Assembly (NCBI RefSeq): GCF_000697965.2
Contig: NZ_CP015881.1
Location: forward strand, 496,001 to 560,000
Source of the DNA: Ensifer adhaerens
GTDB taxonomy: Bacteria; Pseudomonadota; Alphaproteobacteria; Rhizobiales; Rhizobiaceae
DNA: 64,000 nucleotides
Reading direction: 5' to 3'
Under the pieces are notes generated by a model. It was not told the origin of the DNA, did no database searches, and worked only from the letters and a program-made list of their open reading frames with translations. A program made the translations under genes and the position numbers. The stretch's first letter is position 1, and every line of letters starts with the position of its first letter. Below are positions 1-64,000 of the stretch, piece after piece.

Positions 1-964
1 CGAGCATGGCTTCCATCAGCGCCGGTTGCGTGCGCCCGCGCAAACCCGCAAGCCCACGTCTCGACGCCTCGTCGACCAGGCAGTCAATGACCGGCCCGGC
101 CTGCCCTGGCCGCGCCAGGATCTGCAGTACCCGACCGATTTCACCGGCTTTGACGTAGTAGGCGAATGCACCGACCACGGCGCCCGTGCGCGCCGTCACC
201 AGCGCGTAGGCGAGTTCGCCCTGCTCGGGCTTCTTTTCGGCATCGGCAAGGATGTGGTCGAGCTGCCCGTCGCTCCATTCGGGGCGAAGCGGAAACGGCG
301 CGGTGAACTGGTCGACGACGGCGGCAAAGCCGCTGCGGTCCGTCTCGGTCGCGGTGAAGCCGGCCGGTGCCGCCCCCGCCTCGGGCAGGGCGGACCAGCG
401 CTGCTCGCCCTGGCCCATGCGCTTGCGATAGAACCTGTCGAGTGCGCGCGCGAAGGGGGCGGCGAGCCGGGCGGGCTTGATGCGGTTCGAGGCGACGCTC
501 AGGCTAAAGGTCGCCGGACGGATGACGCGCACCCAGTCGAGGCTGTATTGCGGCAGGACCACGCCCCGAAGCCGCGTCCACATCTGCACAGAGACTTCGC
601 TTGCTGTCTCACTGAAGGATAGATCCTGCGGACCGGCGAGGAAGGCCTTCATGAGGCGCGCTCCGGCCAAGGGGTCGCTTTCCCGGTCTTCCGCCATCAG
701 CGATCCGCAGATCGCGGCGCGCAAGTGCCGGCCGTTCAGTGTCATCGGCAGCGCATTGACGCCGACGAAGCCGGTAATCCGACCCTCGTCGTTCACATGC
801 ACGAGAGGTCTGATTTCCGGATCGCAGCCTGGCCCGTCGAGATAGAGTTGCCGCATATAGTCGGCAAGTGCTGGCGAAGCGGTCCGCTCGTCACGGAACA
901 CCCGCTGGAACATTCCGGCGACCGCTGGAACGTCCGCGTGGTCTAGCGAACGGATTTCGCTCAT
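1..964 (-). CDS. GNAT-like acetyltransferase, 3' end cut off by window edge
   Basis: The reading frame opens with ATG at 964 and stays open to the left edge (about 321 codons, C-terminus missing). The N-terminus (MSEIRSLDHADVPAVAGMF) looks like a GNAT opening and aligns with the gene at 3220-4368 (GNVRAMEPRDIPAVSSMF), followed by similar spacing, so the two are paralogues. Its start overlaps the methyltransferase stop by 4 bp (ATGA), so the two are translationally coupled. The setting in an exopolysaccharide cluster suggests acyl transfer to a sugar or carrier intermediate, but the substrate is unknown. GNAT assignment rests on N-terminal pattern and context only. Confidence 0.7.
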   Translation of the reverse strand, partial: MSEIRSLDHADVPAVAGMFQRVFRDERTASPALADYMRQLYLDGPGCDPEIRPLVHVNDEGRITGFVGVNALPMTLNGRHLRAAICGSLMAEDRESDPLAGARLMKAFLAGPQDLSFSETASEVSVQMWTRLRGVVLPQYSLDWVRVIRPATFSLSVASNRIKPARLAAPFARALDRFYRKRMGQGEQRWSALPEAGAAPAGFTATETDRSGFAAVVDQFTAPFPLRPEWSDGQLDHILADAEKKPEQGELAYALVTARTGAVVGAFAYYVKAGEIGRVLQILARPGQAGPVIDCLVDEASRRGLAGLRGRTQPALMEAML

Positions 965-1695
965 CGGGCCTGCTCTCCGGCGCCGGCCTCTGCCGGGCCG
1001 GCGATTTTCTGGACGATGGCGACGCGCGGCTTGCCGTCACGGTCGGATGCGAAGGTGACCGGTGCATAGGCTTTCGCCCGTGAGAGAAGTGCAGCCGCCT
1101 GCCGATCCTGGCCCTCGCCGAACTCGAACAACAGCCAGCCTCCCGGTTTCAGGAAGGCAAGGGCGTCCCGGATCAGGCGCTGGTGTATGGAAATGCCGTA
1201 GGGGCCTCCGTCGAATGCCTCGCGCGGCTCGTTGTCGAGCAGATGCGCGCGGTCCCCCTCCAGCCGGCCGGTCGAGATATAGGGTGGATTGCAGACCACC
1301 ATGTCGATCTTGCCCTGGAGATCGTCGCTTTCGAGCGCCGCAAAAAGATCGCCCTGCCGGACAAAGACGCGCGACCCGAGGCCGAGCCGATCGACGTTGC
1401 GGCGGGCAAGCGCCACGGTGCTGTCCGTCAGGTCAGCGCCCCAGACACGCGCCGACGGGATCTCTCTGGCGATACCAACGGCGAGGTTGCCGGAACCGCA
1501 GCACATGTCGATGATGGTGACGTCGAGGGGGGCGCCTTCAAGGATTGAGACGGCTCTTTTTCCAAGAAGCTCTGTTTCTTCCCGTGGAACCAGGACGTCG
1601 GGCGCAAGTTCCAGTTCGACACCCATGAAGCGGTGCAGTGTTGCGGCCCGGTCTTCGGTCGGTCGGTCGGTCTGATTGCTGTCGTTTTGCGCCAC
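961..1695 (-). CDS. PrmC/HemK-like class I SAM-dependent methyltransferase
   Basis: A Rossmann-fold methyltransferase of about 244 residues. It shows a VPREETELL segment, the SAM loop (DMCCGSGNLAVGIA) and the catalytic NPPY motif typical of N5-glutamine and N6-adenine methyltransferases. True PrmC methylates release-factor glutamines and usually sits next to prfA. Here it sits in a polysaccharide cluster, coupled to an acetyltransferase, and lacks most of the usual N-terminal helical domain of PrmC. The target may therefore differ, which is inference. I chose GTG at 1695 because AGGAG lies 5 nt upstream; GTG at 1701 would leave no spacing from the Shine-Dalgarno sequence. Confidence 0.75.
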   Translation of the reverse strand: MAQNDSNQTDRPTEDRAATLHRFMGVELELAPDVLVPREETELLGKRAVSILEGAPLDVTIIDMCCGSGNLAVGIAREIPSARVWGADLTDSTVALARRNVDRLGLGSRVFVRQGDLFAALESDDLQGKIDMVVCNPPYISTGRLEGDRAHLLDNEPREAFDGGPYGISIHQRLIRDALAFLKPGGWLLFEFGEGQDRQAAALLSRAKAYAPVTFASDRDGKPRVAIVQKIAGPAEAGAGEQAR

Positions 1696-1910
1696 AGCCA
1701 CTCCTCATGTCGCTGGAAAACTCTGTAGACGTGCGGACCGCAGCCTAGTGCAATTGAGTAAACGGAAGCTGAAATACAATTGCCGCGAGCACGTTAACCG
1801 CGCAATCATTTCTGCCTGTTACCGTGCGCGTGATCAGAAGGCGGGTGCTCGCTGTCATTGAACGCTTTTTGCGTGTAACAATGACGGGTTGAGGTCAAGG
1901 GCAGATCGGA

Positions 1911-3230
1911 ATGGCTTCGGAAGGTGTGAAGGAACGCGCGCACAAACCGTTCCTCTCGATGATCATATCCTATGCTGCATCCGGCGGCAGCCTTGTCATT
2001 GGCTCGGCTGCGCAGCTTCTGACCTTTGCGATCCTCGCGCGCTTTCTCGGCGTGCATGAATTCAGTGTCTTCGTCGCAATCACGGCCGTTGCCAACATCG
2101 CGGTTCACCTTTGTGGTCTCGGCGCGATGGAGTGCCTGGTGCGCCGTGTCGCGCGCGACCGGGGCATGTACCCGCAGATGCTCGGCCACAACATCATTCT
2201 GACCTCGATCAGTGGCGTGCTGCTGGTGTTGCTCGGCGCAGCGGTGTTGCCGTTCTTCTTCACGCTTTCGCCCGATCCCGCGGCCAATGTCGCGGTGATC
2301 ACCTTGATGCTCGTGACCAACATCATCTTCGTGCGGGTCATCGTGCTGGCGGAGCAGATCTTTCTTGCGCATTCGAATTTTGCCTCGGCCAACAAGGTGG
2401 TCGTCGGTTTCGCCCTGGCGCGCACCATAGCTGCAGCGCTCGCCTGCATCGCCTTCGGGGTCGCGACGGTGGCCTCCTGGGCTGTTTGGCAGTTCGTATG
2501 CCATGTAATCGTGGCCCTCGGCTGCTGGCGAGCGGTCAAGGGGTTGGGACGCCCGACCTATGGCATCGTGCGGGAAGAGCTACCGCTCGGGCTCTATTTC
2601 AGCATCCCGTTCATCCTGCGCGCCGTCCGGCAGAACGCCGACCTTCTGGTCCTGAGCCTCGTGGCGAGCGCCGAGGTCATGTCCAGCTACAGCGTCGCGC
2701 GGCGCATGCTGGAGAGCAGCTATCTGTCGGTTGAGGCCTTGAACCGGCTGATCTATCCGGGTTCGGCAAAGGCAACGGCAGCCGGCCTGCACCACGCCTT
2801 CGAGCGCGTGCGCAAGGTTCTGTTCGCGGCCACCTCGATCAGCATTGCCGCGGCCGTTGCCGTTTTCGTGCTGGCGCCGGTGCTGCCCTATCTCTTCGGC
2901 AAGGACTACGTCTCCCTCGTTTCCTTCGTTCGCATCCTGTGCTGGGTCGTGGTGCCGCTCGCCATGTGGTCGGTGGCGATGGAGGCCCTTGGTGCGTCCG
3001 GCCACCATCCGGCGCGCGCTTTGGTCATGGGCCTTGGCAGCGTGCTTGGTGCGGCACTCACCGCCTGGGCGACCTGGTACGCACCGCCGACAGGCACGTT
3101 TATTTCCTTCTACGTGATCGAGACCGCGATGGTGATCGTCTCATGGGCGGTCTTCCTGCGCTTCGTGCGGCGCGATCGGGAACAGGCCGGCGCGGCCTCC
3201 CTGTCGACGGGGGTGGTGCATGGAGGTTGA
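1911..3230 (+). CDS. Wzx-like polysaccharide flippase (MATE/PST superfamily)
   Basis: A 439-residue, very hydrophobic protein with about 12-14 predicted membrane segments spread over its length. The N-terminal pattern (GGSLVIGSAAQLLTFAILARFLG) is typical of oligosaccharide flippases of the polysaccharide biosynthesis family. It should translocate undecaprenyl-linked repeat units across the inner membrane for Wzy-type polymerisation. It is divergent from the methyltransferase gene (209-bp gap) and overlaps the next acetyltransferase by 11 bp. The presence of Wzy-like and Wzz-like genes downstream supports the role. Confidence 0.85.
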   Translation: MASEGVKERAHKPFLSMIISYAASGGSLVIGSAAQLLTFAILARFLGVHEFSVFVAITAVANIAVHLCGLGAMECLVRRVARDRGMYPQMLGHNIILTSISGVLLVLLGAAVLPFFFTLSPDPAANVAVITLMLVTNIIFVRVIVLAEQIFLAHSNFASANKVVVGFALARTIAAALACIAFGVATVASWAVWQFVCHVIVALGCWRAVKGLGRPTYGIVREELPLGLYFSIPFILRAVRQNADLLVLSLVASAEVMSSYSVARRMLESSYLSVEALNRLIYPGSAKATAAGLHHAFERVRKVLFAATSISIAAAVAVFVLAPVLPYLFGKDYVSLVSFVRILCWVVVPLAMWSVAMEALGASGHHPARALVMGLGSVLGAALTAWATWYAPPTGTFISFYVIETAMVIVSWAVFLRFVRRDREQAGAASLSTGVVHGG

Positions 3231-4368
3231 GCTCGGGAAGATCCAGGCCGCACGGTCGTCCGGACGGGAAATGCCCCGGATGGGCAATGTGCGCGCCATG
3301 GAACCCCGGGATATCCCAGCCGTCAGCAGCATGTTCACCCGGATCTTTCGCAAGCGGGAGCAAGAGGCGAGCGCGGAGCTTCAGAACTATGTCGAGACCA
3401 TCTTCTTCGGCAGCCCGCTTTATGCGCCGGAACACGGCAGCATCGTCTACGACGACGGGACCGGCGGCATCGGCAGCGCCATTCTAGCGATTCCCATGGA
3501 GTTCACGGTCAACGGTCGCCGAACGGTGGCGAAACTTCTCTGCGCCTTCATGTCCGAGGGCAAGGCCGGTGCGGTCGGCGCCGCCTGCCTGGCGCGCGCC
3601 ATGCGTGCGACACGGCAAGACATGTGTTTTTCCGACAACTCGTCTCCGGTCAGCGCCGATCACTGGGTCGCTGGTGGTGGCGTCGTGCTGCCGATCCAGA
3701 GCCTCGACTGGCGCCGCTCCTTCCGGCCGTTCAGAGCCTGGGGGCTGACGGTTGGCAGGCAAGTGCGCCTGCTCAGATCCCCGATGCTCTCCGAGCCGCT
3801 TGCGCTTGCGGACCGGCTTTTGCGCCGCCGCCGCCCGCGCACCAAGCCCGATCCCGTTGCCGGCTGCACGACGCACGCCATTGATCCCGCTGCCTTCGTC
3901 GATCTCGCAGAACCCATGCTGCAGCGATTTTCCGTCAGGCCGGTCTGGTCGCGCAGCGAATTCGACTGGCTGGTGACGGTCGCGCGACTGAACACGCCGC
4001 TCGGCGAGCTTCTCTGCCGCGAGGTCCGGGATGAAAGCGGGCGCGTCATCGGCGCTTATCTCTACTTCGGCAAGGCCGGCGAGCGGGCAACGGTGCTCAA
4101 CGTCGTCTGCGAGGCCGGCCGTGAGTTCGCCGTCACCGCACAGATGTTCCATGCGCTTGACGCCGAGGGTTACGCGCTCGCCGTCGGCAGCTCGCAGCCG
4201 TTCCTCATGAATGCGATCTCGCGCCAGAGATGGCTGTCCTTCCACCATCGCGGCTATTTCTGCATGGTGACGCGGCATGCGGATCTGAAAGACGCGGCCC
4301 AGCGCAACGATATCTATGTGGGCGGTCTGGCATCGGAGAGCTGGAGCCGGTTGTTGACCGACTTCTGA
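3220..4368 (+). CDS. GNAT-like acetyltransferase, paralogue of the gene at the left edge
   Basis: A 382-residue soluble protein beginning with a GNAT-like pattern (VRAMEPRDIPAVSSMFTRIF) and containing a second GNAT-like half after about residue 230. It is similar in order and spacing to the truncated gene at 1-964. It overlaps the flippase stop by 11 bp, so is probably translated from the same message. Start choice is uncertain: ATGs at 3220, 3271 and 3280 are in frame, and 3280 matches the paralogue start best. A role in acylating the repeat unit is inferred from context; the sugar target is not evident. Confidence 0.65.
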   Translation: MEVELGKIQAARSSGREMPRMGNVRAMEPRDIPAVSSMFTRIFRKREQEASAELQNYVETIFFGSPLYAPEHGSIVYDDGTGGIGSAILAIPMEFTVNGRRTVAKLLCAFMSEGKAGAVGAACLARAMRATRQDMCFSDNSSPVSADHWVAGGGVVLPIQSLDWRRSFRPFRAWGLTVGRQVRLLRSPMLSEPLALADRLLRRRRPRTKPDPVAGCTTHAIDPAAFVDLAEPMLQRFSVRPVWSRSEFDWLVTVARLNTPLGELLCREVRDESGRVIGAYLYFGKAGERATVLNVVCEAGREFAVTAQMFHALDAEGYALAVGSSQPFLMNAISRQRWLSFHHRGYFCMVTRHADLKDAAQRNDIYVGGLASESWSRLLTDF

Positions 4369-4377
4369 AGCGACGGG

Positions 4378-4401
4378 TTAAGCGGCAATCCTGCCGTTTA
4401 A
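4378..4401. promoter_or_regulatory. Hairpin between acetyltransferase and chain-length gene
   Basis: TTAAGCGGCA and TGCCGTTTAA pair over 10 bp with one G-T wobble and a 4-nt loop. It lies 10 bp after the acetyltransferase stop. No U-tract follows, so it may be an attenuator, RNA processing site or protein-binding dyad rather than a strong terminator. Confidence 0.4.
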
Positions 4402-4495
4402 CGGAATATTCACCGTACAACCTTAATTCTGCGCTAGAAGGCGGCTCGCGGGGTCACGATCTTCGCGTCTTGATGGGCGTGCGTGAGGGATGCTT

Positions 4496-6136
4496 ATGTA
4501 TAGGCCGGACGAGGCCGGAAAACAGGGGGCCAGCCAACCGGCACGCGAGCAGCGTGCACCGGTCGAAAGAGGCTCGCTGCTCGATCTGCTCTCGTCAGAC
4601 CTTCACGAAGCGAAGTCTGGCGCTGACGGTTCGGCAACAGACAGGCCCGCCGAAGTCCAGCATCAATCCAGAGATATTCCGAAAGCCTCGCCCCATCCGG
4701 CTGACTTGGTACCGCCCGTGTCCAGAGCGGCCGGCGCGCCTCGCGACAGCTATTTTCCCGGGTTGAGTGGCCTCAGCCGGATCGGCGTCGACGATATCAT
4801 CGGCTGGTTGCGCGACGGGCTCATCTGGATCGTGCTGGCGCTCGTCCTGTGTGTGGGGGCCGCGCTCGCCTATGCGATGACGGCGACGCCCCGCTATACG
4901 GTCTACACCGATATCGTCGTCGATCCGTCCAACCTCAATGTCGTCAGCGATGACGTCTTCACCACCAATCCGCAGCGCGATGCGCAGTTGCTGGAAGTGG
5001 AAAGCAAGCTGCGTATCCTGACGTCGCGCAATGTGCTGTCGCGGGTGATCACCCAGATGCGCCTCACCGAGGACCCGGAATTCGTGAAGCCCTCGGCCTT
5101 CAGTTCGCTGAAGAACCTCTTCTCGACGAAGGCGGAGCAGCAGGCCGGAAACGAGCTTGCTGCCATGCGGGCCTTGTCGGAGCGGGTGGAAGCCCGGCGC
5201 GAAGAGCGGTCCTTCGTGGTGGTGATGAAGGTCTGGAGCGAAGAGCCTGCGAAAGCGGTGACGCTGTCGGATGCGATCGTCGCGGCTTTCGAGCAGGAGC
5301 TGTTTCAGTCCGCCGCCGAGAGCGCCGGTCGCGTCGCGCAGAGCCTCAACGCCCGGCTCGACGAGTTGCGCCACAACGTCACCGAATCCGAACGCGCGGT
5401 CGAGGATTTCCGCCGCAAGAACGGGCTGCAGTCGACCAATGACGGTCAGCTCGTGAGCAATCAGCTTTCGAACGAACTCAACACCCAGGTTCTCGACGCC
5501 CAACAGCGCTTCATCCAGGCCGATACCCGCTACCGGCAGATGAACGACGCGATAACACAGGGGCGGACCGCAAGTGCATCCGAGTTTGAATCCGTCAACA
5601 TGACGAACCTGCGAGAGCAGTATAACGTGCTGCAGCAGCAGATCGCCTCCATGCAGCGCACCTATGGGGAGCGCCATCCCCGCCTCGTCAATGCGCGCTC
5701 GGAGCGTGCGAACCTGGAATCGGCCATGGCCGACGAGGCGCGCCGCATCCTCGATCGCGCCAAGGCGGACATGGACCGGGAGCAGCAGGCCTTTTCGGCC
5801 TTGCGCGCCAAGGCGAGCGACGAGAAGTCGAACGTGTTCTCCGACAACGAAGCCCAGGTGCAGCTGCGAGACCTCGAAAGGGACGCGCGCGCCAAGGCTG
5901 CCATCTATGAGACCCACCTGGCGCGCGCCCAGCAGATCACCGAACGCCAGCAGATCGACACGACCAATGTTCGCGTGATCTCGCGCGCCTTGCCGCCGAA
6001 TGCGCGCAGCTGGCCGCCGCGCACCGTGGTTCTGGTCGCCGGCGGCGGTTTCCTGGGGACTATTCTCGGCATATCCCTCGCGCTTGCCCTCGGTCTGTGG
6101 AGATACATCCGTCGTCCGCAGCCCCTGGCGCCGTGA
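4496..6136 (+). CDS. Wzz/GumC-type polysaccharide chain-length (co-polymerase) protein
   Basis: A 546-residue inner-membrane protein. There is a roughly 100-residue cytoplasmic N-terminus, a membrane helix at about 108-127, a long periplasmic region with coiled-coil-rich stretches (about 250-480), and a second membrane helix at about 510-535 with a PPR/PP motif just before it. This is the Wzz/GumC layout. It ends after the second helix and so lacks the C-terminal tyrosine-kinase (Walker) domain of ExoP/Wzc proteins. I chose the ATG at 4496 because GAGGG lies 6-7 nt upstream; the ATG at 4490 is too close. It controls polymer length with the Wzy-like protein that follows. Confidence 0.85.
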   Translation: MYRPDEAGKQGASQPAREQRAPVERGSLLDLLSSDLHEAKSGADGSATDRPAEVQHQSRDIPKASPHPADLVPPVSRAAGAPRDSYFPGLSGLSRIGVDDIIGWLRDGLIWIVLALVLCVGAALAYAMTATPRYTVYTDIVVDPSNLNVVSDDVFTTNPQRDAQLLEVESKLRILTSRNVLSRVITQMRLTEDPEFVKPSAFSSLKNLFSTKAEQQAGNELAAMRALSERVEARREERSFVVVMKVWSEEPAKAVTLSDAIVAAFEQELFQSAAESAGRVAQSLNARLDELRHNVTESERAVEDFRRKNGLQSTNDGQLVSNQLSNELNTQVLDAQQRFIQADTRYRQMNDAITQGRTASASEFESVNMTNLREQYNVLQQQIASMQRTYGERHPRLVNARSERANLESAMADEARRILDRAKADMDREQQAFSALRAKASDEKSNVFSDNEAQVQLRDLERDARAKAAIYETHLARAQQITERQQIDTTNVRVISRALPPNARSWPPRTVVLVAGGGFLGTILGISLALALGLWRYIRRPQPLAP

Positions 6137-6149
6137 GAGGGCGGCCATC

Positions 6150-7481
6150 GTGCCCGATCTCAGCGGCAGCCCGGCCAATTCTGCAGAAACCTTGAGGGTC
6201 CGCGTCGGGACCTTCCTGTTCCTGGCCATTTCCATCTACTACTGGATCCCCTTTCATTCCTTCGTCGACCTGACCAAGGAAAGTCTGCTGGAACCGGGCG
6301 GCGACAATTCCAGCCGGCTGAACCAGATCGTGGCACTGCTGCTGTTTGCAGGCGCCTCCTGCTACGGTGTGCTGCATCCGATGCGGCGTGGGCTTATGCA
6401 GCCGCGGGTGCTGCTTGCGATCCTGCTTTTGTGGGTGCTCTTTGCCTGCCTGGTCTCCGCTCATCCGGCCAACGGCATCAAGGCGATCATCCTGACGACG
6501 ATGGTTGCGGTCAACGCCAACGTCTATCTGCTGCTGCCGGCCAACGAGCGGCACTTCGCCAAGATGCTGGCGGTCTCGACGCTCGTCATGCTCGCGGTTG
6601 CCTATTACGGCGTCCTGTTCAAGCCGCTTCTGTCCATTCACCAGGCCAACGAAGTGCTGGAGCCGATGCATGCAGGGCTGTGGCGCGGCCATTTCCGTCA
6701 CAAGAACGAAGCGGCGGTCGCCATGGTGCTTGCCTCGTTTCTCGGCCTGTACGTCCTGCGCCGGTGGTCGAAGCTTGTCGGCCTGACCATCGTTAGTCTG
6801 GCCTTCTTCTTCCTCATCCATACGGGAGGAAAGACCTCGACGGCGATGTTGCCGGGCATTCTGCTTCTGGCGTGGCTCTTCGAACATGTGCGCTTGCTGC
6901 GCATCCCGATCGCGATCGGCGGCGTGGCCCTGTTCAACCTTTTCGCCGTCGGGTCGGCCGTCTTCCGACCGCTCGGCGAATTCGTCTCGTCGCTCGGCAT
7001 CGACGCGACCTTCACGAACCGGGCCGATGTCTGGCGCTTCGCCTTTTCGGTGATCGCCGAACAGCCGTTTATCGGGCGTGGCTTCAAGGCCTTCTGGCAG
7101 ACCGAGGAAGTGGTGTTCAGCGGCGGTGGCATCGAGACTTGGGCGGTTCGTGCGGCCCATGCGCACAATTCGTATCTCGAGACGCTTCTCGTCATCGGCA
7201 TTCCGGGGTTGATCCTCACGCTGCTTTGGTTGGTGGTGCTCCCGCTCTATCATATCTCGCGCATTCCGCCGGCCCGGCAGCACAGCGACCTCACGCGGCT
7301 GTTCCTGCGGATCTGGCTCTATTCGATCTACAGCGCCAGCCTTGAGGCCTTCTTCTTCGATGGTCCGAATGTGCTCTGGTTTACCTTGCTTTTCGCGATT
7401 TGCGGTTTGCGCCTGCAGTCCTCGGCAGCGCTTGCAACCGAACCACGCCCGCTTGCACAAAGGATGGTGGCGCATGCCTAG
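6150..7481 (+). CDS. Wzy-like polysaccharide polymerase (O-antigen ligase/polymerase family)
   Basis: A 443-residue polytopic membrane protein with about 10-12 helices. The signature of the Wzy_C/O-antigen ligase family is near residues 310-360: GRGFKAFW, then the conserved His-Asn segment AHAHNSYLE and a hydrophobic GIPGLILTLLWL stretch. It probably joins lipid-linked repeat units in the periplasm. The start is a GTG at 6150 preceded by GAGAGGG; upstream in-frame codons overlap the previous gene. It lies 13 bp after the chain-length gene and overlaps the deacetylase start by 8 bp. A ligase role cannot be excluded, but Wzx and Wzz neighbours favour polymerase. Confidence 0.8.
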   Translation: MPDLSGSPANSAETLRVRVGTFLFLAISIYYWIPFHSFVDLTKESLLEPGGDNSSRLNQIVALLLFAGASCYGVLHPMRRGLMQPRVLLAILLLWVLFACLVSAHPANGIKAIILTTMVAVNANVYLLLPANERHFAKMLAVSTLVMLAVAYYGVLFKPLLSIHQANEVLEPMHAGLWRGHFRHKNEAAVAMVLASFLGLYVLRRWSKLVGLTIVSLAFFFLIHTGGKTSTAMLPGILLLAWLFEHVRLLRIPIAIGGVALFNLFAVGSAVFRPLGEFVSSLGIDATFTNRADVWRFAFSVIAEQPFIGRGFKAFWQTEEVVFSGGGIETWAVRAAHAHNSYLETLLVIGIPGLILTLLWLVVLPLYHISRIPPARQHSDLTRLFLRIWLYSIYSASLEAFFFDGPNVLWFTLLFAICGLRLQSSAALATEPRPLAQRMVAHA

Positions 7482-8244
7482 TTTTTCACAGGCTCTGTCG
7501 AGGGTCGACGGCCTTGTCGACCGCGTCGCCAACCGGCTGATCTGGCGTCTCGCGTCGAAACCCCGTGACGTCATAACCGACGCGCCGCTCGTGTCCTTCA
7601 CCTTCGACGACGTGCCGGACACAGCACTTCACAATGGCGCCGCTATTCTCGAACGTCACGGCGTGCGCGGAACGTTCTACATCGCCGGGGGGCTTGCGGG
7701 GCGCGTCGAAACGGATCGCACCCTGATCTCGCCCGAGGGCTGCGCGGATCTCGCCTGCCGGGGTCACGAGGTCGGCTGCCACACCTATTCCCATAGCAAG
7801 ATCAGGCGTTTGGGCGGAAGTGGGCTTGCCCGGGATCTCGACCGCAATGCCGCCTATCTCAGGCAAAGCGGCGTCGGCCCGGCCGCGACCAACTTTGCCT
7901 TTCCCTACAACGCCGCCTGGCCGCTGGCGCGCCGGGAGTTGGCGCGCCGCTACCGCACCTGCCGCGCGGCCGGCGAGGGCATCAACCGCACGGCCGTCGA
8001 TCCGCTGATGCTGAAGGCCGTCGAGATCCGGCAGCCGGAGACGGACGCGCAGGCGCTCACGGGCTGGATCGAAGATGTCGTCGATCGGCCTGGCTGGCTC
8101 GTGTTTTTCACCCACGACATCGCCGCGCGCCCGACGCCCTATGGCTGCACGCCCGAGACCTTCGAGAACCTGGTTCGCTACGCGGTTGAGAAGGGCTGTG
8201 TCGTGTTGCCGGTCGAGCAGGCGCTCGACAGGCTCGGCTGGTAG
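7474..8244 (+). CDS. Polysaccharide deacetylase (NodB-like, CE4 family)
   Basis: A 256-residue protein with NodB-homology motifs: TFDD (Asp45-Asp46), HTYSH with metal ligands His103 and His107, an FPYN segment near residue 150, and a late HDI motif. CE4 enzymes remove N- or O-acetyl groups from polysaccharides using a divalent metal. No clear signal peptide is visible, so it may act on cytoplasmic lipid-linked intermediates. The start at ATG 7474 has AGGA upstream and overlaps the polymerase stop. Paired with two acetyltransferase-like genes, it suggests acetylation of this polymer is adjusted. Confidence 0.85.
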   Translation: MPSFSQALSRVDGLVDRVANRLIWRLASKPRDVITDAPLVSFTFDDVPDTALHNGAAILERHGVRGTFYIAGGLAGRVETDRTLISPEGCADLACRGHEVGCHTYSHSKIRRLGGSGLARDLDRNAAYLRQSGVGPAATNFAFPYNAAWPLARRELARRYRTCRAAGEGINRTAVDPLMLKAVEIRQPETDAQALTGWIEDVVDRPGWLVFFTHDIAARPTPYGCTPETFENLVRYAVEKGCVVLPVEQALDRLGW

Positions 8245-8252
8245 GAGGACGC

Positions 8253-9497
8253 ATGTCGCGGCAGGGAAACGGCGGCAACAGGCTGCTCGCCATCAACAAT
8301 TACTTCTATCGCCGTGGCGGCGCGGAGGCGGTCTTTTTCGACCACATGAAGATGTTCTCGGACATCGGCTGGGACGTGGTGCCCTTCGCCATGCAGCACG
8401 AGGATAATGAAGCCTCGCCATGGTCCGAGTATTTCGTCTCCGAGATCGAGTATGGCCGGCGTACCAACCTCCTGCGCAAGGTGGCGCAGGCGGCGAGCGT
8501 CATCTACTCGCGCGAAGCGCAGAAGAACGTCAGCCGGCTGATCGAGCGCGCTCGGCCCTCCGTCGCCCATGCGCACAACGTCTACCATCATCTTTCGCCC
8601 GCGATCTTCTCGACGCTGAAGGCGGCCGGCATTCCAGTCGTCATGACCGCCCACGATCTGAAGCTCGCATGTCCCTCCTACAAGATGCTGCGTGACGGTG
8701 CCGTCTGCGAGGACTGTCGCGGCGGGCATATCTACAACGTCTTGCGTCATCGCTGCATCAAGGGGGAGACGACGCTGAGCGCGGTGGTGCTCGCTGAAAC
8801 CGTGGTCCACCGTGCGCTCGGTCTCTACCGCCACAAGGTGGACCGCATCGTCGTGCCGAGCAAATTCTATGTCGAGAAGCTGGTCGAGTGGGGCTGGCCG
8901 CGCGAACAGATGGTCCATATCCCGAACTTCGTCGATGTCGACGTCTATTCGGCCGACTGGGTCGAGGGCGACTATTTCGTCTTTGCCGGACGCCTGGCCC
9001 CGGAGAAGGGGCTGGCGACGCTGATCCGCGCGGCGGCCACATCGGGCCAACGGCTGGTGATCGCCGGAACCGGCCCCGAGGAAGCGATGCTGCGCCAGTT
9101 GGTTGCGCAAACCGGCGCCGACGTGACCTTTGCCGGCTATCTCTCAGGCCAGTCCCTGCATCGTCTGATCGGAGAATCCCGGGCGCTGGTTCTGCCTTCC
9201 GAATGGTACGAGAACGCGCCGATCAGCGTGCTTGAGGCTTATGCTTTGGGGCGACCGGTGATCGGCGCCTCGATCGGCGGCATTCCTGAAATGATCCGCG
9301 AAGGCGAGACGGGCATGACCGCGATTTCGGGCGACGCCGATGATCTCGCCCGCGTGCTCTCGACGATGGCCGGTCTGCCGGTTGCCGAACGCGCTGCGAT
9401 GGGTGCTTCGGGCCGACACTGGATCGCCAGTGAGTTCTCCGCGGCCGCCTATCGAGAAAGGACGGTCGACCTCTACTCCAGGCTGGGAGCGGTCTGA
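8253..9497 (+). CDS. Glycosyltransferase, GT4 family
   Basis: A 414-residue GT-B fold enzyme. The N-terminal acceptor half contains the GGAEAVFFDHMKMF segment. The C-terminal donor half has FAGRLAPEKGLATLI and the EX7E motif (ENAPISVLE) near residue 320, which marks retaining GT4 enzymes that use nucleotide sugars. Four cysteines in the acceptor half (ACPSYKMLRDG...CEDCRGGH) are of the kind seen in some rhizobial EPS glycosyltransferases. AGGAGG stands 5 nt before ATG 8253, only 8 bp after the deacetylase stop. It adds one sugar of the repeat unit on the cytoplasmic face; donor unknown. Confidence 0.88.
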   Translation: MSRQGNGGNRLLAINNYFYRRGGAEAVFFDHMKMFSDIGWDVVPFAMQHEDNEASPWSEYFVSEIEYGRRTNLLRKVAQAASVIYSREAQKNVSRLIERARPSVAHAHNVYHHLSPAIFSTLKAAGIPVVMTAHDLKLACPSYKMLRDGAVCEDCRGGHIYNVLRHRCIKGETTLSAVVLAETVVHRALGLYRHKVDRIVVPSKFYVEKLVEWGWPREQMVHIPNFVDVDVYSADWVEGDYFVFAGRLAPEKGLATLIRAAATSGQRLVIAGTGPEEAMLRQLVAQTGADVTFAGYLSGQSLHRLIGESRALVLPSEWYENAPISVLEAYALGRPVIGASIGGIPEMIREGETGMTAISGDADDLARVLSTMAGLPVAERAAMGASGRHWIASEFSAAAYRERTVDLYSRLGAV

Positions 9498-9649
9498 TCG
9501 CGTCCGGCATTAACGTTACGATACAATTTGTAGTAACCTGGGCTCGCCCTATGGTTTTCGGTCATTTATATAAGGGGTGAATGAAATATCTTGGCGATGA
9601 TTAAGTATATCGCCCTAGTAAACGGAACGGGCAACCTTCGAGGCGACAC
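9498..9649. promoter_or_regulatory. AT-rich intergenic region, probable promoter
   Basis: 152 bp separating two glycosyltransferase genes. It is much richer in A and T than its surroundings (TTATATAAG near 9567, ATTAAGTATAT near 9600) and contains a GGCGAT/ATCGCC inverted repeat around 9592-9613. This suggests a separate promoter for the downstream genes. No sigma factor consensus stands out. Confidence 0.4.
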
Positions 9650-10942
9650 ATGAGCAGAAAGCCTGATGTTTCGCGAAGTCATCGCCAGCAACAGCCGGTG
9701 ATTGCGCAGGAGATGGTGCAGACCGGACTGTCGGACGGAGCCGGCCGGCTGCCTCGACATAGCGCCGCGCTCGCAGGCCGGCAGCATGGCCACCCCGTTC
9801 AGAGCGGCGCGCTGGCCGCGCGCGGCGAGCGCAAGCGCGTGATGATGCTGGGCTTGCGCGGCATCCCCAACGTTCAGGGCGGCGTCGAGAAACACGTCGA
9901 AATGCTGGCGAGCAAGCTGCTCGGATACGGCTGGGACGTCGAGGTGGTCGGACGTCGTCGCTATCTGGAGGATCGCAACGCCTACGCCTGGAACGGCGTC
10001 GACGTCGTCCCTCTCTGGGCACCGCGCCGGATGGCGTTGGAAGCCATTGTACATACCTTCCTCGGTGTCTGGCTCGCCGCCTGGCGGCGCCCGGATGTCC
10101 TGCACATTCATGCCATCGGCCCCGCGCTGATGACGCCGCTTGCGCGCATGCTTGGGCTCAAGGTCGTGGTGACCCACCATGGCTACGACTATGACCGGCA
10201 GAAATGGGGCGGTTTCGCCAGGCGTACGCTGAAGCTCGGAGAGCGCCTCGGCATGCGGTTCTCGAACGGACGTGTGGCGATCTCGAAGGACATCGCCGAG
10301 ACGATGCATGCCCGGCACCATGTCTCCATGACACTGGTCCCGAACGGCGTCCAGGTCACTCCGCCGACCGGCGAGGCCGGCATTCTCGCGGAGTTCGGCC
10401 TGGAACGGCGGCGCTATATCCTGCTCGCTGCCCGGCTGGTTCCGGAAAAGCGACAGCTTGATCTCATCCGCGCTTTTGCCAAGTGCGACTTGGCCGATAC
10501 GAAGCTCGTTCTTGCCGGCGGCGCTGAATTCGAAACGCCCTACGTCAAGGAGGTGAGGGCGCTTGCGCGCGACGTGCCGGGCGTCGTGCTCACCGGCTTT
10601 CAGACAGGCGACAGGCTGGCGGAACTCTTCGACAATGCCGCCCTTTTCGTGTTGCCGTCCAGCCACGAAGGCATGCCGATTGCGCTGCTTGAGGCGATGG
10701 CCTACGGGCTGCCGGTCCTTGCAAGCGATATCGTCGCCAATCAGGAGATGGAGCTTGCGCCCGACGAGTATTTCCCGTTGGGCGACATCGACGCGTTGGC
10801 GTCCGGTATCGTGGAAAAACTCGCAGCCCCGCTCAGCGACGAGGAGGTGCGCGAGCGTGCGGCGCACGCGGAAGCTGCCTATAGCTGGACAAATGTGGCA
10901 CAAAGGACCGCGGCGGTGTATAGCGCGTTGCTGGCGAAATAG
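9650..10942 (+). CDS. Glycosyltransferase, GT4 family, with polar N-terminal extension
   Basis: A 430-residue protein. Residues 1-60 are polar and probably disordered. The GT-B fold starts near residue 63 (RVMMLGLRGIPNVQGGVEKHVEML, the opening seen in rhamnosyltransferase-type GT4 proteins) and ends with a donor half carrying AARLVPEKRQLDLI and EX7E (EGMPIALLE). A start at the ATG pair near 9840 would remove the extension, but GAGGCG precedes ATG 9650 and the region is open. It probably transfers one sugar to the lipid-linked repeat unit; donor unknown. Confidence 0.85.
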   Translation: MSRKPDVSRSHRQQQPVIAQEMVQTGLSDGAGRLPRHSAALAGRQHGHPVQSGALAARGERKRVMMLGLRGIPNVQGGVEKHVEMLASKLLGYGWDVEVVGRRRYLEDRNAYAWNGVDVVPLWAPRRMALEAIVHTFLGVWLAAWRRPDVLHIHAIGPALMTPLARMLGLKVVVTHHGYDYDRQKWGGFARRTLKLGERLGMRFSNGRVAISKDIAETMHARHHVSMTLVPNGVQVTPPTGEAGILAEFGLERRRYILLAARLVPEKRQLDLIRAFAKCDLADTKLVLAGGAEFETPYVKEVRALARDVPGVVLTGFQTGDRLAELFDNAALFVLPSSHEGMPIALLEAMAYGLPVLASDIVANQEMELAPDEYFPLGDIDALASGIVEKLAAPLSDEEVRERAAHAEAAYSWTNVAQRTAAVYSALLAK

Positions 10943-10943
10943 C

Positions 10944-10959
10944 CGGACGTTTGCGTCCG
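10944..10959. promoter_or_regulatory. Short hairpin just after glycosyltransferase stop
   Basis: CGGACG and CGTCCG form a 6-bp stem with a TTTG loop, starting 2 nt after the stop. No U-tract follows. It could protect the 3' end of the transcript. Confidence 0.35.
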
Positions 10960-11115
10960 CCGTGTCGCCGGCCGGAGCTTGCCCCGTGCGTTCACCACGC
11001 ACCGCTCTCCTCAAAAATGCGGCCGCGCCCCCGCAACGCGATGAACGCGCAGGCGCCGTCGCCGATCGTTCGATGATTGCCGTGCCTCGCACGCCTCCTG
11101 GAAGACAAGCCGACA

Positions 11116-11478
11116 ATGACTATCAAACGCGCCGCCAGCCTCTTCGCATGGATCCTCTTTGCCGTGATCGCCTATTCGACGATGTCGCCGCTCGACCTGC
11201 GGCCCCGCATCGGGCACCTGGTCCATCTCGAACGGTTCGGTGCCTTCGGCCTGCTGGGCCTGCTGTTCGCGATCGCCTATCCGAGGCGGCTGGGGCTCGT
11301 GCTGGTTCTGGTCTTTGCGACGGCCATCGGCTTCGAGCTGCTGCAGATGGTTTCGGCCGATCGCCACGCACGCGTGACGGATGTGATGGTCAAGCTTCTT
11401 GGCGGCGCCTGCGGCGTCTTTGGCGGCTGGTTCCTTCATCGCTTTCGCTTGCCGCTGCTGCGACTGCTGGGGCGGTAA
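11116..11478 (+). CDS. VanZ-like membrane protein
   Basis: A 120-residue protein with four predicted membrane helices. The pattern YSTMSPLDLRP...HLERFGAFGLLGLLFA...GFELLQMV matches the VanZ-like family (conserved H-E-x-x-G-F and E-L-x-Q). Such proteins are common in exopolysaccharide clusters, where their biochemical role is mostly undefined. I chose ATG 11116 because the upstream in-frame ATG at 11077 adds a polar segment with no homology to the family pattern. It stands between two glycosyltransferase genes. Confidence 0.75.
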   Translation: MTIKRAASLFAWILFAVIAYSTMSPLDLRPRIGHLVHLERFGAFGLLGLLFAIAYPRRLGLVLVLVFATAIGFELLQMVSADRHARVTDVMVKLLGGACGVFGGWFLHRFRLPLLRLLGR

Positions 11479-11495
11479 ACCAAAACGCAAAATAT

Positions 11496-11512
11496 CGCCG
11501 ATAAGATCGGCG
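11496..11512. promoter_or_regulatory. Hairpin between VanZ-like and glycosyltransferase genes
   Basis: CGCCGAT and ATCGGCG pair perfectly over 7 bp around a 3-nt loop, in the 77-bp gap before the next gene. No U-tract is present. A role in differential mRNA stability is possible. Confidence 0.35.
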
Positions 11513-11555
11513 GCAACCGGAGCAGGCCTGCGCTCCGTCGAGACTGGGGGATCGC

Positions 11556-12554
11556 GTGGCAGTATCCGTCATCATCAAGACGCTGAACGAAGAAAAGCGC
11601 ATCGCCGCGACCATTGAAAGCGCGCTGAAGGCGCTCGAAACCGTTGGCGGCGAGGTCATCGTCGCCGACAGCGGCTCCAGGGACAGGACGGTGGAGATCG
11701 CCTCGCGCTATCCGGTCGTGATTGCACAGATCAGCCCGCCGGCACTTCCGAGCTGCGGCATCGGCCCGCAACTCGGCTTCCAATACTCGCGCCACGCGCA
11801 TATCTGCCTGCTCGATGGCGACATGTTGCTGGACGACGATTTCCTCGAAGTGGCGGAAGCGTTCCTCGCCGACGACCCCGATGTGGCTGGTGTCACCGGC
11901 CATGTCCAGGAGATGCTGACCTCAAACCTTGAATTTTCCCGCCGGGTCACACGCAATTCCCCAGAAAACCGGATCGGCGCGATCGACCGCATGAATGGCG
12001 GCGGCCTCTATCGCCGGGCGGCGATCGAGGCGGTCGGTTACCTGTCGGACCGTAATCTGCACGGTTATGAGGAGTTCGACCTCGGCATCCGGCTCAGAAG
12101 TGCCGGCTTTAAGCTGCATCGCCTCGACCGACGCTTCGTCCAGCATTTCGGCCACACCGACAATTCCTATCGCCTGCTCGTGCGCCGCTGGAAGAGCAAG
12201 TATCTGTTCGGCATCGGAGAACTGCTGCGCGCCTCGCTCGGCCAGCCCTATTTCCTCCAGCTCATCAGAGAGCTGCCGGAGCTCAAGCTTTGGGCGCTGG
12301 TCTATCTCTGGTGGGCGGCGTCGCTTGCGATCCTGCTGTTCGTGCCCGATAAACTCCTTGCGCTCGGCATCGTTCTTGCGATCCTTGCCGGCGTGGTCGG
12401 GCTGATGAGCCTGCGCAAAGGCGGTTTCAGCATGGGGCTTTATACCGTCGTCGCCTGGTTCTTCCATGCAGCGGCGCTGCCGGTCGGCTTCTTCCGGGCG
12501 CGCCGAAAGCCTGACGCGCCGATCGAAAGCAAGCTGCTCGGGGCCCCGGCATGA
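11556..12554 (+). CDS. Glycosyltransferase, GT2 family, membrane-associated
   Basis: A 332-residue inverting GT-A enzyme. The N-terminal catalytic domain shows VSVIIKTLNEEKRI, the DSGSRDRTVEI nucleotide-binding stretch and a DxD-type metal site (LLDGDMLLDDD, near residue 90). The last 100 residues hold two to three hydrophobic helices that anchor it at the inner membrane. It starts at GTG 11556 after GGGGGA. Its stop overlaps the following hydrolase start (ATGATG), so synthesis of the two is linked. It probably adds a sugar to the growing lipid-linked unit. Confidence 0.85.
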   Translation: MAVSVIIKTLNEEKRIAATIESALKALETVGGEVIVADSGSRDRTVEIASRYPVVIAQISPPALPSCGIGPQLGFQYSRHAHICLLDGDMLLDDDFLEVAEAFLADDPDVAGVTGHVQEMLTSNLEFSRRVTRNSPENRIGAIDRMNGGGLYRRAAIEAVGYLSDRNLHGYEEFDLGIRLRSAGFKLHRLDRRFVQHFGHTDNSYRLLVRRWKSKYLFGIGELLRASLGQPYFLQLIRELPELKLWALVYLWWAASLAILLFVPDKLLALGIVLAILAGVVGLMSLRKGGFSMGLYTVVAWFFHAAALPVGFFRARRKPDAPIESKLLGAPA

Positions 12555-14719
12555 TGCGGCGGCCATTGCTGGTAGCCGCGGCAGCGCTTGCTGCTGTCTG
12601 CTCGCCGGCGCAGGCATCGGACCAGTGGCTTGCCGTGCAGGAAATTTCCCTCGAGTTCGAGGCTGGCAGCCCTCTCGATTTTTCGTCTTTCCTGCCGAAC
12701 GGCACGATCGATGCGGATCACCGCCTGGTCGCCGGTGCCGGCGGGCGGCTTGCCTTCGCGAAGTCGCCGGACAAGCCGGAGCGCATGCTCTGCGCATCGC
12801 TTGCCTGGAGCCCAGCCTCCGGCGGGTTTCCGGATCACGAAACGGCTGACCGCTACGCCCGGCAGCTGGCGATGCGCGGCTACAATCTCGCCCGGCTGCA
12901 TTTCGTCGATGGCAGCCTGATGTTCGGCCGGGACCGGGATTTCGATTTCGACCCCGAGACGCTCGACCGTGTCCACTACCTGCTGGCGGCGCTGAAGAAG
13001 AACGGCATCTACTGGATGATGGACGGCCTCTCGTCGCTGCGCGGCGTTTATGGCGGTTTTGACGATCGTTGGGACGATGGCGGTAACCTCAAGCTCGAGC
13101 TGTTTGTCGACGAGCGGGCGTTCGACCACTGGAAGCGCATGCAGGAGATGATCCTCGGGCGCGTGAACCCCTACACGGGCGTGGCGCCAATCCGCGACGA
13201 TGCGCTGGCGGTCGTCATTCTCGCCAACGAGAACGGCATGGAGTTCGACACCGTCGTGCACGATCGGCCGGGCAAGCCGCCCTATGATCCGCAGCTTGCC
13301 AAGCCGTTCAACGTGTGGCTCGCCAAACGCTACGGATCGACCGAGGCGCTCGCCAAGGCGTGGCCTGACCTCCGCCCGGACGAGACGATCGAGGCGAGAT
13401 CCGTGGCGCTGCCGGCGGACCGCTACGTCCCTGCTCCGCGGCTGCGCGACCTGCAGGCCTTCTTCACCGAGACGGAAGAGGCCACGACCGCGCGCATGAG
13501 CGAGGTGCTCCGCAGGCTCGGCTACCGCGGCTTGATCAGCAACTACAACAACTGGCCGACGGTGCAGGCGTCGCTCAGCCGCCGCGGCCTCGAAGCCGTG
13601 ACCATGAATACATATCACGACTGGGTCAGCGGCTACGCCCCGGGAAGCAAGACGACGCAGGTCAGCTCGATCGCCGACGGTGTTAATTATATCCGCATGA
13701 TCGCGGCAACGCGCTGGCTCGACCGGCCGTTCCTCGTCAGCGAATATGATCATCTGTTCTGGAACCGCTACCGCTACGAGGCCGGGCTGGCGATGCCGGC
13801 CTATGCGGCGCTGCAAGGTTGGGACGCGCTTTGCCGACATGGCCATGGCCCGATCGTTCTTTCCTATGGCGAGCCGTTCCCGCACAAGAAGGCGATGCTG
13901 CCTTATGCCATCGCGCTCGATCCCGTCGCGCGCGCCGGCGAGACGCTGTCGGCGCTTCTCTACCGGCGCGGCGACGTGGCGACCTCAGCCGTCACCGTCC
14001 CGTTTGCGGTACGTGGCGAGGAGGATCTTTCCGACGACATGCAGGCCCGCGAACCGGAACGCCTGACGGACCTGGCGTTGGTCGGGCGGATCGGTCTTGA
14101 AGACGTGAACCGGCTCGGCGATGTGCCGGCGGTGAAGCAACCGCGCCAGCAAGACAGCGAAGGGATACTCGGCAGCCTGCGCCAAAGCGGCGCGCTTTCT
14201 GATGAAAACGGTACCAGCATCGATACCGGCATTTACCAGAGCAGCACCGGCGAGATCCTGTTGAATCGCTTTGCCGGACAATTGCGCGTCGTCACCGACA
14301 AAACGGAGGCAGCCGCCTTCTCGACGCTGCGAGAGCCGATCGATCTTGGCCTGCTCAGGGTCGAGCGGGCCGATGGCAATGGGCTCGTTGCGCTCTCGGC
14401 GCTCGATGCGGATGGAGGGCTCGCAAGGGGCCGGCACCTACTGCTGATCTTTGCGACCGATGCACAAAACACCGGCATGGCGTTTCGCGACACCGAGGAG
14501 AAGGTGATCGAGGACTTTGGGCGGCTGCCGGTTCGGCTGCGTGAAGGCTATGTCGATCTGACGTTGGCGCGAACCGCAAAGAACTGGAGCGTTTCGCCCG
14601 TGGGCCTCGACGGCAAGGTGCATGCGCCGGTGGCGCAAGGCACGGGCGACGTCGCCTTCCGGCTCTCCAACAATGGGCCCTTCGGCCCAACCACCTATTT
14701 CCTCCTCGAATTGCGGTAA
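12551..14719 (+). CDS. Secreted glycoside hydrolase-like protein (clan GH-A type)
   Basis: A 722-residue protein with a Sec signal peptide (RRPLLVAAAALAAVCSPAQA, cleavage near residue 22). A TIM-barrel-like part spans about 90-430: a conserved RLHF strand near 115, the acid/base candidate Glu227 in ILANENG, and the nucleophile candidate Glu398 in FLVSEYDH. This Asn-Glu and later Glu arrangement is that of clan GH-A (GH5, GH39, GH42-like). The C-terminal 250 residues look beta-rich. Coupling to a glycosyltransferase suggests it trims or clears the polymer in the periplasm or outside, like other EPS-cluster hydrolases. The exact family and substrate are not recognisable. Confidence 0.75.
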   Translation: MMRRPLLVAAAALAAVCSPAQASDQWLAVQEISLEFEAGSPLDFSSFLPNGTIDADHRLVAGAGGRLAFAKSPDKPERMLCASLAWSPASGGFPDHETADRYARQLAMRGYNLARLHFVDGSLMFGRDRDFDFDPETLDRVHYLLAALKKNGIYWMMDGLSSLRGVYGGFDDRWDDGGNLKLELFVDERAFDHWKRMQEMILGRVNPYTGVAPIRDDALAVVILANENGMEFDTVVHDRPGKPPYDPQLAKPFNVWLAKRYGSTEALAKAWPDLRPDETIEARSVALPADRYVPAPRLRDLQAFFTETEEATTARMSEVLRRLGYRGLISNYNNWPTVQASLSRRGLEAVTMNTYHDWVSGYAPGSKTTQVSSIADGVNYIRMIAATRWLDRPFLVSEYDHLFWNRYRYEAGLAMPAYAALQGWDALCRHGHGPIVLSYGEPFPHKKAMLPYAIALDPVARAGETLSALLYRRGDVATSAVTVPFAVRGEEDLSDDMQAREPERLTDLALVGRIGLEDVNRLGDVPAVKQPRQQDSEGILGSLRQSGALSDENGTSIDTGIYQSSTGEILLNRFAGQLRVVTDKTEAAAFSTLREPIDLGLLRVERADGNGLVALSALDADGGLARGRHLLLIFATDAQNTGMAFRDTEEKVIEDFGRLPVRLREGYVDLTLARTAKNWSVSPVGLDGKVHAPVAQGTGDVAFRLSNNGPFGPTTYFLLELR

Positions 14720-14802
14720 GGAGTGGCGCGGCACATCGCTGGATCAATGAATGGCCACGATGTCAGTCTATGCTCCGCCCCTTTCACGTACAGGAGGTTG
14801 AG

Positions 14803-15222
14803 ATGAGAATATCGGAAGCCATGCATCCCGGCGCTCGCTGGATCTCTCCCGAAACCGATCTGAAGACAATCGCGCGTATCATGCGCGACGAGGACATCGG
14901 TGCGCTGCCGGTCGGCGAAAACGACCGCCTGATCGGCATGGTCACGGACCGCGACATTGCCTTGCGCGCCTTTGCCAACGGGCGGGACCCGGCGTCGATG
15001 ACGGCGCGGGACGTGATGACGAGGGATATCGTCTATTGCCGCACGGACGAGACGATCGAACATGCCGTTCATCTGATGGAGGCCAAGCAGGTGCGGCGTC
15101 TGCCGGTGATCGACCAGGACAAGCGCATGGTCGGTATGCTGTCGCTGGGGGACGTCTCCCATGCGGGCAGCCAGCAATTGTCGGGCGAACTCGCCAGAGC
15201 CGTCACGGCCCACCACGTCTAA
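14803..15222 (+). CDS. CBS-domain protein
   Basis: A 139-residue protein made of two CBS motifs (about 5-60 and 70-125), with the repeated patterns IGALPVGENDRLIGMVTDRDI and VRRLPVIDQDKRMVGMLSLGDV. Tandem CBS motifs (a Bateman module) bind adenosyl ligands such as AMP, ATP or SAM and usually act as regulatory sensors. No fused catalytic domain is present. A strong AGGAGG lies 5 nt before ATG 14803; the in-frame ATG at 14770 lacks one. It ends at a hairpin terminator before the convergent OmpW-like gene. The partner is unknown. Confidence 0.85.
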   Translation: MRISEAMHPGARWISPETDLKTIARIMRDEDIGALPVGENDRLIGMVTDRDIALRAFANGRDPASMTARDVMTRDIVYCRTDETIEHAVHLMEAKQVRRLPVIDQDKRMVGMLSLGDVSHAGSQQLSGELARAVTAHHV

Positions 15223-15240
15223 GGTCGGGCTCTACAGGAT

Positions 15241-15264
15241 GCGGCGCCTTTAAGAGGGCGCCGC
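15241..15264. terminator. Convergent-gene terminator hairpin
   Basis: GCGGCGCC and GGCGCCGC pair perfectly (8 bp) with an 8-nt loop, midway between the converging CBS and OmpW-like genes. A short T-rich stretch follows on the plus strand. Confidence 0.6.
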
Positions 15265-15285
15265 AAGCCGTTTCGTTTGGGGTCA

Positions 15286-15993
15286 TCAGAACCGGTAGCT
15301 GATACCGGTGCCGATGAGCCACGGATCGAGCTTGACCTTGCCGCTGACAGCACCGGCGCCGGGCAGGGTGGCGTTGACCTCCGGTTCCAGGAACAGCTTC
15401 TTCACGTCGAAGTTCAGGCCCCAGTGGTCGTCGAGCTTGATGTCGACGCCCGCCTGCAGCGCCACGCCAAAGGTGTTCTTCAGGTTGAAGCTGGAGAAAT
15501 CGCCGCGGGGCTTCTCGTTGTAGAACATCGTGTAGTTCACGCCTGCGCCGACATAGGGCTTGATCTCGTCGGTGACGTTGAAGTGGTACTGTAGCGTGAG
15601 CGTCGGTGGCAGCAGCCAGGCCTTGCCGATCTCGCCGAGGCCGGCGATCGAGCCGCTGCCGCGTGCCGTGTGTGGCGTCGTGCCGAGGATCAGTTCGGCG
15701 GCGATGTTGTCGGTGAAGAAATAGGTGATGTCGAGTTCCGGCACCACGGAATTGCTGACGCCGACCTTTTCGCCGTCGAGCGCGCTGCCGTTGAGATAGA
15801 GCGTGCCCTTGTCGTCAGGCAGGACAGCCAGTGCGCGGCCGCGGATCATCCACGGGCCTGGCTCGCTTGCGAGAGGCATTTCCGGTGCCGCGACCGCGCC
15901 CGACTCGGAGAGATCTGCCGCCGTCGCGAGCGCGAGCGGCGCCGCAAGCGCGGCGAAAAGGACGGCAGATGGCAGAATGGCGCGAGTAGGCAT
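15286..15993 (-). CDS. OmpW-family outer-membrane protein
   Basis: A 235-residue precursor with a signal peptide (ILPSAVLFAALAAPLALATAA). The mature part alternates polar and hydrophobic residues as in an 8-stranded barrel, with the OmpW features DITYFFTDNIAAELILG, TLTLQYHF, IKPYVGAGVNYT and the C-terminal aromatic (GTGISYRF) recognised by the BAM complex. OmpW proteins form narrow channels for small hydrophobic molecules. The start at ATG 15993 (GGGGG about 10 nt upstream) gives a proper signal peptide; an in-frame extension up to 16128 does not. It is monocistronic. Confidence 0.88.
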   Translation of the reverse strand: MPTRAILPSAVLFAALAAPLALATAADLSESGAVAAPEMPLASEPGPWMIRGRALAVLPDDKGTLYLNGSALDGEKVGVSNSVVPELDITYFFTDNIAAELILGTTPHTARGSGSIAGLGEIGKAWLLPPTLTLQYHFNVTDEIKPYVGAGVNYTMFYNEKPRGDFSSFNLKNTFGVALQAGVDIKLDDHWGLNFDVKKLFLEPEVNATLPGAGAVSGKVKLDPWLIGTGISYRF

Positions 15994-16185
15994 GATTTTC
16001 CGGACCCCCAGAAGAAGTTGAACATCGCCGGTCAGGGCGTTGGCGGCAGGGATTCTGCGGCCGACGGCACTATGCTCAACAGGGCGTCTCAGCGGTTGTC
16101 TTGGATCAATGCGCGCGCGAATCACCAAGCCCTTGGGGATAAAGGTGGATTCGGCTGAAGATGCGATATCCGCGCCAATCCCCTG

Positions 16186-16929
16186 TCAGGCGGGCATGCG
16201 CGGAATGCTGGCAAGAAGACGCTGTGTGTATGGGTGCTTCGGGGTGGCCAAAATGTCGCGGGTCTTGCCGCTTTCGACCACCTTGCCGCGCTCCAGAATG
16301 ACCATCTCCTCGCAGAGGGCCGCGACGACGCCGAGATCGTGCGAGACGAAAACCAGCGTCAGCTTCTCGGCGAGTGTCTTGAACAGCTCGACGATGCGGA
16401 TGCGGGTGGAAAGGTCGAGCGCGCTGACCGCCTCGTCGGCGAGTACGATCTGCGGTCGAGCGACGATGGCGCGGGCAATGGCGATGCGCTGGCGCTGGCC
16501 GCCGGAAAACTCGTGCGGGTAGCGGTGGAGTGCATCGGCAGGAAGCCCGACCGCTTCGAGCGCCGCGGTGACCGCCTGCGTCCGGTCACCCGGGATCCGC
16601 AGCGACCGCAGCGGCTCGCCGATAATGTCGATCACTCGCTGGCGCGGGTCGAGAGAGGAATAGGGGTCCTGGAAAACCGGCTGCACAGCACGACGATAGC
16701 GCTGCATGAAGGCGCTGCTGCCGGTGTCGAGGATCTCCTCGCCGAAGCGAATGCTACCGCTCGTCGGGCGAATGAGCCCGAGCATCAGTCGCAGCAGCGT
16801 CGTCTTGCCCGATCCGGATTCACCGACGAGACCGACGCTCACTCCCGGTCGCACCGATATCGAGACGTTGTCGAGGGTGGTCTGCTGGCGGGAATAGCCG
16901 AAGCTGACGTTTTGAAGATCGAGCATCAT
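16186..16929 (-). CDS. ABC transporter ATPase, OppF/DppF-like
   Basis: A 247-residue nucleotide-binding protein with Walker A (GESGSGKTTLLRL), Q-loop (FQDPYSSLDPRQR, with the SLDPR sequence typical of OppF/DppF), signature FSGGQRQRIAIARA, Walker B (IVLADEAVSALD) and H-loop (FVSHDLG). The C-terminus (PKHPYTQRLLASIP) is that of the peptide/nickel family. It is the last of five genes for one importer and overlaps the preceding ATPase gene by 4 bp. It powers uptake of oligopeptides or a similar solute; the exact ligand is not shown by the sequence. Confidence 0.9.
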   Translation of the reverse strand: MMLDLQNVSFGYSRQQTTLDNVSISVRPGVSVGLVGESGSGKTTLLRLMLGLIRPTSGSIRFGEEILDTGSSAFMQRYRRAVQPVFQDPYSSLDPRQRVIDIIGEPLRSLRIPGDRTQAVTAALEAVGLPADALHRYPHEFSGGQRQRIAIARAIVARPQIVLADEAVSALDLSTRIRIVELFKTLAEKLTLVFVSHDLGVVAALCEEMVILERGKVVESGKTRDILATPKHPYTQRLLASIPRMPA

Positions 16930-17738
16930 GATCCGGTTGCTCCCAGCGCTTCGTCGAAGAGACGGGCGGCCTCGACCAGCGTCCTGGTATAGTTGTGCTG
17001 CGGCTTGCCGAAGACCGAGCCGACCAGTCCCTCCTCGACAGCGATACCGTTCTTCAGCACGAGGACGCGCTCCACCACCTGGGCAACCACGGGCAGGTCG
17101 TGGCTGATGAACAGAAGCGCCATGCCGGTCTCGCGCACCAGCTGGTCCAGCAGCTTCAGGATCTCCGCCTGCGTCGTGACGTCGAGCGCGGTCGTCGGCT
17201 CGTCGGCAATCAGGAGCTTCGGGCGGCAGGCGAGCGCCATGGCGATGGCGACGCGCTGGCGCTGGCCGCCGGACACTTCGTGCGGGTAGGAATTGATGAT
17301 GCGGTCGGGCTGCGGCAACGCCACCTTGTCGATGAGGTCGCGGACTTCGCGTTGGACCGCCTCCTTCGTTGCCTTGCCGCCGTCCCGTTCCAGACGCCGG
17401 CGAACGGGCTCGGCGATCTGTCGGCCAATCTTCATCAGCGGATCGAGCGCCGTCAGCGGCTCCTGGAAGACGACCGCTGCGGCCACGCCGCGCAGCCGGT
17501 TCATCACCCGATCTGTGGCGCCGACCACCTGTTGCCCGTCGAGCGTGATCGAGCCGGCGACAGTGATCGACGGCGGCAGCAGGCCGGTCGCTGCCATTGC
17601 CGTCATCGATTTGCCGGAACCGGACTCACCGATCAGGCCGATGCGTTCGCCGGGCCGGATTGAGAGGGAAAGGTCAGAGACCAGCGGCTTGTCGCCGGCG
17701 CGGATGTCGAGACCCTTGATGTCGAGAAGCGGCGTCAT
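16926..17738 (-). CDS. ABC transporter ATPase, OppD/DppD-like
   Basis: A 270-residue ATPase with Walker A ([13 protein letters not shown]), Q-loop ([16 protein letters not shown]), signature [14 protein letters not shown], Walker B ([12 protein letters not shown]) and H-loop (FISHDLPVV). The C-terminal [13 protein letters not shown] fits the peptide family, but the cysteine-rich iron-sulfur tail of some OppD/DppD proteins is absent. It forms the heterodimeric motor with the neighbouring ATPase. ATGA overlaps on both sides make it part of a tight four-gene block. Confidence 0.9.
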
Positions 17739-18586
17739 CGCGATCTCCCCCGTGTCGGATCGGCGATATCGCGCAGGCCGTCGGCTAGGAGGTTCATGCC
17801 GATGACGAGTGCAACGAGGGCGATGCCCGGCGCGATCGCGCCGATCGGCGCCGTATAGACGGTCCCTTGCGCTTCCTGCAGCAGCCGTCCCCAGGAGGCG
17901 TTCGGCGGCGGCGCACCGAGCCCGAGATAGGAGAGCGACGCCTCGGCGATAACGGCCAGGCCGAACTGCAGGGCGAAGTTGACCGAGAGCGTCGGCCAGA
18001 TGTTGGGAAGCACATGGCGGAAGACGACTCCGGCCCAGGAGGTTCCCGATGTGCGCGAGGCGACGATGTAATCCTGCCGCAGCACCCGCTTGGCAAGGAT
18101 GCGGGTCAGCCGCGCGACGATCGCCGAGATGGCAAGCCCGAGTGCCAGGATCGCCGACCAGAGACTGGCGCTGTCGCTTGCCGCCACCACGAGCATGGCA
18201 AGCAGCAGGGTCGGAAAGGCGATCAGGATATCGAGCGTCGCGGCCATCACGTCGTCGGCAAGGCGCGTGGCGAAGGCTGCGAGAACGCCGAGGCTGACGC
18301 CGATCGCAGCCCCGATCACAACCGCACCCGTGCCGACCAGCAGCGCTGTGCGGGCGCCGATCATCAGCTGGGTAAGCAGGTCGCGGCCCAAGCGGTCAGT
18401 GCCGAGCCAGTGCAAAAGCGACGGCGCTTCCAGTCGTCCGCCTGAGGCGTTCAATGGATCATAGGGCGTCCAGAAGAGCGTCAGTACCGCAACGGCGACG
18501 TTGAGGCCGACGAGCGCAAGACCGACGGTAAGCGCCAGCGAGCGCCGGCGCTTCGGCGCAGAAACGGATGTACCGCTCGAGGTCAT
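17735..18586 (-). CDS. ABC transporter permease, OppC/DppC-like
   Basis: A 283-residue inner-membrane permease with an N-terminal helix, the LHWLGTDRLGRDLLTQLMIGARTALLVG segment diagnostic of DppC-type proteins, about six helices, and the ATPase-docking loop (YIVASRTSGTSWAGVVFRHVLPNIWP). It pairs with the DppB-like protein to form the channel. Overlaps of 4 bp on both sides indicate translational coupling. Confidence 0.9.
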   Translation of the reverse strand: MTSSGTSVSAPKRRRSLALTVGLALVGLNVAVAVLTLFWTPYDPLNASGGRLEAPSLLHWLGTDRLGRDLLTQLMIGARTALLVGTGAVVIGAAIGVSLGVLAAFATRLADDVMAATLDILIAFPTLLLAMLVVAASDSASLWSAILALGLAISAIVARLTRILAKRVLRQDYIVASRTSGTSWAGVVFRHVLPNIWPTLSVNFALQFGLAVIAEASLSYLGLGAPPPNASWGRLLQEAQGTVYTAPIGAIAPGIALVALVIGMNLLADGLRDIADPTRGRSR

Positions 18587-19548
18587 GCGTTGCCTCCGAC
18601 GGCCCGTTCGCGCAGGCGTGGATCGATCAGCCGTTGGGTGAGGTCGGCGGCAAAGCCGATCAGCAGCACCAGCAGGGTGGAGATGAACAGCACGCCCTGA
18701 ACGTTCGGATAGTCGCGCTGCTCGATCGCAAGCAGCAGCATCGAGCCAAGGCCTGGCAGCGCGAAGACGCGCTCGACGACGACCGCGCCGAGCAAGGTCG
18801 TCGCAAGCTCGATGCCGAGGATGGAAACGATCGGCACGGCGCCATTGCGGATGCCGTGGCGAATGAGCGCTTCGGGGAAACTGGCGCCGAGGGCGCGCGC
18901 CGTTCGCAAGTAATCGCTACCGAGAACGTCCTGCGTCGCCGAGCGCACATAGCGCAGCAGTGACGCGCCCATGACGAGGCCGATCGTCATGACGGGCAGG
19001 GCGAGCGCATAGAGCACCTGCCCCTCATTCTGCCAGCCGCGGCGGGGAAAGCCGCCCGAAGGGAACAGCCGGAAGGTGACGGCGAACAGCGTGACCAGCA
19101 GAATGCCGACCCAGAAGACGGGGATGGCGATGCCGAGCTGCGAAACTGTCGAGATCAGTCCGCCATACCAGCGATCGGCCTTGACGGCTGAGAGGATACC
19201 GAGCGGAACGGCGATCAGGATGGAGAGCACGAAACCCATCAGCGCCAACGGCACGGTGACCGTCAACCGCGCGGCGATCTCCTCGATCACCGGCTTGCCG
19301 CTGACGAAGGACGTGCCGAGATCGAAGCGGGCGAGGCTGCCGGCAAAGCGCAGAAACTGCTGCCAGAGCGGCAGGTTCGAGCCGACCTGTTCGCGCGCCT
19401 TCTCGATCTGCACGGCATCGGCGCCGACGGAGAGAAGCGCATTGGCGGGGTCGCCGGGCAACAGGCGCAACAGCACGAACAGCACCACCGCTGCGATCAG
19501 CAGCGACAGAAGCAGGATGGCAAAGCGGCGGACGAGATAGGTGAGAAT
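18583..19548 (-). CDS. ABC transporter permease, OppB/DppB-like, with likely AUU start
   Basis: The frame encodes LTYLVRRFAILLLSLLIAA followed by the DppB-type RLLPGDPANALL motif, about six helices and the docking loop YLRTARALGASFPEALIRHGIRN. The first helix and the usual DppB N-terminus (MLTYLxRR) are coded upstream of the first ATG, GTG or TTG. The only sensible position for that Met is an ATT at 19548, with AAGGA 8 nt upstream and an in-frame TGA at 19567-19569. Starting at GTG 19488 would delete most of the first helix. I therefore infer AUU initiation (321 residues). The product is the second channel subunit of the peptide-type importer. Confidence 0.8.
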   Translation of the reverse strand: MLTYLVRRFAILLLSLLIAAVVLFVLLRLLPGDPANALLSVGADAVQIEKAREQVGSNLPLWQQFLRFAGSLARFDLGTSFVSGKPVIEEIAARLTVTVPLALMGFVLSILIAVPLGILSAVKADRWYGGLISTVSQLGIAIPVFWVGILLVTLFAVTFRLFPSGGFPRRGWQNEGQVLYALALPVMTIGLVMGASLLRYVRSATQDVLGSDYLRTARALGASFPEALIRHGIRNGAVPIVSILGIELATTLLGAVVVERVFALPGLGSMLLLAIEQRDYPNVQGVLFISTLLVLLIGFAADLTQRLIDPRLRERAVGGNA

Positions 19549-19695
19549 GGCTGCATTCCTTTCTTCTCACGGGATCCGTGATCAGAGAGCTGGCTTTTGC
19601 ACCAAAAAGAAGAGGGAGGCTAGAGCATCTCTCGTCTTTGGGAGTGCCTGTGGAAGGCCTGAGAGGTGCTCGGACGAATTGGCGCGAAACGCAAT

Positions 19696-19722
19696 CAGCC
19701 CCCGGAACGGATCCAGGGGCTG
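19696..19722 (-). promoter_or_regulatory. Hairpin in substrate-binding protein to permease gap
   Basis: CAGCCCC and GGGGCTG form a 7-bp stem with a 13-nt loop. With the next hairpin it fills the gap between the binding-protein stop and the permease start. Such hairpins often protect the upstream message so that binding protein is made in excess. Confidence 0.5.
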
Positions 19723-19731
19723 TCGTTTACG

Positions 19732-19757
19732 CATCCGGCGCGGATGCGCGCCGGATG
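19732..19757 (-). promoter_or_regulatory. Strong hairpin 10 bp after binding-protein gene
   Basis: CATCCGGCGC and GCGCCGGATG are a perfect 10-bp inverted repeat around GGATGC. On the minus strand it is the first structure after the stop codon. There is no U-tract, so read-through to the permease genes is expected. Confidence 0.6.
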
Positions 19758-19767
19758 GCCATGCCGC

Positions 19768-21312
19768 TTACTGCTCGCTCTTCTTGATGCCGAAGGCGAA
19801 GAACTGCGAGTTCAGGCCGTTCACGGGATAACCGGTAACGGCCGAGCTCGAGACGACGATCTGCGGGTAGAGGTAGAGCCAGTTGCTGGCGGCATCCTCG
19901 GCGATGATCGTGTTGGCTTCCTTGAGCTGTGCGGTCTGCTCGTCGGTGTTGGCCGCTGCCTCCGACGCTTTGATCAGGTCGACGACTTTGGGATTGTTGT
20001 AGCCCCAGTAGAAGTCCGGATTGCCGTAGAAGACGATGTCGCGGTGATTGACGTGCTCTTGCAAAGTCGCCTGGAAGTCATGCGCTTTGTAGACCTTCGT
20101 GTACCACTCGTTGGCGGTGATCACGTTGATCTCGACCTTGATGTTGACCTTGGCGAGTTCGCTCTGGATGAACTGGGCGACGATCGGATGAGGGTCGTAG
20201 TTCGGCGTGTCGAGCTTGAAGGTGAAGCCATCGGCAAAGCCCGCTTCCTTCAGCAGCGCCTTGGCACTCTCGACGTCATAGGCATCGACGGCGGTGAGGT
20301 CCACGTACCAGGGGTCCGTCGGCGGAACGAAGGAGCCGATCAGCGTGCCGTATTCGCCCCAGATCGACGTCAGCAGCTTCTTGTCGTCGATGGCGCGGGC
20401 GATCGCTTTGCGGACCTTGACGTTGTCGAAGGGGGCGACGCGGTCGTTGAAGGCGAGCAGTTCCTTGGTCGTCGACTGGCCGGCGGTGACGGTGAAGTCA
20501 GGATTGTCCTTGAACTGAGCGATCGAGTCCGGGCTCTGGACGCTGGTGATGATGTCGACGGCGCCGGTCAGGAGCGCATTGTTGAGCGCGGTCGCGTCGG
20601 TGAAGTACTGGAAGACGACTTCGCCATTGGTCGGCGCAGTGCCCCAGTATTTGTCGTTGCGGATCAGGGCCAGCGACGAGCCGCGGCGCCATTCGTCGAG
20701 GCGGTAGGGGCCCGTGCCATCTTCGCTGGCGTTCAGGTCCTTGGCCGCATCGTTGACGATCCAGACATAGCTCAGATTGTAGGGCAGCGAGATCGAGCGG
20801 GCAGACAGCTTGACGACCACCGTCTGGTCATCGGGCGCCTCGATGGCGCTGATGGTTGCAAGGCTCTTCTTGCGCGAGCTCTTGGATTGCTCTGCCGTCA
20901 CGCGTTCGATGCTGTACTTGACGTCTGTCGCCGTCAGCGGATCGCCGGAGTGGAAGGTGACGCCGGGGCGAAGCTTGAAAGTGTAGGTGAGGCCATCGTC
21001 GCTGACGCTCTGCTCGGCCACGAGGCCCGGCTGAACGTCGCCGGCATCGGTCAGCGTGAACAGCGCTTCATAGACATTGCCGTTGAAGGCTTCGTTGATG
21101 CCCTGGCCGGCGCCGGCGGTGTTGTCGAGGTTCTGCGGCTCATAGAGCGAGCCGATGGTGATCGAGGCGTTGGGATCGAATTTCGCGTCCTCGGCAAGAA
21201 CGGCCGTGCTCGACGAAAGAGCCAGCGCCAGCGTGGTAGCTGCCAAGGTTGCGCCGCGCGCCCAGCGGGTTTGTCCCGCGGTCTTGCCAAAGCCGATGAT
21301 AGTGCCAGTCAT
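19768..21312 (-). CDS. ABC transporter substrate-binding protein, family 5 (peptide/nickel type)
   Basis: A 514-residue periplasmic protein with an extended N-region and signal sequence (ATLAATTLALALSSSTAVLA, cleavage near residue 40). The mature start ITIGSLYEPQNLD and the region VYEALFTL...GLTYTFKLRPGVTFHSGDPLTATDVKYSIERV are the family 5 signature. The family binds oligopeptides, nickel, opines or glycosides; the ligand cannot be read here. It heads a five-gene operon, with GGAG before ATG 21312, and is separated from the permeases by two hairpins. Confidence 0.92.
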   Translation of the reverse strand: MTGTIIGFGKTAGQTRWARGATLAATTLALALSSSTAVLAEDAKFDPNASITIGSLYEPQNLDNTAGAGQGINEAFNGNVYEALFTLTDAGDVQPGLVAEQSVSDDGLTYTFKLRPGVTFHSGDPLTATDVKYSIERVTAEQSKSSRKKSLATISAIEAPDDQTVVVKLSARSISLPYNLSYVWIVNDAAKDLNASEDGTGPYRLDEWRRGSSLALIRNDKYWGTAPTNGEVVFQYFTDATALNNALLTGAVDIITSVQSPDSIAQFKDNPDFTVTAGQSTTKELLAFNDRVAPFDNVKVRKAIARAIDDKKLLTSIWGEYGTLIGSFVPPTDPWYVDLTAVDAYDVESAKALLKEAGFADGFTFKLDTPNYDPHPIVAQFIQSELAKVNIKVEINVITANEWYTKVYKAHDFQATLQEHVNHRDIVFYGNPDFYWGYNNPKVVDLIKASEAAANTDEQTAQLKEANTIIAEDAASNWLYLYPQIVVSSSAVTGYPVNGLNSQFFAFGIKKSEQ

Positions 21313-21746
21313 GTCCCAAACTCCTGCTTATGCCTGTTGTGCGGATCGCACCGCCGCCCGAATTCTAGCCATCGGACGATTGCCGTGCATCATACTTATT
21401 CCCTAGTAATTTAGTGGGAAAATTGATTTCTTTTGTCAGGCGAAGTTGAAATTTGTACCCGCGATTGCGGCGGTTGGGCAGGTGCGTGTTTCGCTTTTCA
21501 TCGCTCGGTGTCGGCGGAGATATATCAGGCAGACTTTGGACGGCCCGTTGGCGCTTGAGGAATTGACGTGAACTCCTTCCGCTGATTGTGAACGCCAGGC
21601 GCCAAGCGGAAATCGATTGTTGTTCGCAAATCTTTTCCCTCGAAAATTGCAAAATGCAACGAGTCGACAAAAGGATTCGACAGTCGGAAGATTCTGATAT
21701 ATCGGCTGATTAATCGTTTAATCATGCGATAGCGGAAACCACTGAC
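21313..21746. promoter_or_regulatory. Divergent promoter region, AT-rich, no gene seen
   Basis: 434 bp between the peptide-type importer operon and the LacI-led operon. It is poorer in G+C than its flanks. It holds a perfect dyad TTGCA-AAA-TGCAA at 21647-21659, a GTCGA/TCGAC pair near 21663-21681, and a LacI-type operator at 21707-21724. A 101-codon open frame on the minus strand has no gene-like composition. Confidence 0.6.
21707..21724. promoter_or_regulatory. Predicted LacI-family operator
   Basis: TGATTAATCGTTTAATCA is an 18-bp dyad with 16 matching positions and the central CG typical of LacI-family operators. It ends 22 bp before the TTG start of the LacI gene, so autoregulation of the whole operon is likely. 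Confidence 0.65.
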
Positions 21747-22826
21747 TTGGCGCGTTCCGGACCAAAACTGACGAGGATTGCCAGAACGCTGGGCGTCTCC
21801 GCGGCGACGGTTTCAAACGCGCTCTCGGGCAAGGGGCGCGTCTCCGCCGAGATGGTGGAAAAGATCCGCGCGACCGCTGCCGAGCTCGGCTATGTGCCGA
21901 GCCAGGCGGGCAGGGCGCTGCGCACCGGCCGCACCGGTGTTCTCGGCCTCGTGCTTCCCGATATCGCCAATCCGCTCTTCCCACAGATCGCCCAGGCAAT
22001 CGAGCTTGCGGCTTCGTCCTCGGGCTATGGCGTGCTGATCGCCGACTCGCGCGGCGACGTCTCGACCCAGACTAAGGCGATCGAGCGCCTGATCGATCGC
22101 GACGTTGATGGCCTCGTGATCGTGCCCAGGCGCGGCACGCGCATTGCCGATGTCGGCTGTCCGGTCGCCGTCATCGATACGCCCTCGACGCCGGGCAACA
22201 CGGTCGCCGCCGACCATTGGGGTGGCGGCCGGCAGATTGGCGAACACCTTAAGGCTCTCGGCCACCGCCGCGTGATGATCATCGGCAACAATCCCGCCTC
22301 GAACGTGCAGAACGACCGCGCCGGCGGTATTCGCTCGGTCTTCGGCGAGGGCACCCATACCGATACGCTCTGGATCGAGCCGTTGGAAAAGGCGGCCGGC
22401 AAGGGCTGTCCGCTCGGCCTCGCCGACAAGGTGGCGGAAGGCTACACGGCCTTTGCTTGCATCTCCGATCTCCATGCGCTGCGGGCGCTGACCGAATTGC
22501 AGCGCGCCGGCATCAACGTGCCGGAAAAGGCGAGTGTCACCGGGTTCGACGACCTGATCTGGTCGCCGGTCATCACGCCGGCGCTGACGACCGCGCGCAT
22601 GGACATGACCAAGATCGCGGCGATCGCCGTCGCAGCCCTGGTCAAGGCGATCAGCGAGCGCGACCCGTCCGATCCCGCGATCGGCGCACCGGTTACGGCG
22701 GCGACCTGCAAGGTGCCGATGCATCTGGTCGTCCGGCAATCGGCCGCGGCACCGCCCGCGTCTCAACCCATTCTTACCACTGCCACCGCAGCTACATCCG
22801 TCACCGAAGGAGGACACCAGCCATGA
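21747..22826 (+). CDS. LacI-family transcriptional regulator
   Basis: A 359-residue regulator. The N-terminal helix-turn-helix and hinge (LTRIARTLGVSAATVSNALSG...RVSAEMVEKIRATAAELGYVPS) are followed by a periplasmic-binding-protein-like effector domain (TGVLGLVLPDIANPLFPQIAQAIE...). The last 25 residues are a low-complexity tail rich in Ala, Thr and Pro. Translation probably begins at TTG 21747. The stop overlaps the next gene's ATG within ATGA, making the regulator the first cistron of the uptake operon. An operator-like dyad lies just upstream. The effector is probably the transported purine compound or its product, by context. Confidence 0.88.
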   Translation: MARSGPKLTRIARTLGVSAATVSNALSGKGRVSAEMVEKIRATAAELGYVPSQAGRALRTGRTGVLGLVLPDIANPLFPQIAQAIELAASSSGYGVLIADSRGDVSTQTKAIERLIDRDVDGLVIVPRRGTRIADVGCPVAVIDTPSTPGNTVAADHWGGGRQIGEHLKALGHRRVMIIGNNPASNVQNDRAGGIRSVFGEGTHTDTLWIEPLEKAAGKGCPLGLADKVAEGYTAFACISDLHALRALTELQRAGINVPEKASVTGFDDLIWSPVITPALTTARMDMTKIAAIAVAALVKAISERDPSDPAIGAPVTAATCKVPMHLVVRQSAAAPPASQPILTTATAATSVTEGGHQP

Positions 22827-23845
22827 AGAAGTTCTTGCTTGCCTCGAGCGCGCTCTTGCTCGTTACCGCCCCTGCCGCATCCGCTCAGGAAAAGACGCTC
22901 ACCATTTCCGTGTACGGCTTTGCCCAGGACGCATTCAAGGAACTGGTCTACACCCCGTTCGAACAGAAGTGCGGCTGCAAGCTCGTCGTCGAAACCGGCA
23001 ACAGCGTCGAGCGCCTCGCCAAGATGGAAGCCAACAAGGCGAGCCCGGTCGTCGACATGGCCGTCGTCTCGATGGCCGACGCGCTTTCGGCCACCCGCGC
23101 CGATCTCATCGAAAAGATCGACACCTCGAAGCTCCAGAACTTCAACAAGCTCTACGACCTTGCCAAGGATCCGAACGGCGACGGCATGAGCGTCGGCTAC
23201 ACCTTCTATGCCACCTCGATCGTCTATCGCTCGGACAAGATGGAAGTGAACTCCTGGGCCGATCTCCTGAGCGACAAGAACGCCAGCCACGTCGCCTTCC
23301 CGAACGTCACCACCAACCAAGGCCCGCCGGCGCTCTACATGGTCGGCGAAGCCATCGGCAAGAACACGCCTGACCTCAAGGAAGCGATCGCCGCCGTCGG
23401 CGCCAAGAAGGACGATATCGTCACCTTCTACGTCAAGTCCTCCCAGCTCGTTCAGCTGATGCAGCAGGAAGAAATCTGGGCCGCTCCGATCGGTCGCTTC
23501 TCCTGGGAAGGTTTCACCAAGCTCGGCCTGCCGATCAAGTGGGCAACGCCCAAGGAAGGCCAGACCGGCGGCATGAACGTCATGGTGCTGACCAAGGGCA
23601 GCAAGAACCAGGATCTGGCGCTTGAGTTCATGGACTTCTGGCTCTCGACCGAAATCCAGACCGCACTTGCCGAAAAGCTGGTCGACAGCCCGGCCAACAA
23701 GGACGTGAAGGTTTCGCCCGAGATCGCCGAAAACCTCACCTACGGCGAAGAGACCGTGAAGAACCTGAAGCTGATCCCGTCGGCCGTTGCCCTCGACAAC
23801 CGCGAAGCGTGGCTGTCGGAGTGGAACGCCCAGGTCGGCCAGTAA
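22823..23845 (+). CDS. ABC transporter substrate-binding protein, family 1/PotD-like
   Basis: A 340-residue periplasmic protein with signal peptide (KKFLLASSALLLVTAPAASA) and mature start QEKTLTISVYGFAQDAFKELVYTPF, followed by ETGNSVERLAKM and WAAPIGRFSW. This layout is of the polyamine/iron/thiamine group (PotD, AfuA type) that partners with PotBC-like permeases. AAGGAGG stands 9 nt before ATG 22823. The two downstream enzymes act on nucleosides and adenine, so a purine compound is the inferred ligand. That would be unusual for this binding-protein class. Confidence 0.85.
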   Translation: MKKFLLASSALLLVTAPAASAQEKTLTISVYGFAQDAFKELVYTPFEQKCGCKLVVETGNSVERLAKMEANKASPVVDMAVVSMADALSATRADLIEKIDTSKLQNFNKLYDLAKDPNGDGMSVGYTFYATSIVYRSDKMEVNSWADLLSDKNASHVAFPNVTTNQGPPALYMVGEAIGKNTPDLKEAIAAVGAKKDDIVTFYVKSSQLVQLMQQEEIWAAPIGRFSWEGFTKLGLPIKWATPKEGQTGGMNVMVLTKGSKNQDLALEFMDFWLSTEIQTALAEKLVDSPANKDVKVSPEIAENLTYGEETVKNLKLIPSAVALDNREAWLSEWNAQVGQ

Positions 23846-23862
23846 GACCAAGCCATTGCGAC

Positions 23863-23893
23863 CTCCACCGGCGGATCGTGATCGCCGGTGGAG
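23863..23893 (+). promoter_or_regulatory. Strong hairpin between binding protein and permease
   Basis: CTCCACCGGCG and CGCCGGTGGAG form a perfect 11-bp stem with a 9-nt loop, 17 bp after the stop. No U-tract follows. It probably stabilises the binding-protein message relative to the permease genes. Confidence 0.6.
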
Positions 23894-23949
23894 ACCTGAT
23901 GCGACGGGCGCGATGAGACGCGCCCAGGAATGCCTTGAAAGGAAGAAGG

Positions 23950-24777
23950 ATGTTCCAGAACCGCGCCGAAGCCCTGGCGCTCGCTCTGCCCGCAGCGGTC
24001 TTTGCGGCGATCGTCTTTCTGGCGCCAGTGGTGATCCTGCTGGCGGAGGGCTTTCGCAGCGCCGACAGCTGGTCGCTGTCGGCCTATACGACCTTCTTTT
24101 CCGATCCGCTGAACCGCACCGTCTTCCTACGCACCTTCCGGCTCGGCCTGATGGTTACCGTCGTTTCGGCGGTCATCGGCTATGCCGCCGCCTTTGCGAT
24201 CGTCAATCTGACGCCGCGCAGCAAGGGACAGATGATCGGCCTTGTCGTGCTGCCGCTGATGATCTCGTCGGTTGCCCGCACCTATGCCTGGATCGTCATT
24301 CTCGGCCGCACCGGCATCGTCAACCAGGCGCTCCAGTTTGTCGGCCTCTCGGATGAGCCGATCCGCTTCCTGTTTACCGAGACCGCCGTGTTCATCGGTC
24401 TCTTGCAGCTTTTCCTGCCGCTGATGATCCTGTCCTTGATCAGCGCGCTCGAAAACATGCCGAAGGATGCGATCCCGGCTGCCCGCGTACTCGGCGCCAA
24501 CTGGTTCCAGGTGTTTTTCAAGGTGATCCTGCCGCTCACCAAGGAGGGCCTTGTTATTGGTGGTACCCTGGTCTTCACCGGCTCGCTGACGGCTTACATC
24601 ACACCGGCGATCCTCGGCGGCTCCAAGGTGCTGATGCTCGAAACGCTGCTCTATCAGCGCGTCACCGTCGCCAACGATTTCGTCGCGGCCAGCGTCATCG
24701 CCTTCATCCTGATCGTCATGAGCTTTGCCGCCAATCTTCTTTTGAAACGGCTTGCCACCGCGAGGAACAAGCGATGA
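23950..24777 (+). CDS. ABC transporter permease, PotB-like
   Basis: A 275-residue permease with six helices. The ATPase-docking EAA-type loop is near residues 175-200 (ALENMPKDAIPAARVLGANWFQVFFKVILPL). The large first periplasmic loop (FRSADSWSLSAYTTFFSDPLNRTVFLRTFRL) is typical of PotB-type proteins. The start at ATG 23950 follows GGAAGAAGG; the in-frame TTG at 23935 lies over the Shine-Dalgarno. It overlaps the next permease by 4 bp. Confidence 0.9.
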   Translation: MFQNRAEALALALPAAVFAAIVFLAPVVILLAEGFRSADSWSLSAYTTFFSDPLNRTVFLRTFRLGLMVTVVSAVIGYAAAFAIVNLTPRSKGQMIGLVVLPLMISSVARTYAWIVILGRTGIVNQALQFVGLSDEPIRFLFTETAVFIGLLQLFLPLMILSLISALENMPKDAIPAARVLGANWFQVFFKVILPLTKEGLVIGGTLVFTGSLTAYITPAILGGSKVLMLETLLYQRVTVANDFVAASVIAFILIVMSFAANLLLKRLATARNKR

Positions 24778-25553
24778 CACCCCGCGTCTTTTCACCCCTC
24801 GTCCTCTTCCTGGTGATCGGCTTCCTGATCGGGCCGTTCTTCATCATCGTCGCCGCGTCGCTCTCCGGCGGCGAGACGCTGGCCTTCCCGCCGCAGGGCT
24901 TCTCGCTCAGGTGGGTCGCCAAGGTGTTCACGGTCGAGAGCTTCCAGGAAAGTTTCGCGATCTCGATGCTGCTGGCGATCGGCGGAACGGCGGCCGCTCT
25001 CGTGCTCGGCGTTCCCGCCTCCTACGCCCTGTCGCGCTACAAGCTGCCGTTTGGCGAAACCATCCGCACGATCGTGTCGCTGCCAATCATCGTGCCCGGT
25101 ATCATCGTCGGCCTGGCGCTCTTGCGTTACATCGTTGTGCCCTTTGGCCTCAACATCACGCTGACGCTGTTTCTCGCCCACACCGCGCTGGTTCTGCCCT
25201 ATGCGGTACGGGTCGTCTCGGCGAGCCTCAACAACCTGCGCTCCGATATCGAGGAGGCGGCTGTGCTGCTCGGCTCCTCGCGCGCCGGCGCCTTCTTCCG
25301 CGTGGTGATGCCGAACATCCGCAGCGGCATCCTCGCCGCCTTCATCCTCGGCTTCGTCACGAGCTTCAACCAGGTGCCGGTATCGCTCTTCCTCTCCGGC
25401 CCGGGCGTGCGCACGCTGCCGATCGACATGCTCTCCTACATGGAGATCACTTACGATCCGTCGGTCGCCGCCCTCTCCGCGCTGCTCGCCTTCATGTCCA
25501 TCGGCATCGTCTTTCTTGCCGAACGCTTCCTGGGATTCTCTCGCTATGTCTGA
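24774..25553 (+). CDS. ABC transporter permease, PotC-like
   Basis: A 259-residue permease with six helices and the docking loop (SDIEEAAVLLGSSRAGAFFRVVMPNIRSG). It forms the heterodimeric channel with the previous gene product. ATGA overlap upstream and an 8-bp overlap with the ATPase gene downstream show tight coupling. Confidence 0.9.
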   Translation: MTPRVFSPLVLFLVIGFLIGPFFIIVAASLSGGETLAFPPQGFSLRWVAKVFTVESFQESFAISMLLAIGGTAAALVLGVPASYALSRYKLPFGETIRTIVSLPIIVPGIIVGLALLRYIVVPFGLNITLTLFLAHTALVLPYAVRVVSASLNNLRSDIEEAAVLLGSSRAGAFFRVVMPNIRSGILAAFILGFVTSFNQVPVSLFLSGPGVRTLPIDMLSYMEITYDPSVAALSALLAFMSIGIVFLAERFLGFSRYV

Positions 25554-26574
25554 CGCCCCCTTCCTCAGCCTTGAAAAACTGACGCTCGCCTATGGCGATA
25601 CCGTTGCGGTGAAGGACCTCGACCTTTCGATCCGCAAGGGCGAACTGGTGGCCTTCCTTGGGCCCTCCGGTTGCGGCAAGACGACGACGATGCGCTCGAT
25701 CGCCGGCCTGCTGTCGCCCGCGTCCGGCGCGATCAAGCTCGATGGTGCCGACATCACCCGCGTGTCCGCCAACAAGCGCTCGGTCGGCCTGGTCTTCCAG
25801 TCCTATGCGCTGTTTCCGCACCTGACCGTGTTCGAAAACGTCGCCTTCGGCCTGCGGCTGAAGAAGCTGCCGGCCAACGAGATCGAGAGCAAGGTGACCG
25901 CCGGTCTCAAGTCGGTCGGGCTTTCGAAGTTTTCCGCCCGCAAGCCGGGCGAACTCTCCGGTGGCCAGCAGCAGCGTGTCGCGCTGGCGCGTTCCATGGT
26001 CATGGAGCCGAAGGTGCTGCTGCTCGACGAGCCGCTGTCGAACCTCGACGCTCGTCTGCGCCTCGAAATGCGCACGGAACTGCAGCGGGTGCAGAAGGAA
26101 ACCGGCGTCACGATGATCTTCGTCACCCACGACCAGGGCGAGGCCCTGTCGCTGGCGGACCGCATCGTCGTCATGCTGAACGGCGCGATCGAGCAGCTCG
26201 GCACGCCCGAGGATATCTACAACCGCCCGATCTCGCGCTTCGTCGCCGACTTCGTCGGTTTCGAAAACATCTTTGCCGTCGAGGGCGGCAAGCTGAAGGC
26301 CGAGAACGGCCCGATCGATCTTTCCGGATCCCTGCCGCCTGACACGGCAGGGCTTGCGTGGCGTCCGCGCATGGTGACCCTTGGTTCAGGTCCTTTCCAA
26401 GGCACCGTGCGCGGAGCCTCTTTCTCCGGCAGCACGCGCGAGTACCTGCTCGATACGCCGCTCGGCGCCATCAAGGCGGAAGAGGATGCAGCACTTGCAG
26501 CCCGTGAAACCGGTTCTGCCATTGCCTTCGACCTGCCGGTCGAGAAGGCCGCACGCCTCAAGAAGTTCGGGTAA
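25546..26574 (+). CDS. ABC transporter ATPase, PotA-like with TOBE domain
   Basis: A 342-residue ATPase: Walker A (GPSGCGKTTTMRS), Q-loop (VFQSYALFPHLTVFENVAFGL), signature LSGGQQQRVALARS, Walker B (VLLLDEPLSNLD) and H-loop (FVTHDQGEA). The C-terminal 100 residues form a TOBE-like regulatory domain (LAWRPRMVTLGSG...). The start at ATG 25546 lies within the end of the permease gene. It energises the importer and sits 6 bp before the nucleoside hydrolase gene. Confidence 0.92.
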   Translation: MSDAPFLSLEKLTLAYGDTVAVKDLDLSIRKGELVAFLGPSGCGKTTTMRSIAGLLSPASGAIKLDGADITRVSANKRSVGLVFQSYALFPHLTVFENVAFGLRLKKLPANEIESKVTAGLKSVGLSKFSARKPGELSGGQQQRVALARSMVMEPKVLLLDEPLSNLDARLRLEMRTELQRVQKETGVTMIFVTHDQGEALSLADRIVVMLNGAIEQLGTPEDIYNRPISRFVADFVGFENIFAVEGGKLKAENGPIDLSGSLPPDTAGLAWRPRMVTLGSGPFQGTVRGASFSGSTREYLLDTPLGAIKAEEDAALAARETGSAIAFDLPVEKAARLKKFG

Positions 26575-26580
26575 GGTCCG

Positions 26581-27501
26581 ATGGGTGTCTGGATCGATAC
26601 GGACATGGGGTTCGACGACATTGCCGCAGTGCTTGTCGTCCTTCATGCCGGTGAAGAGATCGACGGCGTTTCGCTGGTTTTCGGTAACACGCCGCTTGAC
26701 CAGGTGAAGCGCAACGCTGCCGGCGCCGCGCGCGCTTTCGGCTGGGCTTTCCCCATCCATGAGGGGCGCGCCCTGCCGGTGCTCGGCAAGCTCGAAACTG
26801 CCGAACGCATCCTTGGCGAAGCCGGCATGCCGACAGCGGGATTGACGCTGCCGGAGGCCGACGCCTTGCCGGTAAGCGACGCCTTTGCGGCACTTTGCGC
26901 CTGGCTGGAGCAGGAGGGGCCGAAGCGGATTCTGGCGCTCGGGCCGCTCACCAATCTCGCTGCCCTTTGCCTTGCCCGTCCGGACTTGGCGAGCCGGATC
27001 ACCGACCTCACCTGGATGGGGGGCGGCGTCACCAGCGGCAACCATACGGCATCTGCCGAATTCAACGCCTTCGCCGATCCGGAAGCGCTGGCGATCGTGA
27101 TCGCTCATGGCCTGCCGCTGCGCATGGTCGATCTCGATCTCTGCCGCAAGGTCTTTGCCTACCCCGATGACGTCGCGCCGATCCGCTCGGCGGGTGGCGT
27201 CCATGCCGCCCTCATCGCCGATCTGCTTGCCGGCTTCATTTCGATCGGCACCAGTCGCGGCCGGCCGGGCATGGCGATCTACGACCCTTGCGCTGCCGTT
27301 GCCTTCGTCAATCCGGGCGCAATCTCGTTTCGCAAGGCGCGCATTGATGTCGAACTCGGAGGGACGCTGGCCCGCGGGCGCACCGTCGTCGAAACGCGCG
27401 AAAGCCACGCGATCTTCAATGCCGAATATGCCGTCGATGCCCATGTCGAGACGACCAGGGCTCAGATCCTGGGCGCTTTGATGAAGGAAGCGCAGAAGTG
27501 A
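26581..27501 (+). CDS. Nucleoside hydrolase (IunH family)
   Basis: A 306-residue cytoplasmic enzyme expected to split ribonucleosides into base and ribose. The calcium and ribose binding cluster appears as DTDMGFDD near residue 6, the active-site loop as LGPLTNLA near 120, and SAEFNAFADPEA near 160. The C-terminal position usually written HDP is YDP here (Tyr234-Asp235), so the usual leaving-group His is replaced. Pro is also Met in the first motif. The gene lies between transporter and adenine deaminase and overlaps the latter (GTGA), pointing to purine nucleosides, perhaps adenosine. The replacement makes specificity uncertain. Confidence 0.88.
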   Translation: MGVWIDTDMGFDDIAAVLVVLHAGEEIDGVSLVFGNTPLDQVKRNAAGAARAFGWAFPIHEGRALPVLGKLETAERILGEAGMPTAGLTLPEADALPVSDAFAALCAWLEQEGPKRILALGPLTNLAALCLARPDLASRITDLTWMGGGVTSGNHTASAEFNAFADPEALAIVIAHGLPLRMVDLDLCRKVFAYPDDVAPIRSAGGVHAALIADLLAGFISIGTSRGRPGMAIYDPCAAVAFVNPGAISFRKARIDVELGGTLARGRTVVETRESHAIFNAEYAVDAHVETTRAQILGALMKEAQK

Positions 27502-29285
27502 GTTCCATAGAGCAGCCTCAGGACTTGATGGATGCGGCGCTCCGCAGCCGGGCAGTGGCGGCAGCGCGTGGTGCTGAACCGTTCGACGTTCTGATTTCGG
27601 GCGGTACGCTCGTCGACGTGGTGACGGGCGAGTTTCGCCCGGCCGATATCGGCCTTGTTGGATCGTTGATCGCAAGTGTCCACGAACCGGGCACGCGCTC
27701 CGATGCGGCAACCATGATCGATGCGACGGGCGCTTACGTTTCGCCCGGTCTGATCGACACCCATATGCACGTCGAAAGCTCGATGGTGACGCCGGCGACC
27801 TATGCCAATGCGGTGCTGCCGCGTGGCGTGACGACCGTCGTCTGGGATCCGCATGAGTTTGGTAATGTCAACGGTGTGGCCGGCGTGCGCTGGGCCGCAA
27901 ACGCCAGTCGCGATCTGCCGCTGCGCACGGTGCTGCTGGCACCGTCGAGCGTGCCGTCAGCACCCGGCCTGGAGCTGGCCGGTGCCGATTTCGACGCTGA
28001 TGTGATCGCCGACATTTTGAGCTGGCCGGAAATCGGCGGCATCGCCGAAATGATGAACATGCGCGGCGTCATCGACGGTGAGGCGCGCATCACCGGGATC
28101 GTTCAGGCGGGGCTTGCCGCCGGCAAGCCGGTCAATGGCCATGCGCGCAGCCTTGCGGGCTCTGATCTGCAGGCCTTCGTGACCGCCGGCGTCAGCTCCG
28201 ACCATGAGCTCGTTTCCGGCGACGATCTGCTGGCAAAACTCAGGGCAGGGCTTTCGATCGAACTGCGCGGCTCGCACGATCACCTGCTGCCGGAATTCGT
28301 CAAAACGATCAAGGCTCTGGGCCATCTTCCTCAGACGGTAACGCTCTGCACCGACGACGTTTTCCCGGACGATCTTGCCCATGCCGGCGGCCTCGACGAC
28401 GTCGTTCGCCGGCTGGTGCGCTATGGCCTGCCCGCCGAATGGGCGCTTCGGGCAGCCACGCTGAACGGCGCGGTCCGCCAGGGCCGGCATGATCTTGGAC
28501 TTGTGGCGCCAGGGCGTCGGGCGGACATCGTGATCTTCGAAGATCTCGCTGATTTCCGTGCGCGCACGGTCATCGTCGACGGCAAGTCGATTGCAGACGC
28601 CGGACGGATGATCGAGCCGCTCTGCGGCATCGCCGCCGAGACCCTGCACGGCACGATGAAGATCGCGCCGCTGTCGGAGAACGATTTCCGCATTCCAGCA
28701 GATGGCACGAAGGTCCGCGTCGCGACCATCGACCGGCCGCGTTTTACCCAATGGGGCGATGCCGTTGCCGCGGTCGAGGGCGGCTTCGTCGTTCCGCCCG
28801 AGGGGACGACTCTGATCGCCGTGGCGCATCGTCACGGGCGCGCCGACAGCCGACCGGCTGTGGGTCTGCTGTCGAGTTGGGGCGCCTGGCGCGGCGCCTT
28901 TGCAACCACGGTATCGCATGACAGCCACAACCTCACGGTTTTCGGCGGCAATGCGCAGGATATGGCGGTCGCCGCCAACGCGGTGATTGCTGCCGGTGGC
29001 GGCATGGCCGCTGTGTCCGGCGGCAAGGTCGATGCACTCCTGCCTCTGCCGCTCGCGGGGCTGGTCTCCGAGGAGCCGCTGGAAGAGGTGGCGGATAGCT
29101 TTGCCGCACTCCGCGAAGCAGTCGGCCGCATCGTCGATTGGCAGCCGCCTTACCTGGTCTTCAAGGCCTGCTTCGGCGCGACGCTCGCCTGCAATGCCGG
29201 ACCGCACCAGACCGATCGCGGCATCGCCGACGTGGCGACGGGCAAGGTCATGGAAAGCCCGATCCTGGAGATCCTTGAAGCCTGA
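27498..29285 (+). CDS. ade: Adenine deaminase
   Basis: A 595-residue amidohydrolase of usual Ade length. The metal-binding motif GLIDTHMHVESSM lies near residue 90, followed by TTVVWDPHEFGNVNG. Further conserved blocks are GHARSL near 210, SSDHELVS near 230 and ELRGSHDH near 255, with a C-terminal domain containing TVSHDSHNL. It converts adenine to hypoxanthine and ammonia in the cytoplasm. GTG 27498 overlaps the nucleoside hydrolase stop. The pair would take adenosine to hypoxanthine, feeding the phosphoribosyltransferase or the xanthine dehydrogenase at 61-64 kb. Confidence 0.93.
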   Translation: MSSIEQPQDLMDAALRSRAVAAARGAEPFDVLISGGTLVDVVTGEFRPADIGLVGSLIASVHEPGTRSDAATMIDATGAYVSPGLIDTHMHVESSMVTPATYANAVLPRGVTTVVWDPHEFGNVNGVAGVRWAANASRDLPLRTVLLAPSSVPSAPGLELAGADFDADVIADILSWPEIGGIAEMMNMRGVIDGEARITGIVQAGLAAGKPVNGHARSLAGSDLQAFVTAGVSSDHELVSGDDLLAKLRAGLSIELRGSHDHLLPEFVKTIKALGHLPQTVTLCTDDVFPDDLAHAGGLDDVVRRLVRYGLPAEWALRAATLNGAVRQGRHDLGLVAPGRRADIVIFEDLADFRARTVIVDGKSIADAGRMIEPLCGIAAETLHGTMKIAPLSENDFRIPADGTKVRVATIDRPRFTQWGDAVAAVEGGFVVPPEGTTLIAVAHRHGRADSRPAVGLLSSWGAWRGAFATTVSHDSHNLTVFGGNAQDMAVAANAVIAAGGGMAAVSGGKVDALLPLPLAGLVSEEPLEEVADSFAALREAVGRIVDWQPPYLVFKACFGATLACNAGPHQTDRGIADVATGKVMESPILEILEA

Positions 29286-29287
29286 CA

Positions 29288-29320
29288 TTCAACGGCCGCC
29301 CAGGCAGGGCGGCCGTTGAA
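29288..29320. terminator. Long perfect hairpin ending the purine operon
   Basis: TTCAACGGCCGCCC and GGGCGGCCGTTGAA form a 14-bp perfect stem with a 5-nt loop, 3 bp after the adenine deaminase stop and before a convergent gene. There is no long U-tract, but placement suggests bidirectional termination. Confidence 0.65.
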
Positions 29321-29421
29321 GTCCGACGTCATTTCCGTATGACAGCTTGCCTCGCCCTTCAAGCGCAGGTTCTAAATCCTTGAGATCGCACGCTCCCGCC
29401 TGCTTCTTCGCGATGCAAGCG

Positions 29422-30597
29422 TTACTCGGCGCGTGCCAGTTCCTGCTCCACGAGGGTCGACCAGAAGGTGGCGCCCGGACCGATCGCGTCGTCGTTGAAA
29501 TCATAGGCAGTGTTGTGGTGCAGCGCGCCGTCGACGGCGGGGCCGTTGCCGAGCCAGACGTAACAGCCGGGCGCTTCCAGCCCGAAGAAGGCGAAATCGT
29601 CGCCGGCGGTCGACGGTGGAAATGACGTCCGGGTCTTCTTGCCGAACACCGCCTGAGCGGCGCTCAACGCCCGAGCAGTGGCATCGGCGTCGTTGACGAC
29701 GGGCGGAATGCGGCGTTCGAATTCGTAGTCAACGGAAATCCCATACATCTCGGCGGTACCACGCGCGAGCCGGCCGATCTCCGTTTCGAGCTGATCGCGC
29801 ACTTCAGGCGTATAGGCGCGGGCCGTGCCGCCGATTTCCACCGTATCGGGGATGACGTTGAGCGCCTTCGGGTCGCCGGCGCGCACGGAGCAGGCGCTGA
29901 CGACGGCTGGCTGTAAGGGATCGACGACGCGGCCGACGATCGACTGCAGCGAGGCAAGGAAGGTGCCGGCGGCCGTCACCGGATCGCGGCCAAGATGCGG
30001 CTTGGCGCCATGGGTGCCGACGCCGCGAAAGGTGAGCCGCCAGCTATCCGAAGAGGCAAGCTGCGGACCCGTGACGACGGCTATCTCGTTCGGGTCAAGG
30101 CCCGGCATGTTGTGCAGGCCGTAAACCGCGTCGCAGGGGAAAAGTTCAAAGAGGCCGTCTTCGACCATGCGTTTCGCACCGCCACGCCCTTCCTCGGCAG
30201 GCTGGAAGATGAAGTGCACGGTGCCGGAGAAATTGCGGGTCTTAGCCAGATGGCGGGCAGCGCCGAGCAGCATTGTCGTGTGGCCGTCATGACCGCAGGC
30301 ATGCATCTTTCCGGCCTCGCGGGATTTGTAGGGACGGTCGGCGATCTCCGGCATGGCGAGCGCGTCCATATCGGCGCGAAGGCCGATCGAGCGTGTGCCG
30401 TTGCCGACCTGCAGCGTGCCGACGACGCCGGTTTTTCCCAAGCCGCGGTGGACCTTTAGACCCGCTTCCTCAAGCCACTTGGCAACGAGATCGCTGGTGC
30501 GTACCTCCTCGAAGCCGAGTTCCGGATGGGCATGCAGGTCGCGACGGAAGTCGGTGAGGAAGGTGAGGTCGTCGGCTATTCCGTCTGGCAGGCGCAT
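29422..30597 (-). CDS. M20 family amidohydrolase (hippurate hydrolase-like)
   Basis: A 391-residue metallopeptidase-fold hydrolase: FRRDLHAHPELGFEE at the N-terminus, metal ligands in HACGHDGHTTMLLG near residue 100 and FQPAEEG near 135, GLHNMPG, the dimerisation-domain motif GTHGAKPH near 190, and the final His in LHHNTAYDFND. The family hydrolyses N-acyl or carbamoyl amino acids, including auxin conjugates; the substrate is not determined here. I chose ATG 30597 because it begins the conserved domain. It converges on the adenine deaminase operon and diverges from a phosphoribosyltransferase gene. Confidence 0.85.
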   Translation of the reverse strand: MRLPDGIADDLTFLTDFRRDLHAHPELGFEEVRTSDLVAKWLEEAGLKVHRGLGKTGVVGTLQVGNGTRSIGLRADMDALAMPEIADRPYKSREAGKMHACGHDGHTTMLLGAARHLAKTRNFSGTVHFIFQPAEEGRGGAKRMVEDGLFELFPCDAVYGLHNMPGLDPNEIAVVTGPQLASSDSWRLTFRGVGTHGAKPHLGRDPVTAAGTFLASLQSIVGRVVDPLQPAVVSACSVRAGDPKALNVIPDTVEIGGTARAYTPEVRDQLETEIGRLARGTAEMYGISVDYEFERRIPPVVNDADATARALSAAQAVFGKKTRTSFPPSTAGDDFAFFGLEAPGCYVWLGNGPAVDGALHHNTAYDFNDDAIGPGATFWSTLVEQELARAE

Positions 30598-30789
30598 CGT
30601 CAGGCATTCCCATGTTTCATTGCGCGAAGGGCTTGTGAATTCCGCGTGCTTTGCTTGAGCCGCAGCGCCCTTTCGGTTTGATCGAAGTCGCAAACGGTAT
30701 AGACGAAAACGGCCGGAACCAGAACAGCAAGCCGGCCTTTTTGATCGCCTTTCATTTCGGGCGAAAGCGCGCAGACGAGGACCGGACCG

Positions 30790-31470
30790 ATGCAGCCCCA
30801 CGACTTCTGGCAGGAAATCTACCCGCCGAAAAGTTTCGATATTCAGGCGGGTTATCGCGATTTCTTCCCGGCGTCCCTCGGTGATGGCAGGCAGATTCTC
30901 CTGCCGATCCGTCAACTCGCCGACGGCAAACATGCGCTGGCCTCGCTGATCGTCAATCAGGCGAGCTTTGCTGTTGAGGACGCACTGGCAACGGAACTTG
31001 CGGCGAAGCTCGCCCCCTATGAGCCCGAAGTCGTCGCCGGTCTGCCGACGCTCGGCCTCACGCTCGCTTCGGCCGTTGCCCGCAAGCTCGGCCACAGCCG
31101 CTACGTGCCACTCGGGACGTCCAAGAAGTTCTGGTATGTCGACGATCTCTCCGTGCCGCTCTCCTCGATCACCACGCCCGACCAGAAGAAGCGTCTCTAC
31201 GTCGATCCGCGAATGTTGCCCTTGCTTGAGGGTAAGCGCGTGGCTCTGATCGATGACGTCATTTCCAGCGGTACGTCGATCCTTGCCGGGCTGACGCTGA
31301 TGGAAGCCTGCGGCATCGAGCCGGTCGCGATCGGCGCGGCCATGCTGCAGACCGAGCGCTGGCACCAGCCGCTTGCGGACCGTGCACCGCATTGGCCGGA
31401 GCGTGTCGTCGGAGTGTTTCAAACGCCCTTGCTTCAGCGGGGTGAAGACGACAGCTGGCGCGCCGCCTGA
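30790..31470 (+). CDS. Phosphoribosyltransferase (type I)
   Basis: A 226-residue cytoplasmic enzyme with the PRPP-binding motif VALIDDVISSGTS near residues 153-165 and a PRTase core (VVAGLPTLGLTLASAVARKLG) upstream. It would join a purine (or other) base to PRPP. It is longer than typical adenine PRTases and has an unusual KKFWYVDDLSVPLSSITTP insert where the flexible loop lies. The closeness to nucleoside hydrolase and adenine deaminase suggests salvage of the freed base; specificity is inference. Confidence 0.8.
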   Translation: MQPHDFWQEIYPPKSFDIQAGYRDFFPASLGDGRQILLPIRQLADGKHALASLIVNQASFAVEDALATELAAKLAPYEPEVVAGLPTLGLTLASAVARKLGHSRYVPLGTSKKFWYVDDLSVPLSSITTPDQKKRLYVDPRMLPLLEGKRVALIDDVISSGTSILAGLTLMEACGIEPVAIGAAMLQTERWHQPLADRAPHWPERVVGVFQTPLLQRGEDDSWRAA

Positions 31471-31540
31471 ATTTCTTGGCTTCCGCGCGGCAGCGAAGAT
31501 AGATTTGTCTATCTGCTCGGGACGTTACGAAAGGACTTGC

Positions 31541-31942
31541 ATGCGGTTCATCAATCCGATCCCTTTCGTCCGCGACATCGATCACTCCCGGGAATTCTAC
31601 GAGAAGATTGTTGGCCTGACGGTTCGCGAGGATTTCGGAAACTTCGTCCTCTTCGAAGGCGGCTTCGCGATCCATGAAGGACGTTCGCTGGAGCGGACCG
31701 TCTGGCGAACAGAGTTTGGTTCGGATGAGCCTCACGGGCGGCGAAATCTGCTGCTTTATTTCGAGCACGAGGATGTCGATGCGGCCTTCGCGCGCATTGC
31801 GCCGCATGTGGACCTGATCCATCCGGTCGAGCGTCAGGCATGGGGCCAGCGTGTGTTCCGCTTCAGTGACCTGGACGGGCATGCGGTTGAGATCGGAGAG
31901 CCGCAGGTGCTGGAATCGCCAATCGACCCGGAGAACCCCTAA
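31541..31942 (+). CDS. VOC-superfamily (glyoxalase/bleomycin-resistance-like) protein
   Basis: A 133-residue protein of two beta-alpha-beta-beta-beta units: FVRDIDHSREFYEKIVGLTVREDFGNFVLFEGGFAIHE and the second half ending FRFSDLDGHAVEIGEP, the typical metal-ligand end of VOC proteins. Members include dioxygenases, glyoxalases and binding proteins, so no specific activity is claimed. AAAGGA precedes ATG 31541. It ends before a bulged hairpin shared with the convergent copper genes. Confidence 0.82.
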   Translation: MRFINPIPFVRDIDHSREFYEKIVGLTVREDFGNFVLFEGGFAIHEGRSLERTVWRTEFGSDEPHGRRNLLLYFEHEDVDAAFARIAPHVDLIHPVERQAWGQRVFRFSDLDGHAVEIGEPQVLESPIDPENP

Positions 31943-31950
31943 CTTATTCA

Positions 31951-31980
31951 GGCGCTGGCTTCATTGAAAGCCAAGGCGCC
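31951..31980. terminator. Bulged hairpin between convergent genes
   Basis: GGCGCTGGCTT pairs with AAGCCA and then GCGCC across a 2-nt bulge. It lies between the VOC gene and the DUF411 gene. It is probably a transcription end point for either strand. Confidence 0.45.
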
Positions 31981-32038
31981 CTCGCCGTCGCGAAGGCGTC
32001 TTGGATTGTGTACTCTCCTTTAGAGGGCGAAGCGCGGC

Positions 32039-32503
32039 TTAGTTCGCCGGCCTGACCTGATAATAAACCGTCGACTTCGCGCCGCCCGCCTTGGCGATGG
32101 TGTAGACATCGTACGAGGCCTGCGGATCGTTGCCCATGCCGAGCGAGCCTGAAGGCATGCCGGGAACCGCGATGCCGGCGACATCCGGCTTTTCGGCCAG
32201 CAGCTTCTTTACCGCTTCGAGCGGTACATGGCCCTCGATGACATAGCCGTCGATGACGGCGGTATGGCAGCCCTCCATGTCGGCCGGAACCGCAAAGCGC
32301 GTCTTGATCACCGACATGTCGGCCTCATCGCGCACCTCGACCTTGTAGCCGGCCGCTTCCATTGCGTCGGCCCATTGTTCGCAGCAGCCGCATTGCGGAT
32401 CCTTGTAGACGGCCATGGTGCCGGTTGCCGCGACGGCGCCCGTCGCAAAGAGGGTGATGCCCGCGATCGTGCCCGCCACGAAATGCCTGCGTAATACGTT
32501 CAT
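32039..32503 (-). CDS. DUF411 periplasmic metal-binding protein
   Basis: A 154-residue exported protein with a hydrophobic signal (VAGTIAGITLFATGAVA). The DUF411 signature is YKDPQCGCCEQWADAM near residue 35, with a CxCC-type thiol group, followed by a conserved MEGCHTAVIDGYVIEGHVP and GIAVPGMPSGSLGM. The family accompanies copper and other metal resistance genes and probably binds metal in the periplasm. ATG 32503 has AAGGA upstream. It is the last gene of the copper operon. Confidence 0.88.
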   Translation of the reverse strand: MNVLRRHFVAGTIAGITLFATGAVAATGTMAVYKDPQCGCCEQWADAMEAAGYKVEVRDEADMSVIKTRFAVPADMEGCHTAVIDGYVIEGHVPLEAVKKLLAEKPDVAGIAVPGMPSGSLGMGNDPQASYDVYTIAKAGGAKSTVYYQVRPAN

Positions 32504-32585
32504 CGAACATTCCTTTCCATTCTTGCCTGATCTCAGGATTGTGGCGCCCGGGCCGCGCAAAGTCGACCCGGGCAGTTTGTCGCTG

Positions 32586-32876
32586 CTACTTGATCTCGGT
32601 CACGGTCAGCTTGCCGTTGACACGGTCGGCGACGAATTCGATCGACGCGCCTTCCTTGAGCTTGGCAAGCACCGCGTCATCGGCGCGGAACACCATGGTC
32701 ATGGCCGGCATGTCGAGGTTCTTCAGATCCTCATGGTCGATCGTCACCTTCTTGGCCTTGGTGTCGATCTTCTTGACCACGCCCTTGGTGAACTCCGCGG
32801 CCTGGGCGGGTAGGGAGAGCGTGGCGGTGGAAACAGCCAATGCGAGCGCTGCGAGGAGTTTGCCTACGGTTTTCAT
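32586..32876 (-). CDS. CusF-like periplasmic copper-binding protein
   Basis: A 96-residue protein with signal peptide (LLAALALAVSTATLSLPAQA) and an OB-fold of about 75 residues: GVVKKIDTKAKKVTIDHEDLKNLDMPAMTMVFRADD. The MPAMTM block and the preceding His carry the Met/His ligands that bind Cu(I) in CusF. It would hand copper to the oxidase or efflux components encoded upstream. No CusA or CusB gene is present in the window. Confidence 0.9.
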   Translation of the reverse strand: MKTVGKLLAALALAVSTATLSLPAQAAEFTKGVVKKIDTKAKKVTIDHEDLKNLDMPAMTMVFRADDAVLAKLKEGASIEFVADRVNGKLTVTEIK

Positions 32877-32903
32877 GGTTTCATCCTTTCCTGTTTTCTC
32901 GGG

Positions 32904-33389
32904 TTACTTCTTCACTACGTCGAGTGGGCCGTGCATGCCGGCGTCGTAATGGCCCGGCACCAGGCAGGCGAATTCGAAGGTGCCGTCGTTGGTGAACGTC
33001 CAGTAGATGTCGCCGGACTTGCCCGGCTCGAGCCGGATGGCGTTCGGGTCGTCGTGCTCCATGTCGGGGAACTTCTCCATGGTGATCTTGTGTTCCTGGA
33101 TCGTCGCCTTGTCGTCGAGCACGAATTCGTGGGCGAGTTCGCCGGCGTTCCTGATGGCGAAATGGACCGTCTGGCCCTGGCGAACCTTGATGGTTGCCGG
33201 GGTGAAGATCATCTTGCCGTCGTCGGTTTCCTTCATGGTGACGCGGATCGTCTGCGTCGACTTCTTGCTGTCGCCGGGCTCGCCGATCGACACCTTGTCG
33301 TGGCCGCCGGCGTGGCTGCCGCTGGCGAGCGCCTGGGAGGAAAGGGCGGAGGCGATAACGAGCGCCAGAGCGAGTGCTGATTTCTTCAT
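32904..33389 (-). CDS. Cupredoxin-like periplasmic protein
   Basis: A 161-residue exported protein (signal LALALVIASALSSQALA). The C-terminal cupredoxin fold shows VRQGQTVHFAIRNAGELAHEFVLDD, giving the His ligand near 101, then FEFACLVPGHYDAGMHG, which supplies Cys, His and Met in a type-1 copper arrangement. The N-terminal mature part has SGSHAGGHDK, a His-rich stretch. Such proteins carry copper or electrons to a multicopper oxidase, whose gene lies 50 bp upstream. ATG 33389 gives a clean signal peptide. Confidence 0.88.
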   Translation of the reverse strand: MKKSALALALVIASALSSQALASGSHAGGHDKVSIGEPGDSKKSTQTIRVTMKETDDGKMIFTPATIKVRQGQTVHFAIRNAGELAHEFVLDDKATIQEHKITMEKFPDMEHDDPNAIRLEPGKSGDIYWTFTNDGTFEFACLVPGHYDAGMHGPLDVVKK

Positions 33390-33439
33390 CGTAATGTTCC
33401 TGATGGATTTGAAAGAGGTCATTGCAGTCGGCCGCCCTC

Positions 33440-34777
33440 TCACGGTTTGGGCGTGAGCACGGTCTTGGCATCCTTGGCCCGCGTCGGTTCCGGCAATGCG
33501 CCGGTCCATTCCCAGGCCTGTGTTCCCGGCGGGTTTTCGTACCAACCGGGATCGCTGTAATCGCCGGCGGAGATACCTTCGCGCACCTTCACCACCGAGA
33601 ACATGCCGCCCATCTCCAACGCGCCGTGCGGACCCCAGCCGGTCATCATCGGGATCGTGTTGTCGGGGAGCGGCATTTCCATTTCGCCCATGTCGGCCAT
33701 ACCGGCCGTACCCATGGGCATGTAGTCGGGTTTCACCTTGCGGATCTTTTCCGCGACCGATTTCTTGTCGGCGCCGATGAAGGTCGGGATATCGTGGCCC
33801 ATCGCGTTCATCGTGTGGTGCGACTTGTGGCAATGGATCGCCCAGTCGCCCTCGTACTTGGCGTCGAATTCGTAGGCGCGCATGGCGCCGACGGGAATGT
33901 CGATCGACACTTCCGGCCAGCGTGCCTCCGGCCGCACCCAGCCGCCATCGGTGCAGGTCACCTCGAAGTCGTAGCCGTGCATGTGGATCGGATGGTTGGT
34001 CATGGTGAGGTTGCCGACCCTGACCCGCACGCGGTCGTTCTTGGACACGACCAGCGGGTCGATGTCCGGGAAGATCCGGCTGTTCCAGCACCACATGTTG
34101 AAGTCGGTCATTTCCATGATGCGCGGCACATAGGTGCCGGGATCGATGTCATAGGCATTGAGCAGGAACACGAAATCCCGATCGACACGCATGAAGTTTG
34201 GATCCTTCGGGTGCACCACGAAGAAGCCCATCATGCCCATGGCCATCTGTACCATTTCGTCGGCATGGGGGTGGTACATGAAGGTGCCGGATTTCACGAG
34301 GTCGAACTCGTAGACGTAGGTCTTGCCGGCCGGAATATGCGGCTGCGACAGGCCGCCGACGCCATCCATGCCCGAAGGCAGGATCATGCCGTGCCAGTGA
34401 ATGGTGGTGTGTTCCGGCAGCTTGTTGGTGACGAAGATCCGCACGCGGTCGCCTTCGACCGCCTCGATTGTCGGGCCTGGCGACTGGCCGTTATAGCCCC
34501 AGAGATAGGCAGTCATGCCGTCGGCCATCTCGCGTTCGACCGGCTCGGCGACAAGGTGGAATTCCTTGGTGCCGTTGTTCACACGGTGCGGCAATGTCCA
34601 GCCGTTGAGGGTGACGACCGGGTTGTAGTCCGGTCCGCTCGTCGGCACGAGCGGCTTCTGGGTCGCGGCATTGTCCATGCTTGCCGCTTCGGGCAGGCCG
34701 GAATTTGAGGTTTGGGCCCAGGCGGCGCCCGAAACGAGAGCAGCACCGGCGCCGAGGAAGTTTCTTCTGTTGAACAT
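33440..34777 (-). CDS. Multicopper oxidase (CopA/CueO-like)
   Basis: A 445-residue three-domain laccase-type oxidase with a Tat signal (RRNFLGAGAALVSGAAWA). Copper-binding motifs are TTIHWHGM, YHPHADE, HPIHMHG and the type-1/3 site HCHKSHHTMNAMGHD. It should oxidise toxic Cu(I) to Cu(II) in the periplasm. The stretch MPMGTAGMADMGEMEMPLPDN near residues 355-375 is Met-rich, typical of copper oxidases. A RIME-like palindrome fills the gap between the TolC-like gene and this one. Confidence 0.92.
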   Translation of the reverse strand: MFNRRNFLGAGAALVSGAAWAQTSNSGLPEAASMDNAATQKPLVPTSGPDYNPVVTLNGWTLPHRVNNGTKEFHLVAEPVEREMADGMTAYLWGYNGQSPGPTIEAVEGDRVRIFVTNKLPEHTTIHWHGMILPSGMDGVGGLSQPHIPAGKTYVYEFDLVKSGTFMYHPHADEMVQMAMGMMGFFVVHPKDPNFMRVDRDFVFLLNAYDIDPGTYVPRIMEMTDFNMWCWNSRIFPDIDPLVVSKNDRVRVRVGNLTMTNHPIHMHGYDFEVTCTDGGWVRPEARWPEVSIDIPVGAMRAYEFDAKYEGDWAIHCHKSHHTMNAMGHDIPTFIGADKKSVAEKIRKVKPDYMPMGTAGMADMGEMEMPLPDNTIPMMTGWGPHGALEMGGMFSVVKVREGISAGDYSDPGWYENPPGTQAWEWTGALPEPTRAKDAKTVLTPKP

Positions 34778-34796
34778 ATCTGATCCTTTTTTGAGT

Positions 34797-34848
34797 TAGG
34801 GCGGGATGCGTACGGAAAACCGCACACACTTTTCCTGCTCCCGCCCTA
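34797..34848. repeat. RIME-like intergenic palindrome, copy 1
   Basis: TAGGGCGGGA and TCCCGCCCTA pair perfectly around a 32-nt centre containing ACGGAAAACCGCACACACTT and then TTCC. The centre matches a second copy at 54859-54908. The core resembles the Rhizobium intergenic mosaic (RIME) palindromes. The right arm contains the stop codon of the minus-strand TolC-like gene. Confidence 0.6.
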
Positions 34849-36300
34849 GTGTCCGGCGCCGGCTTCCGCTGCCGCGGGCGCTGCCGCGCCTCCAGCCGAG
34901 CCGCCCGATCCGCCGCCGTGGATTGCGGTCATCAGATCGGCATCGGCCAGCCAGAAATCGCGCTTCGCGTTGACGGAGAGCACGGTCGAATTGACCTTGG
35001 CCCTGACGTCGGCAAGCAGCTCGAAGGTGCTGGTGATCATGCCGTTGTAGCTGAGCGTCGCTTCTTCCTCGATCTTGGTGCGCAGCGGCACGACGTTGTT
35101 GCGGTAGTGCCGGGCGATGTCGTAGCGCGAGCGATAGGCCTCGTAGGCTGAGCGTGCTTCCGAGCGGATGTTGACCGCCTTTTCCGCCAGCAGGTTCGCC
35201 GAGCGCATATGGGCAAGCTCGGCCTTGCGCATGCGCGCATTGCCGCTGTCGAAGATCGGGATCACGAATTCGAGCTCGAACTGGCCGGTCGTCTCGACCT
35301 TGGTGCCATGATCCTCCTTCTCCCGTTCCGCCTCCGCACCGGCGACGAGTTCCAGGTCGGTCACGTAGCGGGTCGCCTCGGTGAGGCTGTAGGACTTGGC
35401 CACGGCTTCGAGATCGAGGCGGGCGATCTGCAGGTCGACGCGGCGCTTCAGCGCTTCGGCCTCGATGCTGTCCTTGCGGGCCAGCGTCTTCGGCAGGTTC
35501 GGCAGGCGGTTCGGCACCTGGTAGTCGACATCGCTACCCCAGAGACCCATCAGCCTTGTCAGGTTTTCCTTGGCAAGACGGGCTGCAAGCCGGGCTTCGG
35601 CTGTCTGGCCGGCGAGTTCAGCGTTGAAGACGTGCTCGCGCGCCTGGTTGCCCTTGCCCATGGCGCCGGTCTCACCGAGTTTTGCGGCGAGTTCCGAGGA
35701 GGCGTCCGCAGCCGCCTGGGCCTGGTTCAGTTGTGCGACGGTTTCCCATGCGGCAACCGCTTCGATCCAGGCGCGGCGGGTTTCGGCGGCCAGCTGCAGC
35801 GTGCTGAGCGCGGCGTTGAGCTGCGCCTGGCGGAAACGCGCGTCGGCGACCGCGATGGTCTTGTCGCGGGTCAGGAGCGCCAGGATGTTGGTGGTGACCA
35901 GCCCTTCGATCGCCTTGTAGGCCTGCAGTTCCGGTGTGCCGATCCCGGTGGTGCCGATCGAGACAGCCGGGTTGAGAAACAACGTCGCCTGCCAGGCATC
36001 CGCCGACGCGTCGCCGAGATCGGCATAGGCGGCCTGCAGGCCCTTGTTGTTGAGGAGTGCGACCTGAACGGCGGTGTCGGCGTCGATTGTCTTGCGCTTC
36101 AGGAGCGCCTTGACCTCGGCATTGACCTTGTCTGCCTGTTCGCGGTTCTGGATCCAGACGCTTTTCTTGGTCGCGGCCGTCGAGACCTTGGCATCCACGG
36201 TGGTGAAGCCCGCGTCCTTGGCCGAGTATTCGGTCACGCAGCCGGCGAGCACGAGGGGCATACCGATGGCGGCCGCGAGGTTGAGCTTGCGAAGCCTCAT
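34846..36300 (-). CDS. TolC-family outer-membrane factor (CusC-like lipoprotein)
   Basis: A 484-residue protein with a lipoprotein signal (GMPLVLAGCVTE, Cys22). Two repeats of long helices and short strands characterise the family. The second half has RRVDLQIARLDLEAVAKSY...FDSGNARMRKAELAHMRSANLLAEKAVNIRSEARSAYEAY, the pattern of outer-membrane efflux proteins. The C-terminal tail is rich in Gly and Ala. It should form an outer-membrane exit duct, but no RND pump or adaptor is encoded nearby. The lipoprotein gene upstream overlaps its start by 4 bp. Confidence 0.87.
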   Translation of the reverse strand: MRLRKLNLAAAIGMPLVLAGCVTEYSAKDAGFTTVDAKVSTAATKKSVWIQNREQADKVNAEVKALLKRKTIDADTAVQVALLNNKGLQAAYADLGDASADAWQATLFLNPAVSIGTTGIGTPELQAYKAIEGLVTTNILALLTRDKTIAVADARFRQAQLNAALSTLQLAAETRRAWIEAVAAWETVAQLNQAQAAADASSELAAKLGETGAMGKGNQAREHVFNAELAGQTAEARLAARLAKENLTRLMGLWGSDVDYQVPNRLPNLPKTLARKDSIEAEALKRRVDLQIARLDLEAVAKSYSLTEATRYVTDLELVAGAEAEREKEDHGTKVETTGQFELEFVIPIFDSGNARMRKAELAHMRSANLLAEKAVNIRSEARSAYEAYRSRYDIARHYRNNVVPLRTKIEEEATLSYNGMITSTFELLADVRAKVNSTVLSVNAKRDFWLADADLMTAIHGGGSGGSAGGAAAPAAAEAGAGH

Positions 36301-36527
36301 GACGCGTCTCCCTTGGCGGTCGACTGTGCGTCGTTGAGGGGTCCCCAGGCCTTGGGGCCGGTGGGTTCGCGGTGGGTGTAGCCCGAAATAGGGCTGCGAT
36401 ACTGCGTGCTTCGAATACCGCTCGTGCTATTGGCGGGATCGCCAAGGCTTGAGACCTCGGCAGGCAATGTGGCAGCGCATCCGCCCAGGATGATGGGCAG
36501 GAGCGCCATGGAAAACAAACGTTTCAT
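36297..36527 (-). CDS. Small lipoprotein preceding the TolC-like gene
   Basis: A 76-residue protein with a lipobox (LLPIILGGCAA, Cys18) and a short polar mature part (STQYRSPISGYTHREPTGPKAWGPLNDAQS). The GYTHREPTGPKAW segment resembles short proteins found next to copper oxidase genes in other Gram-negatives, but no function is known to me. It overlaps the TolC-like gene by 4 bp, so the two products probably act together in the outer membrane. ATG 36527 is chosen over TTG 36533. Confidence 0.7.
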   Translation of the reverse strand: MKRLFSMALLPIILGGCAATLPAEVSSLGDPANSTSGIRSTQYRSPISGYTHREPTGPKAWGPLNDAQSTAKGDAS

Positions 36528-36724
36528 GGTCAAACCTGAAATGTGAATGGCAGAGGCCGGCGATCGACCGGATGAAACCGGGCGGGCCTTGTCGCGGACG
36601 GCGCTAGAGGTGGTCGAGCGTCACATCGGACACGCGGAAACACGGCAACGCTTCGCACCACTGCAGATCCTTCCGTCGGCCAAGACCAACGGAGACCCGC
36701 AGCAGCGGTCACGGATTCACGAAA

Positions 36725-37114
36725 TCAGGCTCTTGGGGGACGATGAAGGCCGTCGAGCTCACCGGGGGTGAGCTGCGGGTGCGGGCCGAAATTGCGGATG
36801 GAGCGCGGGAAAGCCGGATGGCTTCCGTCGACATCGCCGAGCACCGCCACGGCGGCGCAGAAGGTCTTGCAGCAATCCTTCTTGTCCGCCTTGCCGTTTT
36901 CTTGTGCCGGCTTCACCTTGCCCTTGTCGAGGCTCGGGCAATGCTCGGTCGCAGCTTGCATCGGATTAGCGGCTGCCTCGATCTGCATCGAGCCGTGCGC
37001 GGCCGCATGCATCATGCCGGAGGCGGTGGAAAAAGGCAGCACGGCCAGCGACAAAGCGATCGCCAGCTTCAGCACTATCAGCAAACGCAGATATGTGGTT
37101 CGCACGTTCTCCAT
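36725..37114 (-). CDS. Small exported protein rich in Met, His and Cys, probable copper binder
   Basis: A 129-residue protein with one N-terminal membrane segment or signal (LLIVLKLAIALSLAVLPFSTASG). The following part carries MMHAAAHGSM, then HCPSLDKGK and KKDCCKTFCAAVAV, a spacing of thiols and thioethers suited to Cu(I). The C-terminus (LDGLHRPPRA) is basic and polar. No named family is recognised. It lies between the regulator gene and the copper oxidase operon. A TTGACA-17-TACGGA promoter candidate sits so close to ATG 37114 that the message might be almost leaderless. Confidence 0.7.
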   Translation of the reverse strand: MENVRTTYLRLLIVLKLAIALSLAVLPFSTASGMMHAAAHGSMQIEAAANPMQAATEHCPSLDKGKVKPAQENGKADKKDCCKTFCAAVAVLGDVDGSHPAFPRSIRNFGPHPQLTPGELDGLHRPPRA

Positions 37115-37207
37115 GATCGATCCGTAGAAACGCCTTTGATTCCTGTCAATGATGCTTGCGCCTGGCGCCGTCACGAATGCGTGAGGCTCAAGGATGCGCA
37201 CTCGTCG

Positions 37208-37678
37208 TCACCCGTGCCGCCGGTTGCGGACCGGATCGATGCCGGCCGTACCGAAGCGGGCGGGCTCGGTTGCCTTCGTCGGCGCGTTCGTGGCGTCGGC
37301 GAGATCCTCGAGAATGGGACAGTCCGGGCGGCCGTCGCCATGGCAATGGGCGGCGAGATGTTTCAGCGTCCGGCTCATCGCCTTCAGCTCCTCGGCCTTG
37401 CGCTCCAGGATCTCGACATGTTCGAGCGCGATCTTCTTGACCTCGCCGCTGGCGCGCTCGCGGTCGCGCCAGAGCGCCAAGAGGTCCGCCATCTGCTCGA
37501 CAGTGAAACCGAGATCGCGCGAGCGGCGGATGAAGCGCAGCGTATGGACGTCGTTGTCGCCATAGTTGCGATAGCCGGCTTCGCTGCGGTCGGCCTGCGG
37601 GATAAGGCCGATTGTCTCGTAGTAGCGGATCATTTTCGTCGAGACGCCGGAGGCGCGGGAAGCTTCGCCGATATTCAT
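37208..37678 (-). CDS. cueR: MerR-family copper-responsive regulator (CueR/HmrR-like)
   Basis: A 156-residue regulator. The N-terminal MerR helix-turn-helix (NIGEASRASGVSTKMIRYYETIGLIPQADRSEAGYRNYG) is followed by a dimerisation helix and a metal loop CHGDGRPDCP, with Cys112 and Cys120, that marks Cu(I) and Au(I) sensors. In rhizobia the equivalent is HmrR, which controls ActP. Copper-loaded protein untwists promoters with a 19-bp spacer; two such promoters are seen here, before copA and before copZ. The C-terminus is longer than in E. coli CueR. It lies just downstream of copA. Confidence 0.92.
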   Translation of the reverse strand: MNIGEASRASGVSTKMIRYYETIGLIPQADRSEAGYRNYGDNDVHTLRFIRRSRDLGFTVEQMADLLALWRDRERASGEVKKIALEHVEILERKAEELKAMSRTLKHLAAHCHGDGRPDCPILEDLADATNAPTKATEPARFGTAGIDPVRNRRHG

Positions 37679-37730
37679 GATGTCATCCTTTTTACCGCCG
37701 TGCGGCCATTCCCTTGAGAATATAAGGGCT

Positions 37731-37767
37731 CTCCCCGGCTTCCGCCATGCTGGCGAGAGCCGGGGAG
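37731..37767 (-). terminator. Hairpin terminator after copA
   Basis: CTCCCCGGCT and AGCCGGGGAG form a perfect 10-bp outer stem, with CGCCA-TGC-TGGCG as an inner 5-bp stem. It starts 11 bp after the copA stop on the minus strand and precedes the regulator gene. A TATATT-like sequence beyond it may be the regulator's own -10 element. Confidence 0.6.
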
Positions 37768-37777
37768 ACGATCGAAC

Positions 37778-40294
37778 CTAGGCCGCCTGTGCTGCGGCAA
37801 CCGGGCGAAAGGCCCGAAGCCGCAGGGCATTGCCCAGCACGAAGACGCTCGACAGCGCCATGGCACCGGCCGCAAAGATCGGCGACAGCAAGAGGCCGTA
37901 GACCGGGTAGAGCGCGCCGGCGGCAACCGGGATCAGTACCGCGTTATAGGCAAAGGCCCAGAACAGGTTCTCCTTGATGTTGCGGATCGTCGCCTTGGAC
38001 AGCGCGATCGCATTCGGCACACCCAGGAGATCGCCGGACATCAGCACCACGTCGGCGCTCTCGATGGCGACGTCCGTACCGGTGCCGATCGCCAGGCCGA
38101 CATCGGCTTCGGCGAGCGCCGGCGCATCGTTGATCCCGTCGCCGACGAAGGCGACCGCGCGTCCGCCTTGCTTCAGCTTCTTCAGAGCCGCGACCTTACC
38201 ATCCGGAAGCACTTCGGCGATTACCTCGTCGATGCCGAGCTTGGCCGCGATCGCCTCTGCGGTGCGGCGGTTGTCGCCGGTGATCATCGCGACCTTCAGG
38301 CCGAGATCGTGCAGCATGCGGATCGCCTGATGCGTCGTCTCCTTGATCGGGTCGGCAACGGCGATGATCGCCGCCAGCTTGCCGTCGATCGCGGCATAGA
38401 GCGGGCTCTTGCCTTCCGAGCCAAGGCGGGCCGCCTGGTCGGCGAAGGCCGACACGTCGAGCTTCAGCTGCGTCATCAGGCGGTCGGCACCGACATGGAC
38501 CGTGCGGCCCGAGACCTCGGCGCTGGCGCCGAACCCGGGGATTGCCTCGAACCTGGCCGGTTCAGCGATCGCCAGTCCCTTTGCTTTGGCTGCGTCGACG
38601 ATTGCTTCGGCGATCGGGTGCTCGGAGCGGGTCTCCACGGCGGCGACCAGCGTCAGCACGGTATCACGATCGAAGCCTTCGGCGGTTTCGAGGTCGGTCA
38701 GTTCCGGGCGGCCCTTGGTCAGCGTACCAGTCTTGTCGACGGCGATGACGGCGGCGTTCCGCAGCGTCTGCAGTGCCTCGCCCTTGCGGAAGAGCACACC
38801 CATTTCGGCGGCGCGGCCGGTGCCGACCATGATCGAGGTCGGGGTGGCAAGGCCCATGGCGCAAGGGCAGGCGATGATCAGCACGGCGACGCCGTTGACG
38901 AGCGCGAAGGTGAGCGCCGGATCCGGACCGAAGACCAGCCAGACGCCGAAGGTCAAAAGCGCAATCGCGATGACGGCTGGCACGAACCAGGCGGTGACGC
39001 GGTCGACCAGCGACTGGATCGGCAGCTTGGCGCCCTGGGCCTGCTCGACCATCTTGATGATCTGCGCCAGCACGGTATCGGCGCCGACCTTGGTGGCCCG
39101 GAAGGTGAAGGAGCCGGTCTTGTTGATCGTGCCGCCGACGACTTCGCTGCCGGCCACCTTTTCGACCGGAACCGGCTCGCCGGTGATCATCGATTCGTCG
39201 ACATAGGAGTTTCCGTCGAGGACGCTGCCGTCGACAGGAACCCGGTCGCCCGGGCGCACGACGACGGTGTCGCCAGTCTGCACGTCGGACAGCGGCACCT
39301 CGACCGTCTCGCCGTTGCGGATGACGCGGGCGGTCTTTGCCTGCAGGCCCATCAGATGCTTGATCGCCTCGGAGGTCCGGCCCTTGGCGCGCGCCTCCAG
39401 GAACCGGCCGAGCAGGATCAAGGTGACGATGACGGCTGCAGCTTCATAGTAGACGTTGGCGGTACCGTCGGGCAGAAGGTCCGGCGCGAATGTGGCAACG
39501 ACCGAGTAGATCCAGGCGGCGGAGGTGCCGATCGCGACCAATGAGTTCATGTCCGGCGCCAGGCGGAAGAGGGCGGGGACACCCTTCTGGTAGAAACGCA
39601 GGCCCGGGCCGAATAGCACCAGCGTCGTCAGCGCGAACTGCAGATACCAGCTTTCCTGCATGCCGATATTGTTCATGACGAATTCGTGCACGCCCGGGAT
39701 GAAGTGCGAGCCCATTTCAAGCACGAAGATCGGCAGCGTCAGGACGCCGGCAGTCAGCAACGCGCGCCCAAGCTTTCGCGTCTCCTGTTCGCGCTTCTCG
39801 CCTTCGCGGTCGACGCTTTCGTCGCCGGTGATGCGCTTGGCGGCATAGCCGGCAACGCGAACCGCCTCTTCGAGTGCGGCGGCGGTGGCGATGCCCCTGG
39901 TTATGCGCACCGACGCGCGCTCAGTCGCCAGATTGACGTTGGCTTCGGTGACGCCCGGCACGGTCTTCAGCGCCTTTTCGATGCGCGCGACACAGGACGC
40001 GCAGGTCATGCCTTCGATGGTGAGCTCGACCGTGTCTTCGGCCGCACCATATCCGGCATTCTCGATCGCCTTGACGATGTCGGCCGACTTGGTGCTGGCA
40101 TCGAAGCGGACGTCAGCGCGTTCCGTTGCAAGGTTGACCGAGGCTTCGGTCACACCAGGCACAGCGCGAATAGCCTTTTCGACGCGCGCCACGCAGGATG
40201 CGCAGGTCATGCCCTCGACGGGAATGCTGGCGCTCAATGCGGCGGCGGACATCGCTTCGAGGTCGTTTGTTCTAATGGGGGTCACAGATCCCAT
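37778..40294 (-). CDS. copA: Copper-exporting P1B-type ATPase
   Basis: An 838-residue inner-membrane pump that moves Cu(I) out of the cytoplasm. It has two N-terminal HMA domains, each with GMTCASC, then eight membrane helices. The metal site is CPC ([13 protein letters not shown]), the phosphorylation site DKTGTLTKG, the phosphatase motif TGEPVPVEK, the HP motif SEHPIAEA and the hinge [14 protein letters not shown]. This is the rhizobial ActP type. ATG 40294 is preceded by AAAGGAG. A CueR-type promoter lies 31 bp upstream. Confidence 0.95.
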
Positions 40295-40615
40295 GATCGT
40301 GCTCCTTTCTCTGTCTTTTGTCACAACATGGGGCTTCCAACGATGGGAAGGTCAAGGGCGCAAGAGAGATTTCTGCACGCCATCTTCAGAGCGGCTGGGA
40401 GAGGTCTGCCACCGCAGCGATAATGGCCCGCGATGCACGATGAAGCCGCCTCGACCCAAGTTCAGCCGCGAGGCCCGGCAGGTTTGTCAAAGCGCAGTTC
40501 GAATGGCTCCCGGTTTGCCGGCGATCGCAAGGCTGCGACCGTGCTTTGCCTGCCTCTTGCGAGTGAACTGCATCGGATCCATCCTGTAGAAGTTGCGTCC
40601 CATAGGGAGGTTAGG
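40295..40615. other. Divergent intergenic region between copA and ABM-like gene
   Basis: 321 bp. It holds the copA promoter (40325-40355) near its left end. The rest shows no convincing gene or RNA; a frame open from 40433 is in register with the ABM-like gene but lacks a ribosome site. GGGAGG before 40616 is the likely Shine-Dalgarno. Confidence 0.5.
40325..40355 (-). promoter_or_regulatory. CueR/HmrR-type copA promoter
   Basis: On the minus strand, TTGACC (-35, 40355-40350) is separated by 19 nt from CATGTT (-10, 40330-40325). The spacer TTCCCATCGTTGGAAGCCC contains the dyad CTTCC-N6-GGAAG (with the last C of the -35), the hallmark of MerR-type copper promoters. Confidence 0.85.
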
Positions 40616-40915
40616 ATGACGGCTTATAATTGTGTCCGTTTCCGCGTGAGACCCGGTCAAGAGGAACGGTTTGAGCAGCTTTTTCGCAGCGCTGGTCGCG
40701 ACTTTGAAGGCTTGAGAAAGATGGCGCTCAGCAAGTCAGCGGATGGATCGTATTTCTCAATTGCCGAATGGGAAAGCCTTGAAGCGATCGCTGCGGCACG
40801 GCCCATGATGAAGGCGAACCTCGACACGTTCCGCGATACGCTCCTGGAACTCAGCCAGGATCTCGGGGTCACGGACCCGATTTCCGGCGAGGCGATCTTC
40901 GAAATGGCGCGTTAG
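40616..40915 (+). CDS. Antibiotic biosynthesis monooxygenase (ABM)-like small protein
   Basis: A 99-residue ferredoxin-like alpha+beta barrel protein. YNCVRFRVRPGQEERFEQLFRSAGRDFEGLRKMALSKS and YFSIAEWESLEAIAAARPMM are the two halves expected for the dimeric ABM fold, although typical heme ligands cannot be identified. ABM members vary widely, from monooxygenases to simple structural proteins. AGGGAGG followed by TTAGG precedes ATG 40616. It is monocistronic and not obviously linked to copper. Confidence 0.65.
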   Translation: MTAYNCVRFRVRPGQEERFEQLFRSAGRDFEGLRKMALSKSADGSYFSIAEWESLEAIAAARPMMKANLDTFRDTLLELSQDLGVTDPISGEAIFEMAR

Positions 40916-41192
40916 GGCAATGTTGCTGCGCAAGGTGTGACGGCAACAGCTCCGTCGGTTGGTTGACAGGGAGGTCGGCCTTGGCTGCTAAGGTCGCGGA
41001 CCCGATGACAGTGATGTCGTCGGCTTGCGAACGCGTGGGGCAGCAGCAGGACGGGCACGACATCTAGCGCCGGATTTTGGATGGCTTGAGAGCAGAACAC
41101 TGCGACGAAGGCGCGATGACGGGTTGAGGTCACCGCGGGCAATGGCTATGTCGTGCCGCACACACGCGTCACGAACCATAAGGCCATTCGGA

Positions 41193-42131
41193 ATGATCCC
41201 AGACTTTCTCGTTACACATTCCGGTGGTTTCCACGCCGACGAGCTGCTTTCCAGCGTCATCCTTACGCGGCTTTTCCCTGAGGCTCGCATCGTTCGCAGC
41301 CGGGCGCCGGAATGGCTGAAGCCGGGGGCGGACCGCATCATTTATGATGTTGGCGGGCAGTATGATGCCGCAGCCGGACTGTTCGATCATCATCAGCGCG
41401 GGGCGCCGGTTAGAGAGGATGGCCAGCCCTACAGTTCGTTCGGCTTGATCTGGAAGCATTACGGTCGCGCCTACCTGGCAGCGTTCGGCGTTCCCGAGGC
41501 CCATGCGGAGGCGGTCCATGCGGCCTTCGATGCGCGCTTCGTGCTGCCGGTGGATCTGGTCGATAACGGCGCGCTCGACCCCTCCGTGGCCGGCCCATTG
41601 GCGGGGCTCACGCTGTCGGCGCTGCTGGAAACCTTGAAGCCTGTCTTCGACGAATCCGGCCAGGAGGCCGAGGACCGCAGCTTCCATCAGGCGCTTTCGA
41701 TCGCGCGCGCGTTCGTCGAGGCTGGCGTGTCGCAACGCGCCGCCAAGCTGCGGGCCGAGGCGCTCGTGCTGCAGCAGATCGCCCTTGCCGGTGAGAGCCG
41801 AGTGCTCGAACTGCCGCGGGGCATGCCGTTCCGCCCGGCGATCGTGAAAGCTGGCGCCGACCACCTGTTGTTCGTCGTTCATCCGCGCGAGAATGACTGG
41901 TGCTTGACGGGCATTCGCAAGGCCGATGAAGGGTTTGAGCTGCGCGCCGATCTGCCGGCTGCCTGGGCCGGCCTGACGAACGGCGACCTGGAGGCGGCTT
42001 GCGGCGTGGCTGGCGCGCGGTTCTGCCACAACGGCCGCTTCATCGCGGCGGCAGCGACGCGGGAGGCAGCACTGGCCATGGCCGAGCTCGCCGTCAAGGA
42101 AGCAGTATCGGCGGGCAGCGGTCAGGCTTGA
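41193..42131 (+). CDS. MYG1-family (UPF0160) metal-dependent hydrolase
   Basis: A 312-residue protein of the MYG1/UPF0160 family. The N-terminal LVTHSGGFHADELLSSVIL contains the His-x-Asp start, then IIYDVGGQYDAAAGLFDHHQRG gives the DHH-type metal site, and VDLVDNGALDP another acidic pair. The family is related to DHH phosphoesterases; the eukaryotic member acts as a 3'-5' RNA exonuclease. The bacterial role is unclear. ATG 41193 begins the conserved domain; upstream in-frame codons give no recognisable sequence. Confidence 0.85.
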   Translation: MIPDFLVTHSGGFHADELLSSVILTRLFPEARIVRSRAPEWLKPGADRIIYDVGGQYDAAAGLFDHHQRGAPVREDGQPYSSFGLIWKHYGRAYLAAFGVPEAHAEAVHAAFDARFVLPVDLVDNGALDPSVAGPLAGLTLSALLETLKPVFDESGQEAEDRSFHQALSIARAFVEAGVSQRAAKLRAEALVLQQIALAGESRVLELPRGMPFRPAIVKAGADHLLFVVHPRENDWCLTGIRKADEGFELRADLPAAWAGLTNGDLEAACGVAGARFCHNGRFIAAAATREAALAMAELAVKEAVSAGSGQA

Positions 42132-42197
42132 GGAAACTGATGAGCCGACGGCGGCGGCTATGGCCGGTGCGTTGTCGGCAGGATCGCCTGGGACGGG

Positions 42198-43193
42198 TCA
42201 CGCCGAAAGCGTGGCCCTGAACTTGCTCGGCGATTGACCGTAGGTTTTTGCAAAAATCCGCGAGAAGTGGCCGGCGTTCTCGAACCCGACTTCGATCGCG
42301 ATGTCGATCAACGGCGCCTTCGTCTGCGTCAGCAGATGCTTGGCGCGTTCCAGCCGAAACTTCCGATAGACGAGCGCCGGCGACATTTTCGCCTTGTCCA
42401 TGAACAGGCGTTCGAGCTGCCGTCGGGACAAGCCGACGGATGCGGCCAGCTCCGGGATCGACAGCGTGTTGTCCGTGTGCTGCTCCATGATGATGAGAGC
42501 GGCATTCAGGCGTGGGTCGTTGCTCTCGATCGCCAGCGGTTTTCTCGGCTGGACATGAAGATGCGAGCGGGCCTTGTCGATCTGCAGCACCTCGAGCGCA
42601 TTTCGCTCGGCTTCCTTGCTGATATGCAGGCGCACGATATGGGCCGCCATGTCGGCGGCACTGCTGCCGCCAGCGCAGGATCCACGGGTGCGATCGAGAT
42701 TGAAGAGACGGTCCGAGCGAACCTTGAGATCGGGGAACCGCTCGCGGAACGCCTGATAATGAAGCCAGCTGACGCAGACGGTGTGCCCGGTCATCAGGCC
42801 CGCTTCGGCAAGGACGAATGTCCCTGTACAGAGACCGATCAGAGGCACCTTGCGCGCCGCCGCCTTCTGGAGGAAGCGGACGGTGTCGTCGGCGATCGGC
42901 TGTTTGCTGTTGAGCAGGCCGCCGACCACGACGATGTAGTTGAACCCGGCGGGATCAACGAGGTCGGATGTCGGCGCCACCTGCACGCCGCAACTGGAGG
43001 CGATGAGATGCCGCGTGTTGCCCAGCACCTGCCAGTCGGCACGGATGCGGCCGGACTTGTCGAGCTCGTCGCTCGCAAGTCGCAGCGTGTCGATGAAAAG
43101 CGCGAATGCCGAAAGGGTGAAGGACCGCGCCAGAACGAAGCCGATCTTGAGACGTTCGGGCTGTGTCTCGCTGGATTTGATGGTCGTCGTCAT
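42198..43193 (-). CDS. GlxA-type AraC-family transcriptional regulator
   Basis: A 331-residue protein. An N-terminal DJ-1/PfpI-like domain (KIGFVLARSFTLSAFALFIDTLRLA...IGLCTGTFVLAEAGLM, about 15-190) is followed by a C-terminal AraC helix-turn-helix pair (NTLSIPELAASVGLSRRQLERLF...APLIDIAIEVGFENAGHFSRIFAKTYGQSPSKFRA). GlxA regulators often respond to quaternary amines, amino acids or choline derivatives. The gene is alone, with no divergent target nearby. Confidence 0.88.
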   Translation of the reverse strand: MTTTIKSSETQPERLKIGFVLARSFTLSAFALFIDTLRLASDELDKSGRIRADWQVLGNTRHLIASSCGVQVAPTSDLVDPAGFNYIVVVGGLLNSKQPIADDTVRFLQKAAARKVPLIGLCTGTFVLAEAGLMTGHTVCVSWLHYQAFRERFPDLKVRSDRLFNLDRTRGSCAGGSSAADMAAHIVRLHISKEAERNALEVLQIDKARSHLHVQPRKPLAIESNDPRLNAALIIMEQHTDNTLSIPELAASVGLSRRQLERLFMDKAKMSPALVYRKFRLERAKHLLTQTKAPLIDIAIEVGFENAGHFSRIFAKTYGQSPSKFRATLSA

Positions 43194-43403
43194 GTGCCCT
43201 TCATGCTCGCGCCGCCAAGACCTCCCGTTCCCTATCGAGCATGCTCGGACATATCAGGAGAGGTAGCCGCTGGCGGCCGAGACTTGCCTTTCGCTGTCCA
43301 TGGGGAGCCTGGGTTCCGTTCTTCCGGCACCCCATGGTGTGGCGCGGGAGGTCGACGCCCGGATGAAGGCGTCTTCGTCCGCATCATAACGAAGAGGACG
43401 GGC

Positions 43404-43526
43404 TCAAATTGCTCTCGTCACGACCTGCGCCGCTACGGTTACGAACATTGCGGCCAGTGTCAGCGCCGCACTGAACCGTGCGACCTTCATCCGCCGTTTG
43501 CGCGAGCCGCTCCAATCATACCCCAT
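43404..43526 (-). CDS. Small predicted single-span membrane protein
   Basis: A 40-residue frame with GGAGGGAAGTG just before ATG 43526, a strong ribosome site. The product has a basic N-terminus (GYDWSGSRKRRMKVAR) followed by one hydrophobic helix (FSAALTLAAMFVTVAAQVV). No family is recognised. Size and Shine-Dalgarno are suggestive, but this remains a prediction. Confidence 0.4.
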   Translation of the reverse strand: MGYDWSGSRKRRMKVARFSAALTLAAMFVTVAAQVVTRAI

Positions 43527-43814
43527 CACTTCCCTCCCTCCCGACCGGGCCAGAACGCGTTTGCTCGGTCTTCCGCCGAACTGCAGGTCTCGCCAGGTCA
43601 CGGCTTTGAGTTACCCCTCATGCTGCCGCGATGCCACCGATCGTGTCAAGTTTGCCTCGGCGCGAGCAATGTGCCCGTCATAGCTCTGCGCAAAGGCGGC
43701 TGCGCAAAGGAATTTGCTGTTCGAGGGCGCAAACCCCCTAGTTGTGCGGGGAGCCTCTTTCCGCCGTTGTGATAGTTTTCTCTTTGGTGTGATTTTTTAA
43801 AGGGAGGGCGAAGA

Positions 43815-44012
43815 ATGCCCGGCACATTCTCTACCGCCGACATGGACGTGATCAAACAGCAGCACGAGGATTGGTGTCGCGCGAACGACACCGACCCGAA
43901 CAGTCCCGCGGGAATAGAGAAAGCCATGCAGATGCTGGTGAATTATGGCGGCAGCGCCAGCCAGCAACCGTCCGCGCAGCCGCAGAAGGTGCGCGCCAAA
44001 GCGCGCGCCTGA
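43815..44012 (+). CDS. Small hypothetical protein
   Basis: A 65-residue soluble protein beginning PGTFSTADMDVIKQQHEDWCRANDTDPNSPAGIEKAMQMLV and ending in a basic Lys/Arg tail. GGGAGGG is 6 nt before ATG 43815. It looks like a small alpha-helical domain followed by a disordered basic tail. No family or partner is recognised. The 288 bp upstream contain a direct repeat TGCGCAAAGG (two copies near 43687 and 43701) and no other gene. Confidence 0.55.
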   Translation: MPGTFSTADMDVIKQQHEDWCRANDTDPNSPAGIEKAMQMLVNYGGSASQQPSAQPQKVRAKARA

Positions 44013-44143
44013 TCTCCGCATCCACCCACGTCATTTAGCGGTCCGCGCCTGTCCTCGATCGCCTTGAACGAAGGCGCCTGGTCATAGTCGCGTGCGTGGG
44101 GCGGGCCTCCTCACGCGCCTGTCGGCGGCGCCGTCGCGATCAG

Positions 44144-44170
44144 GCGTTGCCCCATCTGCTTGGGGTGCGC
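44144..44170 (-). terminator. Imperfect hairpin after LacI gene
   Basis: GCG-TTG-CCCCA and TGGGG-TG-CGC pair with an internal loop, 26 bp beyond the LacI stop on the minus strand. A weak terminator candidate. Confidence 0.35.
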
Positions 44171-44195
44171 ACGTCAAAGATGCACTCTCCGAGGG

Positions 44196-45218
44196 TCAGA
44201 GGTTCTCCTTGAGGAGGACCTCTATTCTGATCTTGTCCTGTGCGGCGTGCGGTTCGCGAAAATCCGTTCGCGCGCGCATGATGCGGATGGCGCTGCGCAC
44301 CGCGTGTCCCGGGTCCTGGGCGATGACGGCGTCAACGCTGGCGTCGCGCAGGCCGCGTTCGCTGAAGGGGGTGCGTTCGTGGACGACCACCGTGATCTTT
44401 TGCAGATCGGTGAAGGATGCTGCGCCCTCGAGCGGGATCCTGGCCTCGGAACTCAACACGTAGATCGCCGCAACCTCTTGATTGTTTTCAAGGACTCGCT
44501 GGAGGATCTGGGTGGCCCTGCGCTCGTCGCCGTGGGTTTCGACCGAGGGCAGACATTGCAGGTGAGGGAACTGTGAATTGACGATATCGTCGAAGCCGAA
44601 GCGTCGCTGGATGCTGTCGAGCGACTGCATCGTCTCGGCCACGATCAGGACCTTTCCCGCCCTCCGGCCGACAAACCGGCCGATGATCTTGGCCGCCGTC
44701 GCGCCGGCGGCGTAGTTGTCGACGCCCACGAAATCGGCGGTCGGGAGCTTTTCCTGTCCGGACAGAAACTGCACGAACTTGACGCCGCGTTCGATCAGGC
44801 GGCCGATCGCGTCGCGCACTTGCGGCGATTCCGGCGCCATCATCGCGATCCCGTCGAATTCGTTCTCGTCTATATCGGCGAGGTACTTGGCAACCTTATG
44901 CGGGTCGTCGATCGGGATCTGGACGAAATCGAGGTCGATGAGATCCCCCTTCATCGACACCCGCGCCTCTTCCACCCGATGGATGAGTTCCGCCAGATAG
45001 AGATCGCCGCTCGTCGGCAGCACGAACCGGAACCGGTAGCTCTTGTTGCGGGCAAGGCTGACGGCTGCCGGGTTTCGAATAAATCCAATGCGCTCAATGG
45101 CTTCGTTGACACTGCGAACGGCCCTCGGGCTGACATTCGGCCTGTCGTTCAGCACGCGGTCGACGGTTGCGAGGCTCAAGCCCGCTGCCTCAGCAAGATC
45201 TTTGGCTGTTGGCCGCAT
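44196..45218 (-). CDS. LacI-family transcriptional regulator of the sugar-type ABC operon
   Basis: A 340-residue regulator: DNA-binding head (TAKDLAEAAGLSLATVDRVLNDRPNVSPRAVRSVNEAIERIGF) and periplasmic-binding-protein-like effector domain (FVLPTSGDLYLAELIHRVEEA...). The head has ATVDRVLN in place of the common ATVSRVLN, a variant found in some sugar regulators. It diverges from the binding-protein gene at 45471 over 252 bp holding two near-identical 16-bp dyads, its presumed operators. The effector is probably the transported C3-C4 ketose or polyol. Confidence 0.9.
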   Translation of the reverse strand: MRPTAKDLAEAAGLSLATVDRVLNDRPNVSPRAVRSVNEAIERIGFIRNPAAVSLARNKSYRFRFVLPTSGDLYLAELIHRVEEARVSMKGDLIDLDFVQIPIDDPHKVAKYLADIDENEFDGIAMMAPESPQVRDAIGRLIERGVKFVQFLSGQEKLPTADFVGVDNYAAGATAAKIIGRFVGRRAGKVLIVAETMQSLDSIQRRFGFDDIVNSQFPHLQCLPSVETHGDERRATQILQRVLENNQEVAAIYVLSSEARIPLEGAASFTDLQKITVVVHERTPFSERGLRDASVDAVIAQDPGHAVRSAIRIMRARTDFREPHAAQDKIRIEVLLKENL

Positions 45219-45281
45219 GCGGAACTCCCAGTGTGTATCGTCTCCAATCTACTCCACCAAAATCGCCGCGAAATCAAGAAT

Positions 45282-45297
45282 TGATGTGCGCACCTCA
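45282..45297. promoter_or_regulatory. LacI operator, distal copy
   Basis: TGATGTGCGCACCTCA differs at one position from the perfect copy 30 bp downstream. It lies 64 bp upstream of the LacI start and could link both divergent promoters. Confidence 0.7.
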
Positions 45298-45305
45298 AAA
45301 ATCGC

Positions 45306-45335
45306 TTGCGCTGAGGTGCGCACCTCAGTTATGAA
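45306..45335 (+). promoter_or_regulatory. Probable promoter of the ABC/DHA-kinase operon
   Basis: TTGCGC (45306-45311) and TATGAA (45330-45335) are separated by 18 bp, and the spacer is almost exactly the perfect operator. Repressor binding would exclude RNA polymerase. The -35 match is weak (TTG only conserved). Confidence 0.45.
45312..45327. promoter_or_regulatory. LacI operator, perfect 16-bp palindrome
   Basis: TGAGGTGCGCACCTCA is fully self-complementary with a central CG, as in LacI-family sites. Centre-to-centre distance to the distal copy is 30 bp, about three helical turns. Confidence 0.8.
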
Positions 45336-45470
45336 TCCTTCAGCGAAGAACGCAGGCTCTGAATGCGGCCGCGCCCACCGCTAGTGCCAAGAGGATTTAG
45401 GTACGCCAACCGCCCGGTCAGGGCGCTTTCCTTCTGATGGAGGTCAGAAGGTACAAGGGGGAGGAACCCA

Positions 45471-46808
45471 ATGATGAAACGGATTCTGTTGAGCTCCACA
45501 GTCATGGTCGGAGCGTATTTTGCCATTGCGGGTGCGTCCGGTACGCACGCTTCCGCAGCCGAACTGACCCTTTGCTGGGCCGCCTGGGATCCGGCCAATG
45601 CGCTCGTCGAGCTCAGCAAGGATTTCGAAGCCAAGAGCGGCAACACGATGAAGTTCGAATTCGTGCCGTGGCCGAACTTCGCCGACCGGATGCTGAACGA
45701 GCTGAATTCCGGCGGCAAGCTCTGCGATCTGATGATCGGCGACAGCCAGTGGATTGGCGGCGCCGCCGAGAATGGCCAGTACATCAAGCTCAATGATTTC
45801 TTCGACAAGGAAGGGATCAAGATGGACGACTTCATTCCCGCAACCGTCATCGGTTACGCGGAATGGCCGAAGAATTCGCCGAACTACTGGGCTCTGCCGG
45901 CGTTCGGTGACGTGGTCGGTTGGACCTATCGCAAGGACTGGTTCTCGCGTCCCGAACTCCAGGCGGAGTTCAAGCAGAAATACGGCCGGGATCTCGCCGT
46001 GCCGAAGACCTTCGCCGAACTCAAGGATATCGCCGAATTCTTCCAGAAGCGCCAGGTCGACGGCAAGACCGTCTATGGCGCTGCCATCTATACGGAGCGC
46101 GGCTCAGAAGGCATTACCATGGGCGTGATGGACGTGCTCTACAGCTACGGCTTCGAGTACGGAAATCCGAAGAAAGCCTATGAGCTCGACGGCTTCGTCA
46201 ACTCGGCGGACGCAGTCAAGGGCCTGGAATTCTACAAGGCGCTCTACGATTGCTGCACACCGCCCGGCCATTCCGACGCCTACATGTCGGAGGATATCGA
46301 CGCCTACAAGTCCGGCCAGGTCGCCCTGCAGATGAACTTTGCCTTCACCTGGCCCGGCATCCATGCCGACGCCAATGTCGGCGGCGACAAGTCCGGCTAC
46401 TTCCCCAATCCTGCTGGTCCGACCGGTGTGCAGTTCGCCCAGCTCGGCGGCCAGGGCATCTCGGTCGTCGCAGCGTCCGACAAGCAGAAGGAAGCGCTGG
46501 ATTACATCAAGTGGTTCGCGCAGCCTGAAATCCAGAAAAAGTGGTGGGCGCTCGGCGGATACTCCGCACTGCGCTCGGTGGTCGAGGACCCGAGCTTCGC
46601 CACGAGCCAGCCCTATGCGCAGACGTTCCTCGATTCGATGGCAATCGTGAAGGACTTCTGGGCCGAGCCGTCCTACGCCTCGCTGCTGCAGGCCTCGCAG
46701 AAGCGCTTCCACGATTACGTCGTTGCCAACCAGGGCACGGCGAAGGATGCGCTCGACGGTCTCTCTGAGGACTGGAAGGACATCTTCGAAGACGAAGGCA
46801 AGTATTGA
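45471..46808 (+). CDS. ABC transporter substrate-binding protein, family 1 (sugar/polyol type)
   Basis: A 445-residue periplasmic protein with signal peptide (KRILLSSTVMVGAYFAIAGASGTHASA). The mature start ELTLCWAAWDPANALVELSKDFEAKSG and later DLMIGDSQWIGGAAENGQYIKLNDFF are typical of carbohydrate-type family 1 proteins. The ligand by context is a short polyol or ketose such as glycerol, erythritol or dihydroxyacetone. GGGGAGGAA precedes ATG 45471. It is the first gene of the operon after the LacI operators and is followed by a strong hairpin. Confidence 0.9.
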   Translation: MMKRILLSSTVMVGAYFAIAGASGTHASAAELTLCWAAWDPANALVELSKDFEAKSGNTMKFEFVPWPNFADRMLNELNSGGKLCDLMIGDSQWIGGAAENGQYIKLNDFFDKEGIKMDDFIPATVIGYAEWPKNSPNYWALPAFGDVVGWTYRKDWFSRPELQAEFKQKYGRDLAVPKTFAELKDIAEFFQKRQVDGKTVYGAAIYTERGSEGITMGVMDVLYSYGFEYGNPKKAYELDGFVNSADAVKGLEFYKALYDCCTPPGHSDAYMSEDIDAYKSGQVALQMNFAFTWPGIHADANVGGDKSGYFPNPAGPTGVQFAQLGGQGISVVAASDKQKEALDYIKWFAQPEIQKKWWALGGYSALRSVVEDPSFATSQPYAQTFLDSMAIVKDFWAEPSYASLLQASQKRFHDYVVANQGTAKDALDGLSEDWKDIFEDEGKY

Positions 46809-46841
46809 CGCAAACACCCGCCGCCTCCCGGCGGAAGCGTC

Positions 46842-46884
46842 CATGCGGGGCCGGCCGGCCGATCTCTCGCGCCGGCCCCGCATG
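46842..46884 (+). promoter_or_regulatory. Very strong hairpin between binding protein and permease
   Basis: CATGCGGGGCCGGC and GCCGGCCCCGCATG form a perfect 14-bp stem with a 15-nt loop. A smaller CCGCC-TCCC-GGCGG hairpin (46821-46834) stands just before it. No U-tract is present; it is likely a 3' stabiliser for the binding-protein message. Confidence 0.65.
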
Positions 46885-46913
46885 CCCATTCGTCAATGCC
46901 TTAGGGGAATACC

Positions 46914-47861
46914 ATGCTCCATTCTTCGATCGATCGCGCTGCGCACGCGACGCCGCCCGTGCTTGCACGGCGCATCAGAGGGTTGTCGGACCGCGCGATC
47001 GCCTGGATCTTCGTCGCACCGTCCGTTGTGCTTTTGCTTGCGATCAACATCTTTCCGCTGATCTGGACCGTCCGGCTGAGCTTCACCAATTTTCGCGTAA
47101 ACCGCCCGAACGAACCTGTTCAGTTCGTCGGTCTGCGCAACTACCTGAACATCCTGACCGACAAGGATATCTGGCTGACGATGCAGGCGACGGCCCATTT
47201 CCTGATCTGGACGATCGTCCTGCAGGTGCTGATCGGCTTTGCTCTCGCCTATCTCATCAACAAGAAGTTCCGCGGCAATGACCTGTGGACGACCATCATC
47301 GTGCTCCCGATGATGCTGAGCCCGGCCGTCGTCGGAAACTTCTGGACCTTTCTCTACCAGCCGCAGATCGGCCTGTTCAATTACGCGATCGGGTTCCTGA
47401 CCGGAGCAGACCCGTCCAGCTTCTCGATGATCGGCGACACGTCGCTGGCGCCCTGGGCGATCATCATCGTCGACACCTGGATGTGGACGCCATTCGTCAT
47501 GCTCATCTGCCTTGCCGGGCTGCGCTCCATTCCGAGCAGCATCTATGAGGCGGCGGAGTGCGACCGGGCCAGCAGCTGGCGCCAGTTCTGGACCATCACC
47601 ATCCCGATGGTGCTGCCGTTCCTGATGCTGGCCATCCTTTTCCGCGGCATCGAGAACTTCAAGATGTTCGACCTGGTCGTGCAGCTGACGGGCGGTGGCC
47701 CGGGCTCGATCACGGAGCTGACGTCGATCAACCTGAAGCGTGAAGCCTTCGAGAAATGGCGCACCGGATACGCGTCCGCCTATGCCGTCATCCTCTTCGT
47801 GACCGTCTTCGGCCTTGCGTCGATCTATGTCAAAGCACTCAACAAGGTGAAGCAGAGATGA
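46914..47861 (+). CDS. ABC transporter permease (MalF/GlpP-like)
   Basis: A 315-residue permease with about six helices, a long N-terminal cytoplasmic part, and the docking loop SSIYEAAECDRASSWRQFWTITIPMVLPF near residue 210. It is a typical carbohydrate-type channel subunit. It overlaps the second permease gene by 4 bp (ATGA). Confidence 0.92.
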   Translation: MLHSSIDRAAHATPPVLARRIRGLSDRAIAWIFVAPSVVLLLAINIFPLIWTVRLSFTNFRVNRPNEPVQFVGLRNYLNILTDKDIWLTMQATAHFLIWTIVLQVLIGFALAYLINKKFRGNDLWTTIIVLPMMLSPAVVGNFWTFLYQPQIGLFNYAIGFLTGADPSSFSMIGDTSLAPWAIIIVDTWMWTPFVMLICLAGLRSIPSSIYEAAECDRASSWRQFWTITIPMVLPFLMLAILFRGIENFKMFDLVVQLTGGGPGSITELTSINLKREAFEKWRTGYASAYAVILFVTVFGLASIYVKALNKVKQR

Positions 47862-48799
47862 GCAGCTTTTCTGTAACGGAGCCATCCGCACGGCAGAAGT
47901 GGTTCGCAGGCGCCCTGGTCGTGCTTTATGCGGTGATCACCATTCTCCCGTTGCTCTGGATCATCGGAACGGGTTTCAAATCGCCCTCTGACGCGATCGC
48001 CTATCCGCCGAAGACCTTCTTCGAGCCGACGCTCGAAGGCTATGTGAACCTCTTCACGACGCGCACCCGCGTTTCGGAAGAACAACTGAAGGAAATGGGC
48101 GAACCGAAGACCTGGTACGAGCTTCTCGTTCGCAAGGATGGGCTGATCATCGCCGGCCCGTCGCGGTTCCCGGAGCGCTTCTACAATTCCGTCATCATCG
48201 GGTTCGGCTCGACGGTGCTGTGCATCGTGCTCGGAACGGCCGCGGCCTATGCCTTCTCGCGCTTCAAGGTGCCGCTCAAGGACGACCTGCTGTTCTTCAT
48301 CCTTTCCACGCGCATGATGCCGCCGATCGCGGTCGCCATTCCGATCTTCCTGATGTTCCGCTCGCTCGGGCTGAACGACACCCATGCCGGCATGATCCTG
48401 CTCTATACGGCAGTCAACCTGTCGCTCTCGGTCTGGCTGCTCAAGGGCTTCATCGACGAGATCCCGATCGAGTATGAAGAGGCAGCGCTGATCGACGGCT
48501 ACACTCGCTTCCAGGCTTTCTACAAGGTCGTGCTGCCCCAGGCGGCGACCGGCATCGCGTCGACGGCTATCTTCTGCCTGATCTTCGCCTGGAACGAATA
48601 CGCCTTCGCCGTGCTGCTCACGTCGGGCACCGCGCAGACCGCACCGCCCTTCATCCCGACGATCATCGGGGTCGGTGGGCAGGACTGGCCGGCGGTGGCG
48701 GCCGGTGCGACCCTCTTCCTCGTCCCCGTGATGGTGTTCACGATCCTGCTTCGCAAACACCTGCTGCGCGGCATCACCTTCGGAGCGGTAAGAAAATGA
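47858..48799 (+). CDS. ABC transporter permease (MalG/GlpQ-like)
   Basis: A 313-residue permease with six helices and the docking loop IPIEYEEAALIDGYTRFQAFYKVVLPQAATG. The first periplasmic loop carries an insertion of about 35 residues (VNLFTTRTRVSEEQLKEMGEPKTWYELLVRKDGLI), longer than in most MalG-type proteins. ATG 47858 lies within the stop of the preceding permease. It overlaps the small membrane protein gene by 4 bp. Confidence 0.92.
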   Translation: MSSFSVTEPSARQKWFAGALVVLYAVITILPLLWIIGTGFKSPSDAIAYPPKTFFEPTLEGYVNLFTTRTRVSEEQLKEMGEPKTWYELLVRKDGLIIAGPSRFPERFYNSVIIGFGSTVLCIVLGTAAAYAFSRFKVPLKDDLLFFILSTRMMPPIAVAIPIFLMFRSLGLNDTHAGMILLYTAVNLSLSVWLLKGFIDEIPIEYEEAALIDGYTRFQAFYKVVLPQAATGIASTAIFCLIFAWNEYAFAVLLTSGTAQTAPPFIPTIIGVGGQDWPAVAAGATLFLVPVMVFTILLRKHLLRGITFGAVRK

Positions 48800-48984
48800 C
48801 AGCTTTCCTCAACCAGTTGCTCCGCCTTCGCCGTGGCGCATGGGAAATGGTGGCATCGGTGCTCATCGCGCTCGGCGTGGTCATGCTCATGCAGCCAGTC
48901 TCGCTCACGCTCTACTCCTTCTCCTTCCTCGTGACGCTGCTTGGAACAGTCATGTTCATCATCGTCAGCCATTTTCCGGAGTGA
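48796..48984 (+). CDS. Small two-helix membrane protein in ABC operon (GlpU-like)
   Basis: A 62-residue protein with two hydrophobic helices (EMVASVLIALGVVMLMQPVSLTLYSFSFLVTLLGTVMFIIV). It overlaps the upstream permease (ATGA) and stands 3 bp before the first ATPase gene, so it is a true operon member. Rhizobial glycerol importers (GlpSTPQUV) have a small membrane protein, GlpU, in the same type of operon. Here it may be an accessory subunit; its role is not established. Confidence 0.75.
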   Translation: MTAFLNQLLRLRRGAWEMVASVLIALGVVMLMQPVSLTLYSFSFLVTLLGTVMFIIVSHFPE

Positions 48985-48987
48985 CCC

Positions 48988-50085
48988 ATGGCACAGATCA
49001 GAATTGAAAATGTGCGCAAGGAGTTCGGAGCGTTCACGGCTGTCCAGTCTTCGAGCTTCACGGTGGAAGACGGCGAGTTCTTCATGCTGCTCGGCCCATC
49101 GGGATGCGGCAAGACGACGACGCTTCGGATGATGGCGGGACTGGAGCTGCCGACGAGCGGCCAGATCTATATCGGCGGCGAAGAGGTCGGCATGAAGCGG
49201 GCGAGGGAGCGCGATATCGCCTTCGTCTTCCAGATGTTCGCCCTCTATCCCCACATGAACGTACGCAAGAACATCTCCTATCCGCTCGTCAGCCAGGGGA
49301 TGAAAAAGGCGGATGTCGCCGCGCGTGTCGCCGAGGTGGCAAGGATCCTCAGAATTGAAGGCATTCTCGACAAGCCGGTTGGCGGGCTCTCGGGCGGTGA
49401 CCGCCAGCGTGTTGCGCTCGGCCGGGCGATTGTCCGCAACCCGAAGGCCTTCTTCATGGACGAGCCGCTCGGCGCGCTCGACGCGGAGTTCCGCGAACAC
49501 ATGGCGGGGGAACTGCGGGCGCTGCACGATCGCATGGGCGCGACCACCGTCTATGTGACCCATGACCAGCTGGAAGCGATGCAGATGGGCGACAAGATCG
49601 TCGTCATGAACCACGGCGTCATCGAGCAATTCGGCCGGCCGCAGCAGATCTACGACTGGCCGGCGACCAAGTTCGTCGCCAAGTTCATCGGCTCCCCGTC
49701 CATGAACTTTCTGGAGTTCGAGGGCATGATCGGTGTCGGCGGCGACAGCATCGATCTCGGTGGGAAAAAGGTGGCGGTGCCGGCGTCGCGTGAGGGCAGG
49801 GCCGGCACGCTGTCGCTCGGTGTGCGTCCCGAGCATGTCCGTTTCGTCGACGACTCCAGCTACAGAGGCCGCGTGATCGCCGTCGAGTATCTCGGCACGA
49901 CACAGATCGTCACGATCGAAACGCCCAACGGCGAGATCAAGGCGCGCACGCCCTCCAGTCAGGCAGCCCGTACCGACGAGCTTCTCGGTCTCGATTTCAA
50001 CGCGCGGACCTTGACGCTCTTCAATGCGGAGACGGGTCGTGCTCTTGTTTCCGAAGCCAACGAGGGAGTGCTGCGCCGTGGCTGA
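48988..50085 (+). CDS. ABC transporter ATPase 1 (GlpS/UgpC-like)
   Basis: A 365-residue ATPase: Walker A (GPSGCGKTTTLRM), Q-loop (VFQMFALYPHMNVRKNISYPL), signature LSGGDRQRVALGRA (Gly-Gly-Asp instead of the usual Gly-Gly-Gln), Walker B (AFFMDEPLGALD) and H-loop (YVTHDQLEA). A TOBE-like C-terminal regulatory region follows. It is one of two non-identical ATPases in this operon, so the motor is likely a heterodimer. The stop region contains the GTG start of the second ATPase. Confidence 0.92.
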   Translation: MAQIRIENVRKEFGAFTAVQSSSFTVEDGEFFMLLGPSGCGKTTTLRMMAGLELPTSGQIYIGGEEVGMKRARERDIAFVFQMFALYPHMNVRKNISYPLVSQGMKKADVAARVAEVARILRIEGILDKPVGGLSGGDRQRVALGRAIVRNPKAFFMDEPLGALDAEFREHMAGELRALHDRMGATTVYVTHDQLEAMQMGDKIVVMNHGVIEQFGRPQQIYDWPATKFVAKFIGSPSMNFLEFEGMIGVGGDSIDLGGKKVAVPASREGRAGTLSLGVRPEHVRFVDDSSYRGRVIAVEYLGTTQIVTIETPNGEIKARTPSSQAARTDELLGLDFNARTLTLFNAETGRALVSEANEGVLRRG

Positions 50086-51073
50086 AGTCATCCTAAGAAA
50101 CGTGACGAAGACATTCGGCACCCACACAGCGCTGGACGATGTCTCGATGACGATCCCGGACGGGTCGTTCGTGGTTCTCCTGGGACCGACAGGCGCCGGA
50201 AAGACGACGACGTTGCGTATGGTCTCGGGGCTCGACACGCCTAATAGCGGCGAGATCTTTATCGGCGGGATGTCCGTGCAAGGACTGACGCCGGCGCAGC
50301 GCAACGTGGCGATGGTATTCCAGCAATATTCGCTCTATCCGCATCTGTCCGTCCGGCAGAACCTGGAATTTCCGCTGAAATCCCCGCTCTTGAAAACGCC
50401 GCAGAAGACGATCGACGAAAAGGTGAACGCCATCGCCGAGGTCTTGCAGATTTCGCACAAGCTCGACAACAAGGCGACCGCCTTGTCCGGTGGCGAAATG
50501 CAGCGCGTGTCGATCGGGCGTGCGCTTGTCAGAAACCCGCAGATATACCTGATGGACGAGCCCTTGAGTTCGCTCGACGCGAAGCTTCGAGCCGATCTGC
50601 GCGTCGAACTGAAGAACATTCAGGCAAAGTCCGGGGCGACGCTTCTTTACGTCACCCACGACCAGATCGAAGCGATGACCATGGCAACGCATATCGGTGT
50701 GCTCGAAGAGGGCAGGCTTGTTCAGTTCGGATCACCAAGAGAGGTCTACGAAGCGCCGGTTAGCGTTTACGCCGCGACCCGCCTCGGCCAGCCGCGCATC
50801 AACGTCCTGCCTGCCAAGCTTTTTGCGGGCGCGCCGGACAAGGCGCAGTCGATCGGCCTTCGCCCCGAAAATATCGTCCAGGGCGCCGGAGAAGATGCAC
50901 TTGTGACCCGTGTCGAACATCTGGGCGACCAGACGCGCCTGCATCTCACGTTCAAGCAGCACAACCTCGTGACGGTCACGGACCCCCATACCGGGTTCCG
51001 CGGCGGCGAGACCATCAAGATCCAGCCAGACAAGCCGCTCTTCTTCGACGCGGCCGGAATGCGCATCGCTTAG
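50078..51073 (+). CDS. ABC transporter ATPase 2 (GlpT-like)
   Basis: A 331-residue ATPase: Walker A (GPTGAGKTTTLRM), Q-loop (VFQQYSLYPHLSVRQNLEFPL), signature LSGGEMQRVSIGRA, Walker B (IYLMDEPLSSLD) and H-loop (YVTHDQIEA), followed by a shorter TOBE-like domain. It starts at GTG 50078, 8 bp inside the preceding gene. Having two different ATPases is typical of rhizobial glycerol and related polyol importers. Confidence 0.92.
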   Translation: MAEVILRNVTKTFGTHTALDDVSMTIPDGSFVVLLGPTGAGKTTTLRMVSGLDTPNSGEIFIGGMSVQGLTPAQRNVAMVFQQYSLYPHLSVRQNLEFPLKSPLLKTPQKTIDEKVNAIAEVLQISHKLDNKATALSGGEMQRVSIGRALVRNPQIYLMDEPLSSLDAKLRADLRVELKNIQAKSGATLLYVTHDQIEAMTMATHIGVLEEGRLVQFGSPREVYEAPVSVYAATRLGQPRINVLPAKLFAGAPDKAQSIGLRPENIVQGAGEDALVTRVEHLGDQTRLHLTFKQHNLVTVTDPHTGFRGGETIKIQPDKPLFFDAAGMRIA

Positions 51074-51082
51074 GAGGCGAAC

Positions 51083-52753
51083 ATGAATCAGTTTATCAAC
51101 CGCAAGGAAAATGCGGTTACGGAAGCGATCGACGGGGTTCTTGCCGCATCCGGCGGCGCGCTCAGCCGCCTCGACGGATATCCGCACATTCGCGTCGTCC
51201 TGCGCTCCGACTGGGACAAGGGCAAGGTCGCGCTCGTCTCCGGTGGCGGCTCGGGACACGAGCCCGCGCATATCGGCTTCGTCGGCAAGGGCATGCTGAC
51301 GGCCGCCGTCTGCGGCGACGTCTTCGCATCGCCGAGCGTGGACGCGATCCTCGCCGGTATCCTGGCGGTGACGGGACCTGCCGGCTGCCTGCTGATCGTC
51401 AAGAACTACACCGGTGACCGGCTGAACTTCGGCCTCGCGGCCGAACGCGCCCGCGCCTACGGCCTCAATGTGAGCATGGTCATCGTCGATGACGACATCG
51501 CGCTGCCGGACCTTCCGCAGGCGCGCGGTGTCGCCGGTACCCTTTTCGTCCACAAGATCGCCGGAGCGCTCGCAGAAAGCGGGGCGGACCTCGATACGAT
51601 CGCCAATGCGGCGCGCAAGGTCATATCGGGCACGAGCACCATCGGCATGTCGCTCGATACCTGCACCGTTCCGGGCTCGCCGAAGGAACATCGCATCCCC
51701 GAGGGCCATGCGGAACTCGGCCTCGGCATCCATGGAGAAGCTGGCGTCGAACAGATTGTGCATTCCGATGCGAGAAGCGCCGTTGCCGCCATGGTCGAGC
51801 GTCTGCAGGCGGCGATGGAGGACAAGCCGCACGTAGTGCTCGTCAACAATCTCGGCGGAACGTCTATCCTGGAAATGTCTATTCTCATGCACGAACTCGC
51901 CCAGTCGGCGATCGCCGATCGGATCGTGCATCTGGTCGGACCTGCGCCGATGATGACGTCGCTGGACATGCGCGGCTTTTCCGTCTCCGTCTACCCGGCC
52001 GACAAGGCCGAGCTGGAGCTGTTGTCCCGGCCCGTGGCGCTTCCGGCCTGGCCAGGCGTGACCGCCGTCAGGCCGGTGAATGTACTCGCCCTGCCTGATG
52101 GCCTGACGCCGATTTCGCCTCTGCCTTCACGGCACGATGCGACGCGGCAGTTCCTGCTTGCCTGCTGCAACCTGCTGATCGATGCGGAAAAGGACCTGAA
52201 TGCACTCGATGCCAAGTCCGGAGACGGAGACACCGGCTCGACGCTCGCCGGCGCCGCACGGGCACTCATTCAGGCCCTCGATCGCCTGCCGCTATCCGAC
52301 CACACGCAGCTTTTCCGCGCCATCGGGCAGGAGTTGAGCCAGACGATGGGCGGCTCTTCGGGCGTGCTTCTGGCGATCTTCTTTGCCGCCGCCGGGGATG
52401 GCGCCTCGAGCGGGCTTTCGATCCGCGAAGCGCTGAAAGCCGGGTTGGCGCGCATGCAGGAAATCGGCGGGGCGCAGATCGGCGACCGCACCATGGTCGA
52501 CGCGCTTTCTCCGGCACTGGACGCGCTCGACGCGAGCATCGGCGCGGCCTCCAAGGCGGCGCGCGACGGCGCCAATCTGACCGCGACACTGGTGCGGGCA
52601 AGGGCAGGGCGTGCCGCTTACATCAATGCCAAGCAACTCGAAGGGCACATCGATCCCGGCGCCGAAGCGGTCGCTCGCCTGTTCGAGCACCTGGCACGGC
52701 ATCCGGATATGCTCGGGCGCCAGCCGGAGGGGGCCGCAGCCGTCGCCGGCTGA
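51083..52753 (+). CDS. Single-chain dihydroxyacetone kinase (DhaK-DhaL fusion)
   Basis: A 556-residue ATP-dependent kinase. The N-terminal DhaK domain (1-325) has the substrate loop VSGGGSGHEPAHIGFVGKGM and His217 (GLGIHGEAG), which forms the hemiaminal with the ketose carbonyl. The C-terminal DhaL domain (about 350-545) has the ATP site SGDGDTGSTLAGAARAL and MGGSSGVLLAIFF. The enzyme phosphorylates dihydroxyacetone, or in related cases glyceraldehyde or erythrulose. It is last in the operon, 9 bp after ATPase 2, preceded by AGGAGG. Confidence 0.92.
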   Translation: MNQFINRKENAVTEAIDGVLAASGGALSRLDGYPHIRVVLRSDWDKGKVALVSGGGSGHEPAHIGFVGKGMLTAAVCGDVFASPSVDAILAGILAVTGPAGCLLIVKNYTGDRLNFGLAAERARAYGLNVSMVIVDDDIALPDLPQARGVAGTLFVHKIAGALAESGADLDTIANAARKVISGTSTIGMSLDTCTVPGSPKEHRIPEGHAELGLGIHGEAGVEQIVHSDARSAVAAMVERLQAAMEDKPHVVLVNNLGGTSILEMSILMHELAQSAIADRIVHLVGPAPMMTSLDMRGFSVSVYPADKAELELLSRPVALPAWPGVTAVRPVNVLALPDGLTPISPLPSRHDATRQFLLACCNLLIDAEKDLNALDAKSGDGDTGSTLAGAARALIQALDRLPLSDHTQLFRAIGQELSQTMGGSSGVLLAIFFAAAGDGASSGLSIREALKAGLARMQEIGGAQIGDRTMVDALSPALDALDASIGAASKAARDGANLTATLVRARAGRAAYINAKQLEGHIDPGAEAVARLFEHLARHPDMLGRQPEGAAAVAG

Positions 52754-52779
52754 CGGTGACCGAAACATTGCCCTGACAA

Positions 52780-52809
52780 CAAAACGCCCCGGAAAGCCGG
52801 GGCGTTTTG
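52780..52809. terminator. Perfect bidirectional terminator
   Basis: CAAAACGCCCCGG and CCGGGGCGTTTTG form a 13-bp perfect stem with a 4-nt loop. The A-tract and T-tract provide U-runs for both strands, ending the kinase operon and the convergent copZ gene. Confidence 0.85.
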
Positions 52810-52838
52810 TGACGGGAGGTGTCGGAGGGAGCGTGCGC

Positions 52839-53036
52839 TCAGAGCGCGCGGCTCTCGTATCCGGCCGCCTTCAGGGCGTCTGCGATCGGCCCTGCCGCTG
52901 CGGCGGTCTCGACGCTGACTTCCCGATTGCCGAGATCGACCTTGATCGTTGCCTGCGGGTCGACGCTCAGGATCGCCTTCTGGACGACGCCGGCGCAGTG
53001 GCCACAGGTCATGTTGTCGATCTTGTAGTTCTGCAT
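52839..53036 (-). CDS. copZ: CopZ-like copper chaperone
   Basis: A 65-residue single HMA domain (YKIDNMTCGHCAGVVQKAILSVDPQATIKVDLGNREVSVE), with the MTCGHC motif that binds Cu(I). It delivers copper to CopA and to CueR-type regulators. AAGGAGAC precedes ATG 53036. Its promoter is nearly identical to that of copA 12.7 kb away, so it belongs to the same copper response. Confidence 0.93.
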   Translation of the reverse strand: MQNYKIDNMTCGHCAGVVQKAILSVDPQATIKVDLGNREVSVETAAAAGPIADALKAAGYESRAL

Positions 53037-53065
53037 GCTTGTCTCCTTGGTTCGGTTGTGAGACA

Positions 53066-53096
53066 AACATGGCGTCTCCCACCGTTGGAAGGTCAA
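53066..53096 (-). promoter_or_regulatory. CueR/HmrR-type copZ promoter
   Basis: Minus strand: TTGACC (53096-53091), 19-nt spacer TTCCAACGGTGGGAGACGC, CATGTT (53071-53066). The -35, -10 and spacer length are identical to those of the copA promoter. The dyad is less perfect than at copA (right half GGGAG). Confidence 0.82.
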
Positions 53097-53179
53097 TAGG
53101 CCTTCAAGATATTTGTTCGCGGCATTTCCAGTCGCGCGAACGGTGGAAAATACCCCCGTAAGTGTAGTCCAGCGGCCTC

Positions 53180-53207
53180 TCAAATTCTCCGAAAAATTTG
53201 AAAGTCT
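53180..53207. promoter_or_regulatory. Dyad and 16-nt motif shared with the hiuH-xdhAB promoter
   Basis: TCAAATT and AATTTGA form a perfect 7-bp dyad with an 8-nt spacer. It overlaps AAAAATTTGAAAGTCT (53192-53207), identical to a sequence at 60645-60660 upstream of hiuH-xdhAB. A shared purine-responsive regulator site is the likely meaning. Confidence 0.55.
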
Positions 53208-53458
53208 TTCATCATCGATCCCGGGAATGGACGGCTAGCGGTCTGCGTCCGGAAGTCGCACAATCCAAAGGCTGTGCAAGAGGCATTCGCGTCGTCCGAA
53301 AGAGGGCGGACGATCGCCAGCCGGCACGAAGCCTAAAGCGAAGCGATCGTTCCGGGAACATCCGGGCGTTCGAAATGCACTGGTCGGGAACTGGAGGAGA
53401 CGGTTTCCCGCTCACTGTCGTTCGGCTGCGTCGTGGTGACGCCGCCAAGGGAGGAAAG

Positions 53459-54751
53459 ATGTTTGAACGACTATTCAAGCTGAAAGAGCATCAGACGACG
53501 GCGCGCACCGAGGTGATCGCCGGTATCACGACATTCCTGACGATGTCCTACATCATCTTCGTCAACCCCGACATCCTGTCGAGCACGGGCATGGATAGGG
53601 ATGCCGTCTTCGTCGCAACCTGTATTGCCGCGGCACTCGGCTCTGCGGTCATGGCGCTCGTCGCCAACTGGCCAATCGGCATGGCGCCGGGCATGGGCCT
53701 CAACGCCTTCTTCGCCTTCACCGTCGTTGCGGCGCTTGGCTTCACCTGGCAGCAGGCGCTGGGTGCTGTCTTCATCTCGGGCGTGATCTTCCTGATCCTG
53801 ACCGTGACGGGGGTCCGAAGCTGGCTGATCGCCGGCATTCCGCATTCGCTTCGAAGCGCGATCGCCACCGGTATCGGCCTCTTCCTTGGCATCATCGCCC
53901 TGAAGAACGCCGGCATCGTCGTCGACAACCCGGCAACGCTCGTCGGTCTCGGCGACCTCAAGCAGACTGGCCCGCTGCTCGCGATCCTCGGCTTCTTCGT
54001 GATTGCCGTTCTGGACTCGCTAAAAGTTCGCGGCTCGATCCTGATCGGCATCCTGGTCGTCACCGTCCTGTCGATGATCCTCGGCGTCAGCGAGTTCAAG
54101 GGCATCGTCTCGGCACCGCCGAGCATCGCGCCGACCTTCCTGCAACTCGACATCATGGGCGCCCTGCACGGCGGCCTGCTGCATGTCATCCTCGTCTTCG
54201 TGCTCGTCGAAGTCTTCGACGCCACCGGCACGCTGATCGGTGTCGCCAAGCGCGCCAAACTGGTGGAAGAAGGCAAGCCGAACCGTCTGGGCCGCGCGCT
54301 TCTCGCCGACAGCACCGCGATCGTCGCCGGCTCGCTGATCGGTACCAGCAGCACGACCGCCTATGTCGAAAGCGCCTCGGGCGTCCAGGCCGGCGGCCGC
54401 ACGGGCCTGACCGCGCTCACCGTCTGCGTGCTCTTCCTGGCCGCGCTGTTCTTCTCGCCGCTGGCAGCTGCCGTTCCGTCCTATGCGACGGCCCCGGCTC
54501 TGCTCTACGTTGCCGGCCTGATGATGCGCGAACTGACGGAAGTCGAGTGGGACGACCTGACGGAAGCGGCTCCGGCAGCGCTTACAGCACTCGCCATGCC
54601 CTTCACTTACTCGATCGCCAACGGCCTCGCCTTCGGCTTCGTCAGCTATGTCGTCTTGAAGGTCTTCACCGGTAAGTGGAGCGTCATCCACCCGGCAACC
54701 CAGCTCGTGGCAGCGCTCTTCATCGTGCGCTTCGCGTTCTTCGCCGAATAA
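53459..54751 (+). CDS. AzgA-like purine permease (NCS2/NAT-related, AdeQ/GhxP group)
   Basis: A 430-residue permease with about 13 membrane helices. The family signatures are the N-terminal RTEVIAGITTFLTMSYIIFVNPDIL, then GMAPGMGLNAFFAF, and FDATGTLIGVAK, followed by DSTAIVAGSLIGTSSTTAYVESASG. The AzgA group imports adenine, guanine and hypoxanthine by proton symport. AAGGGAGGAAAG precedes ATG 53459. Its promoter shares a 16-nt element with the hiuH-xdhAB operon, which supports uptake of bases destined for oxidation. Confidence 0.9.
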   Translation: MFERLFKLKEHQTTARTEVIAGITTFLTMSYIIFVNPDILSSTGMDRDAVFVATCIAAALGSAVMALVANWPIGMAPGMGLNAFFAFTVVAALGFTWQQALGAVFISGVIFLILTVTGVRSWLIAGIPHSLRSAIATGIGLFLGIIALKNAGIVVDNPATLVGLGDLKQTGPLLAILGFFVIAVLDSLKVRGSILIGILVVTVLSMILGVSEFKGIVSAPPSIAPTFLQLDIMGALHGGLLHVILVFVLVEVFDATGTLIGVAKRAKLVEEGKPNRLGRALLADSTAIVAGSLIGTSSTTAYVESASGVQAGGRTGLTALTVCVLFLAALFFSPLAAAVPSYATAPALLYVAGLMMRELTEVEWDDLTEAAPAALTALAMPFTYSIANGLAFGFVSYVVLKVFTGKWSVIHPATQLVAALFIVRFAFFAE

Positions 54752-54756
54752 CGAAA

Positions 54757-54785
54757 ATCGGCCGGGGCATGCCGCCTCGGCCGAT
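54757..54785 (+). terminator. Hairpin after purine permease
   Basis: ATCGGCCG and CGGCCGAT form a perfect 8-bp stem with a 13-nt loop that itself contains GGC/GCC pairing. It lies 5 bp after the stop and before a second, stronger terminator. Confidence 0.55.
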
Positions 54786-54806
54786 CAGAACTTCCCCGTA
54801 AGTGCT

Positions 54807-54840
54807 GGCCGGAGCAACGAAATGTTGCTTCGGCCTTTTT
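54807..54840 (+). terminator. Rho-independent terminator
   Basis: GGCCGGAGCAAC and GTTGCTTCGGCC pair over 12 bp (one G-T) with a 5-nt loop, and TTTTT follows directly. It should end the permease transcript. Confidence 0.8.
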
Positions 54841-54858
54841 GCCTCGATCTGGCTTAAA

Positions 54859-54908
54859 GAGCGCAAATCCGAACGGAAAGCCGCTTCACACTTTTCCTGG
54901 ATTTGCTC
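54859..54908. repeat. RIME-like intergenic palindrome, copy 2
   Basis: GAGC(GC)AAATCC and GGATTTGCTC pair with a 2-nt bulge around a centre reading CGGAAAGCCGCTTCACACTT and then TTCC. The centre matches the copy at 34797-34848. As there, the right arm reaches into the stop codon of a minus-strand gene (the ferredoxin). Confidence 0.6.
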
Positions 54909-55227
54909 AGTATTGCCCGGCGGGCAGATGCACCACAAGGCCGTCGAGTTCAGCCGACACCGTGATTTGACAACTCAGGCGGCTGCGCTCGTTCGGATTG
55001 ACGACGCACTCGATCATGTCCTGTTCCTGGAACTCGGGCGCCGGCAGGCGGTCGCTCCATTCGCCGTCGATGTAACAGTGACAGGTGCCGCAGGCGCAGG
55101 AGCCGCCGCATTCGGCGGCAATGGCGTCGATGCCGTTCTGCACGGCGGCTGACATCAGCGATTGGCCGATCTCCGCATGAATTTCTTTCGTCGTGCCGTC
55201 CGCGTCGATGAAGACGATCTTGGGCAT
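54907..55227 (-). CDS. [2Fe-2S] ferredoxin, adrenodoxin/putidaredoxin type
   Basis: A 106-residue ferredoxin with ligands Cys40, Cys46, Cys49 and Cys86, in exactly the C-x5-C-x2-C-x36-C pattern of adrenodoxin-type proteins that pass electrons to P450s. Three further Cys (44, 51, 74) are present. The gene lies 42 bp downstream of the P450 gene on the same strand. No ferredoxin reductase gene is seen nearby, so a reductase encoded elsewhere must be used. Confidence 0.92.
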   Translation of the reverse strand: MPKIVFIDADGTTKEIHAEIGQSLMSAAVQNGIDAIAAECGGSCACGTCHCYIDGEWSDRLPAPEFQEQDMIECVVNPNERSRLSCQITVSAELDGLVVHLPAGQY

Positions 55228-55269
55228 GGGTATTCTCCGATTGCGTATGTTGGTGTCGAGGATATGGGA

Positions 55270-56523
55270 TCAGGCCGGCCGGATGGCGATCTTCAGCCGC
55301 TTGGGTCCACGGACAGAAAGACCGCGCTTGTATTCCGGCTCCCGGTCGACGGGTTCGATGGTTGGGAAACGGCGAAGCAGGGTGCTGAAGATGATATCCA
55401 TGTCGAGGCGCGCGAGGTGGTTGCCGAGACAGAAATGCACGCCGCCGCCAAAGGCGAGATGACGGTTGGGCGTCCGGCCGATGTCGAACGTGTCGGCATT
55501 CTCGAACTGCTTGGGGTCGCGGTTGGCGGCGCCATAGAGCAGGCCGAACTTGGTGCCGCGCTCGAAGCGACGGCCGAAGATCTCGATGTCCTCGACGCAA
55601 TGGCGGTGGAAGAACGGAAGCGGCGACTCGTAGCGGAACATCTCCTGCACGCCGGTCTGGATCAGGCCGGGTTCGCTCCGCAGCCGCGCCATCTGCTCGG
55701 GGAACCGCAAGAGTGCGTGCATGCCGCTGCCAAGCACATCGATCGTGGAACCGTGGCCGGCCATCAGGATCAGCATGCAGGTGGAGATGAATTCGTCGAA
55801 GTTCATGGCGCCGGAGCGCTCCGCCTCGATCAGCACCGAGATGAGGTCATCCTTCGGCGCCCGCTCACGTTCGGCCTTCAACGCTGTCAGGTATTCGTAG
55901 AACTCGGTCGTATTGCGCTCGGCGAGCTCCTTGCGCCCGTCGGATCGGTCGACGTCGAAGAACTGCACGATGTTTTCCGACCAGATCCGCAGCTGCGGAC
56001 AGTCCTCGTCCGGCACGCCGAGCAGGCGGCCGATGATATGGCCGGGAACATGGGCGGCCAGATCATCGACAAAGTCGATCTCGCCGCGATCGGCGAGGCT
56101 ATCGATCAGCCGGTCGACATAGGCCTGGATCTGGTCGCGGAGCTTCGCAATCATAGCCGGTGTGAATAGTTTGAAAACCTGCTTGCGCAAGCGGTCATGC
56201 ACGGCACCATCGCTGTCGAGCAGGCTGAACTGCACGAAACGCTCGTGGTGTGGCATGTCGTGCCAATTGGCGGCGCGCTGCAGTTTTGAGAGCTCTTCCT
56301 TGGTCGCGAGGTCTTCGAGCGAGCGCACCATGCGCTTGTCCATGACGATCGCCGAGACGTCCTCGAAGCGCGAGGCAAGCCAGATGTCGAAATCCGCAAA
56401 GTAGTGCAGCCCCTCTTTTTCGCGCAGCGCGCGATAGGTCGGATAGGGATCGCGAGCAAAATCCGGGGACAGCGGCGCGAAGGTGAAATTCGCGGCATCG
56501 CCATTCGGCGCGGCTTCGGTCAT
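55270..56523 (-). CDS. Cytochrome P450 with atypical I-helix
   Basis: A 417-residue soluble bacterial P450. The heme-thiolate motif is FGGGVHFCLGNHLAR with Cys365, and the K-helix ExxR is EMFR. The I-helix reads LMAGHGSTIDVLG where most P450s have AGxETT or AGxDTT; the acidic residue is Gly and the next Thr is Ser. Proton delivery may therefore differ. ATG 56523 has GGAGA upstream. Ferredoxin follows, and an AraC-type regulator diverges. The substrate is unknown. Confidence 0.9.
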   Translation of the reverse strand: MTEAAPNGDAANFTFAPLSPDFARDPYPTYRALREKEGLHYFADFDIWLASRFEDVSAIVMDKRMVRSLEDLATKEELSKLQRAANWHDMPHHERFVQFSLLDSDGAVHDRLRKQVFKLFTPAMIAKLRDQIQAYVDRLIDSLADRGEIDFVDDLAAHVPGHIIGRLLGVPDEDCPQLRIWSENIVQFFDVDRSDGRKELAERNTTEFYEYLTALKAERERAPKDDLISVLIEAERSGAMNFDEFISTCMLILMAGHGSTIDVLGSGMHALLRFPEQMARLRSEPGLIQTGVQEMFRYESPLPFFHRHCVEDIEIFGRRFERGTKFGLLYGAANRDPKQFENADTFDIGRTPNRHLAFGGGVHFCLGNHLARLDMDIIFSTLLRRFPTIEPVDREPEYKRGLSVRGPKRLKIAIRPA

Positions 56524-56619
56524 GGGCAATTCTCCGTGCATAAAGCTGCATGATAACGTCACTGCCGTAGCTCTGTGAATGGCGCCCTGTCGCAAGATGA
56601 TGGACAAAACTCGCGTCGG

Positions 56620-57483
56620 ATGCCAGAAAATGGCATGCTGACCGAAAGCGAAGAGATCCATTTCCACACCCCGGCAAAATTCGCAGGTGCGTTTCCCTAT
56701 CTGGCGCTGGTGGCCGGAAGCCGGACGGCGCGCCCTGACGAGGCGCCGATCCGCAAACGGTTCCACCAGCACGTCTTCGTCTACACAACAGGCGGACGCG
56801 GGTTGATCGAGGTGCACGGTCAACGTTTCCCGACCGAAACCGGCAGTGTTGCCTGGCTCGATACCTCTCAGGCCTATGCGCATAGCTGCGCTGCCGACAG
56901 CGAAAGCTGGCGTTATCTCTGGATGGGGATCGAGGGACACGGGCTTGATGCGCTCTACCAGTTTCTCGGCGTGCAGCAGTCGCCATTGTTCGTGCCGAGA
57001 GACCCGCGGAGGGCACAGGCGGCGTTCGAAAGTGTGAGCGGATTTCTTGCCGAACGCTCGCCGGCGACGGACGCCCTGTCGAGCGCCGCGATCGCGGGGC
57101 TGATGGCGGACATGATCGCGCCACGGCTGATCGGAGCCGAACCGGCCGAGGACAGGTCCGGTGAAGACCGTTTGATTCAGGTGCTGTCGGTGATGCGCGG
57201 CGATCTCGCCAGGCCCTGGACGATCGACGATCTTGCGGCGCTTGCGCGGCTGAGCCCGTCGCAACTCTTTCGTCGCTTTCGCGATATGGTGGGAACGACG
57301 CCGATGGACTGGCTGCGCCACGAGCGGATCAACCAGGCGAAACGCCTGCTGGTTGGACCCGATGCCAAGGTCTCGGCGGTGGCCGCCGTCTGCGGCTATC
57401 CGGATCCCTATCATTTCTCGCGCGATTTCCGCCGCGTGACCGGATACACGCCGACAAAATTCCGGCGGGATGGCGGCTATTGA
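56620..57483 (+). CDS. AraC-family transcriptional regulator
   Basis: A 287-residue regulator. The N-terminal cupin-like arabinose-binding domain (RKRFHQHVFVYTTGGRGLIEVHGQRFPTETGSVAWLDTSQ) is followed by two helix-turn-helix motifs (WTIDDLAALARLSPSQLFRRFRDMVG...VSAVAAVCGYPDPYHFSRDFRRVTGYTPTKFR). It diverges from the P450-ferredoxin pair and most likely controls it. The start is uncertain: GTG 56575, ATG 56620 and ATG 56635 are in frame with no clear ribosome site; I chose 56620. Confidence 0.85.
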   Translation: MPENGMLTESEEIHFHTPAKFAGAFPYLALVAGSRTARPDEAPIRKRFHQHVFVYTTGGRGLIEVHGQRFPTETGSVAWLDTSQAYAHSCAADSESWRYLWMGIEGHGLDALYQFLGVQQSPLFVPRDPRRAQAAFESVSGFLAERSPATDALSSAAIAGLMADMIAPRLIGAEPAEDRSGEDRLIQVLSVMRGDLARPWTIDDLAALARLSPSQLFRRFRDMVGTTPMDWLRHERINQAKRLLVGPDAKVSAVAAVCGYPDPYHFSRDFRRVTGYTPTKFRRDGGY

Positions 57484-57567
57484 GGTCGCAGTCTTCGTCC
57501 GATTTCGGCGGCCAGCGAGGCCCTGGCGCACCGATAACCCGACCGGACGACCGGGTCATGCATTCAT

Positions 57568-58053
57568 TCACACGATCAGGAACGGCTCCTTGAAGAAATG
57601 TTCCTCCAGATTGACGCCTTCGCCGCCGCGATCGACCACCGCGAAATCCGAGACGTCATCGAGCGGCGTCAGGATGCCGTGCCAGACATTGCGGGCGATG
57701 TTGACGCCCTGGCCCGGGGTGGTCTTGAAGGCGATCGGTTCACTCGGGCCTTCGTCGGTTTCCCGGGAGACGACGATCAGAAACGGATTGTCGCTCAAGG
57801 GGATGAAGGCCTGGCTGCCGAGCGGATGACGCTCGACCATGGTGAGTTTCAGCGGCAGAGGATAGGGTACGCCGCGCACCAGGCTGATCATGGGCCGGGC
57901 CTTTTCGCCTGTTGTATCGATCTTGGCGAGGTCGTGGTAGCGGGTTGCATTGCCCCCGTTGATGGGGAAGTTGTTGGCATTCTCCGTTTCGATCACGTCG
58001 CCGAAAGGCGCAAAGGCCTCCCGGGTCAACGGCTGTATGACGATCTCCTTCAT
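57568..58053 (-). CDS. allA: Ureidoglycolate lyase
   Basis: A 161-residue cupin-fold enzyme of normal AllA length. Conserved blocks are LTREAFAPFGDVIE, SLVRGVPYPLPLKLTMVERHPLGSQAFIPL and GQGVNIARNVWHGILTPL, which carry the catalytic His and acidic residues. It splits ureidoglycolate into glyoxylate and urea, the last step of allantoate use. It is separated from the allantoicase gene by a hairpin (58097-58125) but reads in the same direction. Its start ATG 58053 is preceded by GGAGGAGCGTCAC, a strong site. Confidence 0.93.
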   Translation of the reverse strand: MKEIVIQPLTREAFAPFGDVIETENANNFPINGGNATRYHDLAKIDTTGEKARPMISLVRGVPYPLPLKLTMVERHPLGSQAFIPLSDNPFLIVVSRETDEGPSEPIAFKTTPGQGVNIARNVWHGILTPLDDVSDFAVVDRGGEGVNLEEHFFKEPFLIV

Positions 58054-58096
58054 GTGACGCTCCTCCGTCCAATGTTGATGGGTTGCCTGGAAGTTT

Positions 58097-58125
58097 GATC
58101 GCTTCGCCTCCTCGGCGAAACGATC
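58097..58125 (-). promoter_or_regulatory. Hairpin between allantoicase and allA
   Basis: GATCGCTTCGCC and GGCGAAACGATC pair over 11 of 12 positions with a TCCTC loop. It starts in the allantoicase stop codon. No U-tract follows on the minus strand, so it may tune rather than end transcription. Confidence 0.5.
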
Positions 58126-59144
58126 TAGATGCCGGCTTTCGCAATACGCCCGAAGACACGCAGCCGGCTGACGCCGCCGTCGGGGAAGATGTTGAAGCGC
58201 ACGTGGGTTACCGGACCCGCGATCGCGAGTGCGCTTGCTTCATAGGTGTGGATGCTGTCGGCGGCGAGTTTCTGCGGCGGCAGGACCTCGCGCCAGAACA
58301 TCGACGATGCCGTAACGGATGCGGCCACTTCGCAAGCGTTCGCTCCAAGGTCTGCCGCCTGCAGCGAACAGGCGTCCGGGTAGTTGCCCTTGAAGTGGGC
58401 GGTATCGACCACGATCCGGTCGATCTCGCCGCGCGCGGCGAGTTTCACCACGATCCAGTCGTTGCCGGGCTCGCGCCGCCGGCGGGTCTCCCAACCGTCG
58501 CCCATGTTGATGCCGCGTCCGGGCGCAAGCAGCCGCTGGTGGCCGTAGTGTCCGTTGGAATAGGCGATGATGCGCCCGCCGAGCAATGATGAGGCCAGAT
58601 CGACCACCGCGTCGCCGATCGCTGCCCGGTCTAGCGCAGGCGCGCCGTAAACCCGAAGGCGGGCGACGCCGCCGTCGGGATAGATGCGCAAGCGCACATG
58701 GCTCCAGACAGAATCCGACCGCGCTTCGAAGTGATGCAGCGCGCTCGGGCCAAGCGGCCGAGGGCAGACCAGCTCCGTCCAGACCGTCCGATCGTCCGGG
58801 CCATCCGGTGCCAGGCAGGCGTCGATGGCGCAAGCGCTCGGGTAGTTGCCGGTGAAATGAGCGGTATCAACCTCGAAGCCCCGGATGAGGCCGTTCGTCG
58901 CGAGTGCCACGATGGCGTGGTCGTTGCCGGGGCCGCGGCGTCGCCGCGTCTCCCAGCCGTCCATCCACTTGCCGTTCTCGTCATAGACACCGGGATGATA
59001 GACCGGCGGCGCGTCCTGCAGCATGCGTTCGAGCGGCGCGAAGAACTCGTCGGTTGCAAAGACCGGCCGCGCGCCGAGACCGGCGGAGGCAAGGTTGATC
59101 GCGTTCAGCGCGAATTCGGGCGGGTTCACGCCGTCGATCGTCAT
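58125..59144 (-). CDS. alc: Allantoicase
   Basis: A 339-residue enzyme made of two tandem allantoicase domains. Each contains the signature WETRRRRxPGND (residues near 64-75 and 226-237), followed by AHFxGNYPxACxxxA and a DGGVxRLRVxG block. It hydrolyses allantoate to ureidoglycolate and urea. ATG 59144 is preceded by GAGGG. It lies 10 bp downstream of the fused puuE-uraD gene and upstream of allA. Confidence 0.94.
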   Translation of the reverse strand: MTIDGVNPPEFALNAINLASAGLGARPVFATDEFFAPLERMLQDAPPVYHPGVYDENGKWMDGWETRRRRGPGNDHAIVALATNGLIRGFEVDTAHFTGNYPSACAIDACLAPDGPDDRTVWTELVCPRPLGPSALHHFEARSDSVWSHVRLRIYPDGGVARLRVYGAPALDRAAIGDAVVDLASSLLGGRIIAYSNGHYGHQRLLAPGRGINMGDGWETRRRREPGNDWIVVKLAARGEIDRIVVDTAHFKGNYPDACSLQAADLGANACEVAASVTASSMFWREVLPPQKLAADSIHTYEASALAIAGPVTHVRFNIFPDGGVSRLRVFGRIAKAGI

Positions 59145-59154
59145 CGCGAGACCC

Positions 59155-60570
59155 TCAGCTCGGCAGCATGTCCTTGAGGCGCAGATAGGCGATCCGCTCC
59201 ACCTGCCGGCACGCGGTCTCGAACTCCGTATCGCGATCGTTGCCGATCCGGCTTTCGAAGGCGGCGAGGATCTCGTCCTTGCTGCGCCCCTTGACCGCCA
59301 TGATGAACGGGAACTTGAACTTCTCGACATAGGCGGCGTTGAGCGTGGTGAAGCGTTCACGCTCGGCATCGGTCAGCGCATCGAGGCCGGCACCGGCCTG
59401 CTCGTTGGTCGAGCTTTCGGTCAGGCGCTTGGCCTGTGCCAGCTTGCCGGCGAGATCGGGGTGGGCGATCAGCACGGCAAGCCGCTCCTCGGCCGAAGCT
59501 TCGCGGAAGACTGCGGAAAGGGCGGCGGCAAGGCCGATCGCGGTGTCGTTGGCCGGCGAAAGTTCGCGCTGGAAGGCGCGCTTCGCGATCCACTTCGAAT
59601 GTTCGAAGACGCCGCCGAACCTGGCGACGAACGCCTCTTCGCCAAGCCGCGACGGACGATCGTCCCAGGCCTTGTACGGGTAGTTTTCGGCCCAATGGCG
59701 GGCGATATCGACGCGTTTTGCGAGCCACACCTTCTCGTGGCCCTGCACATAATCGAGGAAGCGGGCGAGTGCCGCGGCGCGGCCGGGCCGGCCGACGAGG
59801 CGGCAGTGCAGCCCGATGCTCAGCATCTTCGGCGCACCGGCCGTACCTTCGGCGTAGAGCACGTCGAAGCTGTCCTTGAGGTAGGTGAAGAACTGGTCGC
59901 CGCTGTTGAAACCCTGCGGCGTGGCAAAACGCATGTCGTTGCTGTCGAGCGTGTAGGGGATGACCAGCTGATGGCGCCCCGCATGCTCATGCCAATAGGG
60001 CAGGTCGTCGGCATAGGCGTCCGATACGTAGTCGAAGCCGCCGGCTTCGGTCACCAGGTCGAGCGTGTTGTCGGAACAGCGCCCCGTGTACCAGCCGCGC
60101 GGGCGCTCTCCGGTGACGATGGTGTGCAGCCGGATCGCTTCGGCGATCTCCTGGCGCTCGCGCTCCGGCGAAAAGTCCTTGTGTTCGATCCATTTCAGGC
60201 CGTGCGAGGCGATTTCCCAGCCGGCGTCCTGCATGGCGGCGACCTGTTCCGGCGAGCGCTTCAGCGCGGTTGCGACGCCATAGACGGTCGCCGGCACGCC
60301 GCGCTCGGTGAACATGCGATGCAGCCGCCAGAAGCCGGCGCGTGCGCCATATTCGTAGATCGATTCCATGTTCCAGTGGCGCTGGCCCTGCCAGGCCTGC
60401 GCACCGACGATTTCCGACAGGAATGCCTCGGACGCTGCGTCGCCATGCAGCACGCAGTTCTCGCCGCCTTCCTCGTAATTGATGACGAATTGCACGGCGA
60501 TCCGCGCGCCGTCGGGCCATGTGATCTTGAAGTTCGGGCCGTGGCCGTGAAGATCGCGGGGGTATCTCAT
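59155..60570 (-). CDS. puuE: Fused allantoinase (PuuE-like) and OHCU decarboxylase (UraD)
   Basis: A 471-residue bifunctional protein. Residues 1-305 match PuuE, the cofactor-free allantoinase of the polysaccharide deacetylase fold (RDLHGHGPNFKITWPDGARIAVQFVINYEEGGE...EIASHGLKWIEH). Residues about 310-471 match UraD, which decarboxylates OHCU to S-allantoin (HPDLAGKLAQA with the catalytic His, SSTNEQAGAGLDAL and FPFIMAVKGRSKDEIL). The two reactions follow each other in the opposite order to the domains, so product transfer is possible. ATG 60570 has GGAGGAG about 9 nt upstream. First gene of a minus-strand operon with alc and allA. Confidence 0.93.
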   Translation of the reverse strand: MRYPRDLHGHGPNFKITWPDGARIAVQFVINYEEGGENCVLHGDAASEAFLSEIVGAQAWQGQRHWNMESIYEYGARAGFWRLHRMFTERGVPATVYGVATALKRSPEQVAAMQDAGWEIASHGLKWIEHKDFSPERERQEIAEAIRLHTIVTGERPRGWYTGRCSDNTLDLVTEAGGFDYVSDAYADDLPYWHEHAGRHQLVIPYTLDSNDMRFATPQGFNSGDQFFTYLKDSFDVLYAEGTAGAPKMLSIGLHCRLVGRPGRAAALARFLDYVQGHEKVWLAKRVDIARHWAENYPYKAWDDRPSRLGEEAFVARFGGVFEHSKWIAKRAFQRELSPANDTAIGLAAALSAVFREASAEERLAVLIAHPDLAGKLAQAKRLTESSTNEQAGAGLDALTDAERERFTTLNAAYVEKFKFPFIMAVKGRSKDEILAAFESRIGNDRDTEFETACRQVERIAYLRLKDMLPS

Positions 60571-60644
60571 CTAAGCAGCTCCTCCAGACATTTTCGTCTC
60601 TGCATCCAATTTCTAGCGGCATTTGTTTCGAGCCATTCCCCCCA

Positions 60645-60660
60645 AAAAATTTGAAAGTCT
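60645..60660 (+). promoter_or_regulatory. 16-nt motif shared with the purine permease promoter
   Basis: AAAAATTTGAAAGTCT, identical to 53192-53207. It lies 83 bp before hiuH and 75 bp before the divergent puuE-uraD start, so it could affect both operons. Confidence 0.55.
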
Positions 60661-60742
60661 CGAATGATCCGGTCGCTACCAAGCGGGTGGGAATGCCGGA
60701 ATACTGCGAGGTGGAAAGCTGACTTCGGGAGGAGCGAAAACT

Positions 60743-61114
60743 ATGCAATCTCAGGGTGGAAACGCCGGCCGTTTGACGACGCACGTGCTGGATACGGCCA
60801 GCGGCAAACCGGCCGAAGGGCTGCGCATCGAGCTCTACCGGGTCGATGGCGATCGCCAGACGCATATCAAGTCCGTCAAGACCAATGACGACGGCCGCTG
60901 TGACGAGCCGCTTTTGAGCGGCGAGCGCATGCAGACCGGCACCTACGAGCTGCAGTTCCATGCGGGCGATTATCTCGGCGGCGCAGCCAAGCGCGGTGAC
61001 AACCCGTTCCTCGACGTGATCCCAATCCGCTTCGGCATCGATAACCAGGGCGCGCACTATCACGTGCCGCTGCTGCTTTCGCCCTATGGCTACTCCACCT
61101 ATCGCGGGAGCTGA
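60743..61114 (+). CDS. hiuH: 5-hydroxyisourate hydrolase (transthyretin-like)
   Basis: A 123-residue protein with the HIUase signature: [23 protein letters not shown] at the N-terminus and the C-terminal tetrapeptide YRGS, which transthyretin lacks. His ligands in THVLD and HYHVPLL fit the active site. It hydrolyses 5-hydroxyisourate to OHCU. GGGAGGAG precedes ATG 60743 by 9 nt. It is followed 3 bp later by xdhA, so both are made from one message. Confidence 0.95.
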
Positions 61115-61117
61115 GCA

Positions 61118-62599
61118 ATGACGATCCAAATCCGCAACACCATCCGCTTCATCCTGAACCACCGCCTCGTCGAACTTGCCGATGTTTCGCCGGTTCAGAC
61201 TCTGCTCGATTTTCTGCGGATCGACCGCAATCTGAAGGGCACGAAAGAAGGCTGCGCCGAGGGCGACTGCGGTGCCTGCACCGTGCTTATCGGCCGCCTG
61301 CTCGACGGCAAGCTCAAGTATGAATCCGTCAATGCCTGCATCCGTTTCGTCGGCTCGCTCGACGGCTGTCATATCGTGACGGTGGATAGTTTGGCGCAGC
61401 CGGCTGGCCCGTTGCATCCGGTGCAGCAGGCAATGGTCGACACGCATGCCTCGCAGTGCGGTTTCTGCACGCCGGGCTTCGTGATGTCGCTCTATGGCCT
61501 CTGGATGGAGAACTCGAAGCCGTCGATCGCCGAAATCGAAAAGGCGCTGCAGGGCAATCTTTGTCGCTGCACCGGCTATGCCGCGATCATTCGCGCCGCC
61601 GAGGCGATCTCGACGATCGGCGATATCGGCAAGGATCCGCTGGTGGCCGAACGCGACCGGATCGCAGGCGAACTGGCAGCACTTCAGGATGGCCGTCGCG
61701 TGGAAATCGGCTCCGAGACCGAGCGCTTCATCCTGCCGGGCTCGGTCGATGATTTCGCCGCCGTGCTCGAAGCCAACCCGAAGGCGACGATCGTTGCCGG
61801 TTCGACCGATGTCGGCCTCTGGGTCACCAAATTCATGCGCGACATCTCACCGGTCATTCACCTGACCCATCTTGAAGAACTGCGCCGCATCACGGTCGAT
61901 GCCGACGGCGTGACGCTCGGCGCCGGCGTCAGCTACGCCGAAGCCTACCCCGTTATCGTCGCGCACTTCCCTGAACTGACCGAGCTTTGGGATCGCATCG
62001 GCGGCCAGCAGGTCCGCAACATGGGCACCGTGGGCGGCAACATTGCCAACGGCTCGCCGATCGGCGACACCCCGCCGGCGCTGATTGCGCTTGGCGCCGC
62101 GATCACGCTGCGCAAGGGCGATCGCCGCCGCACGGTCGTCCTCGAGGACTTCTTCATCGCCTACGGCAAGCAGGACCGCGAGCCGGGCGAGTTCGTGGAA
62201 AGCGTGCGCATTCCTTTCGTTTCGGATAAGGCGCGCGTGGCCGTCTACAAGGTGACGAAGCGTCTGGATGAGGACATTACCGCCGTCTGCGGCGGCTTCA
62301 ACATCGCCTTCGAGGCAGGTCGGGTCAGCGACGCCATCATCGCCTTCGGCGGCATGGCCGCTACGCCGAAGCGAGCCGCTCATGTGGAGGCGGTGCTAAA
62401 AGGCGCCGAGTGGAACGAGGAGACGATCGAGCGCGCTGTCGCTGCCTTCGATCAGGACTTCACGCCGCTCACCGACTGGCGCGCCTCGGCGGAGTACCGC
62501 CAACTGGTGGCGAAGAACCTGCTTCGCCGCTTCTATCTCGAAACGCAGTCGAGTGGCGGCCAGCTCCGTCTCGATCGCACCATTGCCGTCGCGGTTTAA
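61118..62599 (+). CDS. xdhA: Xanthine dehydrogenase small subunit (iron-sulfur and FAD domains)
   Basis: A 493-residue subunit. The [2Fe-2S] domain has CAEGDCGACTVL near residue 46 and the second cluster CGFCTPGF...NLCRCTGY near 112-150. The FAD domain follows (about 205-380; IVAGSTDVGLWVTK, then GTVGGNIANGSPIGDTPPALIALGA), and a CO-dehydrogenase-type C-terminal domain ends the protein. It transfers electrons from xanthine oxidation to NAD. It starts 3 bp after hiuH and ends 11 bp before xdhB. Confidence 0.95.
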   Translation: MTIQIRNTIRFILNHRLVELADVSPVQTLLDFLRIDRNLKGTKEGCAEGDCGACTVLIGRLLDGKLKYESVNACIRFVGSLDGCHIVTVDSLAQPAGPLHPVQQAMVDTHASQCGFCTPGFVMSLYGLWMENSKPSIAEIEKALQGNLCRCTGYAAIIRAAEAISTIGDIGKDPLVAERDRIAGELAALQDGRRVEIGSETERFILPGSVDDFAAVLEANPKATIVAGSTDVGLWVTKFMRDISPVIHLTHLEELRRITVDADGVTLGAGVSYAEAYPVIVAHFPELTELWDRIGGQQVRNMGTVGGNIANGSPIGDTPPALIALGAAITLRKGDRRRTVVLEDFFIAYGKQDREPGEFVESVRIPFVSDKARVAVYKVTKRLDEDITAVCGGFNIAFEAGRVSDAIIAFGGMAATPKRAAHVEAVLKGAEWNEETIERAVAAFDQDFTPLTDWRASAEYRQLVAKNLLRRFYLETQSSGGQLRLDRTIAVAV

Positions 62600-62610
62600 G
62601 GGAGGAAGCC

Positions 62611-64000
62611 ATGAACGTGATGCAGCCCATCGACCGCATCCGCGGCGGCGTACACGAAAACGAACGGCACGAGTCCGGCCACAAGCATGTGTCCGGAACG
62701 GCCGAATATATCGACGATATTCCTGAGCCCCAGGGCACCCTGCACGGCTATCTCGGCCTCTCGCAGCGGGCGCACGCCGACATCCTGTCGATTGACTTTG
62801 AGGCCGTGAACGCCAGCGAAGGCGTGATCGGCGTTCTGACGGCCGCCGACATTCCCGGTGAAAACGACATCAGCCCGGCGCACAAGCACGACGAACCGAT
62901 CTTCGTCACCGACAAGGTGGAGTTCCACGGCCAGCCGATCTTCGCGGTTGTCGCCACGTCGCGCGAAGCGGCGCGGCGCGCGGCCGCCAAGGTCAAGATC
63001 GAATATCGCGATCTGCCGCATGTGACCGACGTGCTCGAAGCGGCTGCCGCCAACTATCCGCTGGTCATCGACCCCTTGAAGCTCGAGCGTGGCGACATCG
63101 ACGCCGGCTTTGCCAAGGCGAAGAACATTCTCGAAGGCGAGATGCGCATCGGCGGCCAGGACCACTTCTATCTGGAAGGCCAGATCTCGTTTGCCATTCC
63201 CGGTGAGGACGACGAGGTGCTCGTCTATTCCTCGACCCAGCACCCGGCCGAGACGCAGCACATGGTCGCGACCGTGCTTGGCGTGCCGTCGAACGCGGTC
63301 ACCGTGAATGTGCGCCGCATGGGCGGCGGTTTCGGCGGCAAGGAAACCCAGGCCAACATTTTCGCCGCCGTTGCGGCCGTCGCTGCCAAGAAATACCGCT
63401 GCCCGGTCAAGGTTCGGCCGGACCGCGACGACGACATGAGCGCCACCGGCAAGCGTCACGACTTCCACGTAGACTACAAGCTCGGCTTCGACGACGAGGG
63501 CCACATCGAGGCGGTGGACGCTGTCTTTTCGGCACGCTGCGGTTACTCGGCTGATCTCTCGGGTCCGGTCACCGACCGTGCGCTCTTCCATGCCGACAAC
63601 TGCTATTTCTATCCGAACGTGCGCCTGCGCTCGCGTCCGCTGAAGACCAACACCGTTTCCAACACCGCGTTCCGCGGTTTTGGCGGCCCTCAAGGGATGG
63701 TCGGTGGCGAACGAATGATCGAGGACATCGCCTATGCCATCGGCAAGGACCCGCTGGAAATCCGCAAGCTGAACTTCTATGGCGGCGAGGGCCGAAACCT
63801 CACGCCCTATCACCAGACCGTGGAAGACAACATCATCGGCCGCATTATCGAGGAACTGGAAACCTCGGCGGATTATGCCAAGCGTCGCGAAGCGGTGATC
63901 GCGTTTAACCGCGAGAGCAATGTGGTTAAGCGCGGCATCGCGCTGACGCCGGTAAAGTTCGGCATCTCCTTCACCAAGACCGAGTACAACCAGGCCGGCG
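62611..64000 (+). CDS. xdhB: Xanthine dehydrogenase large (molybdopterin) subunit, 3' end beyond window
   Basis: Open from ATG 62611 (GGGAGGAAG upstream) to the right edge, 463 codons. The N-terminal domain shows HESGHKHVSGTAEYIDDIPEP and PGENDISPAHKHDEPIF. The Mo-cofactor part includes GGQDHFYLEGQ and RRMGGGFGGKETQ, and AFRGFGGPQGM carries the conserved Arg that binds substrate. This is the XdhB order. It oxidises hypoxanthine and xanthine to urate. The remaining C-terminal part, including the catalytic Glu, is outside the window. Confidence 0.95.
   Translation, partial: MNVMQPIDRIRGGVHENERHESGHKHVSGTAEYIDDIPEPQGTLHGYLGLSQRAHADILSIDFEAVNASEGVIGVLTAADIPGENDISPAHKHDEPIFVTDKVEFHGQPIFAVVATSREAARRAAAKVKIEYRDLPHVTDVLEAAAANYPLVIDPLKLERGDIDAGFAKAKNILEGEMRIGGQDHFYLEGQISFAIPGEDDEVLVYSSTQHPAETQHMVATVLGVPSNAVTVNVRRMGGGFGGKETQANIFAAVAAVAAKKYRCPVKVRPDRDDDMSATGKRHDFHVDYKLGFDDEGHIEAVDAVFSARCGYSADLSGPVTDRALFHADNCYFYPNVRLRSRPLKTNTVSNTAFRGFGGPQGMVGGERMIEDIAYAIGKDPLEIRKLNFYGGEGRNLTPYHQTVEDNIIGRIIEELETSADYAKRREAVIAFNRESNVVKRGIALTPVKFGISFTKTEYNQAG

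Follow-up and report, generated by a model that had tools for sequence, protein, structure and literature searches.

An operon of Ensifer adhaerens with a probable LacI-type repressor and a Pot-type transporter predicted to import adenosine

The operon and its surroundings

The genes we describe lie in a 64,000-nucleotide stretch of Ensifer adhaerens DNA (the window; contig NZ_CP015881.1, positions 496,001 to 560,000). Seven of them form an operon at 21747-29285, and the initial annotation had them right as consecutive genes of these families: place, strand and Pfam match agree for each, and all seven products exceed the family thresholds (LacI/Peripla_BP_3, SBP_bac_8, BPD_transp_1 twice, ABC_tran, IU_nuc_hydro and Adenine_deam_C). 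The operon's features, and those of a set of purine genes downstream, are as follows.

21707-21724, no strand assigned: predicted LacI operator TGATTAATCGTTTAATCA, a palindrome 22 bp 5′ of lacI
21747-22826, + strand: probable local repressor of the LacI family, starting at TTG; exceeds the PF00356 and PF13377 cut-offs
22823-23845, + strand: substrate-binding protein of the PotD type, 340 aa; predicted receptor for adenosine or purine nucleosides; PF13416
23863-23893, + strand: intercistronic hairpin with an 11-bp perfect stem, between the binding-protein gene and permease 1
23950-24777, + strand: ABC permease 1, PotB-like; PF00528; PotB model 151.6 bits against a cut-off of 348
24774-25553, + strand: ABC permease 2, PotC-like; PF00528; PotC model 111.7 bits against a cut-off of 326
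25546-26574, + strand: ABC ATPase, PotA/PhnT2-like; PF00005; TIGR03265 344.9 against 457.7 bits, PotA 342.8 against 482
26581-27501, + strand: nucleoside hydrolase (IunH) lacking the group-I histidines (Leu78, Tyr234); PF01156, 216.4 bits against 34.2
27498-29285, + strand: adenine deaminase (Ade), close kin of Agrobacterium Atu4426 (PDB 3NQB; phmmer 945 bits); PF13382
30775-31470, + strand: phosphoribosyltransferase-domain protein; PF00156; 77% to its Sinorhizobium meliloti R28 counterpart
53459-54751, + strand: NCS2 purine-type permease; PF00860; 94% to its counterpart close to the operon in S. meliloti R28
58125-62599, no strand assigned: allantoicase, allantoinase PuuE/OHCU decarboxylase fusion, HIUase and xanthine dehydrogenase XdhA, assigned from Pfam and the S. 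meliloti R28 gene order

The genes had also been described as mostly overlapping or a few bases apart. This holds at the junction of lacI with the binding-protein gene (ATG at 22823, overlapping the lacI stop) and at that of IunH with Ade, whose GTG start overlaps the IunH stop; the ATPase begins at ATG 25546. It does not hold before permease 1, whose most likely start, ATG 23950, leaves a 104-bp gap behind the binding-protein gene. Within that gap sits the 11-bp hairpin. A stem of at least 8 is found in 57 of 79 loci; shuffling each gap once gave 7 of 79. The 8 kb downstream of the S. meliloti R28 operon contain genes for a phosphoribosyltransferase and an NCS2 permease, along with puuE, uraH and xdhA. 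The xanthine dehydrogenase gene reported as 32 kb away in the window is indeed there, at 61118, 31.8 kb past the end of the operon.

Gene order and operator in relatives

We took the best 80 of 241 relatives as our set of closest named-genome loci, and 77 keep the full gene order, so the operon is not a chance assembly. Agrobacterium genomes have it too. As for the three exceptions, the contig ends in one (L047) and Ade is missing from another (L037); the third (L018) retains the transporter with no lacI detected, only fragments of IunH and no Ade, and this last case counts against adenosine as the cargo.

The regulator has an HTH and an effector domain, and its conserved palindrome stands at no operon but its own, as befits a LacI-type local regulator. 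Its nearest NCBIfam model is RbsR (157.6 bits against a cut-off of 382) and its nearest solved structures are a mixture of LacI proteins. The palindrome, with a fixed core, lies no more than 150 bp from lacI in all 77 complete loci. Allowing up to two mismatches, TGATTAATCGTTTAATCA occurs once in the 7.27 Mb genome of our strain; allowing one, it occurs once in each of 16 genomes of the genus (our own included), just 5′ of lacI every time. With a single operator per genome there is no second copy at the xdh or NCS2 genes, and a global purine regulon is not supported. AdeR, HpxR and UriR were described by Ravcheev et al. in 2014 (PMC4052901) as LacI-family local regulators of nucleoside utilization. 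Our regulator shares its family and a predicted link to nucleosides with AdeR, and the regulation may therefore have been predicted in part already; the main text of that paper names AdeR once and leaves orthology unstated.

Further afield, of 15 sampled loci with binding proteins at least 49% identical to ours, 14 have IunH in the cluster and all 15 have, by family assignment, an adenosine/adenine-type deaminase near by. The deaminase is not always of one kind: 12 loci have adenine deaminase, two (L164 and L165) have an adenosine deaminase adjoining IunH, and one (L121, on a contig of just 9183 bases) has an MTA/adenosine-type amidohydrolase, with the core of the LacI site between the amidohydrolase gene and lacI. 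These differing enzymes have adenosine or adenine in common, which points to adenosine as the cargo. The three loci lacking Ade tell against it, for adenine would then not be the product everywhere. An alternative is a broader importer, taking up ribonucleosides and bases such as inosine, guanosine, uridine or adenine, the deaminase serving only one of the products. IunH is indeed the more constant partner (14 of 15 loci against 12 for Ade), but the presence of some deaminase of this type in all 15 argues the other way, and an importer for adenine alone would make the hydrolase needless. We consider the broad importer unlikely.

A sister group of binding proteins (L122 and L123) adjoins adenine deaminase-type genes and the same amidohydrolase as L121, and L123 has two nucleoside hydrolases near by. 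Around other, more distant paralogues the picture changes: 13 of 15 neighborhoods examined have neither IunH nor Ade beside the transporter. One paralogue from our own genome (L156) gave a weak Ade match, which proved to be an amidohydrolase at the end of a separate BmpA-type cluster, and we counted it as unlinked. Numbers of paralogues per genome are lower bounds, drawn from a capped number of first-look candidates, and some may have been missed.

Transporter and enzymes against their nearest relatives

With its binding-protein fold, two PotB/PotC-like permeases and PotA-like ATPase, the transporter resembles PotABCD and PotFGHI. The nearest NCBIfam models for its subunits are PotD, PotB, PotC and PhnT2/PotA, though no subunit reaches the curated cut-off; for the binding protein the equivalog scores are 55.7 against 582 bits for PotD and 44.7 against 636 for PotF. 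An AlphaFold2 model of the protein, built with 58 of the 240 proteins that the searches gave plus the window's own, has a mean pLDDT of 91.0. Foldseek placed it closest to the Clostridium perfringens structure 4edp and to 3pu5 and 4i1d, then to kin of PotD, the matches including the Agrobacterium opine receptors MotA and AgtB (with opines) and AttC (unliganded). Both a PotD-type fold and Pot-type permeases and ATPase are thus present, and some orthologues are named in their source records as polyamine or spermidine/putrescine binding proteins. Might those names be right, and an ordinary polyamine importer stand beside purine genes by chance? The binding site suggests otherwise. We take the polyamine contacts of PotD to be D168, E171, D257, W229, W255, Y37, Y85, W34 and S83. 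In our protein the first seven correspond to V, N, N, G, G, D and A, W34 to F and S83 to S, so the acidic and aromatic contacts are replaced. Scores far under the cut-offs and the fixed partners LacI, IunH and Ade set the system further apart from PotABCD and PotFGHI, as do the gene order in 77 of 80 loci and the lack of IunH and Ade beside most of the more distant paralogues examined. On contact residues, gene context and scores together we have set the polyamine importer aside as very unlikely.

The opine receptors among the fold matches bring to mind another cargo, a plant or bacterial nucleotide or conjugate that contains adenosine and is first processed by an enzyme outside the operon. 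A conserved seven-gene unit with no phosphatase, esterase or conjugate hydrolase speaks against this, and we find it scarcely credible.

What the binding protein does have is a set of signature residues: a Cys-x-Cys pair, Glu57, Asn60, Arg64, Thr163, Trp240, Asn252 and Asp288. The signature and the split between linked and unlinked proteins derive from the same 31 sequences, and the split has support of 93/91, just below the tool's mark, with long branches flagged. Compared with the BmpA/PnrA-type (PF02608) ABC importers, our transporter shares a proposed job in nucleoside uptake but not the binding-protein family, matching PF13416 and kin and not PF02608. In the one BmpA-type cluster we examined in our own genome, the permeases are of the BPD_transp_2 family and the ATPase contains two ABC_tran stretches. 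That genome encodes four PF02608 proteins, so the operon's transporter is not the sole candidate nucleoside importer, a point against the adenosine reading.

IunH scores over the PF01156 cut-off, keeps all the calcium- and ribose-binding Asp, Asn and Glu residues tested and shows no apparent signal peptide by eye. It shares these residues and PF01156 with the inosine-uridine nucleoside hydrolases 1mas and 6ba0 but differs at the two group-I histidines, presumably active-site residues. Their positions are Leu78 and Tyr234 in all 78 close orthologues, and histidine is missing from both in each of 14 distant operon copies; both other hydrolases of our genome keep the pair. IunH thus falls outside group I as defined by the two histidines. 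Its nearest NCBIfam scores are to RihC, UriH and RihA, which are not purine-only enzymes. RihC is a broad enzyme, and its kinship favors the broad importer over adenosine.

Ade matches Atu4426 over nearly its whole length (residues 4-593), C-terminal domain included, yet scores 370.9 bits against the 472.5 of TIGR01178, and the adenine deaminase-type proteins of L122 and L123 likewise fall under that cut-off. The L164 enzyme clears one curated adenosine deaminase cut-off (217.8 against 216.55 bits) and lies under the others, and the MTA-type amidohydrolases are under all NCBIfam cut-offs shown. Each of these shortfalls counts against adenosine. The L121 amidohydrolase is 52% identical to that of L122, whose nearest PDB chain, 4f0r, is named an MTA/SAH deaminase.

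With amidohydrolases from the group of MTA/SAH and 5′-deoxyadenosine deaminases in L121, L122 and L123, the same enzymes could serve another adenine nucleoside (5′-methylthioadenosine, 5′-deoxyadenosine, 2′-deoxyadenosine or a cytokinin riboside), and a hydrolase lacking both histidines may have an unusual preference. Set against this are the adenosine deaminases that L164 and L165 have next to the hydrolase, and the family's ribose and calcium residues retained in IunH. We give this alternative a small chance of being right. Its cytokinin form, raised in the initial annotation, found no specific support, since Ade is closely related to Atu4426, an enzyme that PMC12133300 describes as acting on unmethylated adenine; E. 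coli AdeC is similarly described as inactive on N6-methyladenine (PMC13296781). The passages on Atu4426 in these papers concern the enzyme and not the operon or its transporter.

Proposed function

We think it likely that the operon serves purine ribonucleoside uptake and catabolism of some kind. Adenosine is probably the importer's main cargo, and we lean toward a self-contained operon for the uptake and breakdown of adenosine (or purine ribonucleosides). The purine-nucleoside prediction is supported by gene order, exchange of deaminases, lost PotD contacts, a LacI site at one operon and the gene neighbors in R28. LacI would sit on the one operator before its own gene, repressing until a purine-derived inducer appears. 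The PotD-type protein would take the nucleoside in the periplasm and pass it to the PotABC-like membrane complex for import. In the cytoplasm, to judge from their families, the hydrolase would split adenosine into adenine and ribose and the deaminase convert adenine to hypoxanthine and ammonia. Hypoxanthine could then flow to the xanthine dehydrogenase and urate/allantoin genes present on the same replicon.

Among titles and abstract openings in the open-licence literature, we recognised no report of a Pot-type nucleoside importer or of this operon. A wider proposal is evenly balanced in our minds: that a branch of the PotD superfamily bearing the signature residues, which occurs in several alphaproteobacterial families and is frequently annotated as polyamine-binding, binds nucleosides, and that with it goes a hydrolase branch cleaving adenosine without the group-I histidines. 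The catalysis of such a histidine-free hydrolase would be open to direct test. If all this is true, nucleoside ABC import gains a further binding-protein family, a transporter branch that public records often call polyamine-binding would carry nucleosides, and the residue signature could be used to correct annotations. The one-site LacI switch would be usable as a purine sensor. Rhizobia and agrobacteria, for their part, would own a dedicated adenosine route to carbon and nitrogen, drawing for example on root exudates and decaying cells.

Operon layout and control

The initial annotation read the block from 21747 to 29285 as seven genes in a single direction, and this was borne out, families included: lacI, a PotD-type binding protein, two permeases, an ATPase, a nucleoside hydrolase (IunH) and an adenine deaminase (Ade). 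The genome measures 7.27 Mb, and the window sits on its contig C2. Window 21700-29300 matches plasmid unnamedA of Ensifer adhaerens Casida A-T305 at 100% identity.

Features of the operon and its edges
21707-21724, no strand: palindrome TGATTAATCGTTTAATCA, predicted operator, 5' of lacI
22823, +: refined start of the binding protein, from sequence
23863-23893, +: hairpin with a perfect 11-bp stem in the sole long gap of the operon, between binding protein and first permease
23950, +: refined start of the first permease, from sequence
25546, +: refined start of the ATPase, from sequence
29437-30597: M20 peptidase-family gene, 3' of the operon

Just upstream, on the minus strand (17735-21312), are what appear by eye to be genes for an Opp/Dpp-type peptide ABC importer.

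Intercistronic hairpins often protect the 5' message. Of 79 loci, 57 have a stem of at least 8 in the binding protein/permease gap; after one shuffle of every gap, 7 of the 79 do. In many relatives the stem differs in sequence from the window's own.

The palindrome TGATTAATCGTTTAATCA occurs once in the genome at up to 2 mismatches. We searched 26 genomes at up to 1 mismatch: all 16 of the same genus (own included) carry exactly one copy, just 5' of lacI, and the 10 from other families carry none. With its outermost bases left free, the operator core lies within 150 bp of lacI in all 77 complete named loci. According to Ravcheev et al. 2014 (PMC4052901), the LacI groups AdeR, HpxR and UriR control nucleoside utilization; AdeR may be the regulator in the window.

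Conservation and gene neighbourhoods

A protein scan of named genomes confirmed 241 relatives, of which we took the best 80 as loci. The full order, from lacI to Ade, is found in 77 of these 80 (order kept, one strand, every gene at least 50% identical), spanning 7434-7763 bp. The exceptions are L047, where the contig ends; L037, where an M20 peptidase gene rather than Ade follows IunH; and L018 (Sinorhizobium sp. 8-89), an apparent case of operon decay, with the transporter kept, lacI not detected, only fragments of IunH and no Ade.

Further afield, 44 of 199 sampled order-level genomes gave a match at E 1e-20, in 61 places: 12 (own included) at least 54% identical, the remaining 49 at most 36%. 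At class level, 13 of 289 genomes matched at E 1e-28, in 14 places, 5 of them (own included) at least 49% identical. We read the neighbourhoods of all 15 non-own loci with a binding protein at least 49% identical. IunH is present in 14 (the exception is L121) and Ade in 12, adjoining IunH on the opposite strand in L154. The core TTAAWCGWTTAA is present in 11 of the 15; in L114, L164 and L165 neither lacI nor the core was detected, and in L119 lacI is present and the exact core was not found.

The three distant loci that have no Ade (L164, L165 and L121) each carry another deaminase. L164 and L165 belong to family f66, outside the window's order, and share one arrangement, IunH being divergent from the binding protein with an adenosine deaminase beyond it.

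Adenosine deaminases of the distant loci
L164:5486-6694, convergent with the nucleoside hydrolase: adenosine deaminase, PF00962
L165:5594-6697, convergent with the nucleoside hydrolase: adenosine deaminase, 75% identical to the L164 enzyme

The L164 enzyme scores 217.8 bits against a TIGR01430 cut-off of 216.55, and falls under the cut-offs of the other adenosine deaminase models. The L165 enzyme strengthens the adenosine reading, whose assigned odds stay the same. L121, whose contig is 9183 bases long, carries an amidohydrolase in divergent orientation. This enzyme falls in the TRZ/MTA/5'-deoxyadenosine deaminase group, scores below every cut-off shown, and is separated from lacI by a stretch that holds the operator core.

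There are 58 places at or below 36% identity (49 order-level, 9 class-level), and we read 15. Adenine deaminase-type genes (PF13382 above cut-off, TIGR01178 below) are present in two of them, L122 and L123, together with amidohydrolases of the L121 type, 65% identical to one another and 51-53% to that of L121; L123 also has two nucleoside hydrolases. In the other 13, tblastn found neither IunH nor Ade, save a weak partial Ade match in L156 that is a separate amidohydrolase. Among the typed ORFs of these unlinked places (some were typed) are aldehyde dehydrogenases in L126 and L128 and another amidohydrolase in L127.

Binding protein and enzymes

A tree of 31 binding proteins gathers all 18 nucleoside-linked ones (own included) on the same side of a branch with support 93/91; the program flags long branches in the unlinked set. 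Twenty-four columns, among them C50, C52, E57, N60, R64, T163, W240, N252 and D288 (340-aa numbering), are common to 17 or 18 of the 18 linked proteins and at most 4 of the 13 unlinked; chosen from the same 31 rows, they describe the linked group and are no test of it. A Cys-Gly-Cys spans residues 50-52, both cysteines being invariant in 18/18 linked proteins and absent from 13/13 unlinked paralogues.

We compared the binding protein by HMMER alignment with the residues of PotD that hold polyamines. D257 and Y293 correspond to N252 and D288, and D168, E171, W229 and W255 give way to V, N, G and G; W34 becomes Phe and S83 stays Ser. The AlphaFold2 model, a confident one (mean pLDDT 91.0), matches 4edp, 3pu5 and 4i1d first, then polyamine and opine receptors; these matches speak to the fold, not to the ligand. 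Source names vary among the 120 listed orthologues that have one: polyamine or spermidine/putrescine binding protein for some, plain ABC substrate-binding protein for others.

The nucleoside hydrolase keeps D6, D8, D12, D13, N36, N154, E160, N162 and D235 in 78/78 close orthologues. At two positions where the inosine-uridine hydrolases 1mas and 6ba0 have histidines, which help the base leave, it has instead Leu78 and Tyr234. The 14 distant operon hydrolases have Leu (13) or Val (1) at position 78 and Tyr (12) or Phe (2) at position 234. Histidine occupies both positions in the genome's two other hydrolases (L001, L002) and in two additional ones, L154b and L123b; in L123a the pair is His and Val. 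The change at both positions suggests, short of proof, a different base preference, possibly for purine. Ade gives a 945-bit match to PDB 3NQB (Agrobacterium Atu4426), an enzyme that deaminates unmethylated adenine according to PMC12133300.

Purine metabolism and the predicted cargo

The genome has four Ade matches in all, four BmpA-type proteins and one adenosine deaminase-family match, whose aligned region contains a TAG. At L153 (G000:C2:288434-293452), two more adenine deaminase-type genes, one of which passes the TIGR01178 cut-off, flank an NCS2 permease. At L156:1243-7197 (C2, 1.08 Mb), BmpA-type ABC genes precede an Amidohydro_3 enzyme, followed at ~7565-8280 by an apparent small VapBC-type toxin-antitoxin pair, seen by eye. 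Within the window, a 753-aa ORF (55273-57531, minus strand) has a cytochrome P450 match confined to residues 546-748.

On pSymB of S. meliloti R28, genes for M20, phosphoribosyltransferase, NCS2 permease, puuE, uraH and xdhA come after the operon. In the window their counterparts occupy 29.4-31.5 and 53.5-62.6 kb; an allantoicase gene sits at 58.1 kb. Together these genes make a route for hypoxanthine to urate and allantoin plausible.

Our search of the open-licence literature, judged by title and start of abstract, returned nothing recognisable on the operon's transporter. The purine-nucleoside reading of the initial annotation is well supported. The system would be a Pot-type importer repurposed for purine nucleosides, with adenosine its most likely predicted cargo.
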